Source: Azospirillaceae bacterium (GTDB taxonomy: Bacteria; Pseudomonadota; Alphaproteobacteria; Azospirillales; Azospirillaceae). Taken from it: DNA of 64,000 bases. The position numbers and the translations under genes are program-made. Below the pieces are notes generated by a model that was not told where the DNA came from, searched no databases, and saw nothing but the letters and a program-made list of their open reading frames with translations. Within the stretch, counting starts at the first letter, position 1, and each line of letters starts with the position of its first letter. Positions 1 to 64,000 of this stretch are shown here, piece by piece. The stretch covers positions 1-64,000 of the forward strand of contig JANQJV010000277.1 of NCBI GenBank assembly GCA_028281465.1, written 5' to 3'.

Positions 1-306
1 TTTCAAGACTCCACCTCACGGTTAAAATACAGCGGTCAATTTCCCGCCGCCGATAGAAGGGAAGGCGATAGGCCCTTGCCCATCGGCCCAATCTAAGCCT
101 GACGACCGAACCACGCCCCAGCGTCGCGGTCGCACTCCCCGGATACGATCCCCTTGTAGTGAAGACCTTTGGCCTCAAGCCATTGATTTTGAACACCCGG
201 AGCATCGAAAAACCCGCGAATTCGGGTTAAGAGAGAGTGCCGCCAATGGTTGGCCCCTTGGCCAGGCTCGCCTGGCAGGATCCAAGAAGTCTTTTAGCAC
301 TTTTTC
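1..306. other. left-edge region without a supported gene
   Basis: I see no convincing coding region here. Short open frames are present, but none has a recognisable domain or a good ribosome binding site. The stretch lies just beyond the 3' end of the IS3-family remnant. At 261-276 there is a perfect 6-bp inverted repeat (GCCAGG, loop CTCG, CCTGGC), but no T-run follows on either strand, so it is not a convincing intrinsic terminator. The region could hold the end of the decayed insertion sequence, but I could not identify its terminal repeat. Confidence 0.5.
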
Positions 307-774
307 TCATGTTATGGAATCAGTTCTTTGTAGATATTGTTGGGCCTGTGGGTATGTGGGCGAAGGCGAGCATTTCCCCATGGTTCCGTGCTCCGGTCTT
401 TCCATGGAAACAATGTTTGTCGGGACCATTGGGAGAAGCCCAGCCGGTCGGCAGAGCCGATCGTCCACAGAGCCACAGGCCGGCACCGGCTTCGAAAACC
501 TCGCCAGGCGTTCGGTAGCCCAAAGCCTGATGCGGACGGGTGTCATTGTAGTGCATCAGATAGGCGCCAATCCCGCTGCGCGCCCCGGCGACGGTGGCGG
601 TGGCCTTGATGAAGGCCTCGCTGGTGAACTGGCTGCCTTGGTCGGTGTGAAGATACCGGGGCTGCCGTAGCGAGCCAGGGCCTCTTCCAAGGCGTCGACG
701 CAAAAATCCGCGTCCATCGTGTTCGACAGACGCCACGACAACACCCGGCGGCTCATCCAGTCCACCACCACATT
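307..774 (-). pseudogene. IS3-family transposase (OrfB) remnant, frameshifted and internally deleted
   Basis: Pieces of an IS3-family DDE integrase are visible in three frames on the minus strand. DWMSRRVLSWRLSNTMDADF lies near 762-703. HTDQGSQFTSEAF, which carries the second catalytic Asp region, lies near 650-610 in another frame. It is followed at once by ARSGIGAYLMHYNDTRPHQA and GYRTPGEVF, near 570-490. In intact members about 40 residues, including the catalytic Glu region, separate the last two blocks, so there is an internal deletion. A typical C-terminal piece, PTYPQAQQ, appears in yet another frame near 345. The N-terminal half and the OrfA gene are absent. The element cannot encode an active transposase. 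Its 5' boundary runs directly into the sulfotransferase remnant. Confidence 0.85.
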
Positions 775-1474
775 GGCACGGCTGCTGGCACGGTCGCGCC
801 CAAAAAAAACGTGGGATTCGTAGCGTTTGAACAAGTCTGGCGGTAGGATGGTGTCCCGTGGTTTGAATTCGACCTTGCGGTTGATGCGATGCAGGCCGTG
901 CATACCGAGGGCAGCGTCGAACTGCGGTGCGTCGAAGGATAGATTGTCGAAGTCGTGGCCGTCGAAGTACGGTTCACCAATGAAGGTGTAGACCAAGCGC
1001 AGGACCTTGTCTGGTGCCTGGGCCACCAGGTCGTAGTCGACGATCAAGAGCCGGTCGGCGTGTTCGCAGTAAAACGCTTCCTTGAGCGCCGACCAGGCAA
1101 AGCCCACTAAGCGGTCACGCTGGGCGAGCGTGTCGACCCGGCTGAATACGGTGTTGCGCTCGCTCGCGTTGTGCCGAACAGGCGGGTGTTCTCGAACGGA
1201 CTGCCGCGGATCAGGCGCTCGAGGGACTCCATGATCCAGGCGACATTGCGCACCGTGCAGATGAATTTGGCGTCGGGGAACAAGGTTACCAGGGTCGGCA
1301 GACGGGCGCACCACAGCCGGTTGGTGTCGAAGATCACCAGCTTGTCGTGCATCGGGCCATAGAACGGGGCTGGAGATGTTGGCATAGAAATCGTGGGTTT
1401 TGATGCAGCAACGCGCCCAGGAGGGTCGAGCCCGACCGCGGCGGGCCGGAGATGCAGTGGATGGTCTTGTCCAT
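775..1474 (-). pseudogene. sulfotransferase-family pseudogene
   Basis: An ATG at 1474 opens a frame reading MDKTIHCISGPPRSGSTLLG. PRSGSTLLG is the PAPS-binding P-loop-like motif of sulfotransferases. The frame breaks after about 30 residues. Homology continues in the next frame with FYANISSP, KLVIFDTNRLWCARLPTL and FICTVRNVAWIMESLERLI. It shifts again to FSRVDTLAQRDRLVGFAWSA, LLIVDYDLVAQAPDKVLRLV, FIGEPYFDGHDFDNL and FKPRDTILPPDLFKRYESH. About 50 residues expected between SSP and the FDTNRLW block are missing. The 3' end fuses into transposase sequence. The ATG lies 6 nt past the stop of the caspase-like gene, so the intact gene was probably cotranscribed with it. Multiple shifts plus a deletion make it non-functional. 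Sequencing error could explain single shifts but not the deletion. Confidence 0.85.
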
Positions 1475-1480
1475 CCGACA

Positions 1481-4400
1481 TCACGGTGCCGAGCCGGGGA
1501 GCGTCGCCGCGTCCGCCGGCGCCGGCCCTGCCTCGCTGACATTGAGGCTGCTACCGAAGACGAAGTCGCTGCCGGGCACATGGCCGGCGGCAACGATTCC
1601 GCCGTATTCAGGCGTCTGGTATGTGACCAGGCTGACCTTGTCCTTAACGTCGGCGAACACCTGGAAGCCGGTCTTGCCGACCGCATCCTCACCGAGCACG
1701 GACAGGAGCTGGGCGGCGAACACTGAATGACCGCCGGTGCCGTCGTCACGGACCGGCTCCTCACCACCGGAGGACATGGCCAAGACCGAGCGTGGGAGCG
1801 GCTCGCCGGTCTGGGCCGGGGCATCGGCCCTGCGGTCGGCCGTGACCTGGAATTGGCTGGTGAAGGCGCCGGAATAGCAACTGTCGGAGATGACCAACGT
1901 CTGGCGCGCTTCGATCTCGCGCAAGAACAAAGATAGGTGGGCGGTAGAAATCCAGTTGTCAGCCGTCTGCGTGCTGGCATCCGTGGGCAACCAATAGCCG
2001 ATATCGGAGTCCTCCATCAGATAGCCGTGGCCGGCATAGTAGACGACCAGGTTGCTGTCTTCGCCGAGTTGGGTCGACAGGGCGGCCAAAGCTTGGACGA
2101 TCTCGGTCTGGCCGGGGTTGGTCAGCACGATCGATTGGTAGTCCAGGGAGTCCTCCAACATGCGACCGAGCGCGTTGACATCGTTCAACGGCGTGTTCAG
2201 GTTGGAGATGCTGCCGTCACCGTACTCATTGATGCCGATCAACAACGCCACGTTTGGCTTCGTGATGGGCGGCAAGAATGAGGTGTCGGTGACATCGACG
2301 CCAGCGAACGCGGTAAAGGGGTTGGGGATGCCGCCGTCCTCGATGTCCGACAACGCCCCGGAATAGGCTTGCGTACGGCCGTCCTTGAGGGCCCGGTAGT
2401 AAAGATCGACCAGGGTGGCAGCCGAGGCGCCTTCCAGGTTAAGGGCGCGCAGGCTGCGCAACATTTCGCCCGGATTGATCGCGTTTCCAGACTGAACATC
2501 CTGCAACAAACGCCCGACCGCTTGTTCCACGGCGTTGCCGATCTCCGTCAGGGTCTGCAGAGCTGCGTCGAGCGATGCTTGCTGCAAGGTTTCCGTCGAC
2601 ACCGACAAACGTAACGGTTGACCATCCGTGCTCTCGCTCAACAGCGCGTCGACATCGAAGAGGAAGGGGCCCGGTGCGTCGCTCTCGGGTACCGTGGCAT
2701 CCGACCCATTGTTGGACGATCCACCATTGACCGACCCTGTGGCGCCGCTCTGGTCGGCATCGGCCACCACGGTCCCTTGGGCAACGTTGCCGTCCCCGGG
2801 TGAGGCACCGTCGTCGGCGAGCGTCGTTGGCGTGTTTCCCGTCGTCCCTGGATCCGACGGTGCCGTGGTGTCCGGGGTCGGCACACCCTGGACAGGCGGA
2901 ACCGGAGCTGGCGGTGGTGCCTCCGACCCACCGGCACCCGGCGGTTGGTCGGCGGGGACAAGTGCGACCGGTGTGGCGACCAGCAGCCCCTCCCCGTCCA
3001 ATCCGGGCAACAGGTCGCTTTCACCAGTGGGATCGAGGACGTTTGTCGGGTCGTCCGACACGGCGTCCAGACCCAACCCCGATACGCCATCGACCGCTCG
3101 ATTGAAGCTCGGCACCAGCACCGGTGGCGGCGCTGCGAGGTCGACGTTGGTCGCCGGCAGTCGAACCGGTGACAAGACTGAGTCAGGGGCCGTTGATGAC
3201 ATCTCGTCAGAAGGTGTCTGCCGGTCAGAGCGTAGCGGCGGTGGCAACAGTGGCGACGATGGGTTGTCTGCCCTGCTGCGCTGCGGCACGACTGTCGGCG
3301 TATCGGCCACGTCAGTGACCGTGATGACCACCACGTCGACGCCTATGAACTGCCCATCGAAGACATGAATGGTGATCGTGTGGCTGGTCTGGGATTCGAA
3401 ATCAAGAGCGCCAGCCGTTCGCAAGACGCCGGTGACGGCATCGATGGTGAAAAGCCCGTCTGAATTGCCAGACACGATGCTGTACCTCAGAGGGGCCAGC
3501 GTATCCAGGTCAAAGCCGACCGCCTGTTCCAGAAAGGTGCCTGGGGCCACGTCTTCCGGCACCGTGATGTTCGCTATGGTGACCGTGGGGGCGATGTCGT
3601 TCACATCACCGACCGTAACGACCATGGTGTCGGTCACGGCAAACCGGCCATCGGAGATCTGGATGGTCAGGGTGTGGCTGGATTGGGATTCGAAATCCAG
3701 CTCTGCTACCAGGAATACCTCGCCGGTGGTCGCGTCAATTTCGAACAGTCCGTCCGGATCGCCGTCGATGATGCTGAACACCAACTGGCCCTGCGAGTCC
3801 GAATCCGTGACCAACGCCTGGCCGAGTCGAATACCCACATCGACAGTCTCATCGACGGCAATGTCGGATAGGGTGATCGTGGGTGCGTTGTCATTCACGT
3901 CGCCCACAAAGATCATCACGGTGTCGGCCACCGCATGGGTACCGTCGGACATCTGTATGGTCAGTGTATAGTCCATCGCGCGTTCACGGTCGAGCGCTTT
4001 GGAGACACTGATTTCGCCGCTGTTGGCATCGATGGCGAACACCGAAGCGCCGCTGCCGCCGGTGATGGAATAGGTGAGCGTATCGTCCGCATCAGGATCA
4101 AAGCCGTCAGCCGTAAGGATAATGGTGCCCAGGGTCGCATCTTCGGCCACCGTGGCATCGGTGATCGTGAGTACCGGCACGTTATCGTTAACGTCGATAA
4201 CCGCTATGGTGAAGTCTGTCGTGTTACTATTGATGCCGTCAAAGGACTCGACTGTGATTGTATGATAGTCGGAAACCTCGGCATCTAAAGTTCCTGCGGT
4301 GGTAACAATGCCAGTATTGGCGTCAATTTTGAACAGACCGTTGGAATCATCGGCCAGATGATACGTGATCGTATCACCAGGATCGGCGTCTGTTGACAGA

Positions 4401-7400
4401 GCTGTAATGCCGACCTTGGCTCCAACGGCTGCATCCTCTACTACTTCGTTGGCACTATTATCATCATCGGTTGGCGCTGATGGTGCGTTGTCGTTCTCGC
4501 CGGTTACCATAATAGTCAATTGCGCTGTGCCAATTTCACCTCCGGTGCCAACCAGAACCTCGATTGTGCGACTGGCTACCGGTTCGGCCGCTGTGCTCGC
4601 GAACGTCAACGCCCGCAGGACATTCGTTGCCTCGGGATCGCTCGCGTCGGCGTTGAAGGTAATCTCCAGATCGCTTCCGTCCCGTCCGTCGGCACCGGTG
4701 GTGATGGTGGCCACTTCGGTGCCACCATGACGAATGCTCGGCCCAACCACAGTGACCGGTCCAAAAGCGCCAATGCCGAGCTGGTCGGTCGGATCTGGCG
4801 TGGTTGTATAGGTCAATCGGACCGTGATCCCGTCGAAAGTCTCCAAATTCGTTGTAACGTTGACATTGGGGGCAAGCTGCTGTGGCGTGTCGACAACACT
4901 CTCAGCGTAGGCCGGGTCCTCCAGATCAGACGCGGTGATGAGAATCGCATCGGTCAGTGTGACGTCGTTGCCGTCACCGTCTTCGTAGCTCAGGATGTAC
5001 GGACGGCCGTTGATTGTGGTCGAATACCCCTCGGCCATACCCTGAAACATTCCGGAAACCGCATCGGTTCCGTCGTTATCGACCAATACAAATGTATCGC
5101 CCAAGCTCGACCTAAAATCCGGATCAAACAACAAATCAAGCGACGCATTGTCGATCGAGACCGTGCCAGTGACCACAACTTGGTCGTAATCGGTACCCGG
5201 AGTTGGGCCGTGGATCTCAATCTCCAAACTTGACCCGGGCTCCAAGATCAGATTGCCTGTGGCAAGCTGACCCGGGCTCTTGCCGGGCGCGATCGTGGTT
5301 CCCTCTTGAGCGGTCACCGACCCGGCAATCTTGCCGGTTCCCGCGAGTTGGGCATTGCTGCCGCTGGCCAGGACCACGGCATTGTCGACGTTGGTCAAGA
5401 CACCATCGACCACCAGAACGCCACCAAGCACTTCAGTAACGCCGGAGAACCGGATGTCGTCGCTCTCAAGGATCAGCGTACCGTCTCCGGTCTTTTCCAA
5501 GCGCTGACCCAGGTCGGCACCGGTGTCATGGGCGACATCCGAAACGACTCTGAACACGTCTTCGGCAGTGTCCAGGTGTATGGTGAGAGTCGCATCTACC
5601 CCCAGAATAATATCTTGTCCTGCAATCGTGAAGTCGTCTGCGGCCGAGACATCCAAGATATGGCTGGTTTGCACAATCACCGGTGTGTCCAAAGTGAGGA
5701 TATCACCGGCGAGCACACGACCGATCAAAATAGTGTCTCCTTCCGGAATCCATGTCATTGCTTCACGCAGACTGAAACCAACACCGTCTGTAACATCAGT
5801 CAGGATGCTGGCGCATCCTTGCTCATCTATTGCAGTGTTCACCGCACCTGACGCAACTGATGTGACTTCAATTGCATAGGTGCCATGCCCGACATCGGCA
5901 GCCGACCCGACCGAAACGTAGTATCGACCGGTCGTTTGGGCTGTAAAGGTGAGGAAGGATTCAAATGTTGTTTCGTCGGCGTTGTTGTTCTCAGCGACTA
6001 AATTTCCTTGACTTCCGATTACTCTCAGTAACGGATCTTCTAAAGTGCCAACACCACTGTCAAATCCCAACAGGTCAATATCGATCGTTTGACCAAACGA
6101 CAAATCGAGGGCGAACCAATCCCGGTCACCTGCCTGTTCCAAGCTCCCGTTTACGGTTTCCCCCACGCGCACGGTCGCGGTTGTACTGGTGTCGCGGGCG
6201 TGGTCGTCGACCACCGTCTGCGCCAACACATCGATCGTGTAGCGACCAGTCGTTGACTCATACCCTTGCGCAGAAACGAAATAGGTACCGGCAACGTCGG
6301 CGGTGAAAATCACTGTTGAGAAGTTGTCATCGATGGCGCGCTGGTCGTTGACAGCGATTGGGGTCAGCGCGTCAGGTGCGAAGATCGCCAGCACCGTGTC
6401 ACTCAACCCATCGTCCCCACCGGTTCCGGAAACATCGACCCGCACGGTCTCGCCCGCTGTCAAACTGAGGGCAAACCAGTCAACATCATCTGGGAAATCG
6501 ATCATGCCGGATGCATTGCCACCAACGGAGACGGACCCCGTCGTCGCAGATGTGTCGGTGTAATCGTCCGGCTCCACGTCGGTTTCCGGCACCGCAACCG
6601 TGATGACGAAGCTGGTGGTCGCAACATTGGTACCGTCGTCGACCGAAAGGGTGATGGTGGCCATGCCCGTCTCTCCGGCAGCCGTCTGGACCGACACCTC
6701 ACGGTCATTGCGGTTGATGGCATTCAAGGAGAGGTTGGCATTCGGAACAAGTGTCTGATTGTCCGAGGTGGCCATTATGGACAACGTCTCGATTGATCCA
6801 TCCGGGTCGTCGACGAGGAAACTGAGCGTGCCAGTGCTGCCACCCACCGCCACGATTTGGTCGGAGATGCTGGTGATCAACGGCGTGCCACTAAACTCGA
6901 AGGCACCAATATCGACCGTCGTGTCGACGATGCGATCATATCCAGGTCCACGCTGGTCGACCGGAACGGCTTCGTCGAGATTGGTATCGTCGTCCAGATC
7001 TTGCCGGTCAGCCGGTAGCAAGGCGTTGTCACCGGCATTGATAGCGTTGCTGCCTGCGGCCAGCGCGATCACCTGTGGGCCCTTGCCGAGCGACTGCAGC
7101 CCGTTGCTGCTGAGGCCCGGTGTGGCGAACAGGGTGCCGCCGTGATCCGTGATGTGCTCGGAATCCCCATCCTCGATCAGGGAAGATCGGGACGTGATGG
7201 AGGCATGGGGACCAGCGCGCACGACGTCGCGATGACCGGTGGACACCGTGTTGGCACCGATCAGAGTGTTGTCCAGTGTCACCGCACCATTTTCGACGAA
7301 GACGCCCCCACCGTCCGTGGCCTCATTTAGGGCAATGGTGCTGCTGTAAAGGGCAACCATGTGACCGGCGGCGATAAAAAGACCACCACCGGTCCCAACG

Positions 7401-10400
7401 GCCGTGTTGCTTGCCACCGTACTATTGATGAGGGTCACTGTGCCCTCGACTTGAATGCCGGCACCGTCCGCTCGGGCGTCGTTGAATCCCAGTGTGCTGG
7501 CGGTCATCGTAACCGAGGCGCCTTCAACCAAGAGGCCACCACCATTGGCGCCATCGCCATTGGCTTCGTTGTTGGAGATTGAGGTTCTGACGATATGGGC
7601 GGTGAGTCCGATGCCCGATACCTTCACGCCACCGCCACCCGCATCGGCGACGTTGTGGTCGATCAGACTGTCGAGGATGTCGAGTGTGTCACCTGATTGG
7701 GTGCCATGAAACGCCAAGCCACCACCGAACCCACCTGGGCCGGCATCGTTGCCCTGGAGCGTGGCGTTCATCAGAGTGACCGCGGTGGCCTCGCCGTCAC
7801 TCCTCACATAGACGCCGCCGCCATGGTTATCGGCCGAGTTGTCGGTGATCGTTGTCCCCGCCTCGATCACCAGGTCGGCGTCGCCGCTGATGATGGCACC
7901 GCCGAAATGGGATGTGTTGCCACTGAAACTGCTGTTGGCAATGGTCAGGGTGCCAATGTGACGCGACGAGATCGCACCACCACTTCGGCTCGCCTCATTG
8001 TTAATGAAAGTGCTGTCGCTGATCCTCACATCGAAGATGCCGGCGCTTTCGTGTTTGTTGAAGCGCAGGGCTCCGCCATGCCCGGTTGTCGCATCGGTGC
8101 GGATGGCGGTGTTGCCGATGAACTCGGTGTTGTCGATGGTGACACCGCCTGGGGCGCGACGGGCCTGGATTGCTCCGGCGGCATGGTGGGTCGCCTGATT
8201 GTCGTGGAAGGACGAGTTGAAAATCTGCAGAGAGGCCCCCGGAGTGCCGGGATTGAACTTGATGCCTCCGCCCGATTTGGCATAGCTGTCGCGGATGGTG
8301 ACATCGTCGAGGACCAGTGAGCCACCGTCCTGCGATGTGAGAATCGACCCGCCATTCCCGCTTGGTGCCGCCCCATGGGCGAGGGTGATGCCGGTCAGTG
8401 TGAAGACCGAACCGACACCACCATCAATCTGATGGAAATGTCTGCTGTTTCCTTGTGCGTCCACAGTCACGGCGCCGCCGCCGTCGATGGTCATGGATCG
8501 TTCGATCCAGATTTGTCCCTGGCTGAGGGAGAGGGACTGACCGCTCAGGGTGCCATCGAAGGTGATTGTGCCACCGTCGGAAACATACGCCACCGCCTCA
8601 CGCAACGATAGACCGCCGCCATCAACGGCATCGGCGGCCAGACTGCCGGCATTTGCCTCCTCATCGGCGACGGTCGTCACGACCAGGTTGGCCGAATCAA
8701 GGACGGTCAGCGCGAAGCTGTGGTGGGCGGTGTCCGTGCCGTCGTCGATGGTGAGCGTGATGTTTGCGATGCCGACCTGGCCGGTGGCCGGCACAATCTC
8801 GATTTCACGGATTTCATTTCTGCCGGTGACCGAAATGGCGCCTTGGGGCACCAGGGTCTGATTGTCCGAGGCGACCGAGAGAGTGAGGACGGCCTCTTCG
8901 GTTTCAAGGTCATCGATCGTGAGCGATACCGGCCCCCATGCGCTGTCCATGTCCACCGCCTGGTCGCCCAGGCCGATGACGATCGGTTGGGTGTTGAGGT
9001 CCGCCTGGACCTCGAACGCGCCCATGTCGACGGCAGCGCCGACGCTTCGCAGGGTGGCGGGTCCACGCTGATCAACCGAGAGTGTCTCCGGTGTTATGCC
9101 ATTGCCGTCCAGATCCAGATCGTCCTGGGGCAGGAACGCATTGGAGCCACGGTTGAGGACCGGGCTCGTGGCTTGGAGAGCGATGGTAAGAGTTCCGCCA
9201 CCGTTGTCGGCCAGGCCGGCCGGATCGAGCCGTGGGTCGAGTCCGAATAGGAAACCCGAGTCGTAACTGGAGAGAATTGACGTCGTATCGGTCTGCGTTA
9301 GGCTGTGGTAAGCATTGATGCTCGCGTTGGGGCCTTTATCGATATCGGCATAGGCCTCGTGGCCACTTTGTGTGGCGTTGCCAGCGATCACCGAGTTACG
9401 GAGATCGACCGACGCATAGGAAACGTGAACCGCCCCGCCGACGTGAGAGTAGTTGTTAGCTATCGTGCTGTTTGTAACATTTGCAAAGGCGCCATCGATA
9501 TGGATGCCACCACCCTTGTTACCCGCGTATCCGTCGGCAATCGTTGTGTTGGTAACCTGGGTGGTAGCCTCGTGGGCGGAAAGGCTCCCGCCGAAGTCCC
9601 GCGCGCCATTCGACGAGAGTGTCGAGTTGGCGATGTGCAGTGATCCGTAACGGGCCATGATGCCGCCGCCATTGGCATAGGCATAGTTGTCGTGGATCGT
9701 GCTGCCGATGATGGTCACGGCGGCATCGCGCGCATAAAGGCCACCACCGTCGTAGCCATATTCGTCATCACCGGCCGTATTGCCGTGGATTGTACTGTCC
9801 TGAATGGTTAGAGCCGCGCTGCTTCCTCTGACGTAGATGCCACCGCCCGGGCCACTGTCGGTGTACCCCTTGGTGATGACAAGGCCGTCAAGAGTGACCC
9901 TGTGCCCCCCATTGACCTCCAATACGCGGACAACATTGTTGCCACTGATGGTGACATCAGGAATGTCGTTGTTGTTCAGGTCACCATCGATCATCAGACT
10001 CTTGTCGATCACCAAGGGCCCCAGATTTTCCGTCAGTGTAATGATTACATTATTGCTGGTCTCTCCGGTCTCTTCGAAGACCGCGCCGGTCCCGTCGCCG
10101 AAGGTGATGGTGTCTCCGCCTTGCGCATAATGGATCGCTTCACGCAGTGATAAGCCACCGTTGTCGGCCATGTCGGCATTGACATCGCCCCCATCGGCCG
10201 CGTCGTCCGTTGCGATGTCCACCACCCAGGTCGCGCTGTCGTCCAGCCGGCCAGCAAAGCCGATGGCCGCCACAGTCCTGGCCTCCATTGAGCCGCTCAC
10301 GATCTCCAAATCCCAATCCCCGCCCAGACTGGTCGCGCCGGTGGGACCATCCGATGCAGCGGCGTCGGCCGTAGTTGCCCGAGCCAGATCGGAAAGAAAT

Positions 10401-11008
10401 TGACGACCGTCCGCGGTGCGGGCCACATCACAACCGTAAACCAGAAGATCACCATGGGCGGCGAGCGCGTCGCCGATCGTCGCCAGCGCGGCGGAATACT
10501 GGGGCAAGGTGCCCGCATGCAACGTGGTGTTGCCCATATGCAGCGAGCCGTCGTCGCCGTGGGTAAAGAGGTGAATGGCGCCAATGCCACGCCGGCCAGC
10601 AAGGGCCTCGGCCAATTGCGTCACACCGTCCCGATCGGCCGACAGACGGATCACCTCCGTTCCTCCAGAGTGGAGGGCCGCGACAATGCCATCTGCGCCT
10701 TCGACCGCCGCATCGATGACGGCGATCTCGACTGCAGCAGCCGGTGTCGCCACCTTGGCCGGAGCGCGCTCGACGGCCTCGAGCAGGCTCAGGGTTTCGG
10801 TGTCGACCGCAGGGTCGGCAGGGCGCTGTTCGGTTCGTTCGGCAGAGTCCGTCTCGTCCGCAGCGTCGACAGTGGCCGCTCCGGCAGCGTCGAACATGTA
10901 CCGGGGTTCGAGCGCGATCAGGCGGCTGTCCGTGGGCAGGCCGGCCCACCGCCGAACCACATCCGGGCGTGACGGGTCGTCGTATAGGAGCCGGCGTAGG
11001 AAGCCCAT
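1481..11008 (-). CDS. giant mosaic surface protein: LEPR motif, DUF4347, beta-helix, PPC, cadherin and C-terminal caspase-like domain
   Basis: 3175 residues; ATG at 11008 with GAGGG 7 nt upstream. Approximate order: LEPRYMFDAA at 33-42; DUF4347 at 90-255; a beta-helix with the SLREA-type motif GGLSLREA at about 285; a second SLREA motif and beta-helix at about 800-1370; two pre-peptidase C-terminal (PPC) type beta-sandwiches, each with a DWFALxL core, at about 1480-1720; a third SLREA motif and autotransporter-type beta-strand segments to about 1920; four cadherin repeats (DVNDN linkers) at about 2170-2570; a Pro/Ser/Asp-rich linker; and a peptidase C14 domain at about 2915-3160. The C14 dyad appears intact: His2994 in YYAGHG and Cys3044 in SDSCYSG. 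There is no signal peptide and no RTX array. Cadherin repeats imply calcium binding outside the cytoplasm. The gene is divergent from the first export cassette, so it is probably a substrate of it (inference). The substrate of the protease domain is unknown. Confidence 0.9.
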   Translation of the reverse strand: MGFLRRLLYDDPSRPDVVRRWAGLPTDSRLIALEPRYMFDAAGAATVDAADETDSAERTEQRPADPAVDTETLSLLEAVERAPAKVATPAAAVEIAVIDAAVEGADGIVAALHSGGTEVIRLSADRDGVTQLAEALAGRRGIGAIHLFTHGDDGSLHMGNTTLHAGTLPQYSAALATIGDALAAHGDLLVYGCDVARTADGRQFLSDLARATTADAAASDGPTGATSLGGDWDLEIVSGSMEARTVAAIGFAGRLDDSATWVVDIATDDAADGGDVNADMADNGGLSLREAIHYAQGGDTITFGDGTGAVFEETGETSNNVIITLTENLGPLVIDKSLMIDGDLNNNDIPDVTISGNNVVRVLEVNGGHRVTLDGLVITKGYTDSGPGGGIYVRGSSAALTIQDSTIHGNTAGDDEYGYDGGGLYARDAAVTIIGSTIHDNYAYANGGGIMARYGSLHIANSTLSSNGARDFGGSLSAHEATTQVTNTTIADGYAGNKGGGIHIDGAFANVTNSTIANNYSHVGGAVHVSYASVDLRNSVIAGNATQSGHEAYADIDKGPNASINAYHSLTQTDTTSILSSYDSGFLFGLDPRLDPAGLADNGGGTLTIALQATSPVLNRGSNAFLPQDDLDLDGNGITPETLSVDQRGPATLRSVGAAVDMGAFEVQADLNTQPIVIGLGDQAVDMDSAWGPVSLTIDDLETEEAVLTLSVASDNQTLVPQGAISVTGRNEIREIEIVPATGQVGIANITLTIDDGTDTAHHSFALTVLDSANLVVTTVADEEANAGSLAADAVDGGGLSLREAVAYVSDGGTITFDGTLSGQSLSLSQGQIWIERSMTIDGGGAVTVDAQGNSRHFHQIDGGVGSVFTLTGITLAHGAAPSGNGGSILTSQDGGSLVLDDVTIRDSYAKSGGGIKFNPGTPGASLQIFNSSFHDNQATHHAAGAIQARRAPGGVTIDNTEFIGNTAIRTDATTGHGGALRFNKHESAGIFDVRISDSTFINNEASRSGGAISSRHIGTLTIANSSFSGNTSHFGGAIISGDADLVIEAGTTITDNSADNHGGGVYVRSDGEATAVTLMNATLQGNDAGPGGFGGGLAFHGTQSGDTLDILDSLIDHNVADAGGGGVKVSGIGLTAHIVRTSISNNEANGDGANGGGLLVEGASVTMTASTLGFNDARADGAGIQVEGTVTLINSTVASNTAVGTGGGLFIAAGHMVALYSSTIALNEATDGGGVFVENGAVTLDNTLIGANTVSTGHRDVVRAGPHASITSRSSLIEDGDSEHITDHGGTLFATPGLSSNGLQSLGKGPQVIALAAGSNAINAGDNALLPADRQDLDDDTNLDEAVPVDQRGPGYDRIVDTTVDIGAFEFSGTPLITSISDQIVAVGGSTGTLSFLVDDPDGSIETLSIMATSDNQTLVPNANLSLNAINRNDREVSVQTAAGETGMATITLSVDDGTNVATTSFVITVAVPETDVEPDDYTDTSATTGSVSVGGNASGMIDFPDDVDWFALSLTAGETVRVDVSGTGGDDGLSDTVLAIFAPDALTPIAVNDQRAIDDNFSTVIFTADVAGTYFVSAQGYESTTGRYTIDVLAQTVVDDHARDTSTTATVRVGETVNGSLEQAGDRDWFALDLSFGQTIDIDLLGFDSGVGTLEDPLLRVIGSQGNLVAENNNADETTFESFLTFTAQTTGRYYVSVGSAADVGHGTYAIEVTSVASGAVNTAIDEQGCASILTDVTDGVGFSLREAMTWIPEGDTILIGRVLAGDILTLDTPVIVQTSHILDVSAADDFTIAGQDIILGVDATLTIHLDTAEDVFRVVSDVAHDTGADLGQRLEKTGDGTLILESDDIRFSGVTEVLGGVLVVDGVLTNVDNAVVLASGSNAQLAGTGKIAGSVTAQEGTTIAPGKSPGQLATGNLILEPGSSLEIEIHGPTPGTDYDQVVVTGTVSIDNASLDLLFDPDFRSSLGDTFVLVDNDGTDAVSGMFQGMAEGYSTTINGRPYILSYEDGDGNDVTLTDAILITASDLEDPAYAESVVDTPQQLAPNVNVTTNLETFDGITVRLTYTTTPDPTDQLGIGAFGPVTVVGPSIRHGGTEVATITTGADGRDGSDLEITFNADASDPEATNVLRALTFASTAAEPVASRTIEVLVGTGGEIGTAQLTIMVTGENDNAPSAPTDDDNSANEVVEDAAVGAKVGITALSTDADPGDTITYHLADDSNGLFKIDANTGIVTTAGTLDAEVSDYHTITVESFDGINSNTTDFTIAVIDVNDNVPVLTITDATVAEDATLGTIILTADGFDPDADDTLTYSITGGSGASVFAIDANSGEISVSKALDRERAMDYTLTIQMSDGTHAVADTVMIFVGDVNDNAPTITLSDIAVDETVDVGIRLGQALVTDSDSQGQLVFSIIDGDPDGLFEIDATTGEVFLVAELDFESQSSHTLTIQISDGRFAVTDTMVVTVGDVNDIAPTVTIANITVPEDVAPGTFLEQAVGFDLDTLAPLRYSIVSGNSDGLFTIDAVTGVLRTAGALDFESQTSHTITIHVFDGQFIGVDVVVITVTDVADTPTVVPQRSRADNPSSPLLPPPLRSDRQTPSDEMSSTAPDSVLSPVRLPATNVDLAAPPPVLVPSFNRAVDGVSGLGLDAVSDDPTNVLDPTGESDLLPGLDGEGLLVATPVALVPADQPPGAGGSEAPPPAPVPPVQGVPTPDTTAPSDPGTTGNTPTTLADDGASPGDGNVAQGTVVADADQSGATGSVNGGSSNNGSDATVPESDAPGPFLFDVDALLSESTDGQPLRLSVSTETLQQASLDAALQTLTEIGNAVEQAVGRLLQDVQSGNAINPGEMLRSLRALNLEGASAATLVDLYYRALKDGRTQAYSGALSDIEDGGIPNPFTAFAGVDVTDTSFLPPITKPNVALLIGINEYGDGSISNLNTPLNDVNALGRMLEDSLDYQSIVLTNPGQTEIVQALAALSTQLGEDSNLVVYYAGHGYLMEDSDIGYWLPTDASTQTADNWISTAHLSLFLREIEARQTLVISDSCYSGAFTSQFQVTADRRADAPAQTGEPLPRSVLAMSSGGEEPVRDDGTGGHSVFAAQLLSVLGEDAVGKTGFQVFADVKDKVSLVTYQTPEYGGIVAAGHVPGSDFVFGSSLNVSEAGPAPADAATLPGSAP
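10883..10912 (-). other. N-terminal LEPR sorting-like motif in the caspase protein
   Basis: Residues 33-42 read LEPRYMFDAA, immediately after an Arg-rich amphipathic N-terminus and before a low-complexity acidic stretch. The giant protein at the other end of the window carries LEPRLLLSAD at residues 12-21. Such LEPR motifs recur at the N-termini of very large repetitive proteins and are presumed to act in surface sorting. That role is family knowledge and is not shown here. Confidence 0.7.
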
Positions 11009-11238
11009 ATCTCGACCCTCGTCTGTTTGTTGGTGACAATGTGGTCACCGACCGGAACGGCTTGCCCACAAAGGGCTAGACATTGTAAACAATTTCGAAA
11101 TTAAAATCGATGGACGACGCTCTGTAACCATGACCAATGATCCTAAACATCCCCTACTCGCCTTCCGATGTTTAGGGGTGTTGCCGGATTGTGCCTTGAA
11201 TTCTCGTTGTATACGGAATCGTCAGGGAGAGATTGATC
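11009..11238. promoter_or_regulatory. divergent promoter region with inverted repeats
   Basis: This 230-bp gap separates the two divergently transcribed units. It is AT-rich compared with its surroundings around 11080-11110. A perfect palindrome AATTTCGAAATT lies at 11091-11102. A perfect 10-bp inverted repeat, CCTAAACATC and GATGTTTAGG, lies at 11142-11151 and 11167-11176 with a 15-nt spacer. On the minus strand, TACAAT at 11087-11082 is a possible -10 box for the giant gene, with no good -35. On the plus strand, TATACG at 11210-11215 is a weak -10 candidate for the cassette. The repeat sits between the two candidate start regions, where a regulator could affect both. The promoter boxes are tentative. 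Confidence 0.5.
11142..11176. repeat. perfect 10-bp inverted repeat, candidate operator
   Basis: CCTAAACATC (11142-11151) and its exact reverse complement GATGTTTAGG (11167-11176) are separated by 15 nt, so the centres of the two arms are about 25 bp apart. No T-run follows on either strand, so it does not look like an intrinsic terminator. Its place between divergent genes suggests a regulator-binding site or an RNA hairpin in the leader of one transcript. Confidence 0.5.
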
Positions 11239-12045
11239 ATGCCAAGCGCATTGCCCCTTCTCTTGGCTTTCGGCCTCTGGATTGGTCACCTGTCGGCCGT
11301 TTGGGCGGCTGACGTGATCGTCATGCAGGCCAATGGGGTGTCGTTGCAGGCCGGCCAGCCGATCGACGGCGCCGAACCCTTGTCTTTGCCGGCCGGCGCC
11401 ACCGTGACGCTCATCACCAGCCAGGGTCGCATCATCCGGCTTGCCGGACCGTACAACGACGTGCCGGTGCCGGCTGGGTCTGGGGATGGAGACCGCCTCA
11501 GCCAGTCGCTGGCTGCCTTGCTCCAAGGCAACCAGACCAACGCCACAACGCTCGGGGTGACGCGGTCGGTTGCGGCCAATGCGGTGGTCGGGGCGACCGT
11601 GTCCACAGTCTCGAGCGCGGCGCCGCGTCGGTCGGTCGTGTCCGGTGTGCGGGATCCGGTCGACGAGGCGGCAGTGCCGCCGGACCCTTGGGTGCTCGAC
11701 GTATCCACCTCAGGGGTGCGCTGTGTGCATGGCACGGGCCATCCCGTCGTGTTCTGGCGTCCGCACAGCGATGTGGCGGCCCCGGTGCGCGTGGAGCTGG
11801 GCGACGGCATCTGGCGCGGTGAGACGGAGTGGCCGAGCGGCTATGCCCGTCTGGAAGGCGCGCCGACCATGCCGCAGGTCGATGGCGAGCGATATCAGGT
11901 GACCGTGGGCGATACCCGGGTCGATCTTGTCCTGCACGTGATCCCACGGAGCGTTTCGGAACCAGCGGTCCTGGCGGCGTGGATGGTGGAACGCGCTTGC
12001 CGCCCCCAGGCCGTGGCTTTGCTCCGGGCTGGGGACGGTTCATGA
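11239..12045 (+). CDS. secreted or periplasmic protein of unknown function, first gene of the plus-strand export cassette
   Basis: 268 residues from the ATG at 11239, chosen because AGGGAGAG lies 7 nt upstream; an in-frame TTG 6 nt earlier is less likely. Residues 1-24 are a Sec-type signal peptide (hydrophobic LPLLLAFGLWIG core, cleavage likely after AVWA). The next 45 residues contain a Gly/Val-rich beta segment reading SLPAGATVTLITSQGRIIRL, followed by RLAGPY, which suggests a small beta domain in the envelope. A variable Ser/Val/Ala stretch follows at about 85-140. The C-terminal part (145-268) is again beta-rich, with two Cys that could form a disulfide. I do not recognise the family. 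It occupies the place that SapC takes in the other cassette and lies 85 nt before the TolC-type gene, so a role accessory to export is plausible. Confidence 0.7.
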   Translation: MPSALPLLLAFGLWIGHLSAVWAADVIVMQANGVSLQAGQPIDGAEPLSLPAGATVTLITSQGRIIRLAGPYNDVPVPAGSGDGDRLSQSLAALLQGNQTNATTLGVTRSVAANAVVGATVSTVSSAAPRRSVVSGVRDPVDEAAVPPDPWVLDVSTSGVRCVHGTGHPVVFWRPHSDVAAPVRVELGDGIWRGETEWPSGYARLEGAPTMPQVDGERYQVTVGDTRVDLVLHVIPRSVSEPAVLAAWMVERACRPQAVALLRAGDGS

Positions 12046-12130
12046 CCATTCCGGCCGCTTTGGTTGCGCAGCATCCAATTCCGGTGCTGCCGGGCCGCTT
12101 TGTCGATCATGACGCTGTTCGTGGGCCTGG

Positions 12131-13711
12131 ATGGGAAGGGCTGTGAAACACCGGTGGTCCGGGTGGCGCGCCAGACTTTGCGTCGTGGCCGGATTGGGGT
12201 TCCTGCCGGTCCTTGGCGGATGCGGGGCGGTGACGCCGAGTCCGGCCACACCGGCCGAGGTGGGAGAGCGCGTTTCGGCCGATTTGGAACGACTGTTCGC
12301 CGATCAACCACCGATCGACACGGCGCTCACGGTGTACGACGCCATGGCTCGAGCGGTGGTGTTCAATCTTGAGCACCGTGTCGAGGCGATGCAGAAGGCG
12401 CTCGCCTACCGCCAATTCGACCTGGCGCACTTCTCTCTCCTACCAACCATGACGGGTGATACCGGGTACCTGGCGCGTAACCCGGACAATATCTCCTCGG
12501 CCGACTCCTTGCGCCGCTGGCGGTCCAATCTGGCGTTCACCTGGAATCTGTTGGATTTTGGCGTCAGCTTCTTGCGCGCCCGCCAACAGGCCGACCGCGT
12601 ATTGATCGCCGAAGAGGTGCGGCGGCGGACGATCCAGACGCTGATCCGCCAGGTGACCGAGACCTATTGGCAAGCGGCGGCGGCCCTGGACGTCAATCGG
12701 ATGCTGCCGGACCTGCGCCGCCTGATCGACGAGGGCTTGGCGACCGTGCGGCGCGAAGCTGAGCAAAGGCTGAGGCCGGACAGCGAGTTGCTGCCCTTGG
12801 AGCGGCGGCTGCTGGAATTGGCCAACCAATTGTTGGCAGCGGAACGGGAGGCGGAGACGCGGCGGTCCGATTTGGCCATGATGATCAACGCGCGTCCCGG
12901 CACTCCGTTGCCGTTGGCTGTGTCGGAGGAGACATGGCGCACGCCCGTTCCAGACCGTCGCCGGTTGCCCGGCATGACCAGGTTACAGACCGTTGCCTTA
13001 ACCCAGCGGGCAGAGCTGCGACAAGAAGATTACGAGGAGAGGATCGGCAATAACGAGATCAACATTGCGTTCTTGCGCTTTCTGCCGGGCCTCGAACTGA
13101 CCGCCTCGGCCGACAACGAAAACAACAACGCGATCTTGTGGTCTGAGATCGGTGGGCGCATTCTTGCCAATATCAACGACTTGGTCAGTGGGCCGGCGCG
13201 TGTCGCCGCGGCCGAGACACAGGCCGATCTAGCCCGGACCCGGAGATTGGCGGTGAGTTTGTCGGTTTTGACGCAGGTGCATCTTGCGCATGCCCAGTTG
13301 ACGTTTGCGATGGACGGTCTGGCATTGGCCGAGGCGTTGGAGAGCGTAGCGCGGCGTCAATGGACGACCGATCGCGATCTGGTCGCCGTCGGCGTGGAAT
13401 CTCCGGTGTTGTTGATCCAACGCCAAGCCGAATTGTTCCTGGCAGAAACGCGGCGCAAACGGGCCTATGCCGACGCACAGGCGGCTTGGGCCGGTTTGCA
13501 CGCCTCACTCGGTTTGCATCCTCTGCCAAACACCGTGCCTGATACCTCGCTTCCGCGTTTGGCTGCCACCCTCGAAGCCTCGATGTCGTCGTGGCAGCAA
13601 CACCTCGGCACGCTGTCAGTGCTGACACCGGACATCCGCACGACACCGATGGCCGATGCCATAGGTCGGCCGAAATCGGCGGACACGGCCGTCATCACCA
13701 GGGGAGGATGA
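12131..13711 (+). CDS. TolC-type outer-membrane efflux lipoprotein (cassette 1)
   Basis: 526 residues from ATG 12131. A GTG at 12143 preceded by GGAAGGG is an alternative start that removes four residues. The N-terminus is a lipoprotein signal peptide with lipobox LGGC (Cys31), so the protein should be lipidated, as many outer-membrane factors of tripartite exporters are. Two long heptad-rich helical halves typical of the OEP fold are visible (about 75-270 and 285-480), with YWQAAAALDVNR in the first. The C-terminal tail is variable. It would form the outer-membrane exit duct for the adaptors encoded next. The stop overlaps the start of the following gene as ATGA at 13708-13711, which implies translational coupling. 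Confidence 0.85.
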   Translation: MGRAVKHRWSGWRARLCVVAGLGFLPVLGGCGAVTPSPATPAEVGERVSADLERLFADQPPIDTALTVYDAMARAVVFNLEHRVEAMQKALAYRQFDLAHFSLLPTMTGDTGYLARNPDNISSADSLRRWRSNLAFTWNLLDFGVSFLRARQQADRVLIAEEVRRRTIQTLIRQVTETYWQAAAALDVNRMLPDLRRLIDEGLATVRREAEQRLRPDSELLPLERRLLELANQLLAAEREAETRRSDLAMMINARPGTPLPLAVSEETWRTPVPDRRRLPGMTRLQTVALTQRAELRQEDYEERIGNNEINIAFLRFLPGLELTASADNENNNAILWSEIGGRILANINDLVSGPARVAAAETQADLARTRRLAVSLSVLTQVHLAHAQLTFAMDGLALAEALESVARRQWTTDRDLVAVGVESPVLLIQRQAELFLAETRRKRAYADAQAAWAGLHASLGLHPLPNTVPDTSLPRLAATLEASMSSWQQHLGTLSVLTPDIRTTPMADAIGRPKSADTAVITRGG

Positions 13712-14616
13712 TGCGCCGGTATCCGGGTTTGCGGATGGGTCTGGCCGCGATCATAGGGATCGTGACCGCGCTGAGTTCTGGTGTGGCGGCGTCACAGGCA
13801 CCGCCGGCCGATGGGTTGGTGACTGAAGTGCGCGGGTTGCTGTCGGCACGGTACCGAACCACCTTGTCGAGTCAGGTCGCTGGCCCGATCGTGGAGCTGC
13901 AAGTGGAGGCCGGGGACCGTTTCGAGCACGGTGCGGTGCTGTTTCGCATTGATTGCCGGTTGTTCGAAGCGCAGCGGGCGGTGGCCGTGGCCAGTTTGGC
14001 GGGCGAACACCGACTGCTCGGGTTCCAGCAAGCCTTGGAGCGGCTCGGGACCGGCAACGAACGTGACCGGGCCCGCGCCGAGATCGCCGTGGCACGGGCC
14101 ACAGCCGAATTGGCCCGGCTCGATCTGACGGTCAGTTTGTGTGAGACCCGGGCGCCCTTCGCCGGCCAGGTGGTTGAACGCAAGGCACAGCGGTTCGAAC
14201 ATGTGCGCAGCGGGCAGGCGGTGTTGGACATTCTGGACGACCGGTCACTGGAGGTGACCATGATCGTGCCATCGTTCTGGCTGTCCTGGCTACGCCGCGG
14301 CGTCCGGTTCGAAATGCGGGTCGATGAGACCCGATCCTTGGTCGCTGGCGAAGTGGTTCGGCTCGGCGCACTCATCGATCCGGCCAGCCAATCGCTGCGC
14401 ATCTACGGTCAACCGCTACAACCTCCGGCGTCGCTGGTCGCCGGCATGAGTGGCACGGTTCGTTTTGCCGACTCAGGGTCTACCCGGTCGGCGGCACCCT
14501 TGATCGACCGACCGCCGGCCACCCCAGCGGTGGTGGCACGGCCGACCTGGACGGTCGAGGAAGGGGTCGCGAGACCAGACTGGACGGTGACGACCCCTGG
14601 CAGCGGCCTGCCTTGA
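13708..14616 (+). CDS. periplasmic HlyD/RND-type membrane fusion (adaptor) protein (cassette 1)
   Basis: 302 residues from ATG 13708, which overlaps the upstream stop; a second ATG at 13711 is equally possible behind GGGGAGG. A signal peptide is visible (residues 1-31, LAAIIGIVTALSS core, Ala-rich cleavage site). A lipoyl-like half motif (SSQVAGPIVELQVEAGDRFE, about 55-75) is followed by a short coiled-coil hairpin (about 90-135). The second lipoyl half reads TRAPFAGQVVERKAQR, and beta-barrel strands continue to about 255. The tail is Pro/Thr-rich. There is no anchoring TM segment, so the mature protein is probably periplasmic. It would bridge the TolC-type duct and the two membrane-anchored adaptors encoded downstream. 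Confidence 0.85.
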   Translation: MMRRYPGLRMGLAAIIGIVTALSSGVAASQAPPADGLVTEVRGLLSARYRTTLSSQVAGPIVELQVEAGDRFEHGAVLFRIDCRLFEAQRAVAVASLAGEHRLLGFQQALERLGTGNERDRARAEIAVARATAELARLDLTVSLCETRAPFAGQVVERKAQRFEHVRSGQAVLDILDDRSLEVTMIVPSFWLSWLRRGVRFEMRVDETRSLVAGEVVRLGALIDPASQSLRIYGQPLQPPASLVAGMSGTVRFADSGSTRSAAPLIDRPPATPAVVARPTWTVEEGVARPDWTVTTPGSGLP

Positions 14617-14626
14617 GGCCCGCCGA

Positions 14627-16129
14627 ATGATCCCGCGCCGGGCCGCCCGGCCGCCTCCCGCTGAGTGCGTAGCCGAAGGGCCGAGGCTCTTGGCGGGGAC
14701 ACCGGTGCGCCGGGTCACAGCGGGACCGGACAAGGCCGCCGATCCAACTCCGGATCGCCGCCTTGCTGGTCTGATGGCCTTGCTGGAACTGGAACGCGAC
14801 GCCCGGCGCGCCACCACGCCAGCCGAGCTGACCTTCCTCATGGCCAACCGCACCCAGTGCGTGGTCGCGGCGGACCAGGTCGCGGTCTGGCGACAACACG
14901 GCGTTGGCGCGGTGCGGTTGGAGCGTGTGTCCTCCGTTGCCGGCATCGATCGCAGCGCGCCGTTCGTACCATGGCTGGAAGGCGTGATCGCAGCCGCACT
15001 GTGCGGTGCAACCAGCGACCGGGCCGGTGGGACGGCGGACGGCCCGGCTGTGGTCGCCCGGTCAATCGACGCCGACGCACTGGACAACAAGGGGTTGGCT
15101 GTGGCGTGGCCCGACTTTTCGCCACCGAATGGCCTGGTCTGCCCGCTCGACGGTGGCTTGGGTGTGCCGGCGGGGTTGTGGCTGGCCCGCGGCGGCGCCT
15201 GGAACGAGGCGGACCGGGTGCTGGTGGAGCGTCTGGCCGAGACCTATGCCCATGCTTGGCGCACCCTGGTCGGGACCGCAGGCCCTCGGCCACGCCGGCG
15301 CGTGTCGTGGCCGGTCTGGTTGGCAGCGGCTGTACTGGCGGCCGGTGTACTGGCGTTGCCCGTGCGCCAGACTGTCATGGCGCCGGCGGAAATCACTCCC
15401 ACGGCCCCGGTGGTGGTGACGGCACCTCTGGACGGTGTGGTCGCCACGGTCGCGATCGAGCCAGGACAGGCGGTTTCTTCAGGTGATGTGCTGTTTCGGC
15501 TCGACGATACGGGCCTGCGCAGCCGACTGGAAATCGCCGAAAAGGGCTTGGGCGTGGCACAGGCGGAACTGTACCGGGCGCGGCAGCTCGCCTTTGGCGA
15601 CGACGAGAGCCAGGCCGCTCTGGCCGTGCTGGAGGCCCGGGTGGCGTTGCGGCAGGCCGAGGTGGCACAGGCACGGACGCAACTGGTCCGCAGCACCGTG
15701 CGGGCGCCGCGTGCCGGAATAGCGTTGTTCGACGATCCGAGCGCTTGGCGCGGACGCCCGGTCGTCACCGGTGAACGGGTCATGCGGTTGGCCGATCCGG
15801 AGCGGGTCGAGGTCGCCGTCGCGCTTCCAGCGGCCGACGCGATCACCCTGGAACCAGGCGCCGCCGTGCGCGTATTTCTGAACACGGCACCGCTCGACCC
15901 TTTGCCAGCCACCTTGATTCGCAGCAGTTATGCGGCAACACCGACGGCGGCTGGCGTCCTCGCGTTCACCCTCGCCGCTCGGCTGGAACCGACGGCGGCC
16001 GACAACGCCTCGCCACCACCGCGCATCGGGTTGAAAGGCACGGCCGAGGTGTCCGGCCGGCGGACGGTGATGGCGCTGTATCTATTCCGCCGACCCCTGA
16101 CCGTGCTGCGCCGTTGGATCGGCTGGTAG
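14627..16129 (+). CDS. GAF-like domain - TM - HlyD-type adaptor (cassette 1)
   Basis: 500 residues; ATG 14627, 10 nt after the previous stop, with TGAGG upstream. Residues about 45-210 look like a degenerate GAF-type sensory domain (LMALLELERDARRATTPAEL opening helix, then alternating strands). One TM helix follows at about 225-247 (WPVWLAAAVLAAGVLAL). The rest is an HlyD adaptor: lipoyl half APLDGVVATVAIEPGQAVSS, coiled coil about 300-345, second half STVRAPRAGIALF, then barrel strands. Topology should place the GAF-like domain in the cytoplasm and the adaptor in the periplasm. Ordinary HlyD proteins have only a short cytoplasmic tail, so a large cytoplasmic domain is unusual. It might sense a ligand or contact a cytoplasmic energy source or substrate (inference). 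The paralogue in cassette 2 has two such domains. Confidence 0.8.
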   Translation: MIPRRAARPPPAECVAEGPRLLAGTPVRRVTAGPDKAADPTPDRRLAGLMALLELERDARRATTPAELTFLMANRTQCVVAADQVAVWRQHGVGAVRLERVSSVAGIDRSAPFVPWLEGVIAAALCGATSDRAGGTADGPAVVARSIDADALDNKGLAVAWPDFSPPNGLVCPLDGGLGVPAGLWLARGGAWNEADRVLVERLAETYAHAWRTLVGTAGPRPRRRVSWPVWLAAAVLAAGVLALPVRQTVMAPAEITPTAPVVVTAPLDGVVATVAIEPGQAVSSGDVLFRLDDTGLRSRLEIAEKGLGVAQAELYRARQLAFGDDESQAALAVLEARVALRQAEVAQARTQLVRSTVRAPRAGIALFDDPSAWRGRPVVTGERVMRLADPERVEVAVALPAADAITLEPGAAVRVFLNTAPLDPLPATLIRSSYAATPTAAGVLAFTLAARLEPTAADNASPPPRIGLKGTAEVSGRRTVMALYLFRRPLTVLRRWIGW

Positions 16130-16141
16130 GAGGCGCGAGCC

Positions 16142-18244
16142 ATGGACGCGGCGTTGCCGCCGCTGCGCACCGATCTGCACGTCCTGGCCGGCGCGCCGAC
16201 AGCAGATGGGTCGCCAACCTGGTTGGTATTCGACCCGGTGCGCAACCGATACTTCTCGATCGGCTGGCTGGACCGCGCGGTCCTCGCGGCTTGGCGGCCG
16301 GGGCCGGTGGAGAGCGTCGTGGCGGCGGTGGCGGAGTCAACCGGGCACGCTGTTCCGGCCGAGCAGGTGCACATTGTGGCGGCCTTCCTCGACCGGCATG
16401 GATTGATCGCCCGGCCGACCGCGCGCGGCACCGCAACCCTTCTAGCCAGGCATCGGACCGAGCAACGGCGGGGTTTGATGCAAATCGCCCACGCTTATGT
16501 GTTCTTCCGCATCCCGCTGGTTTATCCGGACCGGTTCCTGACCCGGGTGACTCCATGGCTGTCGGTTCTGTTCAGTCCAGCGGTCGGTTGGGGCCTGGCA
16601 GGTCTGGCCGGGCTTGGTCTGTATCTGACCGCGCGGCAGTGGGACGTGGCCTGGTCGAGCCTGCCCTACGTGTTTTCTTGGGACGGTGCGGCGCTGTCCG
16701 CCGCGGCAATCGCAGCGGTCAAGATTGCCCATGAGCTCGGCCATGCGGTCGCGGCCAAACGGTTCGGCTGCCGGGTGCCGTCCATGGGCGTCGGCTTCAT
16801 GCTGTTGTGGCCGATCCTGTACACCGACACCAGCGATACCTGGCGCCTAACCCGGCGCCAGCAACGCCTGGTCGTGGCGGCCGCCGGCGTGGCGGTTGAA
16901 CTTGCCGTGGCCGCGCTGGCCACCTTCTTGTGGAGTTTTTTTCCGGAAGGGCCGGTGCGTAGCGTGTTGCTGCTGCTGGCGACGGTGAGCTGGGTGATGA
17001 GCGTTGCGATCAACCTCAACCCATTCATGCGCTTCGACGGCTATTTCCTGCTATCCGATTGGTTGGATCTGCCCAACCTGCAGGAGCGGGCATTCGCCTT
17101 GGCACGTTGGCGGCTGCGCGAGACCCTGTTCGGGTTCGGTGATGCGGCGCCGGAATGGTTTGCGCCGCGGCTGCGCGCCTGGCTGATCGGCTATGCCGTC
17201 GCCACTTGGGTGTACAGATTTGTGCTGTACATCAGTCTGGCGCTGGCCGTGTACCACTATGTCTTCAAGCTCGCCGGCATTCTTCTTCTCCTGTTGGAGC
17301 TCGGTACGTTGATCGGTCGGCCGGTGCTGCGCGAACTCAACATATGGTGGCGCCGAGGCCGCCAGGTGGCGCCAGCCCACGGCCTGCGCACCCTGATTGG
17401 GCTGGGTGTGTTGATCGCTGTCGTGGCGATACCCTGGCCATCGCAGGTGTCCCTGCCCGCCATCCTGGTGTCGGCGGACCATGCCCGCTTGTTCGCCCCG
17501 GTGCCGTCGCGGGTGGTGGCGGTGGAAGTTGCGGTGGGCCAGGCGGTCCGGGCGGGAGACGTCTTGCTGGTGCTAGACAATCCCGATCTGGAACACGCGC
17601 GGGCCCAAACCCGGACCGAGATCGCCGCATTGCGCCACCAATTGGATCGCCGGGTCGCCCGCACTGACATCCTGACCAATATCGTCGTTTTGGAAACCCG
17701 TCTGGCGGAGAAACTGGCCGAGGCCGACGCGCACGACCGCCAGTTGGACGGTCTCGTGCTGACGGCACCCCTGGACGGCCGGGTGGCCGCTCTGGCCACC
17801 GGACTGCGGCCCGGCCGTTGGATCGGCCATCGTGATCCGCTGGTCGAATTGGTCGCCCCGGACCGGGCCCGTATCGAAGCCTATGTCACGGAGCGGGACC
17901 TCGCACGGCTGGACCGACGCCACGCAGCGGTGTTCCTGCCCGACCGGCTGGACGCTCCCCGACTGCCGGTGTCACGTCGAATGCCTGATGCCGTGCCCGT
18001 GCCTCGTTTGCCGCGTCCCGACCTGGCCAGCGTACACGGCGGTCCGATCGCAGTGCGCGAGGAGCCCGACGGCCTGATTCCAGACCAGGCGCTCTACCGG
18101 ATCGATTTCGATCCTGCAAACGCGGCGCCTTCGGTGCGCCAGACCATCACGGGTCGCATCCACATGGTCGCCGACAGCCAAAGCCTCATGGCCTGGATCG
18201 GACAACGCGTTTGGGCCGTACTGATCCGTGAAAGCGGGTTTTAG
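16142..18244 (+). CDS. M50 (site-2 protease type) membrane metalloprotease fused to HlyD-type domain (cassette 1)
   Basis: 700 residues; ATG 16142 behind AGGAGG, spacing 9. The N-terminal 85 residues form a small winged-helix-like domain resembling PqqD (WLVFDPVRNRYFSIGWLDRA). A membrane part with several TM segments (about 135-440) carries the M50 zinc motif H197-E-L-G-H201 and the distal Asp299 in NPFMRFDGYF, so catalytic residues are intact. The C-terminal part (about 445-700) has a lipoyl half (VPSRVVAVEVAVGQAVRAGD), a coiled coil and a second half (LTAPLDGRVAAL), as in HlyD adaptors. Proteins of this kind often sit beside HlyD and TolC genes without an ABC transporter. The protein could be a processing protease, a transport component, or both. 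It is last in the cassette. Confidence 0.88.
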   Translation: MDAALPPLRTDLHVLAGAPTADGSPTWLVFDPVRNRYFSIGWLDRAVLAAWRPGPVESVVAAVAESTGHAVPAEQVHIVAAFLDRHGLIARPTARGTATLLARHRTEQRRGLMQIAHAYVFFRIPLVYPDRFLTRVTPWLSVLFSPAVGWGLAGLAGLGLYLTARQWDVAWSSLPYVFSWDGAALSAAAIAAVKIAHELGHAVAAKRFGCRVPSMGVGFMLLWPILYTDTSDTWRLTRRQQRLVVAAAGVAVELAVAALATFLWSFFPEGPVRSVLLLLATVSWVMSVAINLNPFMRFDGYFLLSDWLDLPNLQERAFALARWRLRETLFGFGDAAPEWFAPRLRAWLIGYAVATWVYRFVLYISLALAVYHYVFKLAGILLLLLELGTLIGRPVLRELNIWWRRGRQVAPAHGLRTLIGLGVLIAVVAIPWPSQVSLPAILVSADHARLFAPVPSRVVAVEVAVGQAVRAGDVLLVLDNPDLEHARAQTRTEIAALRHQLDRRVARTDILTNIVVLETRLAEKLAEADAHDRQLDGLVLTAPLDGRVAALATGLRPGRWIGHRDPLVELVAPDRARIEAYVTERDLARLDRRHAAVFLPDRLDAPRLPVSRRMPDAVPVPRLPRPDLASVHGGPIAVREEPDGLIPDQALYRIDFDPANAAPSVRQTITGRIHMVADSQSLMAWIGQRVWAVLIRESGF

Positions 18245-18474
18245 GCACCTGTGAACCTGACCCCACCGCACCATCAAGGCGGACCGCCGTGTCCGGCGCA
18301 ATCGCCCCGACAAACAGCGGTGCAGCATGCGGACCGATCGGTTCGTGCAGCAATGGGCCGGCCGACGACGGGATTGACGGCACTGTTGCAACAGGCCCAA
18401 TGCCACGGCCCACGGCGCCATGCACATCCCCCCAATACTTACAGAAATTCTCAAAATGCCCATGGTCCCGACGG
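18245..18474. other. gap between convergent cassettes, no gene supported
   Basis: This 230-bp stretch lies between the 3' ends of the two convergent operons. I find no intrinsic terminator with a T-run on either strand. A perfect 10-bp palindrome ACCGATCGGT lies at 18333-18342 and extends by a few wobble pairs as RNA. The open frames across it show no recognisable protein. The 3' ends of the two transcripts may overlap here. Confidence 0.5.
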
Positions 18475-20469
18475 CTAATCTCCGGTTCCATCCGGGGCAG
18501 TAAAGGCCATGGCCTCGCGTCGGCGCAGATCGGCACGCAGCAGCGCACGGCGGGTTTGGCGAGCTTGATGCTGGGCGAGCCACTGCAGCGGTCGAAAGCC
18601 CAGGGCCAGCAGCCGGCTTCCACCGGGCCAATAGCTCAGGAAGGCGGCAACCCGACGCAGGGTTTCGGGCACGAAGCGGCGCGGCAGACTGTCGTCCAGG
18701 CTGAGATAGGCCGCGGCCGAGCCGGGATCGCCCTGGCGGCCACAGCGACCGAACAACTGCCAATCGACACGGATGGCCTCGTGCCGTTCGGTGGCGATGA
18801 CGTGTAGTCCCCCCAGCTCTCCGACCCCCTCACCCAAAGCAATATCCGTGCCACGTCCGGCCATATTGGTGGCGATCGTCGTCGCTCCGCGTTGGCCGGC
18901 GGTGGCGACAATGGCCGCTTCTTCGGCATGGTGCAAGGCGTTGAGCACCTTGCATTCGACACCGCGGCCGCGCAGCCGCTCGGAAAGAGCCTCGCTCGCT
19001 TCGACACTACGGGTGCCCACCAGCACCGGCTGGCTGCGCTGTCGACAGGCCAAAACCGCCTCGGCCACCGCCTGCCATTTTTGCTCACTTTTGGCGAAAA
19101 CGCGGTCGGGTGCCAGTCGGCGACGGATAGGCCGATGTGTCGGGATCCGGACCACCGGCAGACCATACACGCCCCACAACTCCCCAGCGATGCCCTGAGC
19201 GGTGCCCGTCATACCGCACAGATGGGGGTAATGCCGGTAGAAGTGCTGGAAGCTCATGCGGGCGCGAATCTCGGTGGGGTCGGTGATCTCCACAGTCTCT
19301 TTGGCCTCGATCGCCTGGTGCAAGCCGGCGCTCCATGTGCGGCCCGGCATCATACGGCCGGTAAATTCGTCGACGATCACCACCTTGCCGTCGTCAATCA
19401 CGTAGTGCTGGTCGCAATGAAACAGCTCCTTGGCGAACAGGGCCTGCAGCACCAGGTCCTCCCGCCGCGTGGTGCCGCGCCAAAGGCTCGGAAGATTTTC
19501 CGCGGCATCGACCAGGGCCGCGGAGCCAGCGGCAGTCAGGCGGACCCGACGTTGCCCGACATCCACATGGTAGTGGCGACCACGCTCCAAGCCACACGCG
19601 ATGCGAAATCCAGCCAGCGCACCGTCTTTCAGGGGTGCATTCTCCGCCGGAAGCGCGATGATCAGCGGCGTGACCGCCTCATCGATCAGCACACTGTCGG
19701 CCTCGTCGACAACGGCAGTCCCCAGACCGCGCATCACAATCCCCCCAGCCGTATCATGCTCGCTGTCGAGTAGGGATTGCAGCAGGCGTCGGCTGGGATC
19801 GTGGGCATGCCCCAGGGCCAGTCGGTCGCGCAGAAAATCGGCCAGAATCTCTTTGCCGGTGGCATAGGTGACGTCGGCGGCATAGCCGGCTCGCCGTTCT
19901 GCCGGCGCCATACCCGAGATCACGCAACCCGCAGACACGCCACTGATGTCGAAGAGGGGCGCCTGCAGCTCGGCATCTCGTTTGACCAGATAGTCGTTGA
20001 CGGTGATGACATGGCAGGGTCGGCCGGTCCAGGCGAACAGCACGGCAGCCAAACCTGCGGTCAGCGTCTTGCCCTCGCCGGTTGCCATCTGCGCCAACGC
20101 ACCGCGGTACAGCGCCAGGGCGGCCATCAACTGGGCCGGATAGGGGCGCCGGCCGAGGGCACGGGCCGACGCCTCGGCAATCAGGGCCAACGCCTGGTCC
20201 AAGTGGGCGTCGGCCGATCTCGGGTGGCGACGGAAACGCTCGCGCACCTGGGCGAGCAGCCGGCGCAGCCGGTCGTCGCTCACACCGCAGAACGTGTGGC
20301 TGCGGGCGGCAGCGGCTTCGGCCTGCTCCCGCAGCCGGCGCGTCACCGTTCCACGCCGTGCATACAACCCGGCAAGCCCGTATGCCAGACCGTCCATACC
20401 GTCGGGCACCGGCGGCGGTCGGCGCTGACGGGCCTGGCGCAATTCGTCGGCAATCTGCTGGGCGGTCAC
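18475..20469 (-). CDS. shortened SecA-like preprotein translocase ATPase (cassette 2)
   Basis: 664 residues from GTG 20469, chosen because it overlaps the stop of the M50 gene as GTGA and has AAAAGG upstream; an upstream ATG at 20520 would overlap by 55 nt. SecA motor motifs are present: Walker A MATGEGKT at 128-135 (Lys134), Walker B and second motif VDEADSVLIDEA with Asp255 and Glu256, then VIVDEFTGRMMPGR, GMTGTA, NMAGRGTDI and GRCGRQGDPGS. A preprotein-crosslinking-type insert follows the DEAD box. Canonical SecA is roughly 800-900 residues. This one ends shortly after the second motor domain and lacks recognisable helical scaffold, wing and zinc-binding tail. It is unlikely to be the housekeeping SecA. 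As the last gene of an export cassette with no other ATPase, it is the best candidate for the energy source (inference). Confidence 0.88.
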   Translation of the reverse strand: MTAQQIADELRQARQRRPPPVPDGMDGLAYGLAGLYARRGTVTRRLREQAEAAAARSHTFCGVSDDRLRRLLAQVRERFRRHPRSADAHLDQALALIAEASARALGRRPYPAQLMAALALYRGALAQMATGEGKTLTAGLAAVLFAWTGRPCHVITVNDYLVKRDAELQAPLFDISGVSAGCVISGMAPAERRAGYAADVTYATGKEILADFLRDRLALGHAHDPSRRLLQSLLDSEHDTAGGIVMRGLGTAVVDEADSVLIDEAVTPLIIALPAENAPLKDGALAGFRIACGLERGRHYHVDVGQRRVRLTAAGSAALVDAAENLPSLWRGTTRREDLVLQALFAKELFHCDQHYVIDDGKVVIVDEFTGRMMPGRTWSAGLHQAIEAKETVEITDPTEIRARMSFQHFYRHYPHLCGMTGTAQGIAGELWGVYGLPVVRIPTHRPIRRRLAPDRVFAKSEQKWQAVAEAVLACRQRSQPVLVGTRSVEASEALSERLRGRGVECKVLNALHHAEEAAIVATAGQRGATTIATNMAGRGTDIALGEGVGELGGLHVIATERHEAIRVDWQLFGRCGRQGDPGSAAAYLSLDDSLPRRFVPETLRRVAAFLSYWPGGSRLLALGFRPLQWLAQHQARQTRRALLRADLRRREAMAFTAPDGTGD

Positions 20470-22610
20470 AACCGATACCTTTTCTGCATCACCTGGCTGG
20501 CAGTGTGCCAGAGCTGCCACGCCAGTGGCTGCCAGGGCAGATCCAGCCGCAGCACCCCCGAGCGTCCATGCAGCATGGTGACCGGGGCGATCGATGGCAG
20601 GTCAGCAAAGATTTGGAAGAACGGTTCGCGGCTGGTGCGGCCTTCGGGATCGTTGTGGGCGGTGGCGATATGGCCACCCCCCTGCCAGCCGAGGACCGCG
20701 GAGGGAAGCCTGTGCTGTTCGAAGGGAATGATATGCAGATTGCCGACCGGAACGTCAGTGTCGGCCTGGCCGCGCAGGCGCACCACGCCGCTCGCGGACG
20801 TGCCGTCGAAAAGGTCAGCGGCCTCTTCCTGCGTCAACACCGCCGAGAAGCGATACGCATCGGGCGATACAAGAAAGCCCAAAACCACACCGCGCTCGAC
20901 CCAGGTGCCCCGATGCGAGGCCAGTGCCGGCGCCACCCAAACACCGGGCTGGCTCGCCGTGACCGTCAGCGCCGCTTGCCGCTGCCGCAGGGCATCCAAC
21001 TTTCGACGCAACGCCTCTTGACGCCGGGCCATCGGCTCCATATCAGCGATTGCGTCGTTACGGGCGCGGTCGATCGCGGCGGCCGCCTGCGCCAGTTGTG
21101 CCTCGACAATGGCGATGTCGAACGCCAATTCACGATCGGTCAGCACCACCAGTTCGTCGCCCTCGGACACCTGTCGGCCGGAGGACACTTTGACGTCGGC
21201 AATAAAGCCGGGCGCCCCCGAGAACACCTGGGCATGGTGACGGGATTCCACGACGCCGCTGGCCTGTACGCCGTAGGGCAGCGGGAGCGCCGCAACGGCC
21301 ATCACCACGCCCCCCAGTCCACCCAGTCCCACCGTCAGGGCGCGAAGCCGGCGACCGGCCAGTTTAGGACTGTTGACTAGGAATGACAGAAAGCGGACCA
21401 GCGGTACCAACACGAGTGTCACCATCCATCCCAGGGCTATGATGATCCCCAGAACCAGGAACTCGTCCGCCACCACCAGCACAATTCCGAGCAATACCAG
21501 CATGCGGTAGGCTTGGCTGGCAAGACCGTAGCCGGTCAGCCACAATGCTTCGCTTCGGTTCTCAGACGGCGAGGCCGACGTCAAGTCGCCGAACCCCCAA
21601 CGCTCGGCCAGGTGTACGATCTGTTGGCGCGAGCGCTGGTAAAGGTTGGGAATATCCAAAAGATCGGACAGGATGTAATAGCCGTCAAACCGCAAAAGCG
21701 GATTGATGTTGAACACCAACGTCGATACCGAGGCCGCAATCATCACATTGAACGCCAGGGCATGGATGGTGCCGGCGCCGGTGGCCGCCCAGATCATGGC
21801 GGCAAGGCCCGCCACGAAGGCCTCGCCGATCATGCCGCCGGCTCCCACCAGCGCCCGCGCCTTGCGGTCACGCAACTGCCAACTGGACGAAGCATCCACA
21901 TAGGGCAGCGGAATGAACACCATGATCATCAGACCAACGGTGTGCACCTCACCGCCCAAATGGCGGCACAGCATCGCATGCCCGGCTTCATGCACGGTCT
22001 TGACCAGCAACAGGGCCAGATACAGCCAAGGGAGATTGCCGGGCGCCAACACGCCCGCAGCCGGATGCAGCAGGGCGTCCCAATTGTCCACCACGGCCTT
22101 CAGCCCCAGGGCCACGACCACCAACCATACCAGCAGACCGAGCGGGCTGAAGACCCGCTCCAGCACCGGCAGCAGACGGGTTAGCAGGTCCTGCGGATCG
22201 AACAGCCGCATGCGGAAAAACAGGATGTTCATCAATTGGGCGCGTAGTTCGCGTCGCCGCCGCTTCTGGCCGCGGCTGAAGATCCGTTCGCTGTCGGGAA
22301 CGTTGGTGAAATAGAGCAGTTCGTTGACGTGCAACTGACTGAGCAGCGTCACCACTTCTTCCTGGCCCGGGGCGGTGTCCGGAATGACCTCCAAGCATTC
22401 GTGCCACACCTCCTCAACGGTGCGGCTGGGTGTCAGTCGGGCGACGAAGGCATAGGCGGCGGGACGCACACGGAAGAAGCGGTTGTTGAAGCGATCGTGC
22501 AGAACATACCAATCCTCGCCGCGGAAGCGCTGTTTTCGGACATCCACAGACGGACGCAGGGACACTTCCAAACCGGATACACGATGCCATGACTCGCTGA
22601 AGGTGCGCAT
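20466..22610 (-). CDS. M50 (site-2 protease type) membrane metalloprotease fused to HlyD-type domain (cassette 2)
   Basis: 714 residues from ATG 22610, 2 nt after the preceding stop; a longer frame to 22724 would overlap the upstream gene by more than 100 nt. A PqqD-like N-terminal domain (about 20-95, WYVLHDRFNNRFFRVRPAAY) is followed by a multi-pass membrane region (about 150-455). It carries H207-E-A-G-H211 and Asp309 in NPLLRFDGYY, the complete M50 metal site. An HlyD-like periplasmic part follows (about 470-714), with lipoyl half APGFIADVKVSSGRQVSEGD and a coiled coil rich in Arg, Ala and Gln. It parallels the protein at 16142-18244 in order, length and motif spacing but has diverged in sequence, so this is an old duplication or separate acquisition. 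It is translationally coupled to the SecA-like gene. Confidence 0.9.
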   Translation of the reverse strand: MRTFSESWHRVSGLEVSLRPSVDVRKQRFRGEDWYVLHDRFNNRFFRVRPAAYAFVARLTPSRTVEEVWHECLEVIPDTAPGQEEVVTLLSQLHVNELLYFTNVPDSERIFSRGQKRRRRELRAQLMNILFFRMRLFDPQDLLTRLLPVLERVFSPLGLLVWLVVVALGLKAVVDNWDALLHPAAGVLAPGNLPWLYLALLLVKTVHEAGHAMLCRHLGGEVHTVGLMIMVFIPLPYVDASSSWQLRDRKARALVGAGGMIGEAFVAGLAAMIWAATGAGTIHALAFNVMIAASVSTLVFNINPLLRFDGYYILSDLLDIPNLYQRSRQQIVHLAERWGFGDLTSASPSENRSEALWLTGYGLASQAYRMLVLLGIVLVVADEFLVLGIIIALGWMVTLVLVPLVRFLSFLVNSPKLAGRRLRALTVGLGGLGGVVMAVAALPLPYGVQASGVVESRHHAQVFSGAPGFIADVKVSSGRQVSEGDELVVLTDRELAFDIAIVEAQLAQAAAAIDRARNDAIADMEPMARRQEALRRKLDALRQRQAALTVTASQPGVWVAPALASHRGTWVERGVVLGFLVSPDAYRFSAVLTQEEAADLFDGTSASGVVRLRGQADTDVPVGNLHIIPFEQHRLPSAVLGWQGGGHIATAHNDPEGRTSREPFFQIFADLPSIAPVTMLHGRSGVLRLDLPWQPLAWQLWHTASQVMQKRYRL

Positions 22611-22612
22611 GG

Positions 22613-24442
22613 CTACAACCAGAAATGAAGACGGAGGAAATCGATGGTGCGATGGAACGCGATCCACAATGGCGAGCGCGCCGACGCCTCCAACCGCACC
22701 AGGCCGCTCATGCCCGGCCGCCACCAGGCCGAAGAGTCACCGACCAACACCGCTCGGGCGACAAACACATTACCGTACTCGGACTTGATTTCCGCCATGG
22801 GGTTGATCGTGTCGATGCGCACCGGGAAGCGTACATCGGGACGGCTCAGGAACGATACTTCACCCACCGCGTCCTCGCCCACATCCTGGACGTCGCGTTC
22901 GTCCACATACACTTCGAAATAGAAGTCCTCCAACCGCATCACCTTGAAGAGAACGTCCCCCTTTTTGACAGGGGCGCCGTGCACGCCTTTGTGGTCGCCC
23001 TCGACCAGAATGCCGTCTATGGGCGACGTCATCTCGGCATGGGACAGGTAATAGCCGACCCGTTCCAGCCTGGCGCGGGCCTGCTCGACCTGCGCTTCGG
23101 AGATCAACATGTCGGCCAATTGCCCTTGGGCGCGGGCCTTGTCGGCGGCCCGCGCGAAGCGGTGGATATCGGCGGTGGCCTCGGATTCCTTCAGATACAA
23201 TTCGGCCGTGTCCAGGGTCACCAAGGTCCGCCCCTTCTCCACCAAATCGCCCACCTCGACCTCGACCGTCTCGATATAGCCGTCGAAGGGCACCGGCAGA
23301 TAGGCCAGTTGGTCTGTTTTCAGCAGCGCTGGTGCATCAACGGTGTAGCCAATCCGACCGAAGACGCCGAACAGCACCAACGCCACCCCAGCGGCAATCG
23401 TCGCCTTGGCCGCGGTATGGCGCGGCCGGCTCAGGGCAGCGGCGGCTTCGCCTGCGAGGTGGCGCAGGCGCTGGTGCCAAGGTCGGTCGTGCCGATAGAG
23501 GTTGGTCAACCACCTGGAGAGCAAGTTGGCTGCCAAGTGCAGCAACCGCAGTTCATCGTCGGTGAATGTGCGGTCGGCGCGCTCGCACACCACCACCCCC
23601 ACCGGTTCATCATCCTGGTGCAGCAGCAGTGACAGGATTTGCCGCAAGCTTTCGCGGCGAGCGAAACGTTCGTGGGCAAACATCACGGCGCCGCGGGTTT
23701 CGCTACCTGGCCATATCAGGCTTTCATCCTGATCGATGGCCTCTTCCATTGCTGCTTCAAGGCCACGCACCGAATCTGTGCGGACATCGAAGCGCTCGAT
23801 ATGGCTGATGGCACGCACCCGCACTGCCGCCTGGCGATCGCTCCATCCCAAGGAGACGCGCATGCAGCCAAAGCGGGCCGCCAGTTCGTTGCATAGCGTC
23901 ACCGCGGAGGCGGCGAAACTATCCTTGCCCACCACCGTCACGATGAGGTCCAACACTTTCGCCAAGTCGATGGTGTCATGACCGCCATTGGCCCCGTCGG
24001 TTGGCGTGGCGGGAATATCGGCGATCAAGTGCAGACGGATGGCCGCGTCACGCTGCTGCGCCTGGGTATGCCGGGTCAGCAGTACCGCCACCACCGCCGC
24101 CGGCTTCCGCCCTTCCAAAGCAACGCCAATCATCACGGCATTGGGCTCCACCGGCTCCATGGCGTAACCATTGGCGGTCGCACGGTCGGCGAGGCGGGTG
24201 GCACAGGACAGAAGGTGACCCCGTTCGGTTTCAGCGATCCCGACCGCGTCGTGCACCTCCGTTGCTTGCCACTCCCCGTCCGAACGGGCTACCACGACCG
24301 CGAGGTCGCCACGACACAGCATGGCGGCCACGGCAGCAAAGCGGGCATGCAGGTCCGAGGCCCCGGCCCCGAGGCGTCGCAGCTCGCGCACAGCCACCAA
24401 GACGGATCGCACATCGGGATGGGACCGCGATTGGGTGATCAT
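22613..24442 (-). CDS. tandem GAF-like domains - TM - HlyD-type adaptor (cassette 2)
   Basis: 609 residues from ATG 24442, which overlaps the previous stop as ATGA; an upstream ATG at 24478 is less likely. Two GAF-type domains appear at about 15-150 and 157-310. The second is clearer, with LCNELAARFGCMRVSLGWSD and VGVVVCERADRTFTDDELRL near its end. A TM helix lies at about 342-362 (TIAAGVALVLFGVFGRIGY). The adaptor follows: lipoyl half VPFDGYIETVEVEVGDLVEK, a helical hairpin, second half MTSPIDGILVEGD and barrel strands including VYVDERDV. The GAF domains should be cytoplasmic. I see no catalytic output domain, so any signal would act through the adaptor or partner proteins. It is the counterpart of the 500-residue protein of cassette 1, with one extra GAF-like domain. 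Confidence 0.85.
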   Translation of the reverse strand: MITQSRSHPDVRSVLVAVRELRRLGAGASDLHARFAAVAAMLCRGDLAVVVARSDGEWQATEVHDAVGIAETERGHLLSCATRLADRATANGYAMEPVEPNAVMIGVALEGRKPAAVVAVLLTRHTQAQQRDAAIRLHLIADIPATPTDGANGGHDTIDLAKVLDLIVTVVGKDSFAASAVTLCNELAARFGCMRVSLGWSDRQAAVRVRAISHIERFDVRTDSVRGLEAAMEEAIDQDESLIWPGSETRGAVMFAHERFARRESLRQILSLLLHQDDEPVGVVVCERADRTFTDDELRLLHLAANLLSRWLTNLYRHDRPWHQRLRHLAGEAAAALSRPRHTAAKATIAAGVALVLFGVFGRIGYTVDAPALLKTDQLAYLPVPFDGYIETVEVEVGDLVEKGRTLVTLDTAELYLKESEATADIHRFARAADKARAQGQLADMLISEAQVEQARARLERVGYYLSHAEMTSPIDGILVEGDHKGVHGAPVKKGDVLFKVMRLEDFYFEVYVDERDVQDVGEDAVGEVSFLSRPDVRFPVRIDTINPMAEIKSEYGNVFVARAVLVGDSSAWWRPGMSGLVRLEASARSPLWIAFHRTIDFLRLHFWL

Positions 24443-25272
24443 TCCGGCAATCTGATCCTGCCCGATACGCCCGGCCAAATGCGGCCGTCGCGGTTGTCAA
24501 AACCGATGCGGATGCGAACAAGCCGGCTGGCCGGATCCGCCACCGGCGACACCGATAGCAGGCGACCGTTTCGTTCCACCCATTTTTCGCCGGCCTGGAC
24601 CTCGAAGCGCAGGTCGGCGCCCATCATGAGAGTGCGGGCGAACTTCTCTTCGACATTGACGGTCAGGTGGCAATATCTGGGATCGACCAAGCGCACCACA
24701 GTCTCGCCGACGCCAGCGCGCTGCCCAACATCGGTGTTCAACTCGGTGACCACGCCGGAGATGGGAGCGACCAAGGTGCGCTGGGCCTTCCTCTGCCGAG
24801 CCATCTCGTGCTCGACTTTCTCCCGCGCCTCTTGGGCAATCAACTCCCGTTCCCTTGCCGTCACTTCCTGGAAGTCAAGTTCCAGTCGCTTCACTTCCTC
24901 GGCACTGACTGCGCCGGAGTTATTGAACAGTCTCCGTGAAGTATTCAGAAAGGATGCGACCGTTGATTTGCGAGCCCGCACCGAGTCAAGCTGCGAGGTG
25001 TCCTCGACGATCAACCGTCGACGTTCCACCTCCAAGGTCTCGATACGCGAGTCCAGAGCGAGCAGTGGGTTACCCTTGTCGACCCACTCCCCTTCCGTCA
25101 CCGCCACCTGCTCGACGATGCCGTCGACCGGCAGGCTCAAGTCGAGGTCGTGCACCGGTTCGGTCACTCCGACGAACAAGCGTTCCGCGGCACCGACGGC
25201 AGCCGCCTGCAGCACGAGCCCGACCGAAAGCGCCAACCATGCCGGCCGCAGCCCCGTCCGCCCGGACGTCAT
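24439..25272 (-). CDS. periplasmic HlyD-type adaptor (cassette 2)
   Basis: 277 residues; ATG 25272 overlaps the TolC-type stop as ATGA. A signal peptide (LALSVGLVLQAAAVGAA) should release a soluble or loosely bound periplasmic protein. The lipoyl half LPVDGIVEQVAVTEGEWVDK is followed by a long coiled-coil hairpin (about 75-165, rich in Glu, Arg and Ala), then LVAPISGVVTELNTDVGQRA, and barrel strands to the end. The size is small for the family, which fits a minimal adaptor. It stands in the same position as the adaptor of cassette 1. Its stop overlaps the start of the GAF-HlyD gene, so the three adaptor-bearing proteins should be made together. Confidence 0.88.
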   Translation of the reverse strand: MTSGRTGLRPAWLALSVGLVLQAAAVGAAERLFVGVTEPVHDLDLSLPVDGIVEQVAVTEGEWVDKGNPLLALDSRIETLEVERRRLIVEDTSQLDSVRARKSTVASFLNTSRRLFNNSGAVSAEEVKRLELDFQEVTARERELIAQEAREKVEHEMARQRKAQRTLVAPISGVVTELNTDVGQRAGVGETVVRLVDPRYCHLTVNVEEKFARTLMMGADLRFEVQAGEKWVERNGRLLSVSPVADPASRLVRIRIGFDNRDGRIWPGVSGRIRLPE

Positions 25273-26876
25273 AGGTCGCCCGCCAGTCGCAGTTGCACTC
25301 CGTATTTGTCCAGCAATGTTCCCTCGGCCAGCTCCACGGCCGCGACCGCCTTCTCGTATGCCACCTGGGCCCTCAATTCGGCGATCCGGGCGTCGTTCAA
25401 TGTTTCTTCCTTTTCGATCACGTCACTAACGCGCGATCGTCCGGCCTGGTAGCGGTCCGTTTCGGCGTCGACGATGGCCTGCGACATCTCGACCTGCACA
25501 CCCCGCAAGGCCAATTCCTGTCGCGCTTCCTGGGCTCTGCGGATTTTGGTGTCCAAGGTGTTGCCAATCGCCAGCTCGGTGGCGTCCAATTCGACCATCG
25601 CCTGGCGGCGGCGAACCTTGGCGGCACGCAGATTGGCATTCGCCCGGTCGTTGTTGAGCGGCATGCGGAATTCAACCCCCGCGGTCCAGGTGGGATAGTC
25701 ACCATCGCGCAACCGACTGTGGGGGCTACCCCGGTTCAGCCCCAGGCCAGCCCGGCCGTAACTGGCCATGGCATCGAGCTGTGGCAACGCTTGGTTGCGG
25801 CTGTAATCTTCCTCCAGCGTCGCCCTGACCACGGCCTTCTGGGCGATGATGTACTCAGGCCAGTGGCGTAGCGCTCGATCCACGCTCCGTTCGAGGCTGA
25901 ACCGGTGGTCTCCTTGGGCAAACGCGGCTCCCACCGCCACTAACCCCATATCTGAGTCGACACGGCGCAGGTTGAGCAGACCGCGCATTCTGTTGGTCTC
26001 ATTGATGATGGCTTGGTTGGCGGCGGCCAGTTCGGCCTCACGCATCGCGACAGCCGCGGTGGCTTCCAGCACATCGCTGCGCGGCACTTTGCCGAATCTC
26101 AGCTTTTCATTTGCGATTTCCCGCAGCATACGACGACTGTCGTAAGACTTCTGCCGAATATCCCTCAGCATCTGTGCCTGATATAAATCCCAAAATGCAC
26201 TAACGGCAGTGCCAGCAACTTCAAGGGCGCGCAGTCGATAGCGCAGAAAGGCGATGTCGCGATCCATTTCTGCCAGGCGTTTTTTGGCGGTGGTGGCGTC
26301 CATGCCGAAATTGCGAAGCAAGGGCTGACGCAAGCTGATTTCGAAAATCGCTTGATATTCGGTGTTATAGTCGCCGCGGTATCGGGATCGTACCAGATCG
26401 TTGTCACGGTCGATGAGAGTGTAGTCCACCGCCCAGCGCGCGCCAGTGGGTATCAATCCACTAACGCCAGCTTGGTATGAGTTGGACGTCTCGCGGAACT
26501 CATCACGAAATGCTTGGTCGTAATAATCTGTGGCTGTGTTAGGGTTGTGCAGGTTTTCGTAGTTGTACGATGCGAATATCTCAGGGTCGTAGAGTGCGGC
26601 CTCTGCCTTGGCTCGTTCGTTGGCGACCTCCCAGTCCAGTTCTTGGAAAATGATCCGGGCATTGCGGCGGCAGACGAGCGGAACGAGCTGTCTGAGATCG
26701 AATTCTAGATCGCTGCCCACCAGGAGCGACTGCAAATCCTGATCAATGGCGGCTGACGACATGGCCCCCGACGCGGGTAGGCGATCTGGGGAGGAGATGG
26801 CTTCGTCAGCCGCAGCAGGCGTCAAAACCCAAATGGCGGACAGTGCCGCCCCTATCACGATACGCCGGAGTTGCAT
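25269..26876 (-). CDS. TolC-type outer-membrane factor (cassette 2)
   Basis: 535 residues; ATG 26876, 31 nt after the SapC stop, with a GGGGG run as a weak ribosome binding site. A classical signal peptide (RRIVIGAALSAIWVLTPAAA) replaces the lipobox seen in the cassette 1 protein. The OEP architecture is complete: first repeat about 60-290 with LRQPLLRNFGMDATTAKKRL, second repeat about 310-520 with VEFRMPLNNDRANANLRAAK and RYQAGRSRVSDVIEKEETLN, both motifs typical of the family. It would form the outer-membrane duct used by the adaptors encoded immediately downstream. Confidence 0.9.
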   Translation of the reverse strand: MQLRRIVIGAALSAIWVLTPAAADEAISSPDRLPASGAMSSAAIDQDLQSLLVGSDLEFDLRQLVPLVCRRNARIIFQELDWEVANERAKAEAALYDPEIFASYNYENLHNPNTATDYYDQAFRDEFRETSNSYQAGVSGLIPTGARWAVDYTLIDRDNDLVRSRYRGDYNTEYQAIFEISLRQPLLRNFGMDATTAKKRLAEMDRDIAFLRYRLRALEVAGTAVSAFWDLYQAQMLRDIRQKSYDSRRMLREIANEKLRFGKVPRSDVLEATAAVAMREAELAAANQAIINETNRMRGLLNLRRVDSDMGLVAVGAAFAQGDHRFSLERSVDRALRHWPEYIIAQKAVVRATLEEDYSRNQALPQLDAMASYGRAGLGLNRGSPHSRLRDGDYPTWTAGVEFRMPLNNDRANANLRAAKVRRRQAMVELDATELAIGNTLDTKIRRAQEARQELALRGVQVEMSQAIVDAETDRYQAGRSRVSDVIEKEETLNDARIAELRAQVAYEKAVAAVELAEGTLLDKYGVQLRLAGDL

Positions 26877-26907
26877 GAGCTTGAGCCCCCATTGTTCTGA
26901 GCTTTGG

Positions 26908-27657
26908 TTAGGCTGATTTCAGAGTGGTCTCGCCGTTGCCGGGTGCAGGGGCCGTCCGTTTGGCCTGTTCAGACGTCAGTCGTTCAATCTGCGCCAGAGA
27001 GATCAGGTGACTATATATGACTGATATATAACGATTCTTGCGGAGATCCAGAAAGACATCATCGGTGAGGCTATTGAGGCGGTCCTCGTTGATGGCATAG
27101 CAGCCAGAAACATTGCGCAGGACGGCACCATCACGGACTCTGAGATTGAGCGGAGCGAAAAGGTTGTGCTCCTTCATCTTGCGGCAGAAGGCAGCGGTCA
27201 TGGTCTCCATCTGCTGCAGCTCGATCAGATAGCTCTTGGCACGATCCAGCGCCGACGCGACCTCGCCGCCTTCGTCGAACAGCGGCTCACCGACTTCATC
27301 ACCCAACAGGTCGCTGGCTTCGTCGATGCAAACGGTGAAACGATCCCCTTCCTCGGTACGCGCCAATGTAAAGGGATAGCGGCGCAACATTGCCGGTACG
27401 TAGGACGCGTTCCACCGTCCGTTTTCGTCGACATAGAGGTTGTCGCCGGGCTTGAAGCCGAGCAACGCCACTGCCAAGAAGTCATCGGCACCTGGCTGTT
27501 CCAAGAAAACGATAGGATACGAAGCCGATGCCACGGAGAACTCTTGGATCATGAGTGCAGAAATATGGATGCCTTTCGCGAACCCATAGGATTGGAAAGA
27601 GCGAACTCTCTTTCCGCGATGACGGTCTAGGTTTACTGGAACCACTTGCTCAAACAT
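26908..27657 (-). CDS. SapC-family protein
   Basis: 249 residues; ATG 27657 with AGGGAG 6 nt upstream, 20 nt after the stop of the giant gene. The sequence matches the SapC family in length and pattern: VPVNLDRHRGKRVR at the start, YPIVFLEQPGADDFLAVALL, WNASYVPAMLRRYPFTLART and an acidic C-terminal half. There is no signal peptide, so it should be cytoplasmic. The family was named for a gene linked to the Campylobacter fetus S-layer, and its biochemical role is not established. Its place between the giant surface protein and the export genes suggests a dedicated accessory or chaperone for that substrate (inference). Confidence 0.85.
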   Translation of the reverse strand: MFEQVVPVNLDRHRGKRVRSFQSYGFAKGIHISALMIQEFSVASASYPIVFLEQPGADDFLAVALLGFKPGDNLYVDENGRWNASYVPAMLRRYPFTLARTEEGDRFTVCIDEASDLLGDEVGEPLFDEGGEVASALDRAKSYLIELQQMETMTAAFCRKMKEHNLFAPLNLRVRDGAVLRNVSGCYAINEDRLNSLTDDVFLDLRKNRYISVIYSHLISLAQIERLTSEQAKRTAPAPGNGETTLKSA

Positions 27658-27677
27658 CTTTTACTCCCTGATTACCG

Positions 27678-28310
27678 TTACAGTGCCATCTCTTCGATCC
27701 AGAAGACGAATGGCCTGTTCTCATTGATAGCATTGAACTGTCCTATCTGACCTGGCCCCAGGCCGATGGCACGAGTCGTGTTTTCGAACATAGACAAGTC
27801 AAAGAGCTCTGCGGCTTCATACCCCTCGATGTCTTGCTCTGAGTCCAAACCGGCAAACTCAGAGCGAGGTTCGGGTATCAAAGACTGGACATCGGCCCGC
27901 TCGTTCGGATTCTCGAGTGTTGACGGACCATTGAAGAAACCCGCCACTAGATTGAGCGCATCGACATCAGGGCGGATATAAGTGTCTTGGTAACTGAGAT
28001 CTATGCTGCGGAACCACGTCGCTACACTGAAGTAACACTCTGTTGCCAACTGGGTCATGGTCGCCTCGGCATCAAGCGTGTTCAGGAGGGCGTTTCTGGT
28101 CGATGACGACATGTCTTTGTTGTTAACCACCTGCAAGTAAACGGTCTGGAACTCTTCCAGGTAGCCAAAAGTCGTGGCCGACACGTGGTTGCGGCGTATC
28201 CAACCCTGGCCCAGGTTGTCATTTGTGGCCAGATACAGCGACGAGATTTCACTTTCGAGAGCCGCATCGAAAGCGGGCTGATAGGCTCCTCTGTCGACAC
28301 CTTGGGTGCC
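27678..28310 (-). other. non-repetitive C-terminal domain of the giant protein
   Basis: The final 210 residues contain no beta-solenoid repeats. They are mixed helical and acidic: ALESEISSLYLATNDNLGQG, a Tyr-rich FGYLEEFQTVYLQVVN stretch, then an acidic tail ending FVFWIEEMAL. The domain lies directly before the SapC gene. It has no LPxTG, PEP-CTERM or autotransporter-barrel features. It could be a terminal export or anchoring domain, or a ligand-binding tip (inference). Confidence 0.6.
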
Positions 28311-31300
28311 GAACACCGGTCCCCTTCCGACGATGGTGAGGGCATGGCCGTACACGTTGATTGAACGGTCTCCGTCGCTGTCACGGAGGGTGTCATTGGA
28401 CATCGACACCACCTGCAGATTGCCAGCGCTGCCCTCGGTACCGCGGGCATCCAGCACCGCCAGTCGCAGGCTGTCACGGGCCCGATAATGGATGTCACCG
28501 CCAGCCGTGCGCGCGTAGGTGCCAGCGGCCATGATGTTGGTTCCGCTCAGCGCCTCGGTTTCGATGCTGCCACCGTCGGTAAGGATGTTGGCGTTCTGCA
28601 GGAACCAGTTATCGGCGACCACGCGCACGAAGCCCCCGCCCATGGCTTGAACACCCAGGTTATCGGCGGTCACAGTGCCGGGATCGACGGTTATCGAACC
28701 ACCAGCCAGCACCTCGATATTGCCGCCGGCGGTGGTGGTCAGATCGCTCCAGCCGCCTGATTGGGTGGTGGCGGACGCATGGCTGCCGACCCGCTCCACT
28801 GTGACCGACACGTGGGTGATGGTCACATCATCGCTTTCGGAGATATAGGCGCCCCCTGTCCCGGCCTTCAGGGCCAGGGTCGCGACCATCGTTTCGATGT
28901 GGTTGGACGATGCACCGATGCCGATGCCAGCTTGCATGAAGACGCCCAGAGCAACCACATCCACCATGGTATCGCCGCTTGACTCCTCGTCGACGATCGA
29001 GCCACCTGCCAGGATTTTGACAAAGGCAGTGCCGGCATCCAGGAGTTCCACCGTCAGATCGCCGGTCAGCGCCTGATAACGGATGTCCTGGTTCGCGGTC
29101 TGGGCCATGGCGCCGTCGGCCATGGTCAAGCTTGTGCCCGCCTCGACATCGATGGTGCCGGTGCCCAGGGTCACGATATCCGCGATCCCCGACTGGGTGA
29201 TCTGGCTGGCAGCGATCACCGTGACGTGACCGCTGCCGCCGTCGATCTTGCCCATCAGGGCCACCGACGCGCCCGTCGAGCGGAGCAGCAGGTTGCCCGT
29301 CCCGGCCGCCTGCACACCAACGTCGTCGACGGTGTCGGCACCCTCGGTCACCGTCAGTGCTCCGACCGCTTGCAGCACGATGGCGCCGCCGTTCGTGGTG
29401 ATCAGGTCGCTCTGCGCCGCGTCGGTCGGCGTCGAAGCGATCGCCGCATCGGAACCGACGCGGTTGACCGACACCGGCCCGACCGCGGCCACCGACACGG
29501 CGGTCGCTTCGGACAGGAAAATGCCCGCGCTGTCGCCAAGCGCCGTGACACGGTCGGCGTCGATGTCCAGGTGGTCGCCGGCCAGGGCCACGCCCTGGCC
29601 CGCCGCCGCCGCCGAAAGACGCACGCCCGAGGCCACCACATCGGTGGTGGCCGTCCCGGCGTCACGGATCGATCCGCTCGCGGTGGTGAGGCTGACAAGG
29701 CCGGTCGCGGCGTCCAGGCCGGTCAGGGTGATGGTGTCGGCCGCCGCGTAGCGGATGTTGCCACCGGCCGTCCGGGTGGTGGCACCGTCGGCCATGGTGA
29801 TGAACGTGCCGGCCTCGACATCGATGGTGCCGGTGCCGCCGGTCACCATGTCGCCGGTCGCCGTCTGCGTCACCGAGGTGGCGGCCTGAAGGCTGACATG
29901 GCCGCTGCCGCCATCGACACCGGACTGGATCGCCACATCGGCGCCGGTCGAGCTCAGCAGCACGGTGCCGGCGCCGGCCGCCTGCACGCCGAGCGCATCC
30001 GCATCGCCACCGTCGGTCACCGTCACCGTACCCCCGGCCACCAGCACGATGGCGCCGCCGTTCGTGGTGATCAGGTCGCTCTGCGCTGCATCGGTCTGCG
30101 GACTCAGGGTATCGAGCGTGGTCACGCGCTGGACGGTGCCGCTCACCGCTGCCACCTGGATGGCATCGGTCTCGGACAGGAATAGGCCACCGGCCGCCGC
30201 CAGACCGCTCACGCTCGTCACGGAAATGTCGAAATGGTTCGAGCCGGTGCCCACGCCGCCGGCTGAGGCCGCCAGCCGCAGATTGGCTGCCGAGACGTCG
30301 ACGGCGCTGTCGCCGCCGTCCACCACCGAACCGGCCGTGGAGATGAGGCTCACCGTTCCCGTGCTGGCCGAAATACCGGTCAAGGTCAGCAGGTTGGTGC
30401 CCCGATAGCGGATGTTGCCGCCGTCGGTGCGGGCGTGGACACCGTCGGTGATGGTGACATTGCCGCCGACATTGGCTGCGGCCACAGCATCGACGTCGAT
30501 CGATCCGGAGGCCCCGGTGCTTTCCAGATGCCCACCGGTGTTCTGGGCGATGTTGCCGCCGGTGGCCAGGACACTCACATAGCCGCGTCCGGCCAACACG
30601 GTTGCCTGAAGGTCGATGCTGCCGGACACCGTCTCCAATCGGATCTGCCCGGTGGCGGTGGAGCGCACGCCCACCTGGCCCAGCACCTGGAGTTGTCCGG
30701 CATCGACCACCGTGTTCAGGGTGCCGGACGCCCCCTCGGCATTGAGACCGCCGGCGGTCACCACCAGGCCGTCGGTCTCATGCACGAAGCCGCCGCCGAC
30801 ACCGGTCAGGGTATAGGTCAACGAGGCAATGGACGTGTTCAGATAATCGGCGGAGGTGCCGATGCCGGTCGCCGCCGTCAACGTCACCGCCGTCACACCA
30901 CCGCTGGCATCGCCGCCAATCAGGTTCGATGTCTCGGCCGTCAGATTGTCGGTGATCGCGCCCGTAGAGGCGGTGATGTTGATCGATAAATCCGCTTCGA
31001 CGACACTAACCAGCACATTCGTTTGGGCCGTCAAGCTTACCTCACCGGTGTCACCGGCCGCGATCACGCTCACAGTGCGGGTACCATCGGCCATGGTGAT
31101 AGCCCCGGTGGTCGCCCTGCCGGTGACGGTGCCGCCCGCCGAAGTGATGTTGGCCTGCTGGTTGACCGCTGCGGCGGTGAAGTCGATTTGAGTCTGGCCG
31201 GAGCCGCTGATCACCGCCGTGTTGGTTAGGGTACCGGTGGCCGTGAGGGTGATGGTGCCGGTGGTCGACGTCACCACCTGATTGACCGTCAGGTCCATGG

Positions 31301-34300
31301 TGGTGCCGGCGGTGGTCACGTCGATGGCGCCGGTGCCGGATGTGACGATGCCCGATCCCGTTCCGAGCACCGTGATCGTTCCTGAGGTGGTGGTCAAAGT
31401 GATATTGCCGGTACCGGCGGCGTTGTCTTGCAGCAGCCGGTTGACCGAAATGTTGCCGCCTGCCGCCACCTCGTTGACGGTGATATTGCCGCTGGTGCCG
31501 TTCACTTTGGCGTCGATGACCTCAAGCTGGGTCCAGGACAGCGAGATGTCCTCCGACGCCTCCGCGGTCAGAGTGGCGGCGCGCACGGTTTCGGCGCTGT
31601 CACCGTCACTGGCATCGGCGACCTGCCGAATCCTGCCGGTACTCGCGAAAAATGTGGCGTTCTGGGTTCCCCCGGCACCGACTTCGGTGGTGTTGTTCAG
31701 CGTGATGGTGTCGACCGCGTCCAACGTCAGCGTGTCGGTGGTCGCGAAGGTCTGGTTGACGTCCGTGTAATCCACGACGTCGATCGACCCACCGTAGATG
31801 CTGGTCGGATCGGTGAAGACCGCCGTGCCGGTCAACGCACCGATGCGCACGCGTCCGGCCGACGTCGCCGTCTCGGCATGGCCGGTGGTACTGTCCACGC
31901 GACCGATGACGATCGACGAGAAGCCGTCCTGCAGCGCCTGAATATCGGCCACCGTCAGGTTCAGGTTGGTGGCCACCTCGCCGGTCGGCGCCGCAAGGTC
32001 GATCGACATGGACGCCGTCGTCGGACGCAGGGTGATGGTCTGGGTGCCGGCCACCGACCCAGCGCCGCCATTGAAGTCGATCTCGTCCGCCTCGATCAGG
32101 ATATTGCCGGCAACGCTGACGCTGCCGTCGAACTGCGCGACCGCCGCCCCGTTGATGGTCAGGCTGCCGCCGTTCTGGATGGTCAGGCCGCCCTTGAACC
32201 ATACCGTCCCGGTGGCGGTGATGCTCAGATTGCCGGCCACCACCACTGTGCTGTCGAATGTGACGTCGCCGGCTTGGGTGATGGTGAAGCCTTCCAGCGC
32301 ATCGACCGATCCCACCGGCCCCGTGATCTGGATCGCGCTGCCCACCCCGGCGGCCAGCGTCAGCGTGTCGTCGCCGGCAACATTGTCGCCGCCCAGAAGA
32401 TGCGTGGCATCGCCGCCCAACTGAATGGTGCCGGCCGCCGTCACCGAGCGGGCGCCGGTAACTTCGATGGAATCGCTGATCAGCAGATCGCCACCGTTGT
32501 TGATGTCCGCCGCCAGGGTGGTGGTTTGCCCCGAGCCGTAAATGTAGATCGACGCACCGGAGGTCGTGGTCAGGTTGCCCATGATGCTGACGTGACCACT
32601 ACCGCCGGTTTTCTGACGCAGCACCAGCGTATCCTGGAAGGTGACCGCAGTGGTGGGCGAAGCCGCATCACCGATCGTAATGTGGTTTGTCGCCGTGGCA
32701 CTGCCGATGACGATCTGGCTGAAGCCGTTTTGCAGATTGCCGATCTCGGTGCTGTCCAGGTACATCGCACCCGTTGCGCCAGCACTGACCGTTCCGACCA
32801 CGATATCGCGGGTGGCCGTGCGCGTCGTCAGATGCAGCTCCGCTCCCGCGCTTCGCACCCTATCGTTGATGGTGATGTCGTCGGCGACGATACCGATATT
32901 GTCGCCAGCACCATCCACCGCCGAATTGATGACCTGCTCACCGCTCAGTGACACCACATTGGTGGCGCCGCCGCGCGAGCCGGCGCCCTCACCGCTGCCC
33001 TTGAGCTGGACCGATTCCGCCGTGAGCACTTTGACCGCATTGCGCTCGGCGCTGTTGAGCGTCAGCAAATTGGCATCCACCAGCAGGGACAGTGGGCTGT
33101 AGGTGAAGCCGGACACCGGCGCGCCGATGGCGTTGCGCGCCGTCAGGGTCATTTCGCCGTCCGAGGTCCGCAGATAGGGGTCGGCCGCCGTCCGCAGCAC
33201 CGTGCCGTCGGCCAGCGGATCGCCGGCCGAGGCGCCGGACACGGTGATGACCCCGGTGGTGGCGTCGATGGTGAACAGACCGTTGCTCATCGCCCATTCG
33301 ATGGCCGAATCGAAACGGCCGTCGACCTGGCGCCACGTTGTCGCCGAGGGGGCGTTGAGAATGGACCCCAGGGTTGCCGTCACGTCGATGCCGCCCGCGC
33401 CAAGGACCGTGACGTCGGCGCCGAAGGTAACGTCGCCGGCCTCGGCGGTGATGGAAACACCGCCACCGGTGGTTGCGATGGCGCCGCCCACGGCAACGCC
33501 GGTGTGCCCGGTCCCGCCGGCATACACCGTCACCGCGCCGCTGGTCGCCGAAATGCCGCCGCTCGCGACCGTGATGGCGCCCGCAACCGTTTCCACCGTG
33601 ACATTGCCCGCCGCCGACTGGTCGATGCGGCTGACGCTCACGCCATCGGTCTCCTCGACCCAAATGTCGCCGCCACCGCTGTTGGACAGCTCCAACGCCG
33701 CCACGGTGGTCTCCAGTGCGTTGCCCGAGCCGATGCCGCCCACCGCCGTGATCTTTAGGGTTGCGTTGGCGGCCGCCACGTCGCTCGGACTGTCGCCGGC
33801 GTCCAACACTGCGCCGCCGGCGGTGATGGCGAGAATGTCCGACGCGGTCGTCCGCAGCTTGCCCACCGTCACGGCGCCGCCGGCCGTGAGGGTGATGGCG
33901 CCGCTGCCGGCCTCGATCACCGTGCCGTCGGCCATGGTCAGAGCGCCACCGGCGTTGAAGGACACACCGCCGCTGGTCGCGGTGACGTCGGCGTCCACCC
34001 CCAGCGTCATGCTGGTGCCCGCGGTCAGAGCCACCGCTCCGCTGCCGGTCACGATGGCCCCGCTCAACGCCAGCGCCCCGCCGGCCTGCAGTGTCACTGC
34101 CGCCGCGCCGGACAGACGGATGGCGCTGTCGACCGTCAACGCCCCGGCCGTGGTAACGATGCTCACTGCCGCGCCGGCCTGGTTCTGGGTCAGCGACGTC
34201 ACCGTCACGCCGTCCGCCTCGGTCAGGGTCACCGCACCGCCCGCGGTGATCGACAGCGTATCGGCCTCGATGCTGCCAGAGATGCTGCCGTTCGCCGCCG

Positions 34301-37300
34301 ACAACGTGACGGCTCCGGCTCCGGCCAGGCTGCCGATGCTGATGTCGCCGTTGGTGGTGGTCAACGACACCTCTCCGGCCGTCCCGGTGATCGACCCGAT
34401 CGAAATACCGCTGTCGGCGCGGAGCGTCAGGTTACCGCCACCCATGGCAATGGAGGTGACCGACAGCGCCCCGGTCTGGAACACCGTCAGATCGCCGGCG
34501 CCGTTCATGGTGACCTGCAGGCTGCCCACCTCCGTGGTCACCGTCAGATCGTCGCCGGCCGTGATGTTGAGCCTCCCCGCCGTCACCAGCCCGCCCAGGG
34601 TCATGCTGCCGCCGGCCGCAAGCGTAATGGTGGCGCTGTTGCCAACGTTGAGCGGCGACACCACGACCATGGACTGACCCGCCGACAGGTCGATTGTCTC
34701 GCCGTCATGGGTGGGAAGGTCGACCACCTTCAGCGACCCATCGACCGAAAGCGACACGTCGCCGGAATGATCCGATGCGATCAGGACATAATCGCCGGCC
34801 ACCGTGGTCGGAATGCCGCCGCCGCCGGAGATTTCACTGGCGCCGGTGGTTGCGCCGCCGGCAGAGATGGCGAAGACCTCGACATCATCGCTGAGGTCTC
34901 CATTCACGTCGGGCCGGCTGACGTCACGCAGGGTCGCCGTGCCTAAAACAGTGACGTTGTAGCCGACGGCGTCGGCGGCGTCATCATAGGCGGCCAGTTC
35001 CTTGACGGCGCCGGCCGCATCGAGGGTGACGCTGGCATGGGATTTCTGAGCGCCCGCCGCAAAGCCGGCCTCAACCGTGCCGACATACAAGGTGTTGGTC
35101 GCCTTCAGGGTGATGTCGTTGCCGGCGGCATCGACCGTGGTCCGCACCAGCGTGGCACTGAGGTCGCTGCCGGCGCTGATCGAGATCGAGCCGTCGTTGG
35201 CGATCACCTCGGTCAGGACGATGTCGTCGGACTCGTTGAGCAGGATGTTGCCGGCGGACGTCGACTCGATCCGCGCCGTCGCGACCAGGGAATTGAGCGT
35301 GACGCCGCCGGTGGTCTCGATGTCCAAGCCATGGGCGACCACCACCGACGCCGTGTCGCTGACCACATCGTTGGCCCGCATGGTCAAGGTGCCAGCGGTC
35401 TGGTCGGCGAAGATAATGCCGCCCTCCAGGGTCAGAGTGCCGGCCGTGGTCAGGGTGACATTCGAGGCCGGGGTAAACCCATCCAAACCGCCGATGAAGC
35501 CGGTGAGCGAGAAATCGTCGGTCAACTCGACCGTGATGTCGCGCAACGCCCGGATCTCGAAATTCGAGGCGTCGATACCGGTGGAGTCGATGTCGACGAA
35601 GCCGCTTTCCTGGGTCGACGCGGTCACCGAGCCGGTATTGTTGGTATCGACCGCGCCCTTGACGTCGGTCACACCGCGGGCCGTGATGATGACGCTGTCG
35701 ATGGTCCCGTCGCCGGCCACAATGTCACCCGAAATGAAGACATTGGTGCCGGAGTTCAGCTCGAGCAGTTCGTCGGCCGTCACCGTGCCGCTGATCGACA
35801 GCACCGTGCCGCTATCCAAGATCACCGATTTCGAGGAAATGGCCGTCGGCAGAACGAAGTCGAAGGCATCGCCCGCCCGGTACTCGATCAAGTCGGGGGC
35901 GTTGAAGAAGGTGTACAGCTTCAACACCTGCGCGGCGTTGAAGGCCACCGCCGAATTGTAATCCAACGCCGCACCGCTGGCCGGCTGAACCACCTGGAGG
36001 TTGCCCGCGGTGCTGACCAAACGAATGGTGTCTGCCGTCACCGCCGCCTGGGTGGCCGTCGTCGTGCCGACGATCAGGTCGCCGGCCGACTGGATGGTTG
36101 CCGTGGCACCGGCGGTCTTGGCCGCACCCACCGACAGCACCGTCAGGCCCGTAAAGATCTCGCCGACACCGTCGGACTCATACAAGGAGATGTCGCCAGC
36201 CGTCGTCTGCACACTGGTCAGCACGTTGGCGGCAATCTCCAGATCGGTGATCCCCGTCGCCGCCGACAACACCAGCGAGTCCGCCACCAGGTCGACGTCA
36301 TCGTCGGTGAAGGTCTCGGTGATCTGTCCCGCGGTCGAGGTCAACGAGACATCGCCCAGCGCTGTCACGTCTCCGATATCACTGTCGGCGTAGGTCCCGG
36401 CCGAAACGAAACGCACCAGAATGTCGCCGTCGGTGGTCACGGTGATGTCGTTGGCGTCGGCATTGGTCGCCAACGCGACGTCCGCCAAGTCGACGGTGCC
36501 GCCGGCCTTGACCGTCAGGCTGCCGTCCAGCACCACCACCTTATCCAGCGTCAGCGCTTTGGTGCCGGTCTGCGTGATCGACACCGAGCCTGCCGCGGTC
36601 GTTTGCACCGACACGGACTCCACGCTGGTCGACAGCGTCAGGCTACCGCGCACGGTGACGCCCAGAGCATCGGCGACGATCGGTGACGCGGCGGTCGGCT
36701 GGGTGATCGTCCCTTCCACGTCCAGCGTCACGTCGCCCCGGCCCCCGGCCGCCACCGACACCAGCGACAGGTCGGCCGTGGCCTCATCCCACTGCACCGT
36801 ATGGATGATGATGTCGTTACGGTCGGTGGTTCCCTCGGTGGTTACCGACGTCGCAATGACGTCGCCGGCATTGGTGACGGTGATCGTGCCATTGGTCGCT
36901 GTGACCTTGGTCAGGTCCAGATCGCCCGCGTTGTTCAACGTGATGTCGCCGGAATCCGTGACATCGAGATCCACCGTCGCAACACTGGTATTAACGGTGA
37001 TGCCGCGCTCGGCGTCGGCCACCAGACTGTTGGCCGTGATCATGCCCGTTTCCCACAGGGGGATTTCAGTGCTTGCCTGGGTAATCACGCCGGAGGTCGC
37101 CGTCAGCGTCACGGTATCGGTCGCGGTCAGCGCAGACTCGATGAGCGTGATGCCGCCGCCAAAGCGGCCGGCGCTCACCGTGATGGCGTCGGCCTGAAGG
37201 TCGGCCTCGATATCGCCGGTGACCGCACCGTCCCCGGCATCGTTGTCACCGGCGGTCACGGTGATGGACGTGGTGGCGGTGGCGATTCCGCTCAGCGTGA

Positions 37301-40300
37301 CATTGCGGCCGGCGCTGACGTCAATCGTCTGCACCGTCTTCACCGTTCCGCCCAAAATCCCGTGGCGCGCCGCCGAAAAACTCAATGTTCCGGCCGTTTT
37401 CGAGGTGGTCCACACCTCGGCCGCATCGCCAATGGTCAGGTCGCGCCCGGCCGACAGGACAATCTTCTCCGGCGCCGACAATTGCGACAGTGAGGCCAGC
37501 GTTTCCTGGTCGATTTGCGCGCCTTGGACCGTCAGGTCACGCCCAGCCGTCACCGTCAGCGCCCCGTCGGTGGCCGACACCAAACCGCCCACCGCGACAT
37601 CGCGGCCGGTGGTGACCGTCACTTGCGCAGACGTGATGGCTTGCGTTGAATAGGCCGAATACGGCGTCAGTGCCCCGTCTTGATAGGTGCGTTCCGACAC
37701 GAGCTGTGTGTCCTCGCTCGTGTTGGCAACCTTGCCCCACTGCGTGTAGGTCTTCGTTGTCTCGACCTCGCGCACCTGATCCCGCTCTTCGTACACATCG
37801 CGCCGGTCGTAGAGATCGTGCGTCTGTCCGGTCCAGGCATAGGATAGCTGGGTGCGCTGGTCCCGCACCTCGTGGGTTTGCGAAGTCCAATCATAAGTGT
37901 AATCATTGAATGTTTCGGTCAGATCATTGATCTTTTGCCAATACGCCGAAGACTCGATGTTGAGGAAGATATCGATGTACCCGCCGTCGTTGCCGCCCCC
38001 GTGATGATGGGGATTCAAAAACACGCTCTGCGTCGGGATCGTCTGGCCCCCGTTCGCGACCCAGCTACCTTCCAGAATAAAGTCGTCGCCACCCGTCAGG
38101 CCACCATCCGCTTCCTGCACCTTATACGTTACCCTCAGGTGCGTATTGCTGGCCAAACCCGCCCAGTCAAAGAACACATGGTTGGGATGGAAGGTGCTCC
38201 TTTCGTCGTTGCCTTCCGGGCTCCTATAGTGATGAGTCGCACCGCCCAACGTGACCCACATGTCAAAGTATGGTTCGTCATCACCCCACTCGGTGTTCGC
38301 GTACACCGTCGCCTGAGTGAGTACAATCTTGACGTTGAACAGTCGTTGCTCGGAAATGCCGACTTTGATCTCGCGGCTATCGACGGAGGCCTGATTGGCG
38401 ATGCTCGATGTGTCGCCGGTATAGCCGTCAGGGGCATAGATGAAGACGTCGTTGGCATCCTTCAGCGCATCGTCCTGGGGCAAATCATCGGTGGACCAAG
38501 CCCACATGGGTATCCAGTCCAACGACGAGTTGAACGTGTTCTGCGCCGCACCGTCGGCGATCTGATAGGTGCGCGTGCCGGTGTCCACTTGGTAGGCCAC
38601 CGTCCAGCGGTCCTCGGCTTTGCCGTCGTCATCGCTTTCGCGGTAATCGGCCTGGGTGAGGGCCGTATGATCCGAATGGATCTGGGTGTAGAGAACCTTG
38701 GCGGTATCCTCGTACCGGGCCACCAGTTCGCCGGTGGGCTGCTCGGCGGCGCTCACCCACGTGCCGTCGCCGTCGCCGTTCAGTGAGGTGTCGCCAGTCA
38801 AGTAGCGCGTCTCGCCCTGGCTGACCACATTCAGCACATCGGCCTGGGCGCCCTTGGGCATACGGATGAACTTGTCGCGCCAACCGTCGACGTCGACGCG
38901 GTAGATCACGATGTCGGTGCTGCCGGCCCAGTCGGGTGTCCAGTCATCGACGCTCGGCGTGCCGTTGATGGTCTTGTGGATTTTGGCATTGGTGTAGGCG
39001 AAGTCGTAGAGCGGCATATAGCCGAGAGAGGACAGCACCACGCTCCGCTGGTCGTCACTCAACTGCTCGAAGGACTTGTAACCGGCGTCCCTGTAGTCGT
39101 TGGCCGGCGCCGACACCGAACCCAGGCCAAGAACGGCGCCGACGCCGGACCAATCGATGTCGGCGTTCTTGTAGTCCACGCCCTCGACGAAATACTCGCG
39201 GAAAAGCTGGCCCTGCGCCTTGTAGTAGCCGACCTGGGTCAGCGTGACGTCCATGGTGTGGTATTCGCTGCCCACCTTGACCATCGTGCTGCCGACGCGC
39301 TCAAGGCCCGTGGTCGGAACCAGAGTCACCTCTTTCACATCGAAAGTGCCGATTTTGACGTCGCGATAGCCGGTCACCTCGATGATGGTCCTGCTTACCG
39401 TGGAGATGATCGGCTGGCTGACACGGCGGTCGCCGGCCACCGAAGCATCAGAGGTAATCGCCACGTCGTTGCCGGCTTGGACGACGACGTCGTTGGGCGC
39501 CGACAGGTTGCCTTGTCCGACGATGTTGACGACGCCTCCGAAGAGATCGGCAGCGTTGATGGTTCCGAGCAGGGTATCGAGGGACGCGCCGAGCGAAATG
39601 CCGGCGTTGACCTCAATTCGGTTCTGCGATTGGACGATGCCGCCGATGGCCGCCTCGTCCTCGGCATTGATCAGCACCCGGCCGTCGGTGGCGCGGTCGC
39701 TGACCGAACCGTCGACCACGATGGAACCGCCCAGCAAATGGACCAGCTTGTCGGCCTCGACCTGTCCGGTGCCCTCGACATAGACCTGGGTGGAACCTTG
39801 CAGGCGCAGCGTCGAGGCATCGGCCCACGCCTTGACCCGCCCGCCGGCCATCACATTGACGGCGGGACCGCTCAACACCAAGGAGTCGGCGGCATCGACG
39901 AAACCGGAGACGGTAATGGCGTCGCGGCCGGACGACACCGTGATGGTGACGGTATCGGCAGCGCTTCCGGTCAATTGGCCGACAACGCCGTCGATCATCA
40001 CCTTGGCCGAAGCCGACAGATCGATACTGCCGCCGGCATGGGTGGCGACGGTACCGCCACTGACCCGAGTGTCGCCGTCGAACACGACCTCACTGATCCA
40101 CAGGCCAACGCCGGTCGTCACGTTCTCACCGCCGCTGATGGTGACAGTGTCGTTGGCGATGATCAGACCGTCGACCAGGACCATGTCCGTGCTGGAAACG
40201 ACGATATCGGCGCCGGTGTCGACGGCACTGATCAAGCCACGCACCTGCACGGCACCGTCGGAATCGATGTCGATTCGTCCGGGCGAGGTTGGAGACCACT

Positions 40301-43300
40301 GCCCGTTGCCGGTGGGGTCAACCTCCACCTTGCTGCCCGCGGTCACCGCCAGGCCGATGCCGTTGGCATCTCTACCGGCCGAGATACGCAGCAGACCGCT
40401 GGCGATCATGTTGCCGCCGCGATCAACCAGGTTCGAAGTCTCGTCCAACCCCTGGCCACCAACCACCACCGACTCGCTGGCGACCACGGTCAAGGTGGCG
40501 TCGCGGCCGCGCCAGGTATCGGTACCGGTACGCCCGGCGCGCAGGTCACCGACGAGCGCCACCGCCCTGGCGTCGATGGTCATCGCGCTGTCGTCGGCCA
40601 CGGTCTCCAAGGCCGAGTCACTGGCGACGGCCACAATGCCCTGGGTTTCGATGTCGATCGCGGCGTCAGCGCGGATCAGCACCGCCGTCGACTGGCTCTG
40701 TCCCTGGGTGGGGTTGGTATCACCGACCAGGACATCACCGCTGGCTTCGATGTGCAGACGCTGGCCAGCATCGTCGACAATCAGGGTGGTGTTGATCACC
40801 TGAACGGTGCCGCGGGAAACAATGGACAGCGATCCGGCCAAATCGATGTCGCCTTGGATCAGAACCGTGTCCTCGGCCTCAATGGTGACTTCGTAGTCGT
40901 TGGGATTGGCGGTCGCCCGCGTCGAGCGCAAAACGCCGCTGATATCGACGGTCTTGCCTTGGATCAGCAGTTCGGCGCCGGTCTCGATCACGCCGGCCTC
41001 TTTGGTAATGGTGACGCTGCCAGTGACCGATCGGATGGTCAGGCTGCGCAGGGTCGGCAGGTCGGCGCCGAACGTGCTGTCGATCGTCACATCACCATAG
41101 CTGCCCAGGGTCAGGCGGCCACCGTCGTCCTGCGCCTTGGTCACCGCCGTCGCTGTGCTGCTGAAACTGCCGGCCAGGATGGTAATGTCGTGCTGTGCCT
41201 GCAAGGTGCCGGACAGGTTGAAGGCGCCGTCACCTTCCACGGCGATGTCGGAGCGCGTGCCTTGGGCCATGGCGGTGCCCGCGAAGACGCCACCCTGGCC
41301 GGGATCGATGGTGATCGAGCCCTTGGTGGTCATCAAGAGACCGGTCTTGTCGACATCGAGGGTCTCGCCCTCGTCCTCGCCGCCGGTGACGGTGATGCCC
41401 TGATAGGCCAAGACCTCAGAGGCGACATAGATCTTGTCGTTGCCCCCGTCGGGATTGCCGATGTTGACGACCGAGCCGGCCGCCGTCGCCTGAATGGCGT
41501 AGCGCGTGGACGCCGCGCGATCGGCGGCAGCCACCCCGGTGAAGCCGATGCGACCGGCCCCGGTCGAGCCCTCCGTCTTCACCGTGAAATCGTAGAGGCT
41601 GGTCAACATCAGCCGGCCATCGCGCAGGCGCACCGTCAGGTCGTCGGCGCTCAGGTGCTGCATCGAACCGACGGCGACCGTGGTGTCGGTCGATGCGGTG
41701 ACGGTGAAGACGGCGGCGGTGATGGCACTTTGCAGGTCGCTGATCAGATCGGCGAGGCCCGTATTGTCGCTGGTCGCGGCGGCGGTCAGCATCACCGTGC
41801 CGTCCAGCGTCAGGGCTCCTTTGGTCATTTGGACGTGCAGGCTGACGTCGCCCGACAGAATACCGCTGGCCCGTTCCGTCCACCCCGTCGCCACCAGTTC
41901 CCGCGTCCACGCCGAGGCCAGCAGACGCATGGGGCCGGAGGCCGACACCGTGAGCGTACTGTCTTCGCCGACTGTCTGCAGGGTGGCCGTGCCCAAGATC
42001 ACCAAGCCGTTGCCGGCATGGGGAGAACTGCCGTCATCGGGATCCACGCCACCGGTCACGTCCAGCGTGCCGCCGGCCTTGAGGTCCAGACCGATGCGCA
42101 CCTGATGCGCGGCCTGGACCGACAGGGTGGACTTGCCGTTGTACATCGTGATCGCACGGCCGAGGTAGCCGCCGTCCGCATCGCGTTGCTCGACAACGTC
42201 GCCGCCGGACACCAACAGGCCAAGAATATCGGCGTCGGCCCCCGAGGAAACCGTGATCGAGCCATCGGCATCGTGGACGATCACCTCGGCAGCACCGGGC
42301 AGGCGGACGCCCATACCGTCTTCATCGCCGCCACCGGTCAGGGTCACTGAATGGCTGGCGCGGATGACGCCGCCGACTGCCACGCTGTCACCGGTCTGGG
42401 TCGTGGCCTGGCCGCCAATAGACAGCAGGCCGCCGGCCGACAGGGTGACCGCCGATGTCTCGGCCGACCACACGATGGTTTCCGACAGCAGGGCGCCACC
42501 GGAGGAGAAGGTCTGGCTGACCGTGCCGCCCGACAGAATGCGCCCCATCATGTGCACATCGTTGGCACCGGTGACGGTCACGGTGCCGCCGCTGTCGTCG
42601 CTGGTCCAGCCCTGGGCGGTCAAACCGGCCGCGGTGCCGATGACCACCGACATGCCATTGTCGTCGCTGCCGGGCACACCGCCTTCAGCGGTCACCGCCT
42701 TGGCCGCCACCAGCGCGGCGTTGATCGCCAGCCGCTGACCGGCATTGACGGTGATCGTCGAATCCGGGCCGTTCAGCGTAACACCATCTGTGCCGATCGT
42801 TCCGCCGGCCACCACCGAGCCGTTTAGGATGACGTCTTGCGAACCGTAAACGCGGATGTCGGAACCCACGGTCGGCGCGATCAGCGTCGACGTGTCGGCG
42901 ACATAAACGCTGACACCATCGGAATTGGCCCCGCCTTTGTCGATGCGTTCGATGCCGCTGAGGTTGATGCCGCCGTACAGGCTGATGTCGCCGGCGACCG
43001 CGGCTTTGCCCTCCCAGTAGATCCACTTGTAGCTCTCTAGCTGCAGATCCGACTTGGCCCCGACCAGGTCGATGTTGCCGCGGAAGATCAGATCGTCCTC
43101 CGCCTCGATGTGGAGGTCGGCGTCGGTCGACAACGTCGTGATCGTACCGGTTAGCAAGAAGCCGAAACCCCGGTGGCCCAACAGGTAGCCGGGGTCCTGG
43201 ACGTCGATGGAGTCCACCGTGCCGTCGCTGTCGAGATCGCTGGCCACCACCACGTACTGATTCCCGTCGGTGTCGGTCAGCTCCCAGCGCTGAGTCTCGG

Positions 43301-46300
43301 TGATGGTCCGCACCGCCACGGTATCGCCCAGAGCGATCTCGTTGGCCGAGAAGGCGGTCCGCAGCGTTGCGTTCACCGAGCCCGAACCCAGGTCCGTCAT
43401 CACGGTGGCGTCCGGAGCGGCGCTGAACAGCGTCAAGCCCGGAATGCTGTCGAAGTATTCGGCGAAATCGTTTTCGGCGGTACCGACATTCAGCGTGATG
43501 TCACGGCTGGCGGTGAGCGTGCCGCCGATCCACATCTCGCGGCCCGAAACCAGTTGGATGGTGGATTGCTCGCCGGTCACATAGGGCACCGGGGTGTCAT
43601 CGACGGTTTCGAAGGCGGCGCCGGCCGTGATGGCCGCGCTTTCCTCCACATGCAGAATGCCGCCGGCTTCGACGTAGATGTTGGAATCCTCCTGGCGCGC
43701 CAGGATTTCATTTCCGGCGCGCAGGATGATGTCATTCTGGGCCACCACCCGCAGGTCACCACCGGCGATCACCTGGTCGATGGTGAGCGAGTCGTTGCTC
43801 TGCACCGCGATGCGGTCACCCGAGGCATAGAACAGACCGGAGGCGCGCACCTCAACATCGTCCCAGACCTGGAGCGTCACGCTCTCCACCACGAACTTGT
43901 TGGCAACGAGGGCGCCCTGAGCCAGCGCCTGGGTGCCGCCATCGGTCTCGACGACCGTGCTGGAGGTCAGCTTCTGCCAGCGCGTGGTGTCGCCGAATTC
44001 CTCCTGCGTCAGGTCCAGGGTCGCGGCGGCACCGAGATAGCGGTACAGCCCATATTCGGCCGAGGTATACTGCACCCGCACCGTATTGCCCGTGGACAAG
44101 GCGGCGGTGTCCTGGGTGGTGCGGTCGTTGTTGGTCACCACATCGGTGGTGATCTTGCGCCACAAGCCGGTGTCGGCGAACTGCCGCTGATTCTTGTAAT
44201 CGCTGACAAAGCGGTTTTGGTCGACATCCTGGGCAAAGCTCTGCGCGTCGATCGACGTGGCCTCCCAGGCGGCATTGTCGGCATAGGTCACATCGGGCAG
44301 ATACGCCTCGGCGTCGTTGGTCCCGACGTAGCGATAGACCGTGTCGGTGGCCAGATCCTTCACCAGGGTTTGGTTCTGCACCAGACGCACCCGGGTCAGG
44401 TCGGTCGTGGTGGTGGTCCCAAGGTATTCGTACAACTCGTAGGACACGCCGATGATATCGGCAGGACTGGCATTGGACAGCGCCTGCAACTGCTCCAGGC
44501 TGAGTGTGTCGAAGTTCTGGGGAGAGTCGATCGTGAGGATTCCCGACACCGATCCGACCATGCCGTTGGCTCCGCCGCCGGCTTTCAGGGTCACATCGGT
44601 GCCGGAGACGTTCATTTCTTCCGACGTCGTCTGCCCCCCGAGGCCGCCCATCGGGGCATGCGGGTACAGGAACTGCATCAATCCGGGCGACAGGGCATAA
44701 CGGCGACGCAACTCGGCATTGGATACGTTCTGGTCCTCGAATGCCTGCACCTGATCGGCATCGAGTTGTGCGTTGGCGTCGACGGTGGGGTTCTCGTACA
44801 CCGCATCGAGAATTGCACCGTCGACGGTTTCCAGCACCACCGCTCCCTCGGTGGCGATGACCGACACCGTCGCGTCGGCCCAGGCGGTCGGCGCGACCAA
44901 CCTGAGGTCTCCAGCCGTCTCGGTGATCTCGATGCCGGTCTTGGCCAGCACCGCGATGCCGCCGCTGTCCTGCCCAAGACTGTCGCTGTCAACCGTCGCC
45001 TCGACATAGCCGTTGCGCGCATCCAGCTCGATGCGATTGCCGCGCAAAGTCGCATCCGTGCCCGTGAGGCCATCGACGGCATGCAGGATCACGTCGCCCT
45101 GATTGGACACCACCTCACCGATCACCAGGCTGCTGGTCTGGTTGTCCAGCGAGAACGCCGTGACCGAAATGTCACCCCCGGCGCTGACGTTCAGTTCGCC
45201 TTTGTTGCCCTCCACCAGCATGGTGACACTGCCGCCCGCGACGATTTTGGGCGCATCGCCATAGATGGCCACACCGTCCGACGTGGTCACAGAGCCTCCC
45301 GCCGTCAGCTCGATGCGGGCGTCAGGGGTTTGATTGCCGGCGGCGGTGGTGCTGCCGTCGGTCACCTTGAGGTCACCGGAAATCACCAGATCGCCACCGG
45401 TATTGACAAAGATCCCGGCCGCCAGGCCGCTTTGCGCGACGTCGATGGAGATCGGATAGTCGGCCTTGAGGGCGAAGGTATAGTAATCCTTCTGGCCCAT
45501 GCTGGTCGTGGTCTCCAAGTGAACGGTTTTCTTGCGCAGCCAACCGCCGCCGGTGGTCCAGGATTCCTCCGCGAAGGTGTAGTTGACGAAATCGCTGTCA
45601 TACTTGTTCTGGGAAGGACTATGCCACGACTCTGCTTCCGACGCCCCTAGAGTCTCGACATATTGCCACGTTTGGGCATCGGTGAAGTCGGCGTCCGGCA
45701 GCCTGACCGATGCGTTGGCGCCGATATAGAGAAACACCTGGTTGTTGGTGACGTTAAGGACCTGGGTCACGTTGCTGACAAGGTCGACGGTCTCGTCGCT
45801 GATCCGCAGGTAACCTATCGCCGCCACCGCGCCGTCGGCATAAGAAGGGAGCAAAGCGCTGGCAGCGGCGATCAGTGCTTCCGATTCCAGCAACGGTTTC
45901 TCGTCACGAAATTCAACACTCCTTCTGACATAGCTGTCGTCGGCAACCAGAAAGTCCCAGTCGAAGCCAATCAGATTAAAGCTGTTCTTTTCGTACTTGC
46001 GGATTTCGACTTCTGTTTTTTCCTGACCTTCAGTCCAGACATAATAAAGCCCTTCGGTCGGATTATGAGAGATGCCCTCTGCGGTGCCAATTTCGTGCTC
46101 GACGGCGCTGCCCACCTGTTCGTAAGAGATCGACGGGACGCCGTCGACCACGACACTGGTGCCTTGGTAGTCGGTCTGCTCAACCTTGTCGTTTTTGACC
46201 GCGTACTCACTCCGCTTCAGCGTGCTGGTGTCGGTGATGATGATCTCGCCCGGGGTCTCATTGGTGCTGTCGATCCCCTCCAACACCAGCGTGTAGGTGC

Positions 46301-49300
46301 TGAGATTGTTGATCTCGATATGCGGGCTACCGTCGGCAACCACGAGTTTGCCGTTGCCGGTACTGAAAACCTGCCCGGTGAGATTGATCCGTCCCGCGGC
46401 CGGCGTGAGCTGTTCGACGACGATCGCCTGGCGGGACGCGTCGAAATAGGAGGAGAACGGCACGTTCGGAGCACCGAAATCGACGCCCGCAATGGCGACG
46501 GCGGGATTGTTCTGCAGCGACTCAATGCTGTTGGCGCTGTCGCCCGCGGTCTGATCGAGGAAACTGACGCTGCGGGTGGGGGCGAAGCTCGCGTCGATGT
46601 TGAGGACGAGGTCGCTGACGCCGCTCTGAATGGTGCCGTTGATGTTGAGGTACTCGGCGGTGATGGTCACCGACCCCATGGCAAGGATGCGGGCTTCCGT
46701 CTCAATGCCGTGCCGAAGATCCGCCACCTGATCAAGCGATGTGAAGGCGACGTGACTGGGGTTGCCGTCTTCGTTGTACACCAGATTCCGCAACCGGGTG
46801 TAGTCGATGTACGTGCGCGGGTCCTTGACATGCTGCCAGCCCTCGATGTTGAGGTTGAAATCGCCGGCCGAAACGATGTCCACCGTGCTGGCGCGCAATT
46901 CGCCCGACACGTTGATATTGCCACGCGTGTTGCGGATGGTGACGGCACCGTCCTCATTGACAATGCTGCCGACCGTATAGAGGTCCTGCGTGCCGGAGAA
47001 TGCCGAAAGCCCCCCGAGGTCGTATTGTGACGCCGGTAGAGAATCCTGCACAATTTGAATGGTGCTGGCCAACGCATCGCCACTGCTGTTGAGGGCGCCG
47101 TTGTTGAAGTAGACGCTGCCCGCCGCAAACGACACCAACTGCCCGTTCACCGGAACAATGCGGGTGGAGTCCTCGATCACCGCGTCGCCCACCCGCACGG
47201 AGAAGGGGGTGTTGTTGAAGATGTCGATGCGCGCGCCGGCGCGGGCGATCAGCCGATCGCCAATCAGCGGCACCAGAGCCTCTTCCGACGTCGAGGCCGC
47301 ATCGATGAAAATCGAGCCGGGCGCGGCGGTGACGCCGGGCAGATCAAGGAATAGCTGGTCCAGTTCCTGACTGACCACCTCGACCGGACCGCTCGGTGTA
47401 TCCACCGTCTCGATCAAACCCAGGGCATCCAGCGCGTCATTCACCTGGTCCAATTGCACCTGATAGCGGGCAATGGCCTCGGCGTTGTTGGCGTGGCTGG
47501 TCATCCAACCAACGATGGTTTCGCGCTGTTGCAGCAGCAAGTTTTGGACATTGGCGTAAGCGAGCGTGGGCGCTGCCACCTCGACCGGCTTGATGACGTA
47601 GAATTTGTCGGACAGGGCGGCGACCAGCTCGGTCTGGTCGCTGATGGCGCTCATATCGATTGCGGCATACTCGTATTCGATACTGGAATCGAGGTTGAGC
47701 GCGGTCAGTTCGTCGGCGGTCAGCCGGGTGCCAATGCGGTCGACGTCGAACGGCACGTCCTGCTGTCCACCCTCGCCCGCCACCGATACCGGTAGGATGT
47801 GAATCAGCGTCTGATTGTTGAGCGCCGCCTCGACCTTGGCGTCGTCCAGCATCACCAAGGTATTGGTGCTGGTGACCACGGTGCGGTCATCAAGGGTGGA
47901 GCCATAGGGCACCAAGGACAACGACAGCATGTTGCCTGCGGTCGTGCCGCGATCATCGCCGCCGAACCCTTCGACGGTGCGCAGGTAGGTGTTGGTCAGC
48001 GATTGCACCTTCGTGGTGCCCGCCAGGGTAATGGTGTTGCCTTCCGTGATCGTCAGGTCCGGATCGGGATTGACGACGTTGGGCAGCAGCGAGGCCATGG
48101 TGATTTCGGTGTTGGCGTAACCGTCCAGTATGTTGACGTTGCCGTCACGGTCGACACCGGCCAGCAGGTAAACGGTGTTTGCCTTGATCTTGGAATTGGT
48201 TGCGGTGATGCGGTTGTCGGCGTCGGCGAGACCGGTGGCGGTGGCGCCGCCGAACCCCGAGATCGCCGAGGCGGCGAACAGGTTGGCGCCGGGATTGACG
48301 TCGGAGATGCTGCGGGTGGTGAGATAAAGGTCACCGCTTTCGTTTTCCAGCGTCGAGGCGCCGACGACAATGCCCGAGCGGGTATAGGCGGCGATCTCGG
48401 ACTCCGCATACGAGATGCCGAAGCCGGAGACGCCTTCGACCTTCACATTGTCGAACGCCGTCACGTCGGTGAGCGCCGAGACGTCGAAACGCGCCGGTGT
48501 CGCCTTGCTGCCCAGTGCCCTGAGCGTGGCGCCGTCGCCGATGGTCACCCGAGCGCGGAAACGATCGCCCGCCGAGCCGAACTCGGTGGTGCTTTTGATG
48601 ACCGAGACGTTCGCCAGACCGGCCGAGCCGGAATAGATGTTCTGTGCACCTTCGTTTGAGAAAACGCTCTTGAGGGCGACGTTGTTGGCGCCGATGCTGA
48701 TGTTCTGCGCGTCGACCACCGCGCCGTCGCCGACCACCACGTCCGCGGTGCCGGTCAAGGTGTTGGTCACCGAAGCGCCGGTACCGGCAGCCAGGCCCAA
48801 ACTGTGGGCGTCAGCCTTGGAATCGACCGACTGGGTGTGCGAAGCCTGGAGATCGAAGCCGACGACGCTGACATTGGCGCCCTTGCCCACGGTGGCGGTC
48901 ACGGCAAGATTGTCGACGACCTTGGCCTGAGTGCCGGCGGCGGCCAGTAACAGAGCACCGCTGCTGGCCTGGCTTTGCGCCAGCAGCGTGTCGGTCGCAA
49001 TGGCGCCGATGCGCAGCGACGTGGCGGCCAGATTGGTGTTATCGCCGAGGCGGGCGTTCACGGCGCCGCCACCGGTGGTGGTCGCCATCGAAAGGCCGAC
49101 GCTGACGCCCGTGCTGACCGACAAACCAATCGCGCTGGTGAGACCGTCGAGATCCGCTTCGGCGTCCACGACAACCGTGCCGACGACGGCGACGGTGGAG
49201 TTGTCGATGGCGGCCACGGTCGTCGGGGTGAGTGTCACCGTCGACACCGACCCCGATTCAGCGGCAGCAATCAGGCCGTAGGAAACGGCAGTGGCCAATC

Positions 49301-52300
49301 CCTTGGCTTCGGCGCTGGCGGAACTGTCGGCCAGCACCGTCAGATCGCCCGCCACGTCGAGCCCGCTGTTGTTGATGATGGCGCTGGTGGCATCGATGAC
49401 GCTGGCGGTTATGGCGACGCCGCCACCGGCGATCGTCGCGCCGAGGCTGAAACTGGCGGCTATGGCGGTCGCCGCCGCCCCGGCCGTGATGGTGGCGGTG
49501 TCGCGCGCGGTCACGCTCACGTCGCCGCTGTCGGTGGTCGAGACGGTCGCGCCATCGATGAGAGCCGCGACCGTATTGGCGATGATGTTTTCACCGAGAG
49601 CCAGACCGATGGACACCGAGCCGCCCAGCAGCCCAAACGAAGCCGCCACCGAGGCGGCGAGCGCGGTCGCGTCGATGGTCGATGACTCGTTGGCCGACAC
49701 CGACACGTCGCCGGCAACGGTGATGGCACCGCCGGCGGGCGTGGACACAATGGCGGCGCGCACGGTCACCGCCGAGGTGTTCCGGGCGCTGGTGCCGACG
49801 CCGGCAGCGGCCGCAGCGATCGCGCCGCCGCCAATGGCAACCGAACCGGCATCGACGTGGGCGTCGATGGTGTCATTGTCGGTGGCCGACACCGTCAGAT
49901 CACCGCCGGCACCGACAGTGGAACCGCTTATGTAGGCCAGGACCGCCGACAGAGGTTGACCATGGCTGGTGCCGCCAATGGTGTTCTCGGCGGTGGCCGA
50001 CCCGATCGCGACCCCCACCCCGACGGTACCGCCACCGATGCCGGCGGCCAACGAGGCGACCAGAGCATCGACGCTGGCGGTATTGGCGGCAGTCACCGAC
50101 ATCGCCCCATGTGTGGTCACGGCGCTGTCGGCGACATGGGCATCGGTGATGGTGTGGATGGTGTTTTCGGCGTCGGCCCCGGCGCCGGCAAAACCGACGC
50201 CGACGAACCCGACCCCCACCGAGGCCGACGCGGCGACGGCGGTGGCGTCGATGGTGGCCGCCTCGCTGGCGGCGACCGTCAGATCGCCACTGGTCGTGGT
50301 GACGCTGCCGGCGTCGTCAATGATCGCCGAGACGGCATTGCTGATGGCATTGTTGGCCAGGCTGATCCCCACCGCCACGGCCACGCCGACGGTCCCGAAG
50401 CCGGCCGCCAGCGACGCGGTCCCGACGGTGGCGGCGATGGTGGAGGTGTCGGAGGCGGTGACGGCGATGGACCCGGCGGTGATGGTGCCGGTGCCGTCGC
50501 CTTCTATGGCGGCGCGGACAGTGACCTCGATGGTGTTGTCGGCACCGGCTCCCGCTCCGGCCAGACCCACCCCGGCGACACCGCCGCCGGCGATCGCCAC
50601 CGACCCCGCCTTCACCAAGGCAGAGATGCTCTGCTGCGCGGTCGCGGTCACCGCCAATGCCCCCGTCGCGGTGACGGAAGACGTCTTGACCGAAGCGTGC
50701 ACCGGGGTGGCACTGCGCACCAGATCAACCCGTTGCCACAGGTCACGGTTGGCGTAGTCTTGGGTCAGCAGGTAGTTGCCGTCGTCCTCGGCAGGTCTCG
50801 CAATGTCCGTGGTGCCGATGTACCGGTAAACCTCGCCGGCGCGCACGCCGTTGAGGATTTTGACCGTCGTGCCGGTGGTGATCCTGGCTGGGTCCTGGTC
50901 GGTGGTGTAGTCGTAAGCCGTCGAGGGATCGACGCTCCAGCCGATGATGTTGCGAGCCAGCGATATGCCGATCGACGCGCCGACCCCGGCGACGCCGCCG
51001 CCGCCCGCACTGATCGACGCCGTGGCGATGGAGGCGTCGATGGTGGCGGCATTTCGAGCGTCAACCGTGACCACGCCGGCGCTGGTGAGCACACTGCCCT
51101 CGACCAGGGCGGTCGTGCCGCCTTGGATCAGGTTGCGGGCGTCGGCGCCGGCGCCGCTCAGCGCCACCCCGGCCACGCCACCCAGGCCGATACCCATGGC
51201 GGCCGCCGCCGCCGTGGCGGTGATGGTTGCCTGCCTGTCGGCGGTCACCGTGATGGCACCGGTGGTGCTGGTCACCCCACTCCCGGCGTTCAGGATCGAC
51301 GCTTCGACGGTGTTGGCGATCACGTTTTCCGCCAAGGCGACGCCGACAGCCAACGACACACCGGCCACGCCTCCCAAGGCTGCCGACAGCGATGCCGCAC
51401 CGGCGGCAGCGTCAATGGTCGCGGTATCCTTGGCACGGACGGTCACACTGGTGGCGCGGACACCGTCGCCGCCGCTGATCGAGGCTCGGGTTTGGCCACC
51501 GATCTTGTTGCGCACCGACACGCCCGAGCCACCAAGGCCGACGCCCGCGGTGCCGCCGGCGGCAATCGCCACGGACCCCGCCAGAACCACCGCCTCGATG
51601 CTCTGCGCCGAGACCGCCGAGATGCTCAGCGCCCCTTGGACGTCGACCGCACTGTCCTTGACGTGGGCCTGCACTCCGGCTTGCGCCGCCGAGCCGTTTT
51701 CGTCATACCCTTGGAGATTCTCGGCCACGGCGGCGCCGATCGACGCTCCAACGCCCGCCGTCCCACCGACACCGGCCCCGACGGAGACGGCGAGGATGAG
51801 GGCTCTTATCGCCGCGGCGTCGGCAGCCGTCACCGTGACGGCGCCGCTGCCAGCAATCGTGCTGCCGTCCACCACCGCCGAGGTCGTCGTTAAAATGACG
51901 TTGCGGGCTTGGGCTCCGGCGCCGCTGACGCCGATGCCGGCGGTGCCGCCCAGCCCCAGGGCCAAGGACGCCGCCGCCGCCGTGGCGTCGATACTCGCCT
52001 TTTCGCTGGCTTGCACCGTCACGCCAGCGGTGCCCGCCGTCACACCCTGGCTCACGTCGACAATGCCGGCTTCGACATCGTGCGCGATGACGTTGGTCGC
52101 CAGGGCCACGCCGACGGATAGCGACACGCCGGCGGTACCGCCGAGCGACGCCGCCAGCGAGGCAGCTCCGGCAAAAGCGGAAATGATCGACGTGTCCGTG
52201 GCCACCACACGGATCCCCGAGGCACTGATCACACCACCGCCATCACCGTCGATCAGTGCTTCGATAAGACCACCGATACGGTTCTCCACCGACACGCCGG

Positions 52301-55300
52301 ACCCGGACGCCGCCACCCCGACCGTGCCGCCGCCGGCCAGAGCCGCCGATCCGGCGAACACACCCGATTGGATGACCTGATTTGCCGTCGCCGAAACGCT
52401 CAGATTGCCGCTGGCGGTCACGCTCGACCCGGTCAGTTGCGCCTGCACGCCGGCACGCGTGCCGTCTCCAGGGTCTTGCTCGTTGATCAGATTGCGCGCC
52501 ACGCTGACGCCGATCGACACGCCGACACCGGTGGTTCCGCCCGCGCCCAGAGAGGCCGAAGCCGCCACCACCAAGGCATTGATCGTCGTGGTGGCCGACG
52601 CGTCGATCGTCAACGACTGCGCCGTGACCGAACTGTCGTCCACATGGGCCCGCGTCGCATTCTGAATGCTGTTGACGGCCACGGCGCCACCGCCGCTGAC
52701 GGCCACGCCGGTGGTTCCCGCCACGCCGACACCCAGCGACGCGGCGGAAGACAACGCATTGATGTTGCTGGTGGCGACGTCAATGCGGTTCGGGTCGGTG
52801 GCCGACAACCGGAGGGAATACGCCGACCCGTCTCCCGTCACCAGCATCCAGCCCTTGCCGGCTTCCAGAATCGACAGCTTCAATTCCGGCTGCACCAACG
52901 TCCAGTTACTGGTGTCGGTATAATCTATGGCCGACAGATCCAGCGTGGCGGCATCGCCACGGTATTCATAGACGGCACCGCCCGTGCCGCCATTCGCATA
53001 CCCGCGATCCAGCTTCACCCGTTCGCCGGTCTCGATGGCCGTGTCGCCCTCTGTGCTGAAATAAGTCCAGTCGACCCGCACGCTTTCGGCGCTGGGCAAA
53101 GTCTCGCCTTCGGCGGCGAAGACATCGGCCAGCGCCATCAGGGTGGCAAGATCGCCAGCCGCGTCCACCGTTGCCTCGTCGACCGACTCCGTGTCGCCGT
53201 TATCCGGATCGGCCACAGCGGCATCATCGAGATCGGCCGCACTCACCCCGAGCTGGGTCCATGTCGTATTGAACAGCGGGCGTCCCTGGGAGACCGCCGT
53301 CACCGACACCGCACCAGTGCCAACCACATCCGCCACATTGGCGATATGGGCATCGACCCGGGTGTCGATCGCGTTGAAGGCCAGAGACAAACCGATGGAG
53401 ACCGACACGGCTGAAGAGCCGGCCAGCGACGCCGCCACCGAAGCAGCCCCTGCCACCGCGCCGATCCCCGAGCCGTCCTCGGCGCTGATCGTGATATCAC
53501 TGCCGTGAAGCTGGCCGCCGCCGTCTACATAAGCCTGCACATCGCTGGCGATGCTGTTGTTCACGTAAACGCCAGCGACGCTGACCCCGACACCAGTTTT
53601 TGCACTGGCCGCCACACCGACGGCAAGCGCCTGAACCTTGGCCTGGATCGCGGACTCGCCGCTGGCGGACACGCGCACCGCGCCCGACGTGTCGACCGAT
53701 GTCCCGGAAAGGTAGGCGTAAGTCTGTGCCGCATCCTTGGTCAGATCGACCTGGGTCCACAAGCTGGTGTCGTAGTAGTTGGCCGCCCCCAGTTCCGGGT
53801 CGGATTGGGTCGGACCGATATAGCGGTAAACGGCGCCGGCAAGCGGTCCGTCATCGACGCGCACCGTCTGGCCGGCGGTCAGGGTGGAAGGGGTGCTCGA
53901 GGACGTGTGGTCGGCGGACACGCTCTCCGACTCCCATCCGATGACGTTGCGCGCCACCGACAGGCCCAAGGCCACACCCGGCGAGGTCTTGCCGCTGATC
54001 GCCACAGACACCGCGGACGCCCGCACCAGCGCATTGATGTGCGAGGCATCGTCGGCACGGACGACGACGTCACCGCCGGTGGCCGATACCGTCCGGCCCT
54101 GGATGTAGGCGCTGGTCCTGCCGAGAATGCTGTTGAACGACAACACGCCGCCGCCGCTGACCGCGACGCCACCGTCTATGGACGCCGCCAGGCCGATGGA
54201 ACTGGCACTCGCGGTCGCGTCGATCACGGTGGTCCGGGTGGCGGCAACGCTCACGCCGCCCCCATCCGCGGTCACCGCCCCGCCGGCCGCCGACCCCGAC
54301 GATGAGATATGGGCGGTAACGTCGTTGCGCACCCAGTTGCGCGCGGTCGTGATCCCGACGGCAACGCCGGTACCGCTGCCGACACCTGCACCAATGGCCG
54401 AAGAGCTGGTGCCGACCCAGGCCTCGATGATGTCGGAATCATCGGCGATCACGGAGATATCGCCGGCATGACTGCGCAGAGAGTTGTTCGCCGTCGTATC
54501 GGCCACATGCGCGTCGGTCTGGGTGCTCAGCCGGTTCAGGGCGACGACCGCGCCCACCGCAATGGTCTTGGAATCGCCGCCGGGAACCACCGACAAGCTG
54601 TGTGCGGAGGTTTCGATGTCGGCCTGAATCCGGTCATTCGAGACGGCCCGGACCGTGATGGCACCGGCGGCATCGACGTGCGTGTTCGCCATGACCGCCG
54701 TCACCGCAACCGGCGCCTCGTCGCCGATGCGTGTGCCAAACAGGGCGTCAAGGGTGTTGAACAGGGCGTTCTGAGATTCGAAACCGATGCTGTTGAAGGC
54801 CAGCGTCACACCGATCGAATATCCGTTCGATTCAATCTGGCTGCTGATCGTCGCCCGGATCTCGGCGGTGCTGTCGGCCAAGACCTGTACAGTGCCGGCA
54901 TCGGTGGTGGTCAGGCTGCTCCCGGTCACACGCGCACCGGCGCTGGCCAGCACCATATTGGTTGCGATGACACCGTTGATCGCCAGCGACGTGCCGGAGC
55001 CGAAGGCGCTGCCGCCTTGCGACGTCACCGTGCTCAGATCCTGAGCCACGATAGCGGCAGATTCCTCCACTTTGACCAGGATGTTGCCGGCCGCCTGAAC
55101 CGCCGCCTGTTCGATGACGGCGGCGGCCGCTGCGCGCACATCGTTGCGCACCACCATGCCGCCGAAGCCCGGCGCCGACGCTTCGGTGAGGTTGAGTTTC
55201 AGCCCCGGCAGCGGATCGGTGGGGTCGGTGTCGGACAGAGCCACCCAACGGCTGCCATCCTCATAGTCTTCGGCCCCCAGGTCGACGCCTGTCTGGCGGC

Positions 55301-58300
55301 TGCCCACAAATTGGTAGAGATTCCCGGCCTGGCCCTGAACCCGCTTCCAAAGGCTGGTGTCGCTATAGTCCTGATCGTTTAGAATCACTGGACCATCGTC
55401 GGGATCGGTTGTGGATCCCACATACTCGTAGACGTCACCGGCAACACCGCCGCCGATATCGAACGCCAGCGCGACGCGATCGCCCGCCGCCAGGCTGTCG
55501 ACGTCCTGGTTGGTGGAGTAGTCCACCTCGTCCAACTGAACGAGATCGCCGTAGGTCAGGTCGCGCACACCGGATCTGTCGGTGTAGTCCAACCCCATCG
55601 CCAAACGGGCCCAGGCGAGGACGATGCCCAATCCGCCCGTGCTGCTGGTGAACGACGTCGACATCAGCTTGGTATTGGCCGTGATCGACGTATCGTCCTG
55701 TGCAAGCACGGTCACATCGCCGGCACCGACGGTCTCGCCGGCCCCCGCCGTGATGGTTTTTGGGGTGGTGGTGGAGGTGATCTCGGCGCGAACATCGGTG
55801 TTGACCAGATTGCTGGCGATGATTGCGCCGAACGTCATCGTTTCGCCATCGTACACCGATGTGGAAACCGCCTCCGTTTCGTTTTTGATGGTGGACTTGA
55901 TATAAGCCTTCGACTGAGCGGTGACCGACACCGAGCCTGCCGCGATCACATCGGACTCCACGATCCGAGCGGTGACCGAGACCGGCGCCGCATCGCCGAT
56001 GGCGCTGGTGCCGAGCAAGGTGTCCACCGTCTGGAACAGGAGATTCTGCGCTTCCCAACCAACGGTGTTGAACGACAGGGTCATTCCGACGGCTCTGCCA
56101 CCGGAGATCAACGAGGCCAGGTTGCGCGACTCGATAAAGGCCGTATTCTGAGACCCCACCGTGACGTCACCGTTCCCGGTGGTCACCGAGCTGTCGGCGA
56201 TCGAGGCGGTGGCGCTGCCCAAAACCAGGTTGGTGGTGATGAAACCGCCATAGGCGTTGGATTCGCCGGTGCCGTAGCCGCTGCCGCTGGCCGCTTCCAC
56301 GACACCGTCGGCAACCGCCTTGATCGTGGCATCCTCAAGGGACGTGACGCTGACCGATGCGGCCTGGACGGTCGCATGGGCTATCCGGCTGACGACCGAA
56401 CTGCGCACATCATTACGCACCACCAGGCCGCCGGCCGTGGTCGCATCGGAATCGGCGGCATTGTACCCCTCAAGGAAGTACTTGCCAGCACTGACTTCCT
56501 TCCAGTATCCGATATCGCTGTAGTCGGTGTCGCTGAGATCGACCGCTTCCCCGTCCGGCCCCATGTACTCGTAGATGGCGCCTGCGGTCCCGCCGTTCTC
56601 GTAGTCGGCGGCCAACCTGACACGGTCACCGAAGAACAGGTTTTGCGAACCGTCGTCGGTGTGATAGCCCGAGACCGGAGTCCACAACGCCGTGTCGGAA
56701 TAGTTTGCGCTCGTAAGATCGACCGACGCTTCGTCGCCGAGATATCGATAAAACAACCAGGACGGCGTACCGCCAATGATCGCCGCCACCGCCACGGTAT
56801 CGCCGTAGTCGAGCGTGCGAACACCGTCCGTCCGCCGGTAATCGGCAGCATAAACCGAAAGATCGGTGGTTTCGGCCGCGTTGAACAGATCGCGCACGGT
56901 GAACAGGCCGCCGTCGTTGGTGACGCTTGCCGTAGAAACCAGCTTGGTATTCGCGTACACACCCGCTTTGTCGCTGGCGTCGACCGTGACGGCCCCGCCG
57001 GCGGTGATGGTGCCGGTTCCCTGGTCATAGTCGATAACGGCGCTGGCACTGCTGAAGACCATGTTGCTGGTCAGCAGCGCGCCCATGGCGCCGCCCGTGG
57101 CACCGAACAGTGCCGACGCTTCCGTCTCCGCCGTGTTGGAGATGGTGGCGTTCAATTGCGCGGCCGAATTCGCTCTGACCGTGATATCACCGGCGATATC
57201 CAACGCCGTGTTGGTGATGGTGGCCGTCACACTCGCCGTCTGGGGTGTGCCGATGCTCGTGGCCAGCAAGGTGTCAAGCGTCGCAAACAGAATAGTCTGC
57301 GACTGCCATCCCAAGGTGTTGAACGCCAGGGTCGCAGCCACTGCCGTATCGCCGCTCGTCACGGAAGTGTTGATGTTGGCGTCGATCACCGAGGTGTTGG
57401 CCGCTGTGACCGCCAGACTGCCGGTGCCGTTAACGGTCACGTCCGAATTGGTCAGGGTGGCACGGGCGCTGGAAAGAACCAGATTGGTCGCGATGGTGGC
57501 GTTGGCGGCCAATGTTATGCCGGCGCCGAACAAACTCCCACCGGACGCCGAGGCCACGCCTTCCGCGCCAACTGAAATCTGTGCCGTTTCCTCCGCATGA
57601 ACCCGCACCGCCCCGGATGCCACCACCCTGGCGTTGGCGATATCGGCAACGGCACCGCTGCGCACGTCGTTGCGGGTGACCATGCCACCGGCGCCGATGG
57701 AATCGGACGCGGTGAGATTGCCCAGCGATAAGAACGCACTGCTGGGATTGTCACGGGTGACCCGCGTCCACCGCGTTACATCGCGATAATCTTCACCCGC
57801 CAGGTCGATCGTGGTGTCGTCGTCGCCAAGGAATTTGTACACCCCGCTGGCCACACCGCCGTTTTCGTATCCTGTGCCGATACGCACGGTTTCACCGCGC
57901 TCAACGGTTCTTATTCCCGAATTGGTGGTATAGCTGACGCCGTCGAGCACTTGATCGATCAGCGATCCCAGCAAGCTGGCCCCGCCGTCGTTGGTGGTCG
58001 AGGAGATCGCCTTCATCCCGATATCGGCATCGATCCCCGCATCATCGGTCGCGCTCACCGTGACACTGCCCGCCGATACCGACCCTTGCTGCGTGCCGCT
58101 GTAGCGGATGAACGCCTCGGCGTCGGCATTCACCATGTTGGTGGCGACGACCCCGCTGACGGCCATACCGGTGGCGTTGATCAGGGCCGATGCCGCCGAG
58201 GTGGCGTCGTTGCTCACCGTCGCCATGATCTGCGCCGTGGAGGACGCCGTCACCGCCAACGCTCCGCCCACGTCCAGGGCCGTGTCGGTGATGGTGGCCG

Positions 58301-61300
58301 ACACCTTGGCCGGCTGCGCGGTGCCGAAGCTGGTCCCCAGTAGCGCGTCGATGGTGTCGGTGATCAGGTTGCCGTCCGCCCAGCCGATACTGTTGAACGC
58401 CAGCGTCGCTCCGACGGCCTCTCCACCAGAGTTGATCACCGCCTGCGTCACGGCCGCCAGGCTAGACGTGTTCGCCGCCGACACCGTCACCGTGCCCGAT
58501 GTCGTCAGGCTGCTGTTCGAGACATGCGCGTCCGCGGCACTCAGCACCGTGTTGGTGGCGATCATCCCGTTCACGGCCAGCGAAGTGCCCGAGCCAAAGG
58601 CGCTGCCCCCCGACGAGCTGGCCATCGCGTCGGCGGTCGCGGTGATCGTCGCCATGGTATCGGCCGCCACGGTCACCGAACCCGCGGTCACCGCCGCGTT
58701 TTCGATGCTGGCCACCACTGCGCTGGTCACCGCATTGCGCACGACCAAACCGCCGATGGCCATGGAATCGGATTTGTCGATGTTCAGGCCTTGCGGGAAC
58801 AGGCGCGCCACGTCCACGCGCTGCCAGTAGTCCTGATCCGTGTAGTCGGCCGACGAGAGATCGACCATCTCGTCGTCGCCCATGAACTTGTAGAGACCGC
58901 CACCCTCGCCCTTGTCGGGATCGTAGGTGTCGGAGAGCCTGACCACATCGCCGAACCGGACCCGTTGGCTCCCGTCGCCGGGCAGGAAATCTGCGCTCAG
59001 CGCGCTTTGCACGTCCTGCGCCAGTGTCCTCAGCACGTTGACGCCGCCATCGTTGGACGTCGTCGAGGCCGACACCAGCTTGACGTTGGCAAAGACCCCG
59101 GCATCGTCGCGAGCAGCCACCGTGACATTCCCGCCCGCCTGCACCGGCCCACCGTCGATCAAGGCGGTCGCCCGGCTGCTGACCAGGTTGCTGGTCAGAA
59201 GCCCGCTGGTCGACGCCCCCGACGCCCCGAACAGCGCCGACGCCATCGACTCAGGGGCGTTGCTCGAGGTGGCGTTAAGCTGCGCCGCCGACTCCGCTTG
59301 CACCGTGATCCCGCCGGCGATGGTCAGCACCGTGTCCGTCACCGACGCCGTCACGCTAGCCGGCTGCTCGCTCACCAGATCGCCCCCCAGCAGCGCTCCC
59401 AGCGCCGATGCGAAGACGTTGGTGTTCTCGTATCCCAACGTGTTGAACGCCAGCGACACGCCCACGGCGGTATCGCCTGACGACACCGCGCTGTTCAGTG
59501 TCGCGTCGATCCCGGACGTGTTGGCTGCCGTCACCGCCAGTTTGCCGTCGCCGCTGGTCGTCACCGCAGACCGCGTCACCGTCGCGGAGGCTGTGGCCAG
59601 CACCGCGTTGGTGGCGATCACCCCCTGCGCCGCAAGCGTCACGCCGGTCCCGTAAGCGCTGCCTCCCGATGCCGACGCCAGCGCACTGACCAACGACAGC
59701 AATGCCACGGCCTCGTTCGCGGTCACCGTCACGTCACCCGATGCAACCACTTGGGCGTTGGTGATATGGGCGGTCACCCCGCTCTGCACGGCATTGCGCG
59801 TCACCATCCCGCCCATCGCCACGGAATTCGAGCCGGTCAGGTTACCCAGGCTGGGAATGACGTCGTTGGCGGTCTCCAAGCTCACGCGCGTCCACCGCGT
59901 CTGGTCCAGAAAATCTTCGGTCCCCAGATTGATCGAACCGCCTGACGTGCCGATGAACTTGTACACCCCGCCGACCGCACCGCCGTTTTCGTATCCTGTG
60001 CCGACACGCACGGTTTCGCCGTTGTCGACGGCTCTGGTTCCAGAGTTGGTGGTATAGCTGTAGTCGCCGATCGCCTGGTCGATCAGCGATCCCAGCAGGC
60101 TGAATCCGCCGTCGTTGGTGGTCGAGGAGATCGCCTTCATTGAGATATCGGCATCGATCCCCGAGGCGTCGGTGGCGCTCACCGTCACGCTGCCCGCCGA
60201 TACCGACCCCTGCTGCGTGCCGCTGTAGCGGATGAACGCCTCGGCGTCCGCGTTCACCATGTTGGTGGCCAAGAGACCGCTCATCGCCATGCCGCTGGCG
60301 CCGATCAGGGCCGATGCCGCCGAGGTGGCGTCGTTGCTCACCGTCGCCGTGATCTGCGCCGTGGACGATGCCGCGACCGACAACGCCCCGCCCACGTCCA
60401 GAGCCGTGTCGGTGATGGTGGCCGACACCTTGGCCGGCTGCGCGGTGCCAAAGCTGGTCCCCAGCAGCGCATCAATGGTATCGCCGATCAGGGTGCCGTT
60501 CGCCCAGCCGATGCTGTTGAACGCCAGCGTCACCCCGGCGGCGTTCCCCCCGGTGCTGATCACCGCCTGTGTCACGGCCGCCACGCTGGACGCGTTCGAC
60601 GCCGACACCGTGACCGCGCCCGAGGTCTTCAGGCTGCTGTCCGAGACCTGCGCGTCCGCCGAACTCAGCACCGTGTTGGTGGCGATTACCCCGTTCGCCG
60701 CCAGCGACATGCCTGGGCCAAAGGCGCTGCCCCCCGACGAACTGACCGTCGCGTCGGCTGTGGCAGCAATCGTCGCCGTCGTGTCCGCCGTCACGGTCAC
60801 CGAACCGGCCGTCACCGTGGCGTTCTCAATGCCGGCCACGACCGCGCTGGTCACCGTATTGCGCACGACCAGACCGCCGATCGCCAAGGAATCCGATTGG
60901 TCGAAATTCAGGCCTTGCGCGAACAGTGTCGCCTCATCCGCGCGCTGCCAGTAGTCCTGATCCGTGTAGTCCGCCGACGAGAGATCAACCGTTTCGTCGT
61001 CGCCCATATACCTGTAGAGACCGCCGCCCTCGCCCTTGTTGGCATCATAGGTGTCGGCCAATTTGACCACATCGCCGAACCGAACCCGCTGGCTCCCGTC
61101 GCCGGACAGGAAATCTGCGCTCACCGCGTCCTGATCCAAGCCGACCAACGCTTTCGCCAACCCCAGGCCGCCATCGTTGGACGTGGTTGAGGACGACACC
61201 AATTTGACGTTGGAATGGATGGTGGCGGAATCGGTCGCAGCGACGACGATGCCACCGCCGGCCTGGATCGACCGGTCGTTCGAGGCAGTCTCCTGGATGG

Positions 61301-63986
61301 ACGCCTTGGTCACCCCGCTCACGCGGTTGCCGGAAACGATGCCGCCCACCCCGAGACCCACCGCACCGAACAGCGCCGACGCCGTCGATTCCGAGGTGTT
61401 GCTGACTGTTGAATTGACGGAGGCGCGATTGTCGGCCGTGACAGACAGGGTCCCGCCGGCCGCGACGAGAGAGCCGACGACGGCGGCGACGGTGTCCCCC
61501 TCCGCGTCGGTGGCGTTGTCGTCGGCAAGGACAGTGTCGAGGAGGGAACTGTTGAAACCGGTGAGTTGCAAGCCTAAGGCATTGAAGGCAACCGCCACGC
61601 CGACAGCGGAGTTGGTGCCGCCGGTCACGGCCGCGCCCGCCTCCGCCCGCGCGTCGATCTCGCCGGCGTTGATCGCCGATACCGTGATGTCGCCGCTGGA
61701 CGTGGTCACGCTGCTGTCGGAGACAGTGGCGCTGACGCCTCCATAGACTTCGTTCCACGCCGCCGTTCCGCCGACGCTGAGCGAATAGGTGGTGCGCCAC
61801 CCCACCCCGCCCACGGTGTCCACGGTCACCAGAGCCGTGGTCTGCGCACCGACCGAAAGGTCGTTGGTCGCCTGGACGGATACGCTGCCAGCGACGAGCG
61901 TCGATTGCGCAACCTGGGCGGACACACCCTTATGGATGCGATTGGATGCGGTCGCCTGTTCCAGCTCGATGGCGGGGAACTGTCCGATATTGGCATAGAA
62001 GTCGGTCGACTGGGCCGAAAAGCTGGCTTGATCCACGGCGGAGACGCTGATGCCGTCGGCGGCCGTGACCGTCGATCCGGACAACAGCGCCTCGGTGCGT
62101 CCGGTCAGAACATTCGAAGCGTCCTTGGCGATGGCCATGGTGGTGGCCGTATTGGTCGCCGACAGGCTGAGTCCGCGCACATTCAACGTCGCATTCGTGA
62201 CCCGCGCCCGCACGTCGTCTCTGGTCACCTCGGTCCGGTGCGTGCCGGTCACCACCGAGTCCACCTTGCCCAGCACCCCACCATCGGCGCCGTCGGTGGC
62301 CAAGGCCTGCACGGTCACCAATCCCGCTCCGCTCAGGCCGAAGCTGCTGCCGGCGCTGCCCAGATAAGCCAGGGTGTCGCGGACCAGGGTGATCTGGCTC
62401 GCAGCGGCGTCCCAACCCGTCAGCGTGGTGAACAGGCTGTCCGCCGTCTTGATCTCGGTGGTGATGCCGGTCGCATCCTTGGCTTGGATCAGCAGACTGG
62501 ACGGTTCGCTCAGTGAAAGGGCACCGGTGCCGACGGTGATATCCGCGCCACCGGCTATGCCGGCCACCGTGCTCTGGTCGGACGTCACCGAAATCTGGGA
62601 GCTGGAGGTGTCCAAGGTGCGGAGGGCGAAGGTCGTCTCGGTCTCGGCCAATACCGACAGAGTCGACGCCTGAATCCGAGCCAATTCGCCCACGACGGCA
62701 CTGGCCACGGACTTGGATGACACCGTGAGGTTCGTGGTGAATCCGCTGTCGGAAAGCCCCACCACATTGTTCACGGCGGCCTTGAGAGTCACCGAACCTG
62801 AGGTGACGATCGACCCGTCTACAGCCACGCTGGCGGCGAGGTCCATGGTCGCCGACGTGCCGGCGTTGGCCGTGTTGGCATCCTCTGCGGCCAGAACGAT
62901 GTCGGCCTGCGAGGCTATGCTCTGCCCGGCCGGAACACGAATGGTCTCCGCCTCGACCGTGAGCGCGGTCGCCCCCAGATTGACGGATTGAATCGTCAGC
63001 GTGTCATGGCCGCCCAACCCGCGAATGGTCAGAGACGTGGTCGGCTTGACGAAGGTGATACTCTCGAAGGTCGACCCCGATACCGTCAGCGTCTCGCCGG
63101 GCCCCGCGGCGAGGACGGCATCGGAATCGTCCCCTTCGGTCAGCGTGATGACGCGGTTTGCCGTCATCGTATTGTCGACGATCGGCTCCAGCCCCGCATA
63201 GGTCAGCGCCCGGCCGTCCAAGGTGATCGTGCCGGAATGGGGGTCGTCGGCGGCGTATCCAATGGTTTCGAATGTGCCGCCGTCCAAGACCAAGGTATCG
63301 AAGCCCCGGTCCCCTCCGTCGACGACCCCGGAAATGTGTCCACCTGCTTCGATGACAAAAGTGTCGCGGTTATCCGCATCACCGATGAGATTCTCGATGT
63401 CCGAGAACCTGACCGAGCCAACCGAACCGGCTCCGTCCCCCATGACTGTCCAGGTCTGATCGGCCCCGACCACGACCAGATTGTCATTGCCGGCATTGCC
63501 GGCGATCTCCATGGCGTTATCGGTGCCGGCAAAGACGAAGCTGTCACCACTGCGTCCGCCGATGACCCGCTCGACGCCAGTCAGCGTGAACCATACGCCG
63601 TCGTCGCTCCTGGAAACGGTCCCGTCTGCATCGGTGACATAGCCGCCGAAGCCCACATTGAGCTTGCCCGAGGCGTGGGCAATGACGGTGACGGAGTCTC
63701 CGACGGACGAGAGATCGAGAACCTCGGACGCATTGTCGCTGGCGGTCGCCAGGGCTTGGAGGGCCGCGTTGCCCTGCACCACACCGGCCTGGACGTCCTC
63801 GACGGAATAGGAAATAGATCCATCGTTGGCGACAATGGTTCCTGGAGAGGACGGGATGGCTTGCTCTTCCTGCGCGGGGGCCACGAGCATCGGCACCACC
63901 ACCTGGGCAGCCGCGCCGGCTGGGTCGGCGGAGAGCAGGAGTCGGGGCTCGAGCATCTCAAGGGCAAAGTTGTTGCGAGCAGACAC
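27678..63986 (-). CDS. LEPR-XLL giant repetitive surface protein, at least 12102 residues, 5' end probably outside the window
   Basis: One uninterrupted frame of 36.3 kb ends in TAA at 27678. The first usable codon is GTG at 63986, but there is no ribosome binding site and the frame stays open to the window edge (RVRR precedes), so the true start probably lies outside. LEPRLLLSAD is at 12-21. Residues to about 310 contain a few degenerate calcium-toxin-like turns (GNAGNDNLVVVG). Then come beta-helix modules with a 708-residue internal duplication, a Gly/Val/Ala-rich tract (about 3430-4700), a helical segment near 5470, long beta-strand repeats, an aromatic non-repetitive island (about 8190-8780), more repeats, and a non-repetitive C-terminal domain of about 210 residues. 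A motif of the form YRYxG-DL-DYxD-W occurs 15 times before residue 6700. It is probably an adhesin or matrix fibre. No frameshift interrupts it. Confidence 0.9.
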   Translation of the reverse strand: MSARNNFALEMLEPRLLLSADPAGAAAQVVVPMLVAPAQEEQAIPSSPGTIVANDGSISYSVEDVQAGVVQGNAALQALATASDNASEVLDLSSVGDSVTVIAHASGKLNVGFGGYVTDADGTVSRSDDGVWFTLTGVERVIGGRSGDSFVFAGTDNAMEIAGNAGNDNLVVVGADQTWTVMGDGAGSVGSVRFSDIENLIGDADNRDTFVIEAGGHISGVVDGGDRGFDTLVLDGGTFETIGYAADDPHSGTITLDGRALTYAGLEPIVDNTMTANRVITLTEGDDSDAVLAAGPGETLTVSGSTFESITFVKPTTSLTIRGLGGHDTLTIQSVNLGATALTVEAETIRVPAGQSIASQADIVLAAEDANTANAGTSATMDLAASVAVDGSIVTSGSVTLKAAVNNVVGLSDSGFTTNLTVSSKSVASAVVGELARIQASTLSVLAETETTFALRTLDTSSSQISVTSDQSTVAGIAGGADITVGTGALSLSEPSSLLIQAKDATGITTEIKTADSLFTTLTGWDAAASQITLVRDTLAYLGSAGSSFGLSGAGLVTVQALATDGADGGVLGKVDSVVTGTHRTEVTRDDVRARVTNATLNVRGLSLSATNTATTMAIAKDASNVLTGRTEALLSGSTVTAADGISVSAVDQASFSAQSTDFYANIGQFPAIELEQATASNRIHKGVSAQVAQSTLVAGSVSVQATNDLSVGAQTTALVTVDTVGGVGWRTTYSLSVGGTAAWNEVYGGVSATVSDSSVTTSSGDITVSAINAGEIDARAEAGAAVTGGTNSAVGVAVAFNALGLQLTGFNSSLLDTVLADDNATDAEGDTVAAVVGSLVAAGGTLSVTADNRASVNSTVSNTSESTASALFGAVGLGVGGIVSGNRVSGVTKASIQETASNDRSIQAGGGIVVAATDSATIHSNVKLVSSSTTSNDGGLGLAKALVGLDQDAVSADFLSGDGSQRVRFGDVVKLADTYDANKGEGGGLYRYMGDDETVDLSSADYTDQDYWQRADEATLFAQGLNFDQSDSLAIGGLVVRNTVTSAVVAGIENATVTAGSVTVTADTTATIAATADATVSSSGGSAFGPGMSLAANGVIATNTVLSSADAQVSDSSLKTSGAVTVSASNASSVAAVTQAVISTGGNAAGVTLAFNSIGWANGTLIGDTIDALLGTSFGTAQPAKVSATITDTALDVGGALSVAASSTAQITATVSNDATSAASALIGASGMAMSGLLATNMVNADAEAFIRYSGTQQGSVSAGSVTVSATDASGIDADISMKAISSTTNDGGFSLLGSLIDQAIGDYSYTTNSGTRAVDNGETVRVGTGYENGGAVGGVYKFIGTSGGSINLGTEDFLDQTRWTRVSLETANDVIPSLGNLTGSNSVAMGGMVTRNAVQSGVTAHITNAQVVASGDVTVTANEAVALLSLVSALASASGGSAYGTGVTLAAQGVIATNAVLATASATVTRSAVTTSGDGKLAVTAANTSGIDATLNSAVSSGDTAVGVSLAFNTLGYENTNVFASALGALLGGDLVSEQPASVTASVTDTVLTIAGGITVQAESAAQLNATSSNAPESMASALFGASGASTSGLLTSNLVSSRATALIDGGPVQAGGNVTVAARDDAGVFANVKLVSASTTSNDGGVNVLRTLAQDVQSALSADFLPGDGSQRVRFGDVVRLSDTYDPDKGEGGGLYKFMGDDEMVDLSSADYTDQDYWQRVDVARLFPQGLNIDKSDSMAIGGLVVRNAVTSAVVASIENAAVTAGSVTVAADTMATITATADAMASSSGGSAFGSGTSLAVNGMIATNTVLSAADAHVSNSSLTTSGTVTVSAANTSSLAAVTQAVINSGGEAVGATLAFNSIGWADGNLITDTIDALLGTSFGTAQPAKVSATITDTALDVGGALAVTASSTAQIMATVSNDATSAASALINATGMAVSGVVATNMVNADAEAFIRYSGTQQGSVSAGSVTVSATDDAGIDADIGMKAISSTTNDGGASLLGSLIDQVLDGVSYTTNSGIRTVERGETVRIGTGYENGGVASGVYKFLGDDDTTIDLAGEDYRDVTRWTRVTRDNPSSAFLSLGNLTASDSIGAGGMVTRNDVRSGAVADIANARVVASGAVRVHAEETAQISVGAEGVASASGGSLFGAGITLAANATIATNLVLSSARATLTNSDVTVNGTGSLAVTAANTSVIDANINTSVTSGDTAVAATLAFNTLGWQSQTILFATLDTLLATSIGTPQTASVTATITNTALDIAGDITVRANSAAQLNATISNTAETEASALFGATGGAMGALLTSNMVFSSASAVIDYDQGTGTITAGGAVTVDASDKAGVYANTKLVSTASVTNDGGLFTVRDLFNAAETTDLSVYAADYRRTDGVRTLDYGDTVAVAAIIGGTPSWLFYRYLGDEASVDLTSANYSDTALWTPVSGYHTDDGSQNLFFGDRVRLAADYENGGTAGAIYEYMGPDGEAVDLSDTDYSDIGYWKEVSAGKYFLEGYNAADSDATTAGGLVVRNDVRSSVVSRIAHATVQAASVSVTSLEDATIKAVADGVVEAASGSGYGTGESNAYGGFITTNLVLGSATASIADSSVTTGNGDVTVGSQNTAFIESRNLASLISGGRAVGMTLSFNTVGWEAQNLLFQTVDTLLGTSAIGDAAPVSVTARIVESDVIAAGSVSVTAQSKAYIKSTIKNETEAVSTSVYDGETMTFGAIIASNLVNTDVRAEITSTTTPKTITAGAGETVGAGDVTVLAQDDTSITANTKLMSTSFTSSTGGLGIVLAWARLAMGLDYTDRSGVRDLTYGDLVQLDEVDYSTNQDVDSLAAGDRVALAFDIGGGVAGDVYEYVGSTTDPDDGPVILNDQDYSDTSLWKRVQGQAGNLYQFVGSRQTGVDLGAEDYEDGSRWVALSDTDPTDPLPGLKLNLTEASAPGFGGMVVRNDVRAAAAAVIEQAAVQAAGNILVKVEESAAIVAQDLSTVTSQGGSAFGSGTSLAINGVIATNMVLASAGARVTGSSLTTTDAGTVQVLADSTAEIRATISSQIESNGYSIGVTLAFNSIGFESQNALFNTLDALFGTRIGDEAPVAVTAVMANTHVDAAGAITVRAVSNDRIQADIETSAHSLSVVPGGDSKTIAVGAVVALNRLSTQTDAHVADTTANNSLRSHAGDISVIADDSDIIEAWVGTSSSAIGAGVGSGTGVAVGITTARNWVRNDVTAHISSSGSAAGGAVTADGGGVSVAATRTTVIDATASASSIGLAASIDGGVAVSGGGVLSFNSILGRTSAYIQGRTVSATGGDVVVRADDASHINALVRASAVSVAISGKTSPGVALGLSVARNVIGWESESVSADHTSSSTPSTLTAGQTVRVDDGPLAGAVYRYIGPTQSDPELGAANYYDTSLWTQVDLTKDAAQTYAYLSGTSVDTSGAVRVSASGESAIQAKVQALAVGVAASAKTGVGVSVAGVYVNNSIASDVQAYVDGGGQLHGSDITISAEDGSGIGAVAGAASVAASLAGSSAVSVSIGLSLAFNAIDTRVDAHIANVADVVGTGAVSVTAVSQGRPLFNTTWTQLGVSAADLDDAAVADPDNGDTESVDEATVDAAGDLATLMALADVFAAEGETLPSAESVRVDWTYFSTEGDTAIETGERVKLDRGYANGGTGGAVYEYRGDAATLDLSAIDYTDTSNWTLVQPELKLSILEAGKGWMLVTGDGSAYSLRLSATDPNRIDVATSNINALSSAASLGVGVAGTTGVAVSGGGAVAVNSIQNATRAHVDDSSVTAQSLTIDASATTTINALVVAASASLGAGGTTGVGVSIGVSVARNLINEQDPGDGTRAGVQAQLTGSSVTASGNLSVSATANQVIQSGVFAGSAALAGGGTVGVAASGSGVSVENRIGGLIEALIDGDGGGVISASGIRVVATDTSIISAFAGAASLAASLGGTAGVSLSVGVALATNVIAHDVEAGIVDVSQGVTAGTAGVTVQASEKASIDATAAAASLALGLGGTAGIGVSGAGAQARNVILTTTSAVVDGSTIAGSGAVTVTAADAAAIRALILAVSVGAGVGGTAGVGASIGAAVAENLQGYDENGSAAQAGVQAHVKDSAVDVQGALSISAVSAQSIEAVVLAGSVAIAAGGTAGVGLGGSGVSVRNKIGGQTRASISGGDGVRATSVTVRAKDTATIDAAAGAASLSAALGGVAGVSLAVGVALAENVIANTVEASILNAGSGVTSTTGAITVTADRQATITATAAAAAMGIGLGGVAGVALSGAGADARNLIQGGTTALVEGSVLTSAGVVTVDARNAATIDASIATASISAGGGGVAGVGASIGISLARNIIGWSVDPSTAYDYTTDQDPARITTGTTVKILNGVRAGEVYRYIGTTDIARPAEDDGNYLLTQDYANRDLWQRVDLVRSATPVHASVKTSSVTATGALAVTATAQQSISALVKAGSVAIAGGGVAGVGLAGAGAGADNTIEVTVRAAIEGDGTGTITAGSIAVTASDTSTIAATVGTASLAAGFGTVGVAVAVGISLANNAISNAVSAIIDDAGSVTTTSGDLTVAASEAATIDATAVAASASVGVGFVGVGFAGAGADAENTIHTITDAHVADSAVTTHGAMSVTAANTASVDALVASLAAGIGGGTVGVGVAIGSATAENTIGGTSHGQPLSAVLAYISGSTVGAGGDLTVSATDNDTIDAHVDAGSVAIGGGAIAAAAAGVGTSARNTSAVTVRAAIVSTPAGGAITVAGDVSVSANESSTIDATALAASVAASFGLLGGSVSIGLALGENIIANTVAALIDGATVSTTDSGDVSVTARDTATITAGAAATAIAASFSLGATIAGGGVAITASVIDATSAIINNSGLDVAGDLTVLADSSASAEAKGLATAVSYGLIAAAESGSVSTVTLTPTTVAAIDNSTVAVVGTVVVDAEADLDGLTSAIGLSVSTGVSVGLSMATTTGGGAVNARLGDNTNLAATSLRIGAIATDTLLAQSQASSGALLLAAAGTQAKVVDNLAVTATVGKGANVSVVGFDLQASHTQSVDSKADAHSLGLAAGTGASVTNTLTGTADVVVGDGAVVDAQNISIGANNVALKSVFSNEGAQNIYSGSAGLANVSVIKSTTEFGSAGDRFRARVTIGDGATLRALGSKATPARFDVSALTDVTAFDNVKVEGVSGFGISYAESEIAAYTRSGIVVGASTLENESGDLYLTTRSISDVNPGANLFAASAISGFGGATATGLADADNRITATNSKIKANTVYLLAGVDRDGNVNILDGYANTEITMASLLPNVVNPDPDLTITEGNTITLAGTTKVQSLTNTYLRTVEGFGGDDRGTTAGNMLSLSLVPYGSTLDDRTVVTSTNTLVMLDDAKVEAALNNQTLIHILPVSVAGEGGQQDVPFDVDRIGTRLTADELTALNLDSSIEYEYAAIDMSAISDQTELVAALSDKFYVIKPVEVAAPTLAYANVQNLLLQQRETIVGWMTSHANNAEAIARYQVQLDQVNDALDALGLIETVDTPSGPVEVVSQELDQLFLDLPGVTAAPGSIFIDAASTSEEALVPLIGDRLIARAGARIDIFNNTPFSVRVGDAVIEDSTRIVPVNGQLVSFAAGSVYFNNGALNSSGDALASTIQIVQDSLPASQYDLGGLSAFSGTQDLYTVGSIVNEDGAVTIRNTRGNINVSGELRASTVDIVSAGDFNLNIEGWQHVKDPRTYIDYTRLRNLVYNEDGNPSHVAFTSLDQVADLRHGIETEARILAMGSVTITAEYLNINGTIQSGVSDLVLNIDASFAPTRSVSFLDQTAGDSANSIESLQNNPAVAIAGVDFGAPNVPFSSYFDASRQAIVVEQLTPAAGRINLTGQVFSTGNGKLVVADGSPHIEINNLSTYTLVLEGIDSTNETPGEIIITDTSTLKRSEYAVKNDKVEQTDYQGTSVVVDGVPSISYEQVGSAVEHEIGTAEGISHNPTEGLYYVWTEGQEKTEVEIRKYEKNSFNLIGFDWDFLVADDSYVRRSVEFRDEKPLLESEALIAAASALLPSYADGAVAAIGYLRISDETVDLVSNVTQVLNVTNNQVFLYIGANASVRLPDADFTDAQTWQYVETLGASEAESWHSPSQNKYDSDFVNYTFAEESWTTGGGWLRKKTVHLETTTSMGQKDYYTFALKADYPISIDVAQSGLAAGIFVNTGGDLVISGDLKVTDGSTTAAGNQTPDARIELTAGGSVTTSDGVAIYGDAPKIVAGGSVTMLVEGNKGELNVSAGGDISVTAFSLDNQTSSLVIGEVVSNQGDVILHAVDGLTGTDATLRGNRIELDARNGYVEATVDSDSLGQDSGGIAVLAKTGIEITETAGDLRLVAPTAWADATVSVIATEGAVVLETVDGAILDAVYENPTVDANAQLDADQVQAFEDQNVSNAELRRRYALSPGLMQFLYPHAPMGGLGGQTTSEEMNVSGTDVTLKAGGGANGMVGSVSGILTIDSPQNFDTLSLEQLQALSNASPADIIGVSYELYEYLGTTTTTDLTRVRLVQNQTLVKDLATDTVYRYVGTNDAEAYLPDVTYADNAAWEATSIDAQSFAQDVDQNRFVSDYKNQRQFADTGLWRKITTDVVTNNDRTTQDTAALSTGNTVRVQYTSAEYGLYRYLGAAATLDLTQEEFGDTTRWQKLTSSTVVETDGGTQALAQGALVANKFVVESVTLQVWDDVEVRASGLFYASGDRIAVQSNDSLTIDQVIAGGDLRVVAQNDIILRAGNEILARQEDSNIYVEAGGILHVEESAAITAGAAFETVDDTPVPYVTGEQSTIQLVSGREMWIGGTLTASRDITLNVGTAENDFAEYFDSIPGLTLFSAAPDATVMTDLGSGSVNATLRTAFSANEIALGDTVAVRTITETQRWELTDTDGNQYVVVASDLDSDGTVDSIDVQDPGYLLGHRGFGFLLTGTITTLSTDADLHIEAEDDLIFRGNIDLVGAKSDLQLESYKWIYWEGKAAVAGDISLYGGINLSGIERIDKGGANSDGVSVYVADTSTLIAPTVGSDIRVYGSQDVILNGSVVAGGTIGTDGVTLNGPDSTITVNAGQRLAINAALVAAKAVTAEGGVPGSDDNGMSVVIGTAAGLTAQGWTSDDSGGTVTVTGANDVHMMGRILSGGTVSQTFSSGGALLSETIVWSAETSAVTLSAGGLLSIGGQATTQTGDSVAVGGVIRASHSVTLTGGGDEDGMGVRLPGAAEVIVHDADGSITVSSGADADILGLLVSGGDVVEQRDADGGYLGRAITMYNGKSTLSVQAAHQVRIGLDLKAGGTLDVTGGVDPDDGSSPHAGNGLVILGTATLQTVGEDSTLTVSASGPMRLLASAWTRELVATGWTERASGILSGDVSLHVQMTKGALTLDGTVMLTAAATSDNTGLADLISDLQSAITAAVFTVTASTDTTVAVGSMQHLSADDLTVRLRDGRLMLTSLYDFTVKTEGSTGAGRIGFTGVAAADRAASTRYAIQATAAGSVVNIGNPDGGNDKIYVASEVLAYQGITVTGGEDEGETLDVDKTGLLMTTKGSITIDPGQGGVFAGTAMAQGTRSDIAVEGDGAFNLSGTLQAQHDITILAGSFSSTATAVTKAQDDGGRLTLGSYGDVTIDSTFGADLPTLRSLTIRSVTGSVTITKEAGVIETGAELLIQGKTVDISGVLRSTRATANPNDYEVTIEAEDTVLIQGDIDLAGSLSIVSRGTVQVINTTLIVDDAGQRLHIEASGDVLVGDTNPTQGQSQSTAVLIRADAAIDIETQGIVAVASDSALETVADDSAMTIDARAVALVGDLRAGRTGTDTWRGRDATLTVVASESVVVGGQGLDETSNLVDRGGNMIASGLLRISAGRDANGIGLAVTAGSKVEVDPTGNGQWSPTSPGRIDIDSDGAVQVRGLISAVDTGADIVVSSTDMVLVDGLIIANDTVTISGGENVTTGVGLWISEVVFDGDTRVSGGTVATHAGGSIDLSASAKVMIDGVVGQLTGSAADTVTITVSSGRDAITVSGFVDAADSLVLSGPAVNVMAGGRVKAWADASTLRLQGSTQVYVEGTGQVEADKLVHLLGGSIVVDGSVSDRATDGRVLINAEDEAAIGGIVQSQNRIEVNAGISLGASLDTLLGTINAADLFGGVVNIVGQGNLSAPNDVVVQAGNDVAITSDASVAGDRRVSQPIISTVSRTIIEVTGYRDVKIGTFDVKEVTLVPTTGLERVGSTMVKVGSEYHTMDVTLTQVGYYKAQGQLFREYFVEGVDYKNADIDWSGVGAVLGLGSVSAPANDYRDAGYKSFEQLSDDQRSVVLSSLGYMPLYDFAYTNAKIHKTINGTPSVDDWTPDWAGSTDIVIYRVDVDGWRDKFIRMPKGAQADVLNVVSQGETRYLTGDTSLNGDGDGTWVSAAEQPTGELVARYEDTAKVLYTQIHSDHTALTQADYRESDDDGKAEDRWTVAYQVDTGTRTYQIADGAAQNTFNSSLDWIPMWAWSTDDLPQDDALKDANDVFIYAPDGYTGDTSSIANQASVDSREIKVGISEQRLFNVKIVLTQATVYANTEWGDDEPYFDMWVTLGGATHHYRSPEGNDERSTFHPNHVFFDWAGLASNTHLRVTYKVQEADGGLTGGDDFILEGSWVANGGQTIPTQSVFLNPHHHGGGNDGGYIDIFLNIESSAYWQKINDLTETFNDYTYDWTSQTHEVRDQRTQLSYAWTGQTHDLYDRRDVYEERDQVREVETTKTYTQWGKVANTSEDTQLVSERTYQDGALTPYSAYSTQAITSAQVTVTTGRDVAVGGLVSATDGALTVTAGRDLTVQGAQIDQETLASLSQLSAPEKIVLSAGRDLTIGDAAEVWTTSKTAGTLSFSAARHGILGGTVKTVQTIDVSAGRNVTLSGIATATTSITVTAGDNDAGDGAVTGDIEADLQADAITVSAGRFGGGITLIESALTATDTVTLTATSGVITQASTEIPLWETGMITANSLVADAERGITVNTSVATVDLDVTDSGDITLNNAGDLDLTKVTATNGTITVTNAGDVIATSVTTEGTTDRNDIIIHTVQWDEATADLSLVSVAAGGRGDVTLDVEGTITQPTAASPIVADALGVTVRGSLTLSTSVESVSVQTTAAGSVSITQTGTKALTLDKVVVLDGSLTVKAGGTVDLADVALATNADANDITVTTDGDILVRFVSAGTYADSDIGDVTALGDVSLTSTAGQITETFTDDDVDLVADSLVLSAATGITDLEIAANVLTSVQTTAGDISLYESDGVGEIFTGLTVLSVGAAKTAGATATIQSAGDLIVGTTTATQAAVTADTIRLVSTAGNLQVVQPASGAALDYNSAVAFNAAQVLKLYTFFNAPDLIEYRAGDAFDFVLPTAISSKSVILDSGTVLSISGTVTADELLELNSGTNVFISGDIVAGDGTIDSVIITARGVTDVKGAVDTNNTGSVTASTQESGFVDIDSTGIDASNFEIRALRDITVELTDDFSLTGFIGGLDGFTPASNVTLTTAGTLTLEGGIIFADQTAGTLTMRANDVVSDTASVVVAHGLDIETTGGVTLNSLVATARIESTSAGNILLNESDDIVLTEVIANDGSISISAGSDLSATLVRTTVDAAGNDITLKATNTLYVGTVEAGFAAGAQKSHASVTLDAAGAVKELAAYDDAADAVGYNVTVLGTATLRDVSRPDVNGDLSDDVEVFAISAGGATTGASEISGGGGIPTTVAGDYVLIASDHSGDVSLSVDGSLKVVDLPTHDGETIDLSAGQSMVVVSPLNVGNSATITLAAGGSMTLGGLVTAGRLNITAGDDLTVTTEVGSLQVTMNGAGDLTVFQTGALSVTSIAMGGGNLTLRADSGISIGSITGTAGEVSLTTTNGDISIGSLAGAGAVTLSAANGSISGSIEADTLSITAGGAVTLTEADGVTVTSLTQNQAGAAVSIVTTAGALTVDSAIRLSGAAAVTLQAGGALALSGAIVTGSGAVALTAGTSMTLGVDADVTATSGGVSFNAGGALTMADGTVIEAGSGAITLTAGGAVTVGKLRTTASDILAITAGGAVLDAGDSPSDVAAANATLKITAVGGIGSGNALETTVAALELSNSGGGDIWVEETDGVSVSRIDQSAAGNVTVETVAGAITVASGGISATSGAVTVYAGGTGHTGVAVGGAIATTGGGVSITAEAGDVTFGADVTVLGAGGIDVTATLGSILNAPSATTWRQVDGRFDSAIEWAMSNGLFTIDATTGVITVSGASAGDPLADGTVLRTAADPYLRTSDGEMTLTARNAIGAPVSGFTYSPLSLLVDANLLTLNSAERNAVKVLTAESVQLKGSGEGAGSRGGATNVVSLSGEQVINSAVDGAGDNIGIVADDITINDRVRSAGAELHLTTRTATRDIVVGTVSAGATGAMYLDSTEIGNLQNGFSQIVIGSATATNHITIGDAASPTTAVTFQDTLVLRQKTGGSGHVSIMGNLTTTSGASIYIYGSGQTTTLAADINNGGDLLISDSIEVTGARSVTAAGTIQLGGDATHLLGGDNVAGDDTLTLAAGVGSAIQITGPVGSVDALEGFTITQAGDVTFDSTVVVAGNLSITATGTVWFKGGLTIQNGGSLTINGAAVAQFDGSVSVAGNILIEADEIDFNGGAGSVAGTQTITLRPTTASMSIDLAAPTGEVATNLNLTVADIQALQDGFSSIVIGRVDSTTGHAETATSAGRVRIGALTGTAVFTDPTSIYGGSIDVVDYTDVNQTFATTDTLTLDAVDTITLNNTTEVGAGGTQNATFFASTGRIRQVADASDGDSAETVRAATLTAEASEDISLSWTQLEVIDAKVNGTSGNITVNEVAAGGNISVNRLLQDNAAGTGNITLTTTSGTITVLGTGSGIVTSGTGAIDVTTAGTTMDLTVNQVVTSTTGTITLTATGTLTNTAVISGSGQTQIDFTAAAVNQQANITSAGGTVTGRATTGAITMADGTRTVSVIAAGDTGEVSLTAQTNVLVSVVEADLSINITASTGAITDNLTAETSNLIGGDASGGVTAVTLTAATGIGTSADYLNTSIASLTYTLTGVGGGFVHETDGLVVTAGGLNAEGASGTLNTVVDAGQLQVLGQVGVRSTATGQIRLETVSGSIDLQATVLAGRGYVSVLATGGNIAQNTGGHLESTGASGSIDVDAVAAANVGGNVTITDGVHARTDGGNIRYRGTNLLTLTGISASTGTVSLISTAGSVVDGGDSAVDVSAANLRLAASAGGVGTGSNHFDISVTSVSGLAAAGGLFLSETDAIQVAAVSGTVQRVTTLDTLSPQTDAAQSDLITTNGGAIVLVAGGTVTVTDGGDADALGVQAAGAGTVLLSSTGADVAIQSGVDGGSGHVSLQAATSVTQTATGDMVTGGTGTIDVEAGTFITMADGATTRTAGGNIRYAAADTITLTGLDAATGLVSLTTASGSIRDAGTATTDVVASGVRLSAAAAGQGVALAGDHLDIDADRVTALGDSAGIFLSEATAVSVAAVGPVSVNRVGSDAAIASTPTDAAQSDLITTNGGAIVLQAVGALTVTEGADTVDDVGVQAAGTGNLLLRSTGASVALMGKIDGGSGHVTVIAASQITQSGIADIVTLGTGTIDVEAGTSLTMADGAMAQTANQDIRYQALTGDLTVELLDAGTAFVKILAGGSIVDEESSGDTMVDVVALGVFMQAGIGIGASSNHIETMVATLALKAGTGGAYISESDDVTITHVSVTVERVGSHASATTQSGGWSDLTTTAGGNIEVLAGGSITVDPGTVTADNLGVQAMGGGFVRVVADNWFLQNANILTDGGSIETEALSGTNIMAAGTYARTAGGDIHYRARDSLRLAVLDARGTEGSAGNLQVVSMSNDTLRDSDGDRSINVYGHALTIVGRGPVFGTQGVDRGAYQPAFDAALESEISSLYLATNDNLGQGWIRRNHVSATTFGYLEEFQTVYLQVVNNKDMSSSTRNALLNTLDAEATMTQLATECYFSVATWFRSIDLSYQDTYIRPDVDALNLVAGFFNGPSTLENPNERADVQSLIPEPRSEFAGLDSEQDIEGYEAAELFDLSMFENTTRAIGLGPGQIGQFNAINENRPFVFWIEEMAL
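37640..39420 (-). other. non-repetitive aromatic-rich island in the giant protein
   Basis: Residues of about 8190-8780 break the repeat pattern. They are rich in Tyr, Trp, Asp and His, for example YFDMWVTLGGATHHYRSPEG, NPHHHGGGNDGG and SYAWTGQTHDLYDRRD. The composition and length suit one or more folded globular domains, possibly beta-sandwiches, set on the stalk. I do not recognise the family. The last part (about 8690-8750) is charged and repetitive around the word QTHD/RDQ. Confidence 0.65.
49900..53700 (-). repeat. Gly/Val/Ala-rich tandem repeats within the giant protein
   Basis: The coding sequence consists of repeats of roughly 60-75 residues built around a core such as GLGGTAGVGVSGAGA or ALGGVAGVSLAVGVALAENV, alternating with strands like ATIDATAAAAS. 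The alternation of small hydrophobic and glycine residues suits a tightly wound beta-solenoid with a smooth face. The tract corresponds to residues of about 3430-4700. Two YRYxG motifs interrupt it, at about 52.96 and 50.82 kb. Confidence 0.7.
56873..58996 (-). repeat. internal duplication, copy 2 (708 codons)
   Basis: This is the partner of the segment to its right. The first 1.2 kb of each unit (57.8-59.0 kb here) is nearly identical to copy 1 at the protein level. The remainder is clearly homologous but more diverged, for example SLGNLTASDS against SLGNLTGSNS. More distant versions of the unit continue to the left toward about 54.7 kb, so this is the youngest step of a longer amplification. 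Confidence 0.8.
58997..61120 (-). repeat. internal duplication, copy 1 (708 codons)
   Basis: This segment of the giant gene is repeated in the adjacent segment at a constant offset of 2124 bp. Matched anchors are ctgccagtag at 60945 and 58821, gtatcctgtg at 59991 and 57867, and aaatctgcgc at 61111 and 58987. The equal offsets mean no net insertion or deletion between copies over this span. Protein anchors such as KVSATITDTALDVGGAL and AEAFIRYSGTQQGSVSAGSV are identical in both. Each copy begins with a YRYxG-DYxD-W motif. Confidence 0.9.
63924..63953 (-). other. N-terminal LEPR-XLL motif in the giant protein
   Basis: Residues 12-21 from the GTG read LEPRLLLSAD, an exact match to the LEPR-XLL pattern found near the N-terminus of very large repetitive bacterial proteins. 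A basic stretch upstream (RVRR, then SARNN) continues to the window edge. The related motif in the caspase-like protein is LEPRYMFDAA. It is presumed to be a sorting or export signal. Confidence 0.85.
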
Positions 63987-64000
63987 ACGCCGAACGCGGC

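Follow-up and report, generated by a model that had tools for sequence, protein, structure and literature searches.

Introduction

According to Kamneva, Poudel and Ward (2015, PMC4452313), a protein with GAF, HlyD and biotin_lipoyl domains is encoded in a conserved locus together with a secondary SecA_DEAD protein, an M50 protein and an HlyD protein. The locus was found in several phyla, for example as META1p2402-2399 in M. extorquens AM1. In this bacterium, the GAF gene was expressed in exponential growth, and the rest of the operon was barely expressed or not at all. A regulatory and sensory role was suggested, and the function of the GAF-HlyD protein was described there as unclear. Literature searches found no follow-up of that work on this machinery and no secretion experiment on any member.

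The window analysed in this study is the whole stretch of 64,000 nucleotides. Its SecA_DEAD, M50, HlyD and GAF-HlyD genes adjoin one another and thus reproduce the four-protein locus defined in that paper (PMC4452313). Because the architecture had been reported there, the GAF-HlyD fusion is not new, and the window adds a member. The terms giant, SapC, cadherin and DUF4347 do not occur in the main text of the paper, and the sections consulted describe no SecA-free form. Beyond the fusion, we add the adjacency to giant genes, the association with LEPR-XLL proteins, a second type without SecA, and the result that SecA docking is not general.

The window adaptor also resembles HlyD of type I secretion and the efflux adaptors AcrA, MexA and MacA, which have periplasmic hairpin, lipoyl and barrel domains, one N-terminal transmembrane helix and a TolC partner. 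Unlike these proteins, it carries a GAF pair of about 320 residues, predicted to be cytoplasmic, and unlike type I and tripartite efflux systems, its operon has no ABC, RND or MFS pump. The giant proteins of the window carry N-terminal features of LEPR-XLL proteins (NF012209) and DUF4347 proteins (PF14252). A literature search found no paper linking either family to this machinery. These loci bear on the bacterial export of proteins 8,000 to 19,000 residues long where no pump can be recognised. They offer a concrete list of components, together with a candidate leader and a domain for control from the cytoplasm. Our best reading is that the GAF region acts on the cytoplasmic side as a switch or as an assembly module, within an exporter of giant proteins that is as yet uncharacterised.

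Architecture and topology of the adaptor

The adaptor and its parts are as follows.
22613..24442, minus strand: tandem-GAF / HlyD periplasmic adaptor, 609 aa (Pfam, AlphaFold2, fold search)
24020..24412, minus strand: GAF-A, predicted degenerate GAF, residues 11-141 (hhalign, alpha/beta order in the AlphaFold2 model, fold matches, weak Pfam matches in homologues)
23486..23986, minus strand: GAF-B, conserved, residues 153-319 (Pfam PF01590; pLDDT mostly >90)
23360..23416, minus strand: single transmembrane helix, residues 343-361, N-terminus inside (hydropathy, charge bias, helix in the model)
22673..23344, minus strand: periplasmic adaptor part, residues 367-590 (Pfam, AlphaFold2, fold search)

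The reading frame is open, and its ATG start overlaps the stop codon of the HlyD gene upstream. The start of the M50 gene, set by comparison with homologues, lies only a few bases from the adaptor stop. From the N-terminus, the order is a degenerate GAF, a conserved GAF, one transmembrane helix and an AcrA/MacA-type adaptor. In the Pfam search, GAF-B matched PF01590 over residues 182-309 (E=6.9e-7, above the curated cut-off), and the HlyD part matched HlyD_D23 (2e-16) and HlyD_3 (2.9e-10). The adaptor family comprised 74 members, of which 73 came from genome contigs and the remaining one is the window protein. The contigs were scanned with a four-member adaptor alignment, as an eight-adaptor alignment was too divergent. 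HlyD_3 was matched in all 74 members and Pfam GAF in 69.

The AlphaFold2 model had a pLDDT of 89.9 for the whole adaptor and of 83.9 for residues 1-322 alone. A fold search against the PDB with the full-length model returned the adaptor part only, and the cytoplasmic part was therefore modelled alone. The adaptor part matched MacA, AcrA and MexA with E to 7e-15; its lipoyl, hairpin and barrel domains follow one transmembrane helix, the arrangement by which HlyD/AcrA adaptors are defined. The cytoplasmic part matched GAF proteins (phytochromes and the tandem GAFs of PDE5A and PDE2A) with E of about 1e-8. The tandem superposition was loose (query TM-score <0.4), so the match concerns the domain fold and not the domain arrangement. 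The window adaptor is 10-14% identical to these proteins and differs from them in having no catalytic, kinase or DNA-binding output.

GAF-A of the window protein gave no match in the Pfam GAF search. However, its profile aligned to the family's own GAF-B over 48 columns (hhalign, P=1.6e-5), and weak Pfam GAF matches were found in 5/7 homologues tested. The profile and the model indicate that residues 11-141 are a second, degenerate GAF. The first-pass annotation had counted two GAF-like domains, one in this adaptor and one in its paralogue; the latter was confirmed, and the former has to be raised to two.

The net charge is +2.8 before and -0.8 after the helix at about 343-361, and the N-side is more positive in 93% of the 74 family members. 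The GAFs are predicted to be cytoplasmic because of this charge bias. Cytoplasmic GAFs joined to an HlyD-type adaptor, as claimed in the first-pass annotation, thus agree with Pfam, structure prediction, the PDB fold search and the charge bias. The structure prediction suggested there as a check returned a GAF fold, and its statement that the chain has no kinase, cyclase or DNA-binding output also held.

Conservation inside GAF-B

The most conserved motif of GAF-B is the following.
23729..23752, minus strand: AMEEAIDQ, residues 231-238, AM[DE]EAxDQ in the family (family alignment)

Conservation in GAF-B was highest at residues 213-238, strand b3 and helix a3 (mean KL 2.34). For comparison, the mean KL was 2.15 for the adaptor part, 0.98 for the first helix of GAF-B and 1.47 for its last helix. 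In GAF folds, strand b3 and helix a3 usually border the ligand pocket, and the first and last helices usually pair GAF dimers. Because the dimer-type helices are less conserved, a ligand or a fixed partner at the 213-238 face appears from the alignment more plausible than dimerisation alone. A ligand signature was not identified in the adaptor GAFs. The motif was absent from the paralogue family described below and lost in three divergent members without SecA (L165, L169 and L178), which makes a single ligand common to all GAF adaptors unlikely.

It is hardly credible that the GAF region is a non-functional relic. The degeneration of GAF-A and the few members without it would fit such decay, but S213, E234, D237, Q238 and P245 are near-invariant among relatives from several phyla that are mostly 19-29% identical to the window protein.

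Neighbouring genes and giant proteins

The genes around the adaptor are as follows.
18475..20520, minus strand: short SecA-like ATPase with DEAD, PP_bind and P-loop, without wing/scaffold domain (Pfam)
20466..22610, minus strand: membrane protein with M50 peptidase and HlyD parts and a PqqD-like N-terminus (start from homologue comparison)
24439..25272, minus strand: second HlyD-type adaptor without GAF (Pfam)
25269..26876, minus strand: TolC-type outer-membrane channel (Pfam OEP, 1.5e-33)
26908..27657, minus strand: SapC family protein, its position often taken by DUF3467 in relatives
27678..63986, minus strand: giant protein of 12,102 aa, predicted substrate (ORF; adjacency across loci)
63903..63968, minus strand: LEPR-XLL N-terminal motif (LEPRLLLSAD) of the giant protein (NF012209, E=1.8e-8)

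The cassette order varied little across annotated plasmids and 120 further loci: giant, DUF3467/SapC, GAF-HlyD, M50, SecA-like, HlyD and sometimes TolC. The M50 gene was near the adaptor in 106/108 testable loci, and tandem-GAF adaptors nearly always shared the operon with a short SecA-like gene. No ABC transporter was found among the window genes scanned or in the annotated cassettes of L026, L027, L226 and L228. That the adaptor belongs to a secretion locus, as first supposed, is supported. The SapC gene at 26908-27657 fills the place of DUF3467 in many relatives, and the two may be interchangeable accessory parts.

The HExxH motif and its partner Asp were invariant in the M50 proteins (50/50), and PqqD (PF05402) was matched in 16/50 of them; the window M50 protein gave no PF05402 match in the Pfam search. 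In RiPP pathways, domains of the PqqD type bind leader peptides. Because HExxH and Asp are kept and PqqD occurs in 16/50, the M50 protein is the likelier leader receptor, and the GAF region would be the control module. The Pfam searches of 20 short SecA-like proteins (the window and 19 relatives) gave DEAD, PP_bind and P-loop only, and none matched the SecA wing/scaffold model. Because of this missing match, these proteins probably work not quite like SecA.

An ORF of 1,500 aa or more, counted as giant, stood upstream of the adaptor on the same strand in 56/79 loci and on the opposite strand in 7/79, and 23/79 loci had no giant ORF in the tested upstream position. Some of the largest proteins of bacteria are encoded beside adaptor loci. 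The N-terminal motifs of the giants in four plasmids were FEPRVLLSAD, LEPRVLLNAD, LEPRLLLSAD and MEPRVLLSAD, and a LEPR frame lay within 14 kb of the adaptor in 25 cases. Among 80 genomes, with presence called at E<=1e-3, LEPR-XLL was found in 24/26 with a tandem-GAF adaptor, in 4/28 that had only the paralogue and in 0/26 that had neither adaptor. The Fisher test of the first against the last group (p=1.5e-12) is descriptive, because the genomes were grouped by earlier searches, are a non-random set and are uncorrected for kinship. The giant proteins are probably the exported cargo of the adaptor locus. The LEPR motif was also seen at G465:C115:112865-112924, in an open frame of 19,427 aa adjoining a tandem-GAF adaptor.

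A second operon type without SecA

The window also contains a second set of genes.
1481..11008, minus strand: DUF4347 giant of 3,175 aa with LEPRYMFDAA start and caspase-like C-terminus, predicted second-type substrate
12131..13711, plus strand: TolC-type channel (Pfam)
13591..14616, plus strand: HlyD adaptor (Pfam)
14627..16129, plus strand: paralogous single-GAF HlyD adaptor, 500 aa (Pfam, profile comparison)
14813..15253, plus strand: GAF-like domain of the paralogue, about residues 63-209 (profile-profile comparison)
16142..18244, plus strand: M50-HlyD protein (Pfam)

The second type consists of a DUF4347 giant with an LE[PS]R-x-x-F-D start, TolC, HlyD, GAF-HlyD and M50. The set is complete in the window, with the giant on one strand and the other four on the other. 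For the 270-aa protein at 11233-12045, there was no Pfam match. The paralogue itself gave no Pfam GAF match. Its family profile and the GAF profile could be aligned over 131 columns (P=1.9e-7), and Pfam GAF matches were found in 6/20 of its relatives (E up to 0.05). DUF4347 was present in 24/28 paralogue-only genomes and in 1/26 genomes with neither adaptor (p=3e-10, descriptive for the same reasons as above).

The second type was found on plasmids of Azospirillum, Escherichia (E. coli), Citrobacter, Hafnia and others. In L226 (NZ_CP060066.1), the operon at 6067-23445 encodes a 3,668-aa DUF4347/cadherin-like giant, TolC, HlyD, a GAF-like HlyD and M50. In four loci of one genus (L207-L210), the paralogue adaptor stands beside a hybrid histidine kinase of about 1,700 aa and a GGDEF-EAL protein, and the neighbourhood lacks an M50 gene.

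GAF domains and SecA

The first-pass annotation had suggested that the GAFs may dock a cytoplasmic motor such as the SecA-like protein. The short SecA-like gene in the operon of nearly all tandem-GAF adaptors and the loss of the GAF-B motif in the three divergent SecA-less members are consistent with such docking. However, the paralogue type also has a GAF-like domain, and a SecA-like gene was found near its operon in 0/17 testable loci outside the window. Eight genomes with the second type only had the housekeeping SecA alone, as did G576, which has the tandem-GAF form. Each tested genome with a SecA-type locus held an extra short SecA; G419, with two such loci, held two. The tandem GAF occurred without SecA in the locus in L100, L161 and L163, and L161 and L163 retained the GAF-B motif with no SecA gene nearby. 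Conversely, the SecA-containing loci L159, L162, L164 and L176 encode single-GAF adaptors in which the N-terminal GAF is absent.

Docking as the general role of the GAFs was therefore rejected after three kinds of test. The second-type cassette occurs in complete genomes with the housekeeping SecA only, and single-GAF adaptors coexist with SecA-like proteins. As an account of the GAF pair, a docking site for the motor is improbable, and it could apply within the SecA type only.

Proposed role of the adaptor

We propose that the protein serves as adaptor, at the inner membrane, in an exporter dedicated to giants with an N-terminal LEPR motif. By family resemblance, its HlyD part, the second HlyD protein and TolC would form the periplasmic conduit. 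The membrane M50 protein, with a PqqD-like N-terminus in part of the family, probably receives the LEPR leader and may cut it. In the LEPR-XLL type, force would come from the short SecA-like ATPase, as proposed by Kamneva et al. (2015, PMC4452313). With its conserved b3/a3 face, GAF-B may bind either a fixed partner in the cytoplasm or a small molecule, the latter being the other suggestion of the first-pass annotation. Through the single transmembrane helix, the tandem GAF would then signal that assembly or opening of the conduit is permitted. GAF-A may have decayed to a scaffold. The separate expression of the GAF gene in M. extorquens AM1 (Kamneva et al., 2015) counts in favour of this explanation. 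Its observed part comprises the architecture, the topology bias, the conservation of the locus, the association with giants and the occurrence of the GAF independently of SecA. Transport, substrate identity and switching are what we infer here, and we hold the whole explanation, an exporter of LEPR-motif cargo with the GAF pair as control module, tentatively, at slightly below an even chance. A broader proposal is held with more doubt: Gram-negative bacteria may have two sister ABC-independent machines for LEPR-leader giants, one with a short SecA (LEPR-XLL) and one without (DUF4347), both with a PqqD-like/M50 leader receptor-protease and a GAF-bearing adaptor as cytoplasmic gate. Since the laboratory strain M. 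extorquens AM1 has the first type, according to Kamneva et al. (2015), and E. coli plasmids carry the second, the role of the GAFs is directly testable.

The GAFs might instead be a constitutive assembly scaffold with no small-molecule ligand, which oligomerises the adaptor or holds the PqqD-like/M50 protein and the leader. We consider this rather unlikely, although a serious candidate. In both types, no partner is as constant as the M50 gene, GAF-A is kept in most members although degenerate, and GAF domains frequently dimerise. Nevertheless, conservation is lower in the helices usual for GAF dimers than elsewhere in GAF-B, and the paralogue of L207-L210 has no M50 gene nearby.

By analogy with LapD, which controls the adhesin LapA, the GAF region might sense a signalling nucleotide such as c-di-GMP. 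The hybrid kinase and GGDEF-EAL protein adjoining L207-L210 would suit this, as would the related, SecA-less L169 and L178, where a hybrid histidine kinase and a REC-GGDEF-EAL protein directly follow the cassette. However, c-di-GMP genes were not clearly enriched in a neighbourhood scan of 147 loci: a strong match was seen in only about 10/147, from two lineages and scattered cases, which is near the estimated chance rate in such genomes, and L169 and L178 are exactly the loci in which the GAF-B motif is lost. Nucleotide sensing is thus very unlikely, and the control module of a giant-protein exporter remains our preferred reading. This arrangement behind a SecA-less tandem-GAF cassette was seen at 8080-12985 in L169 and 13035-17579 in L178, and the REC-GGDEF-EAL proteins of the two loci are 55% identical.
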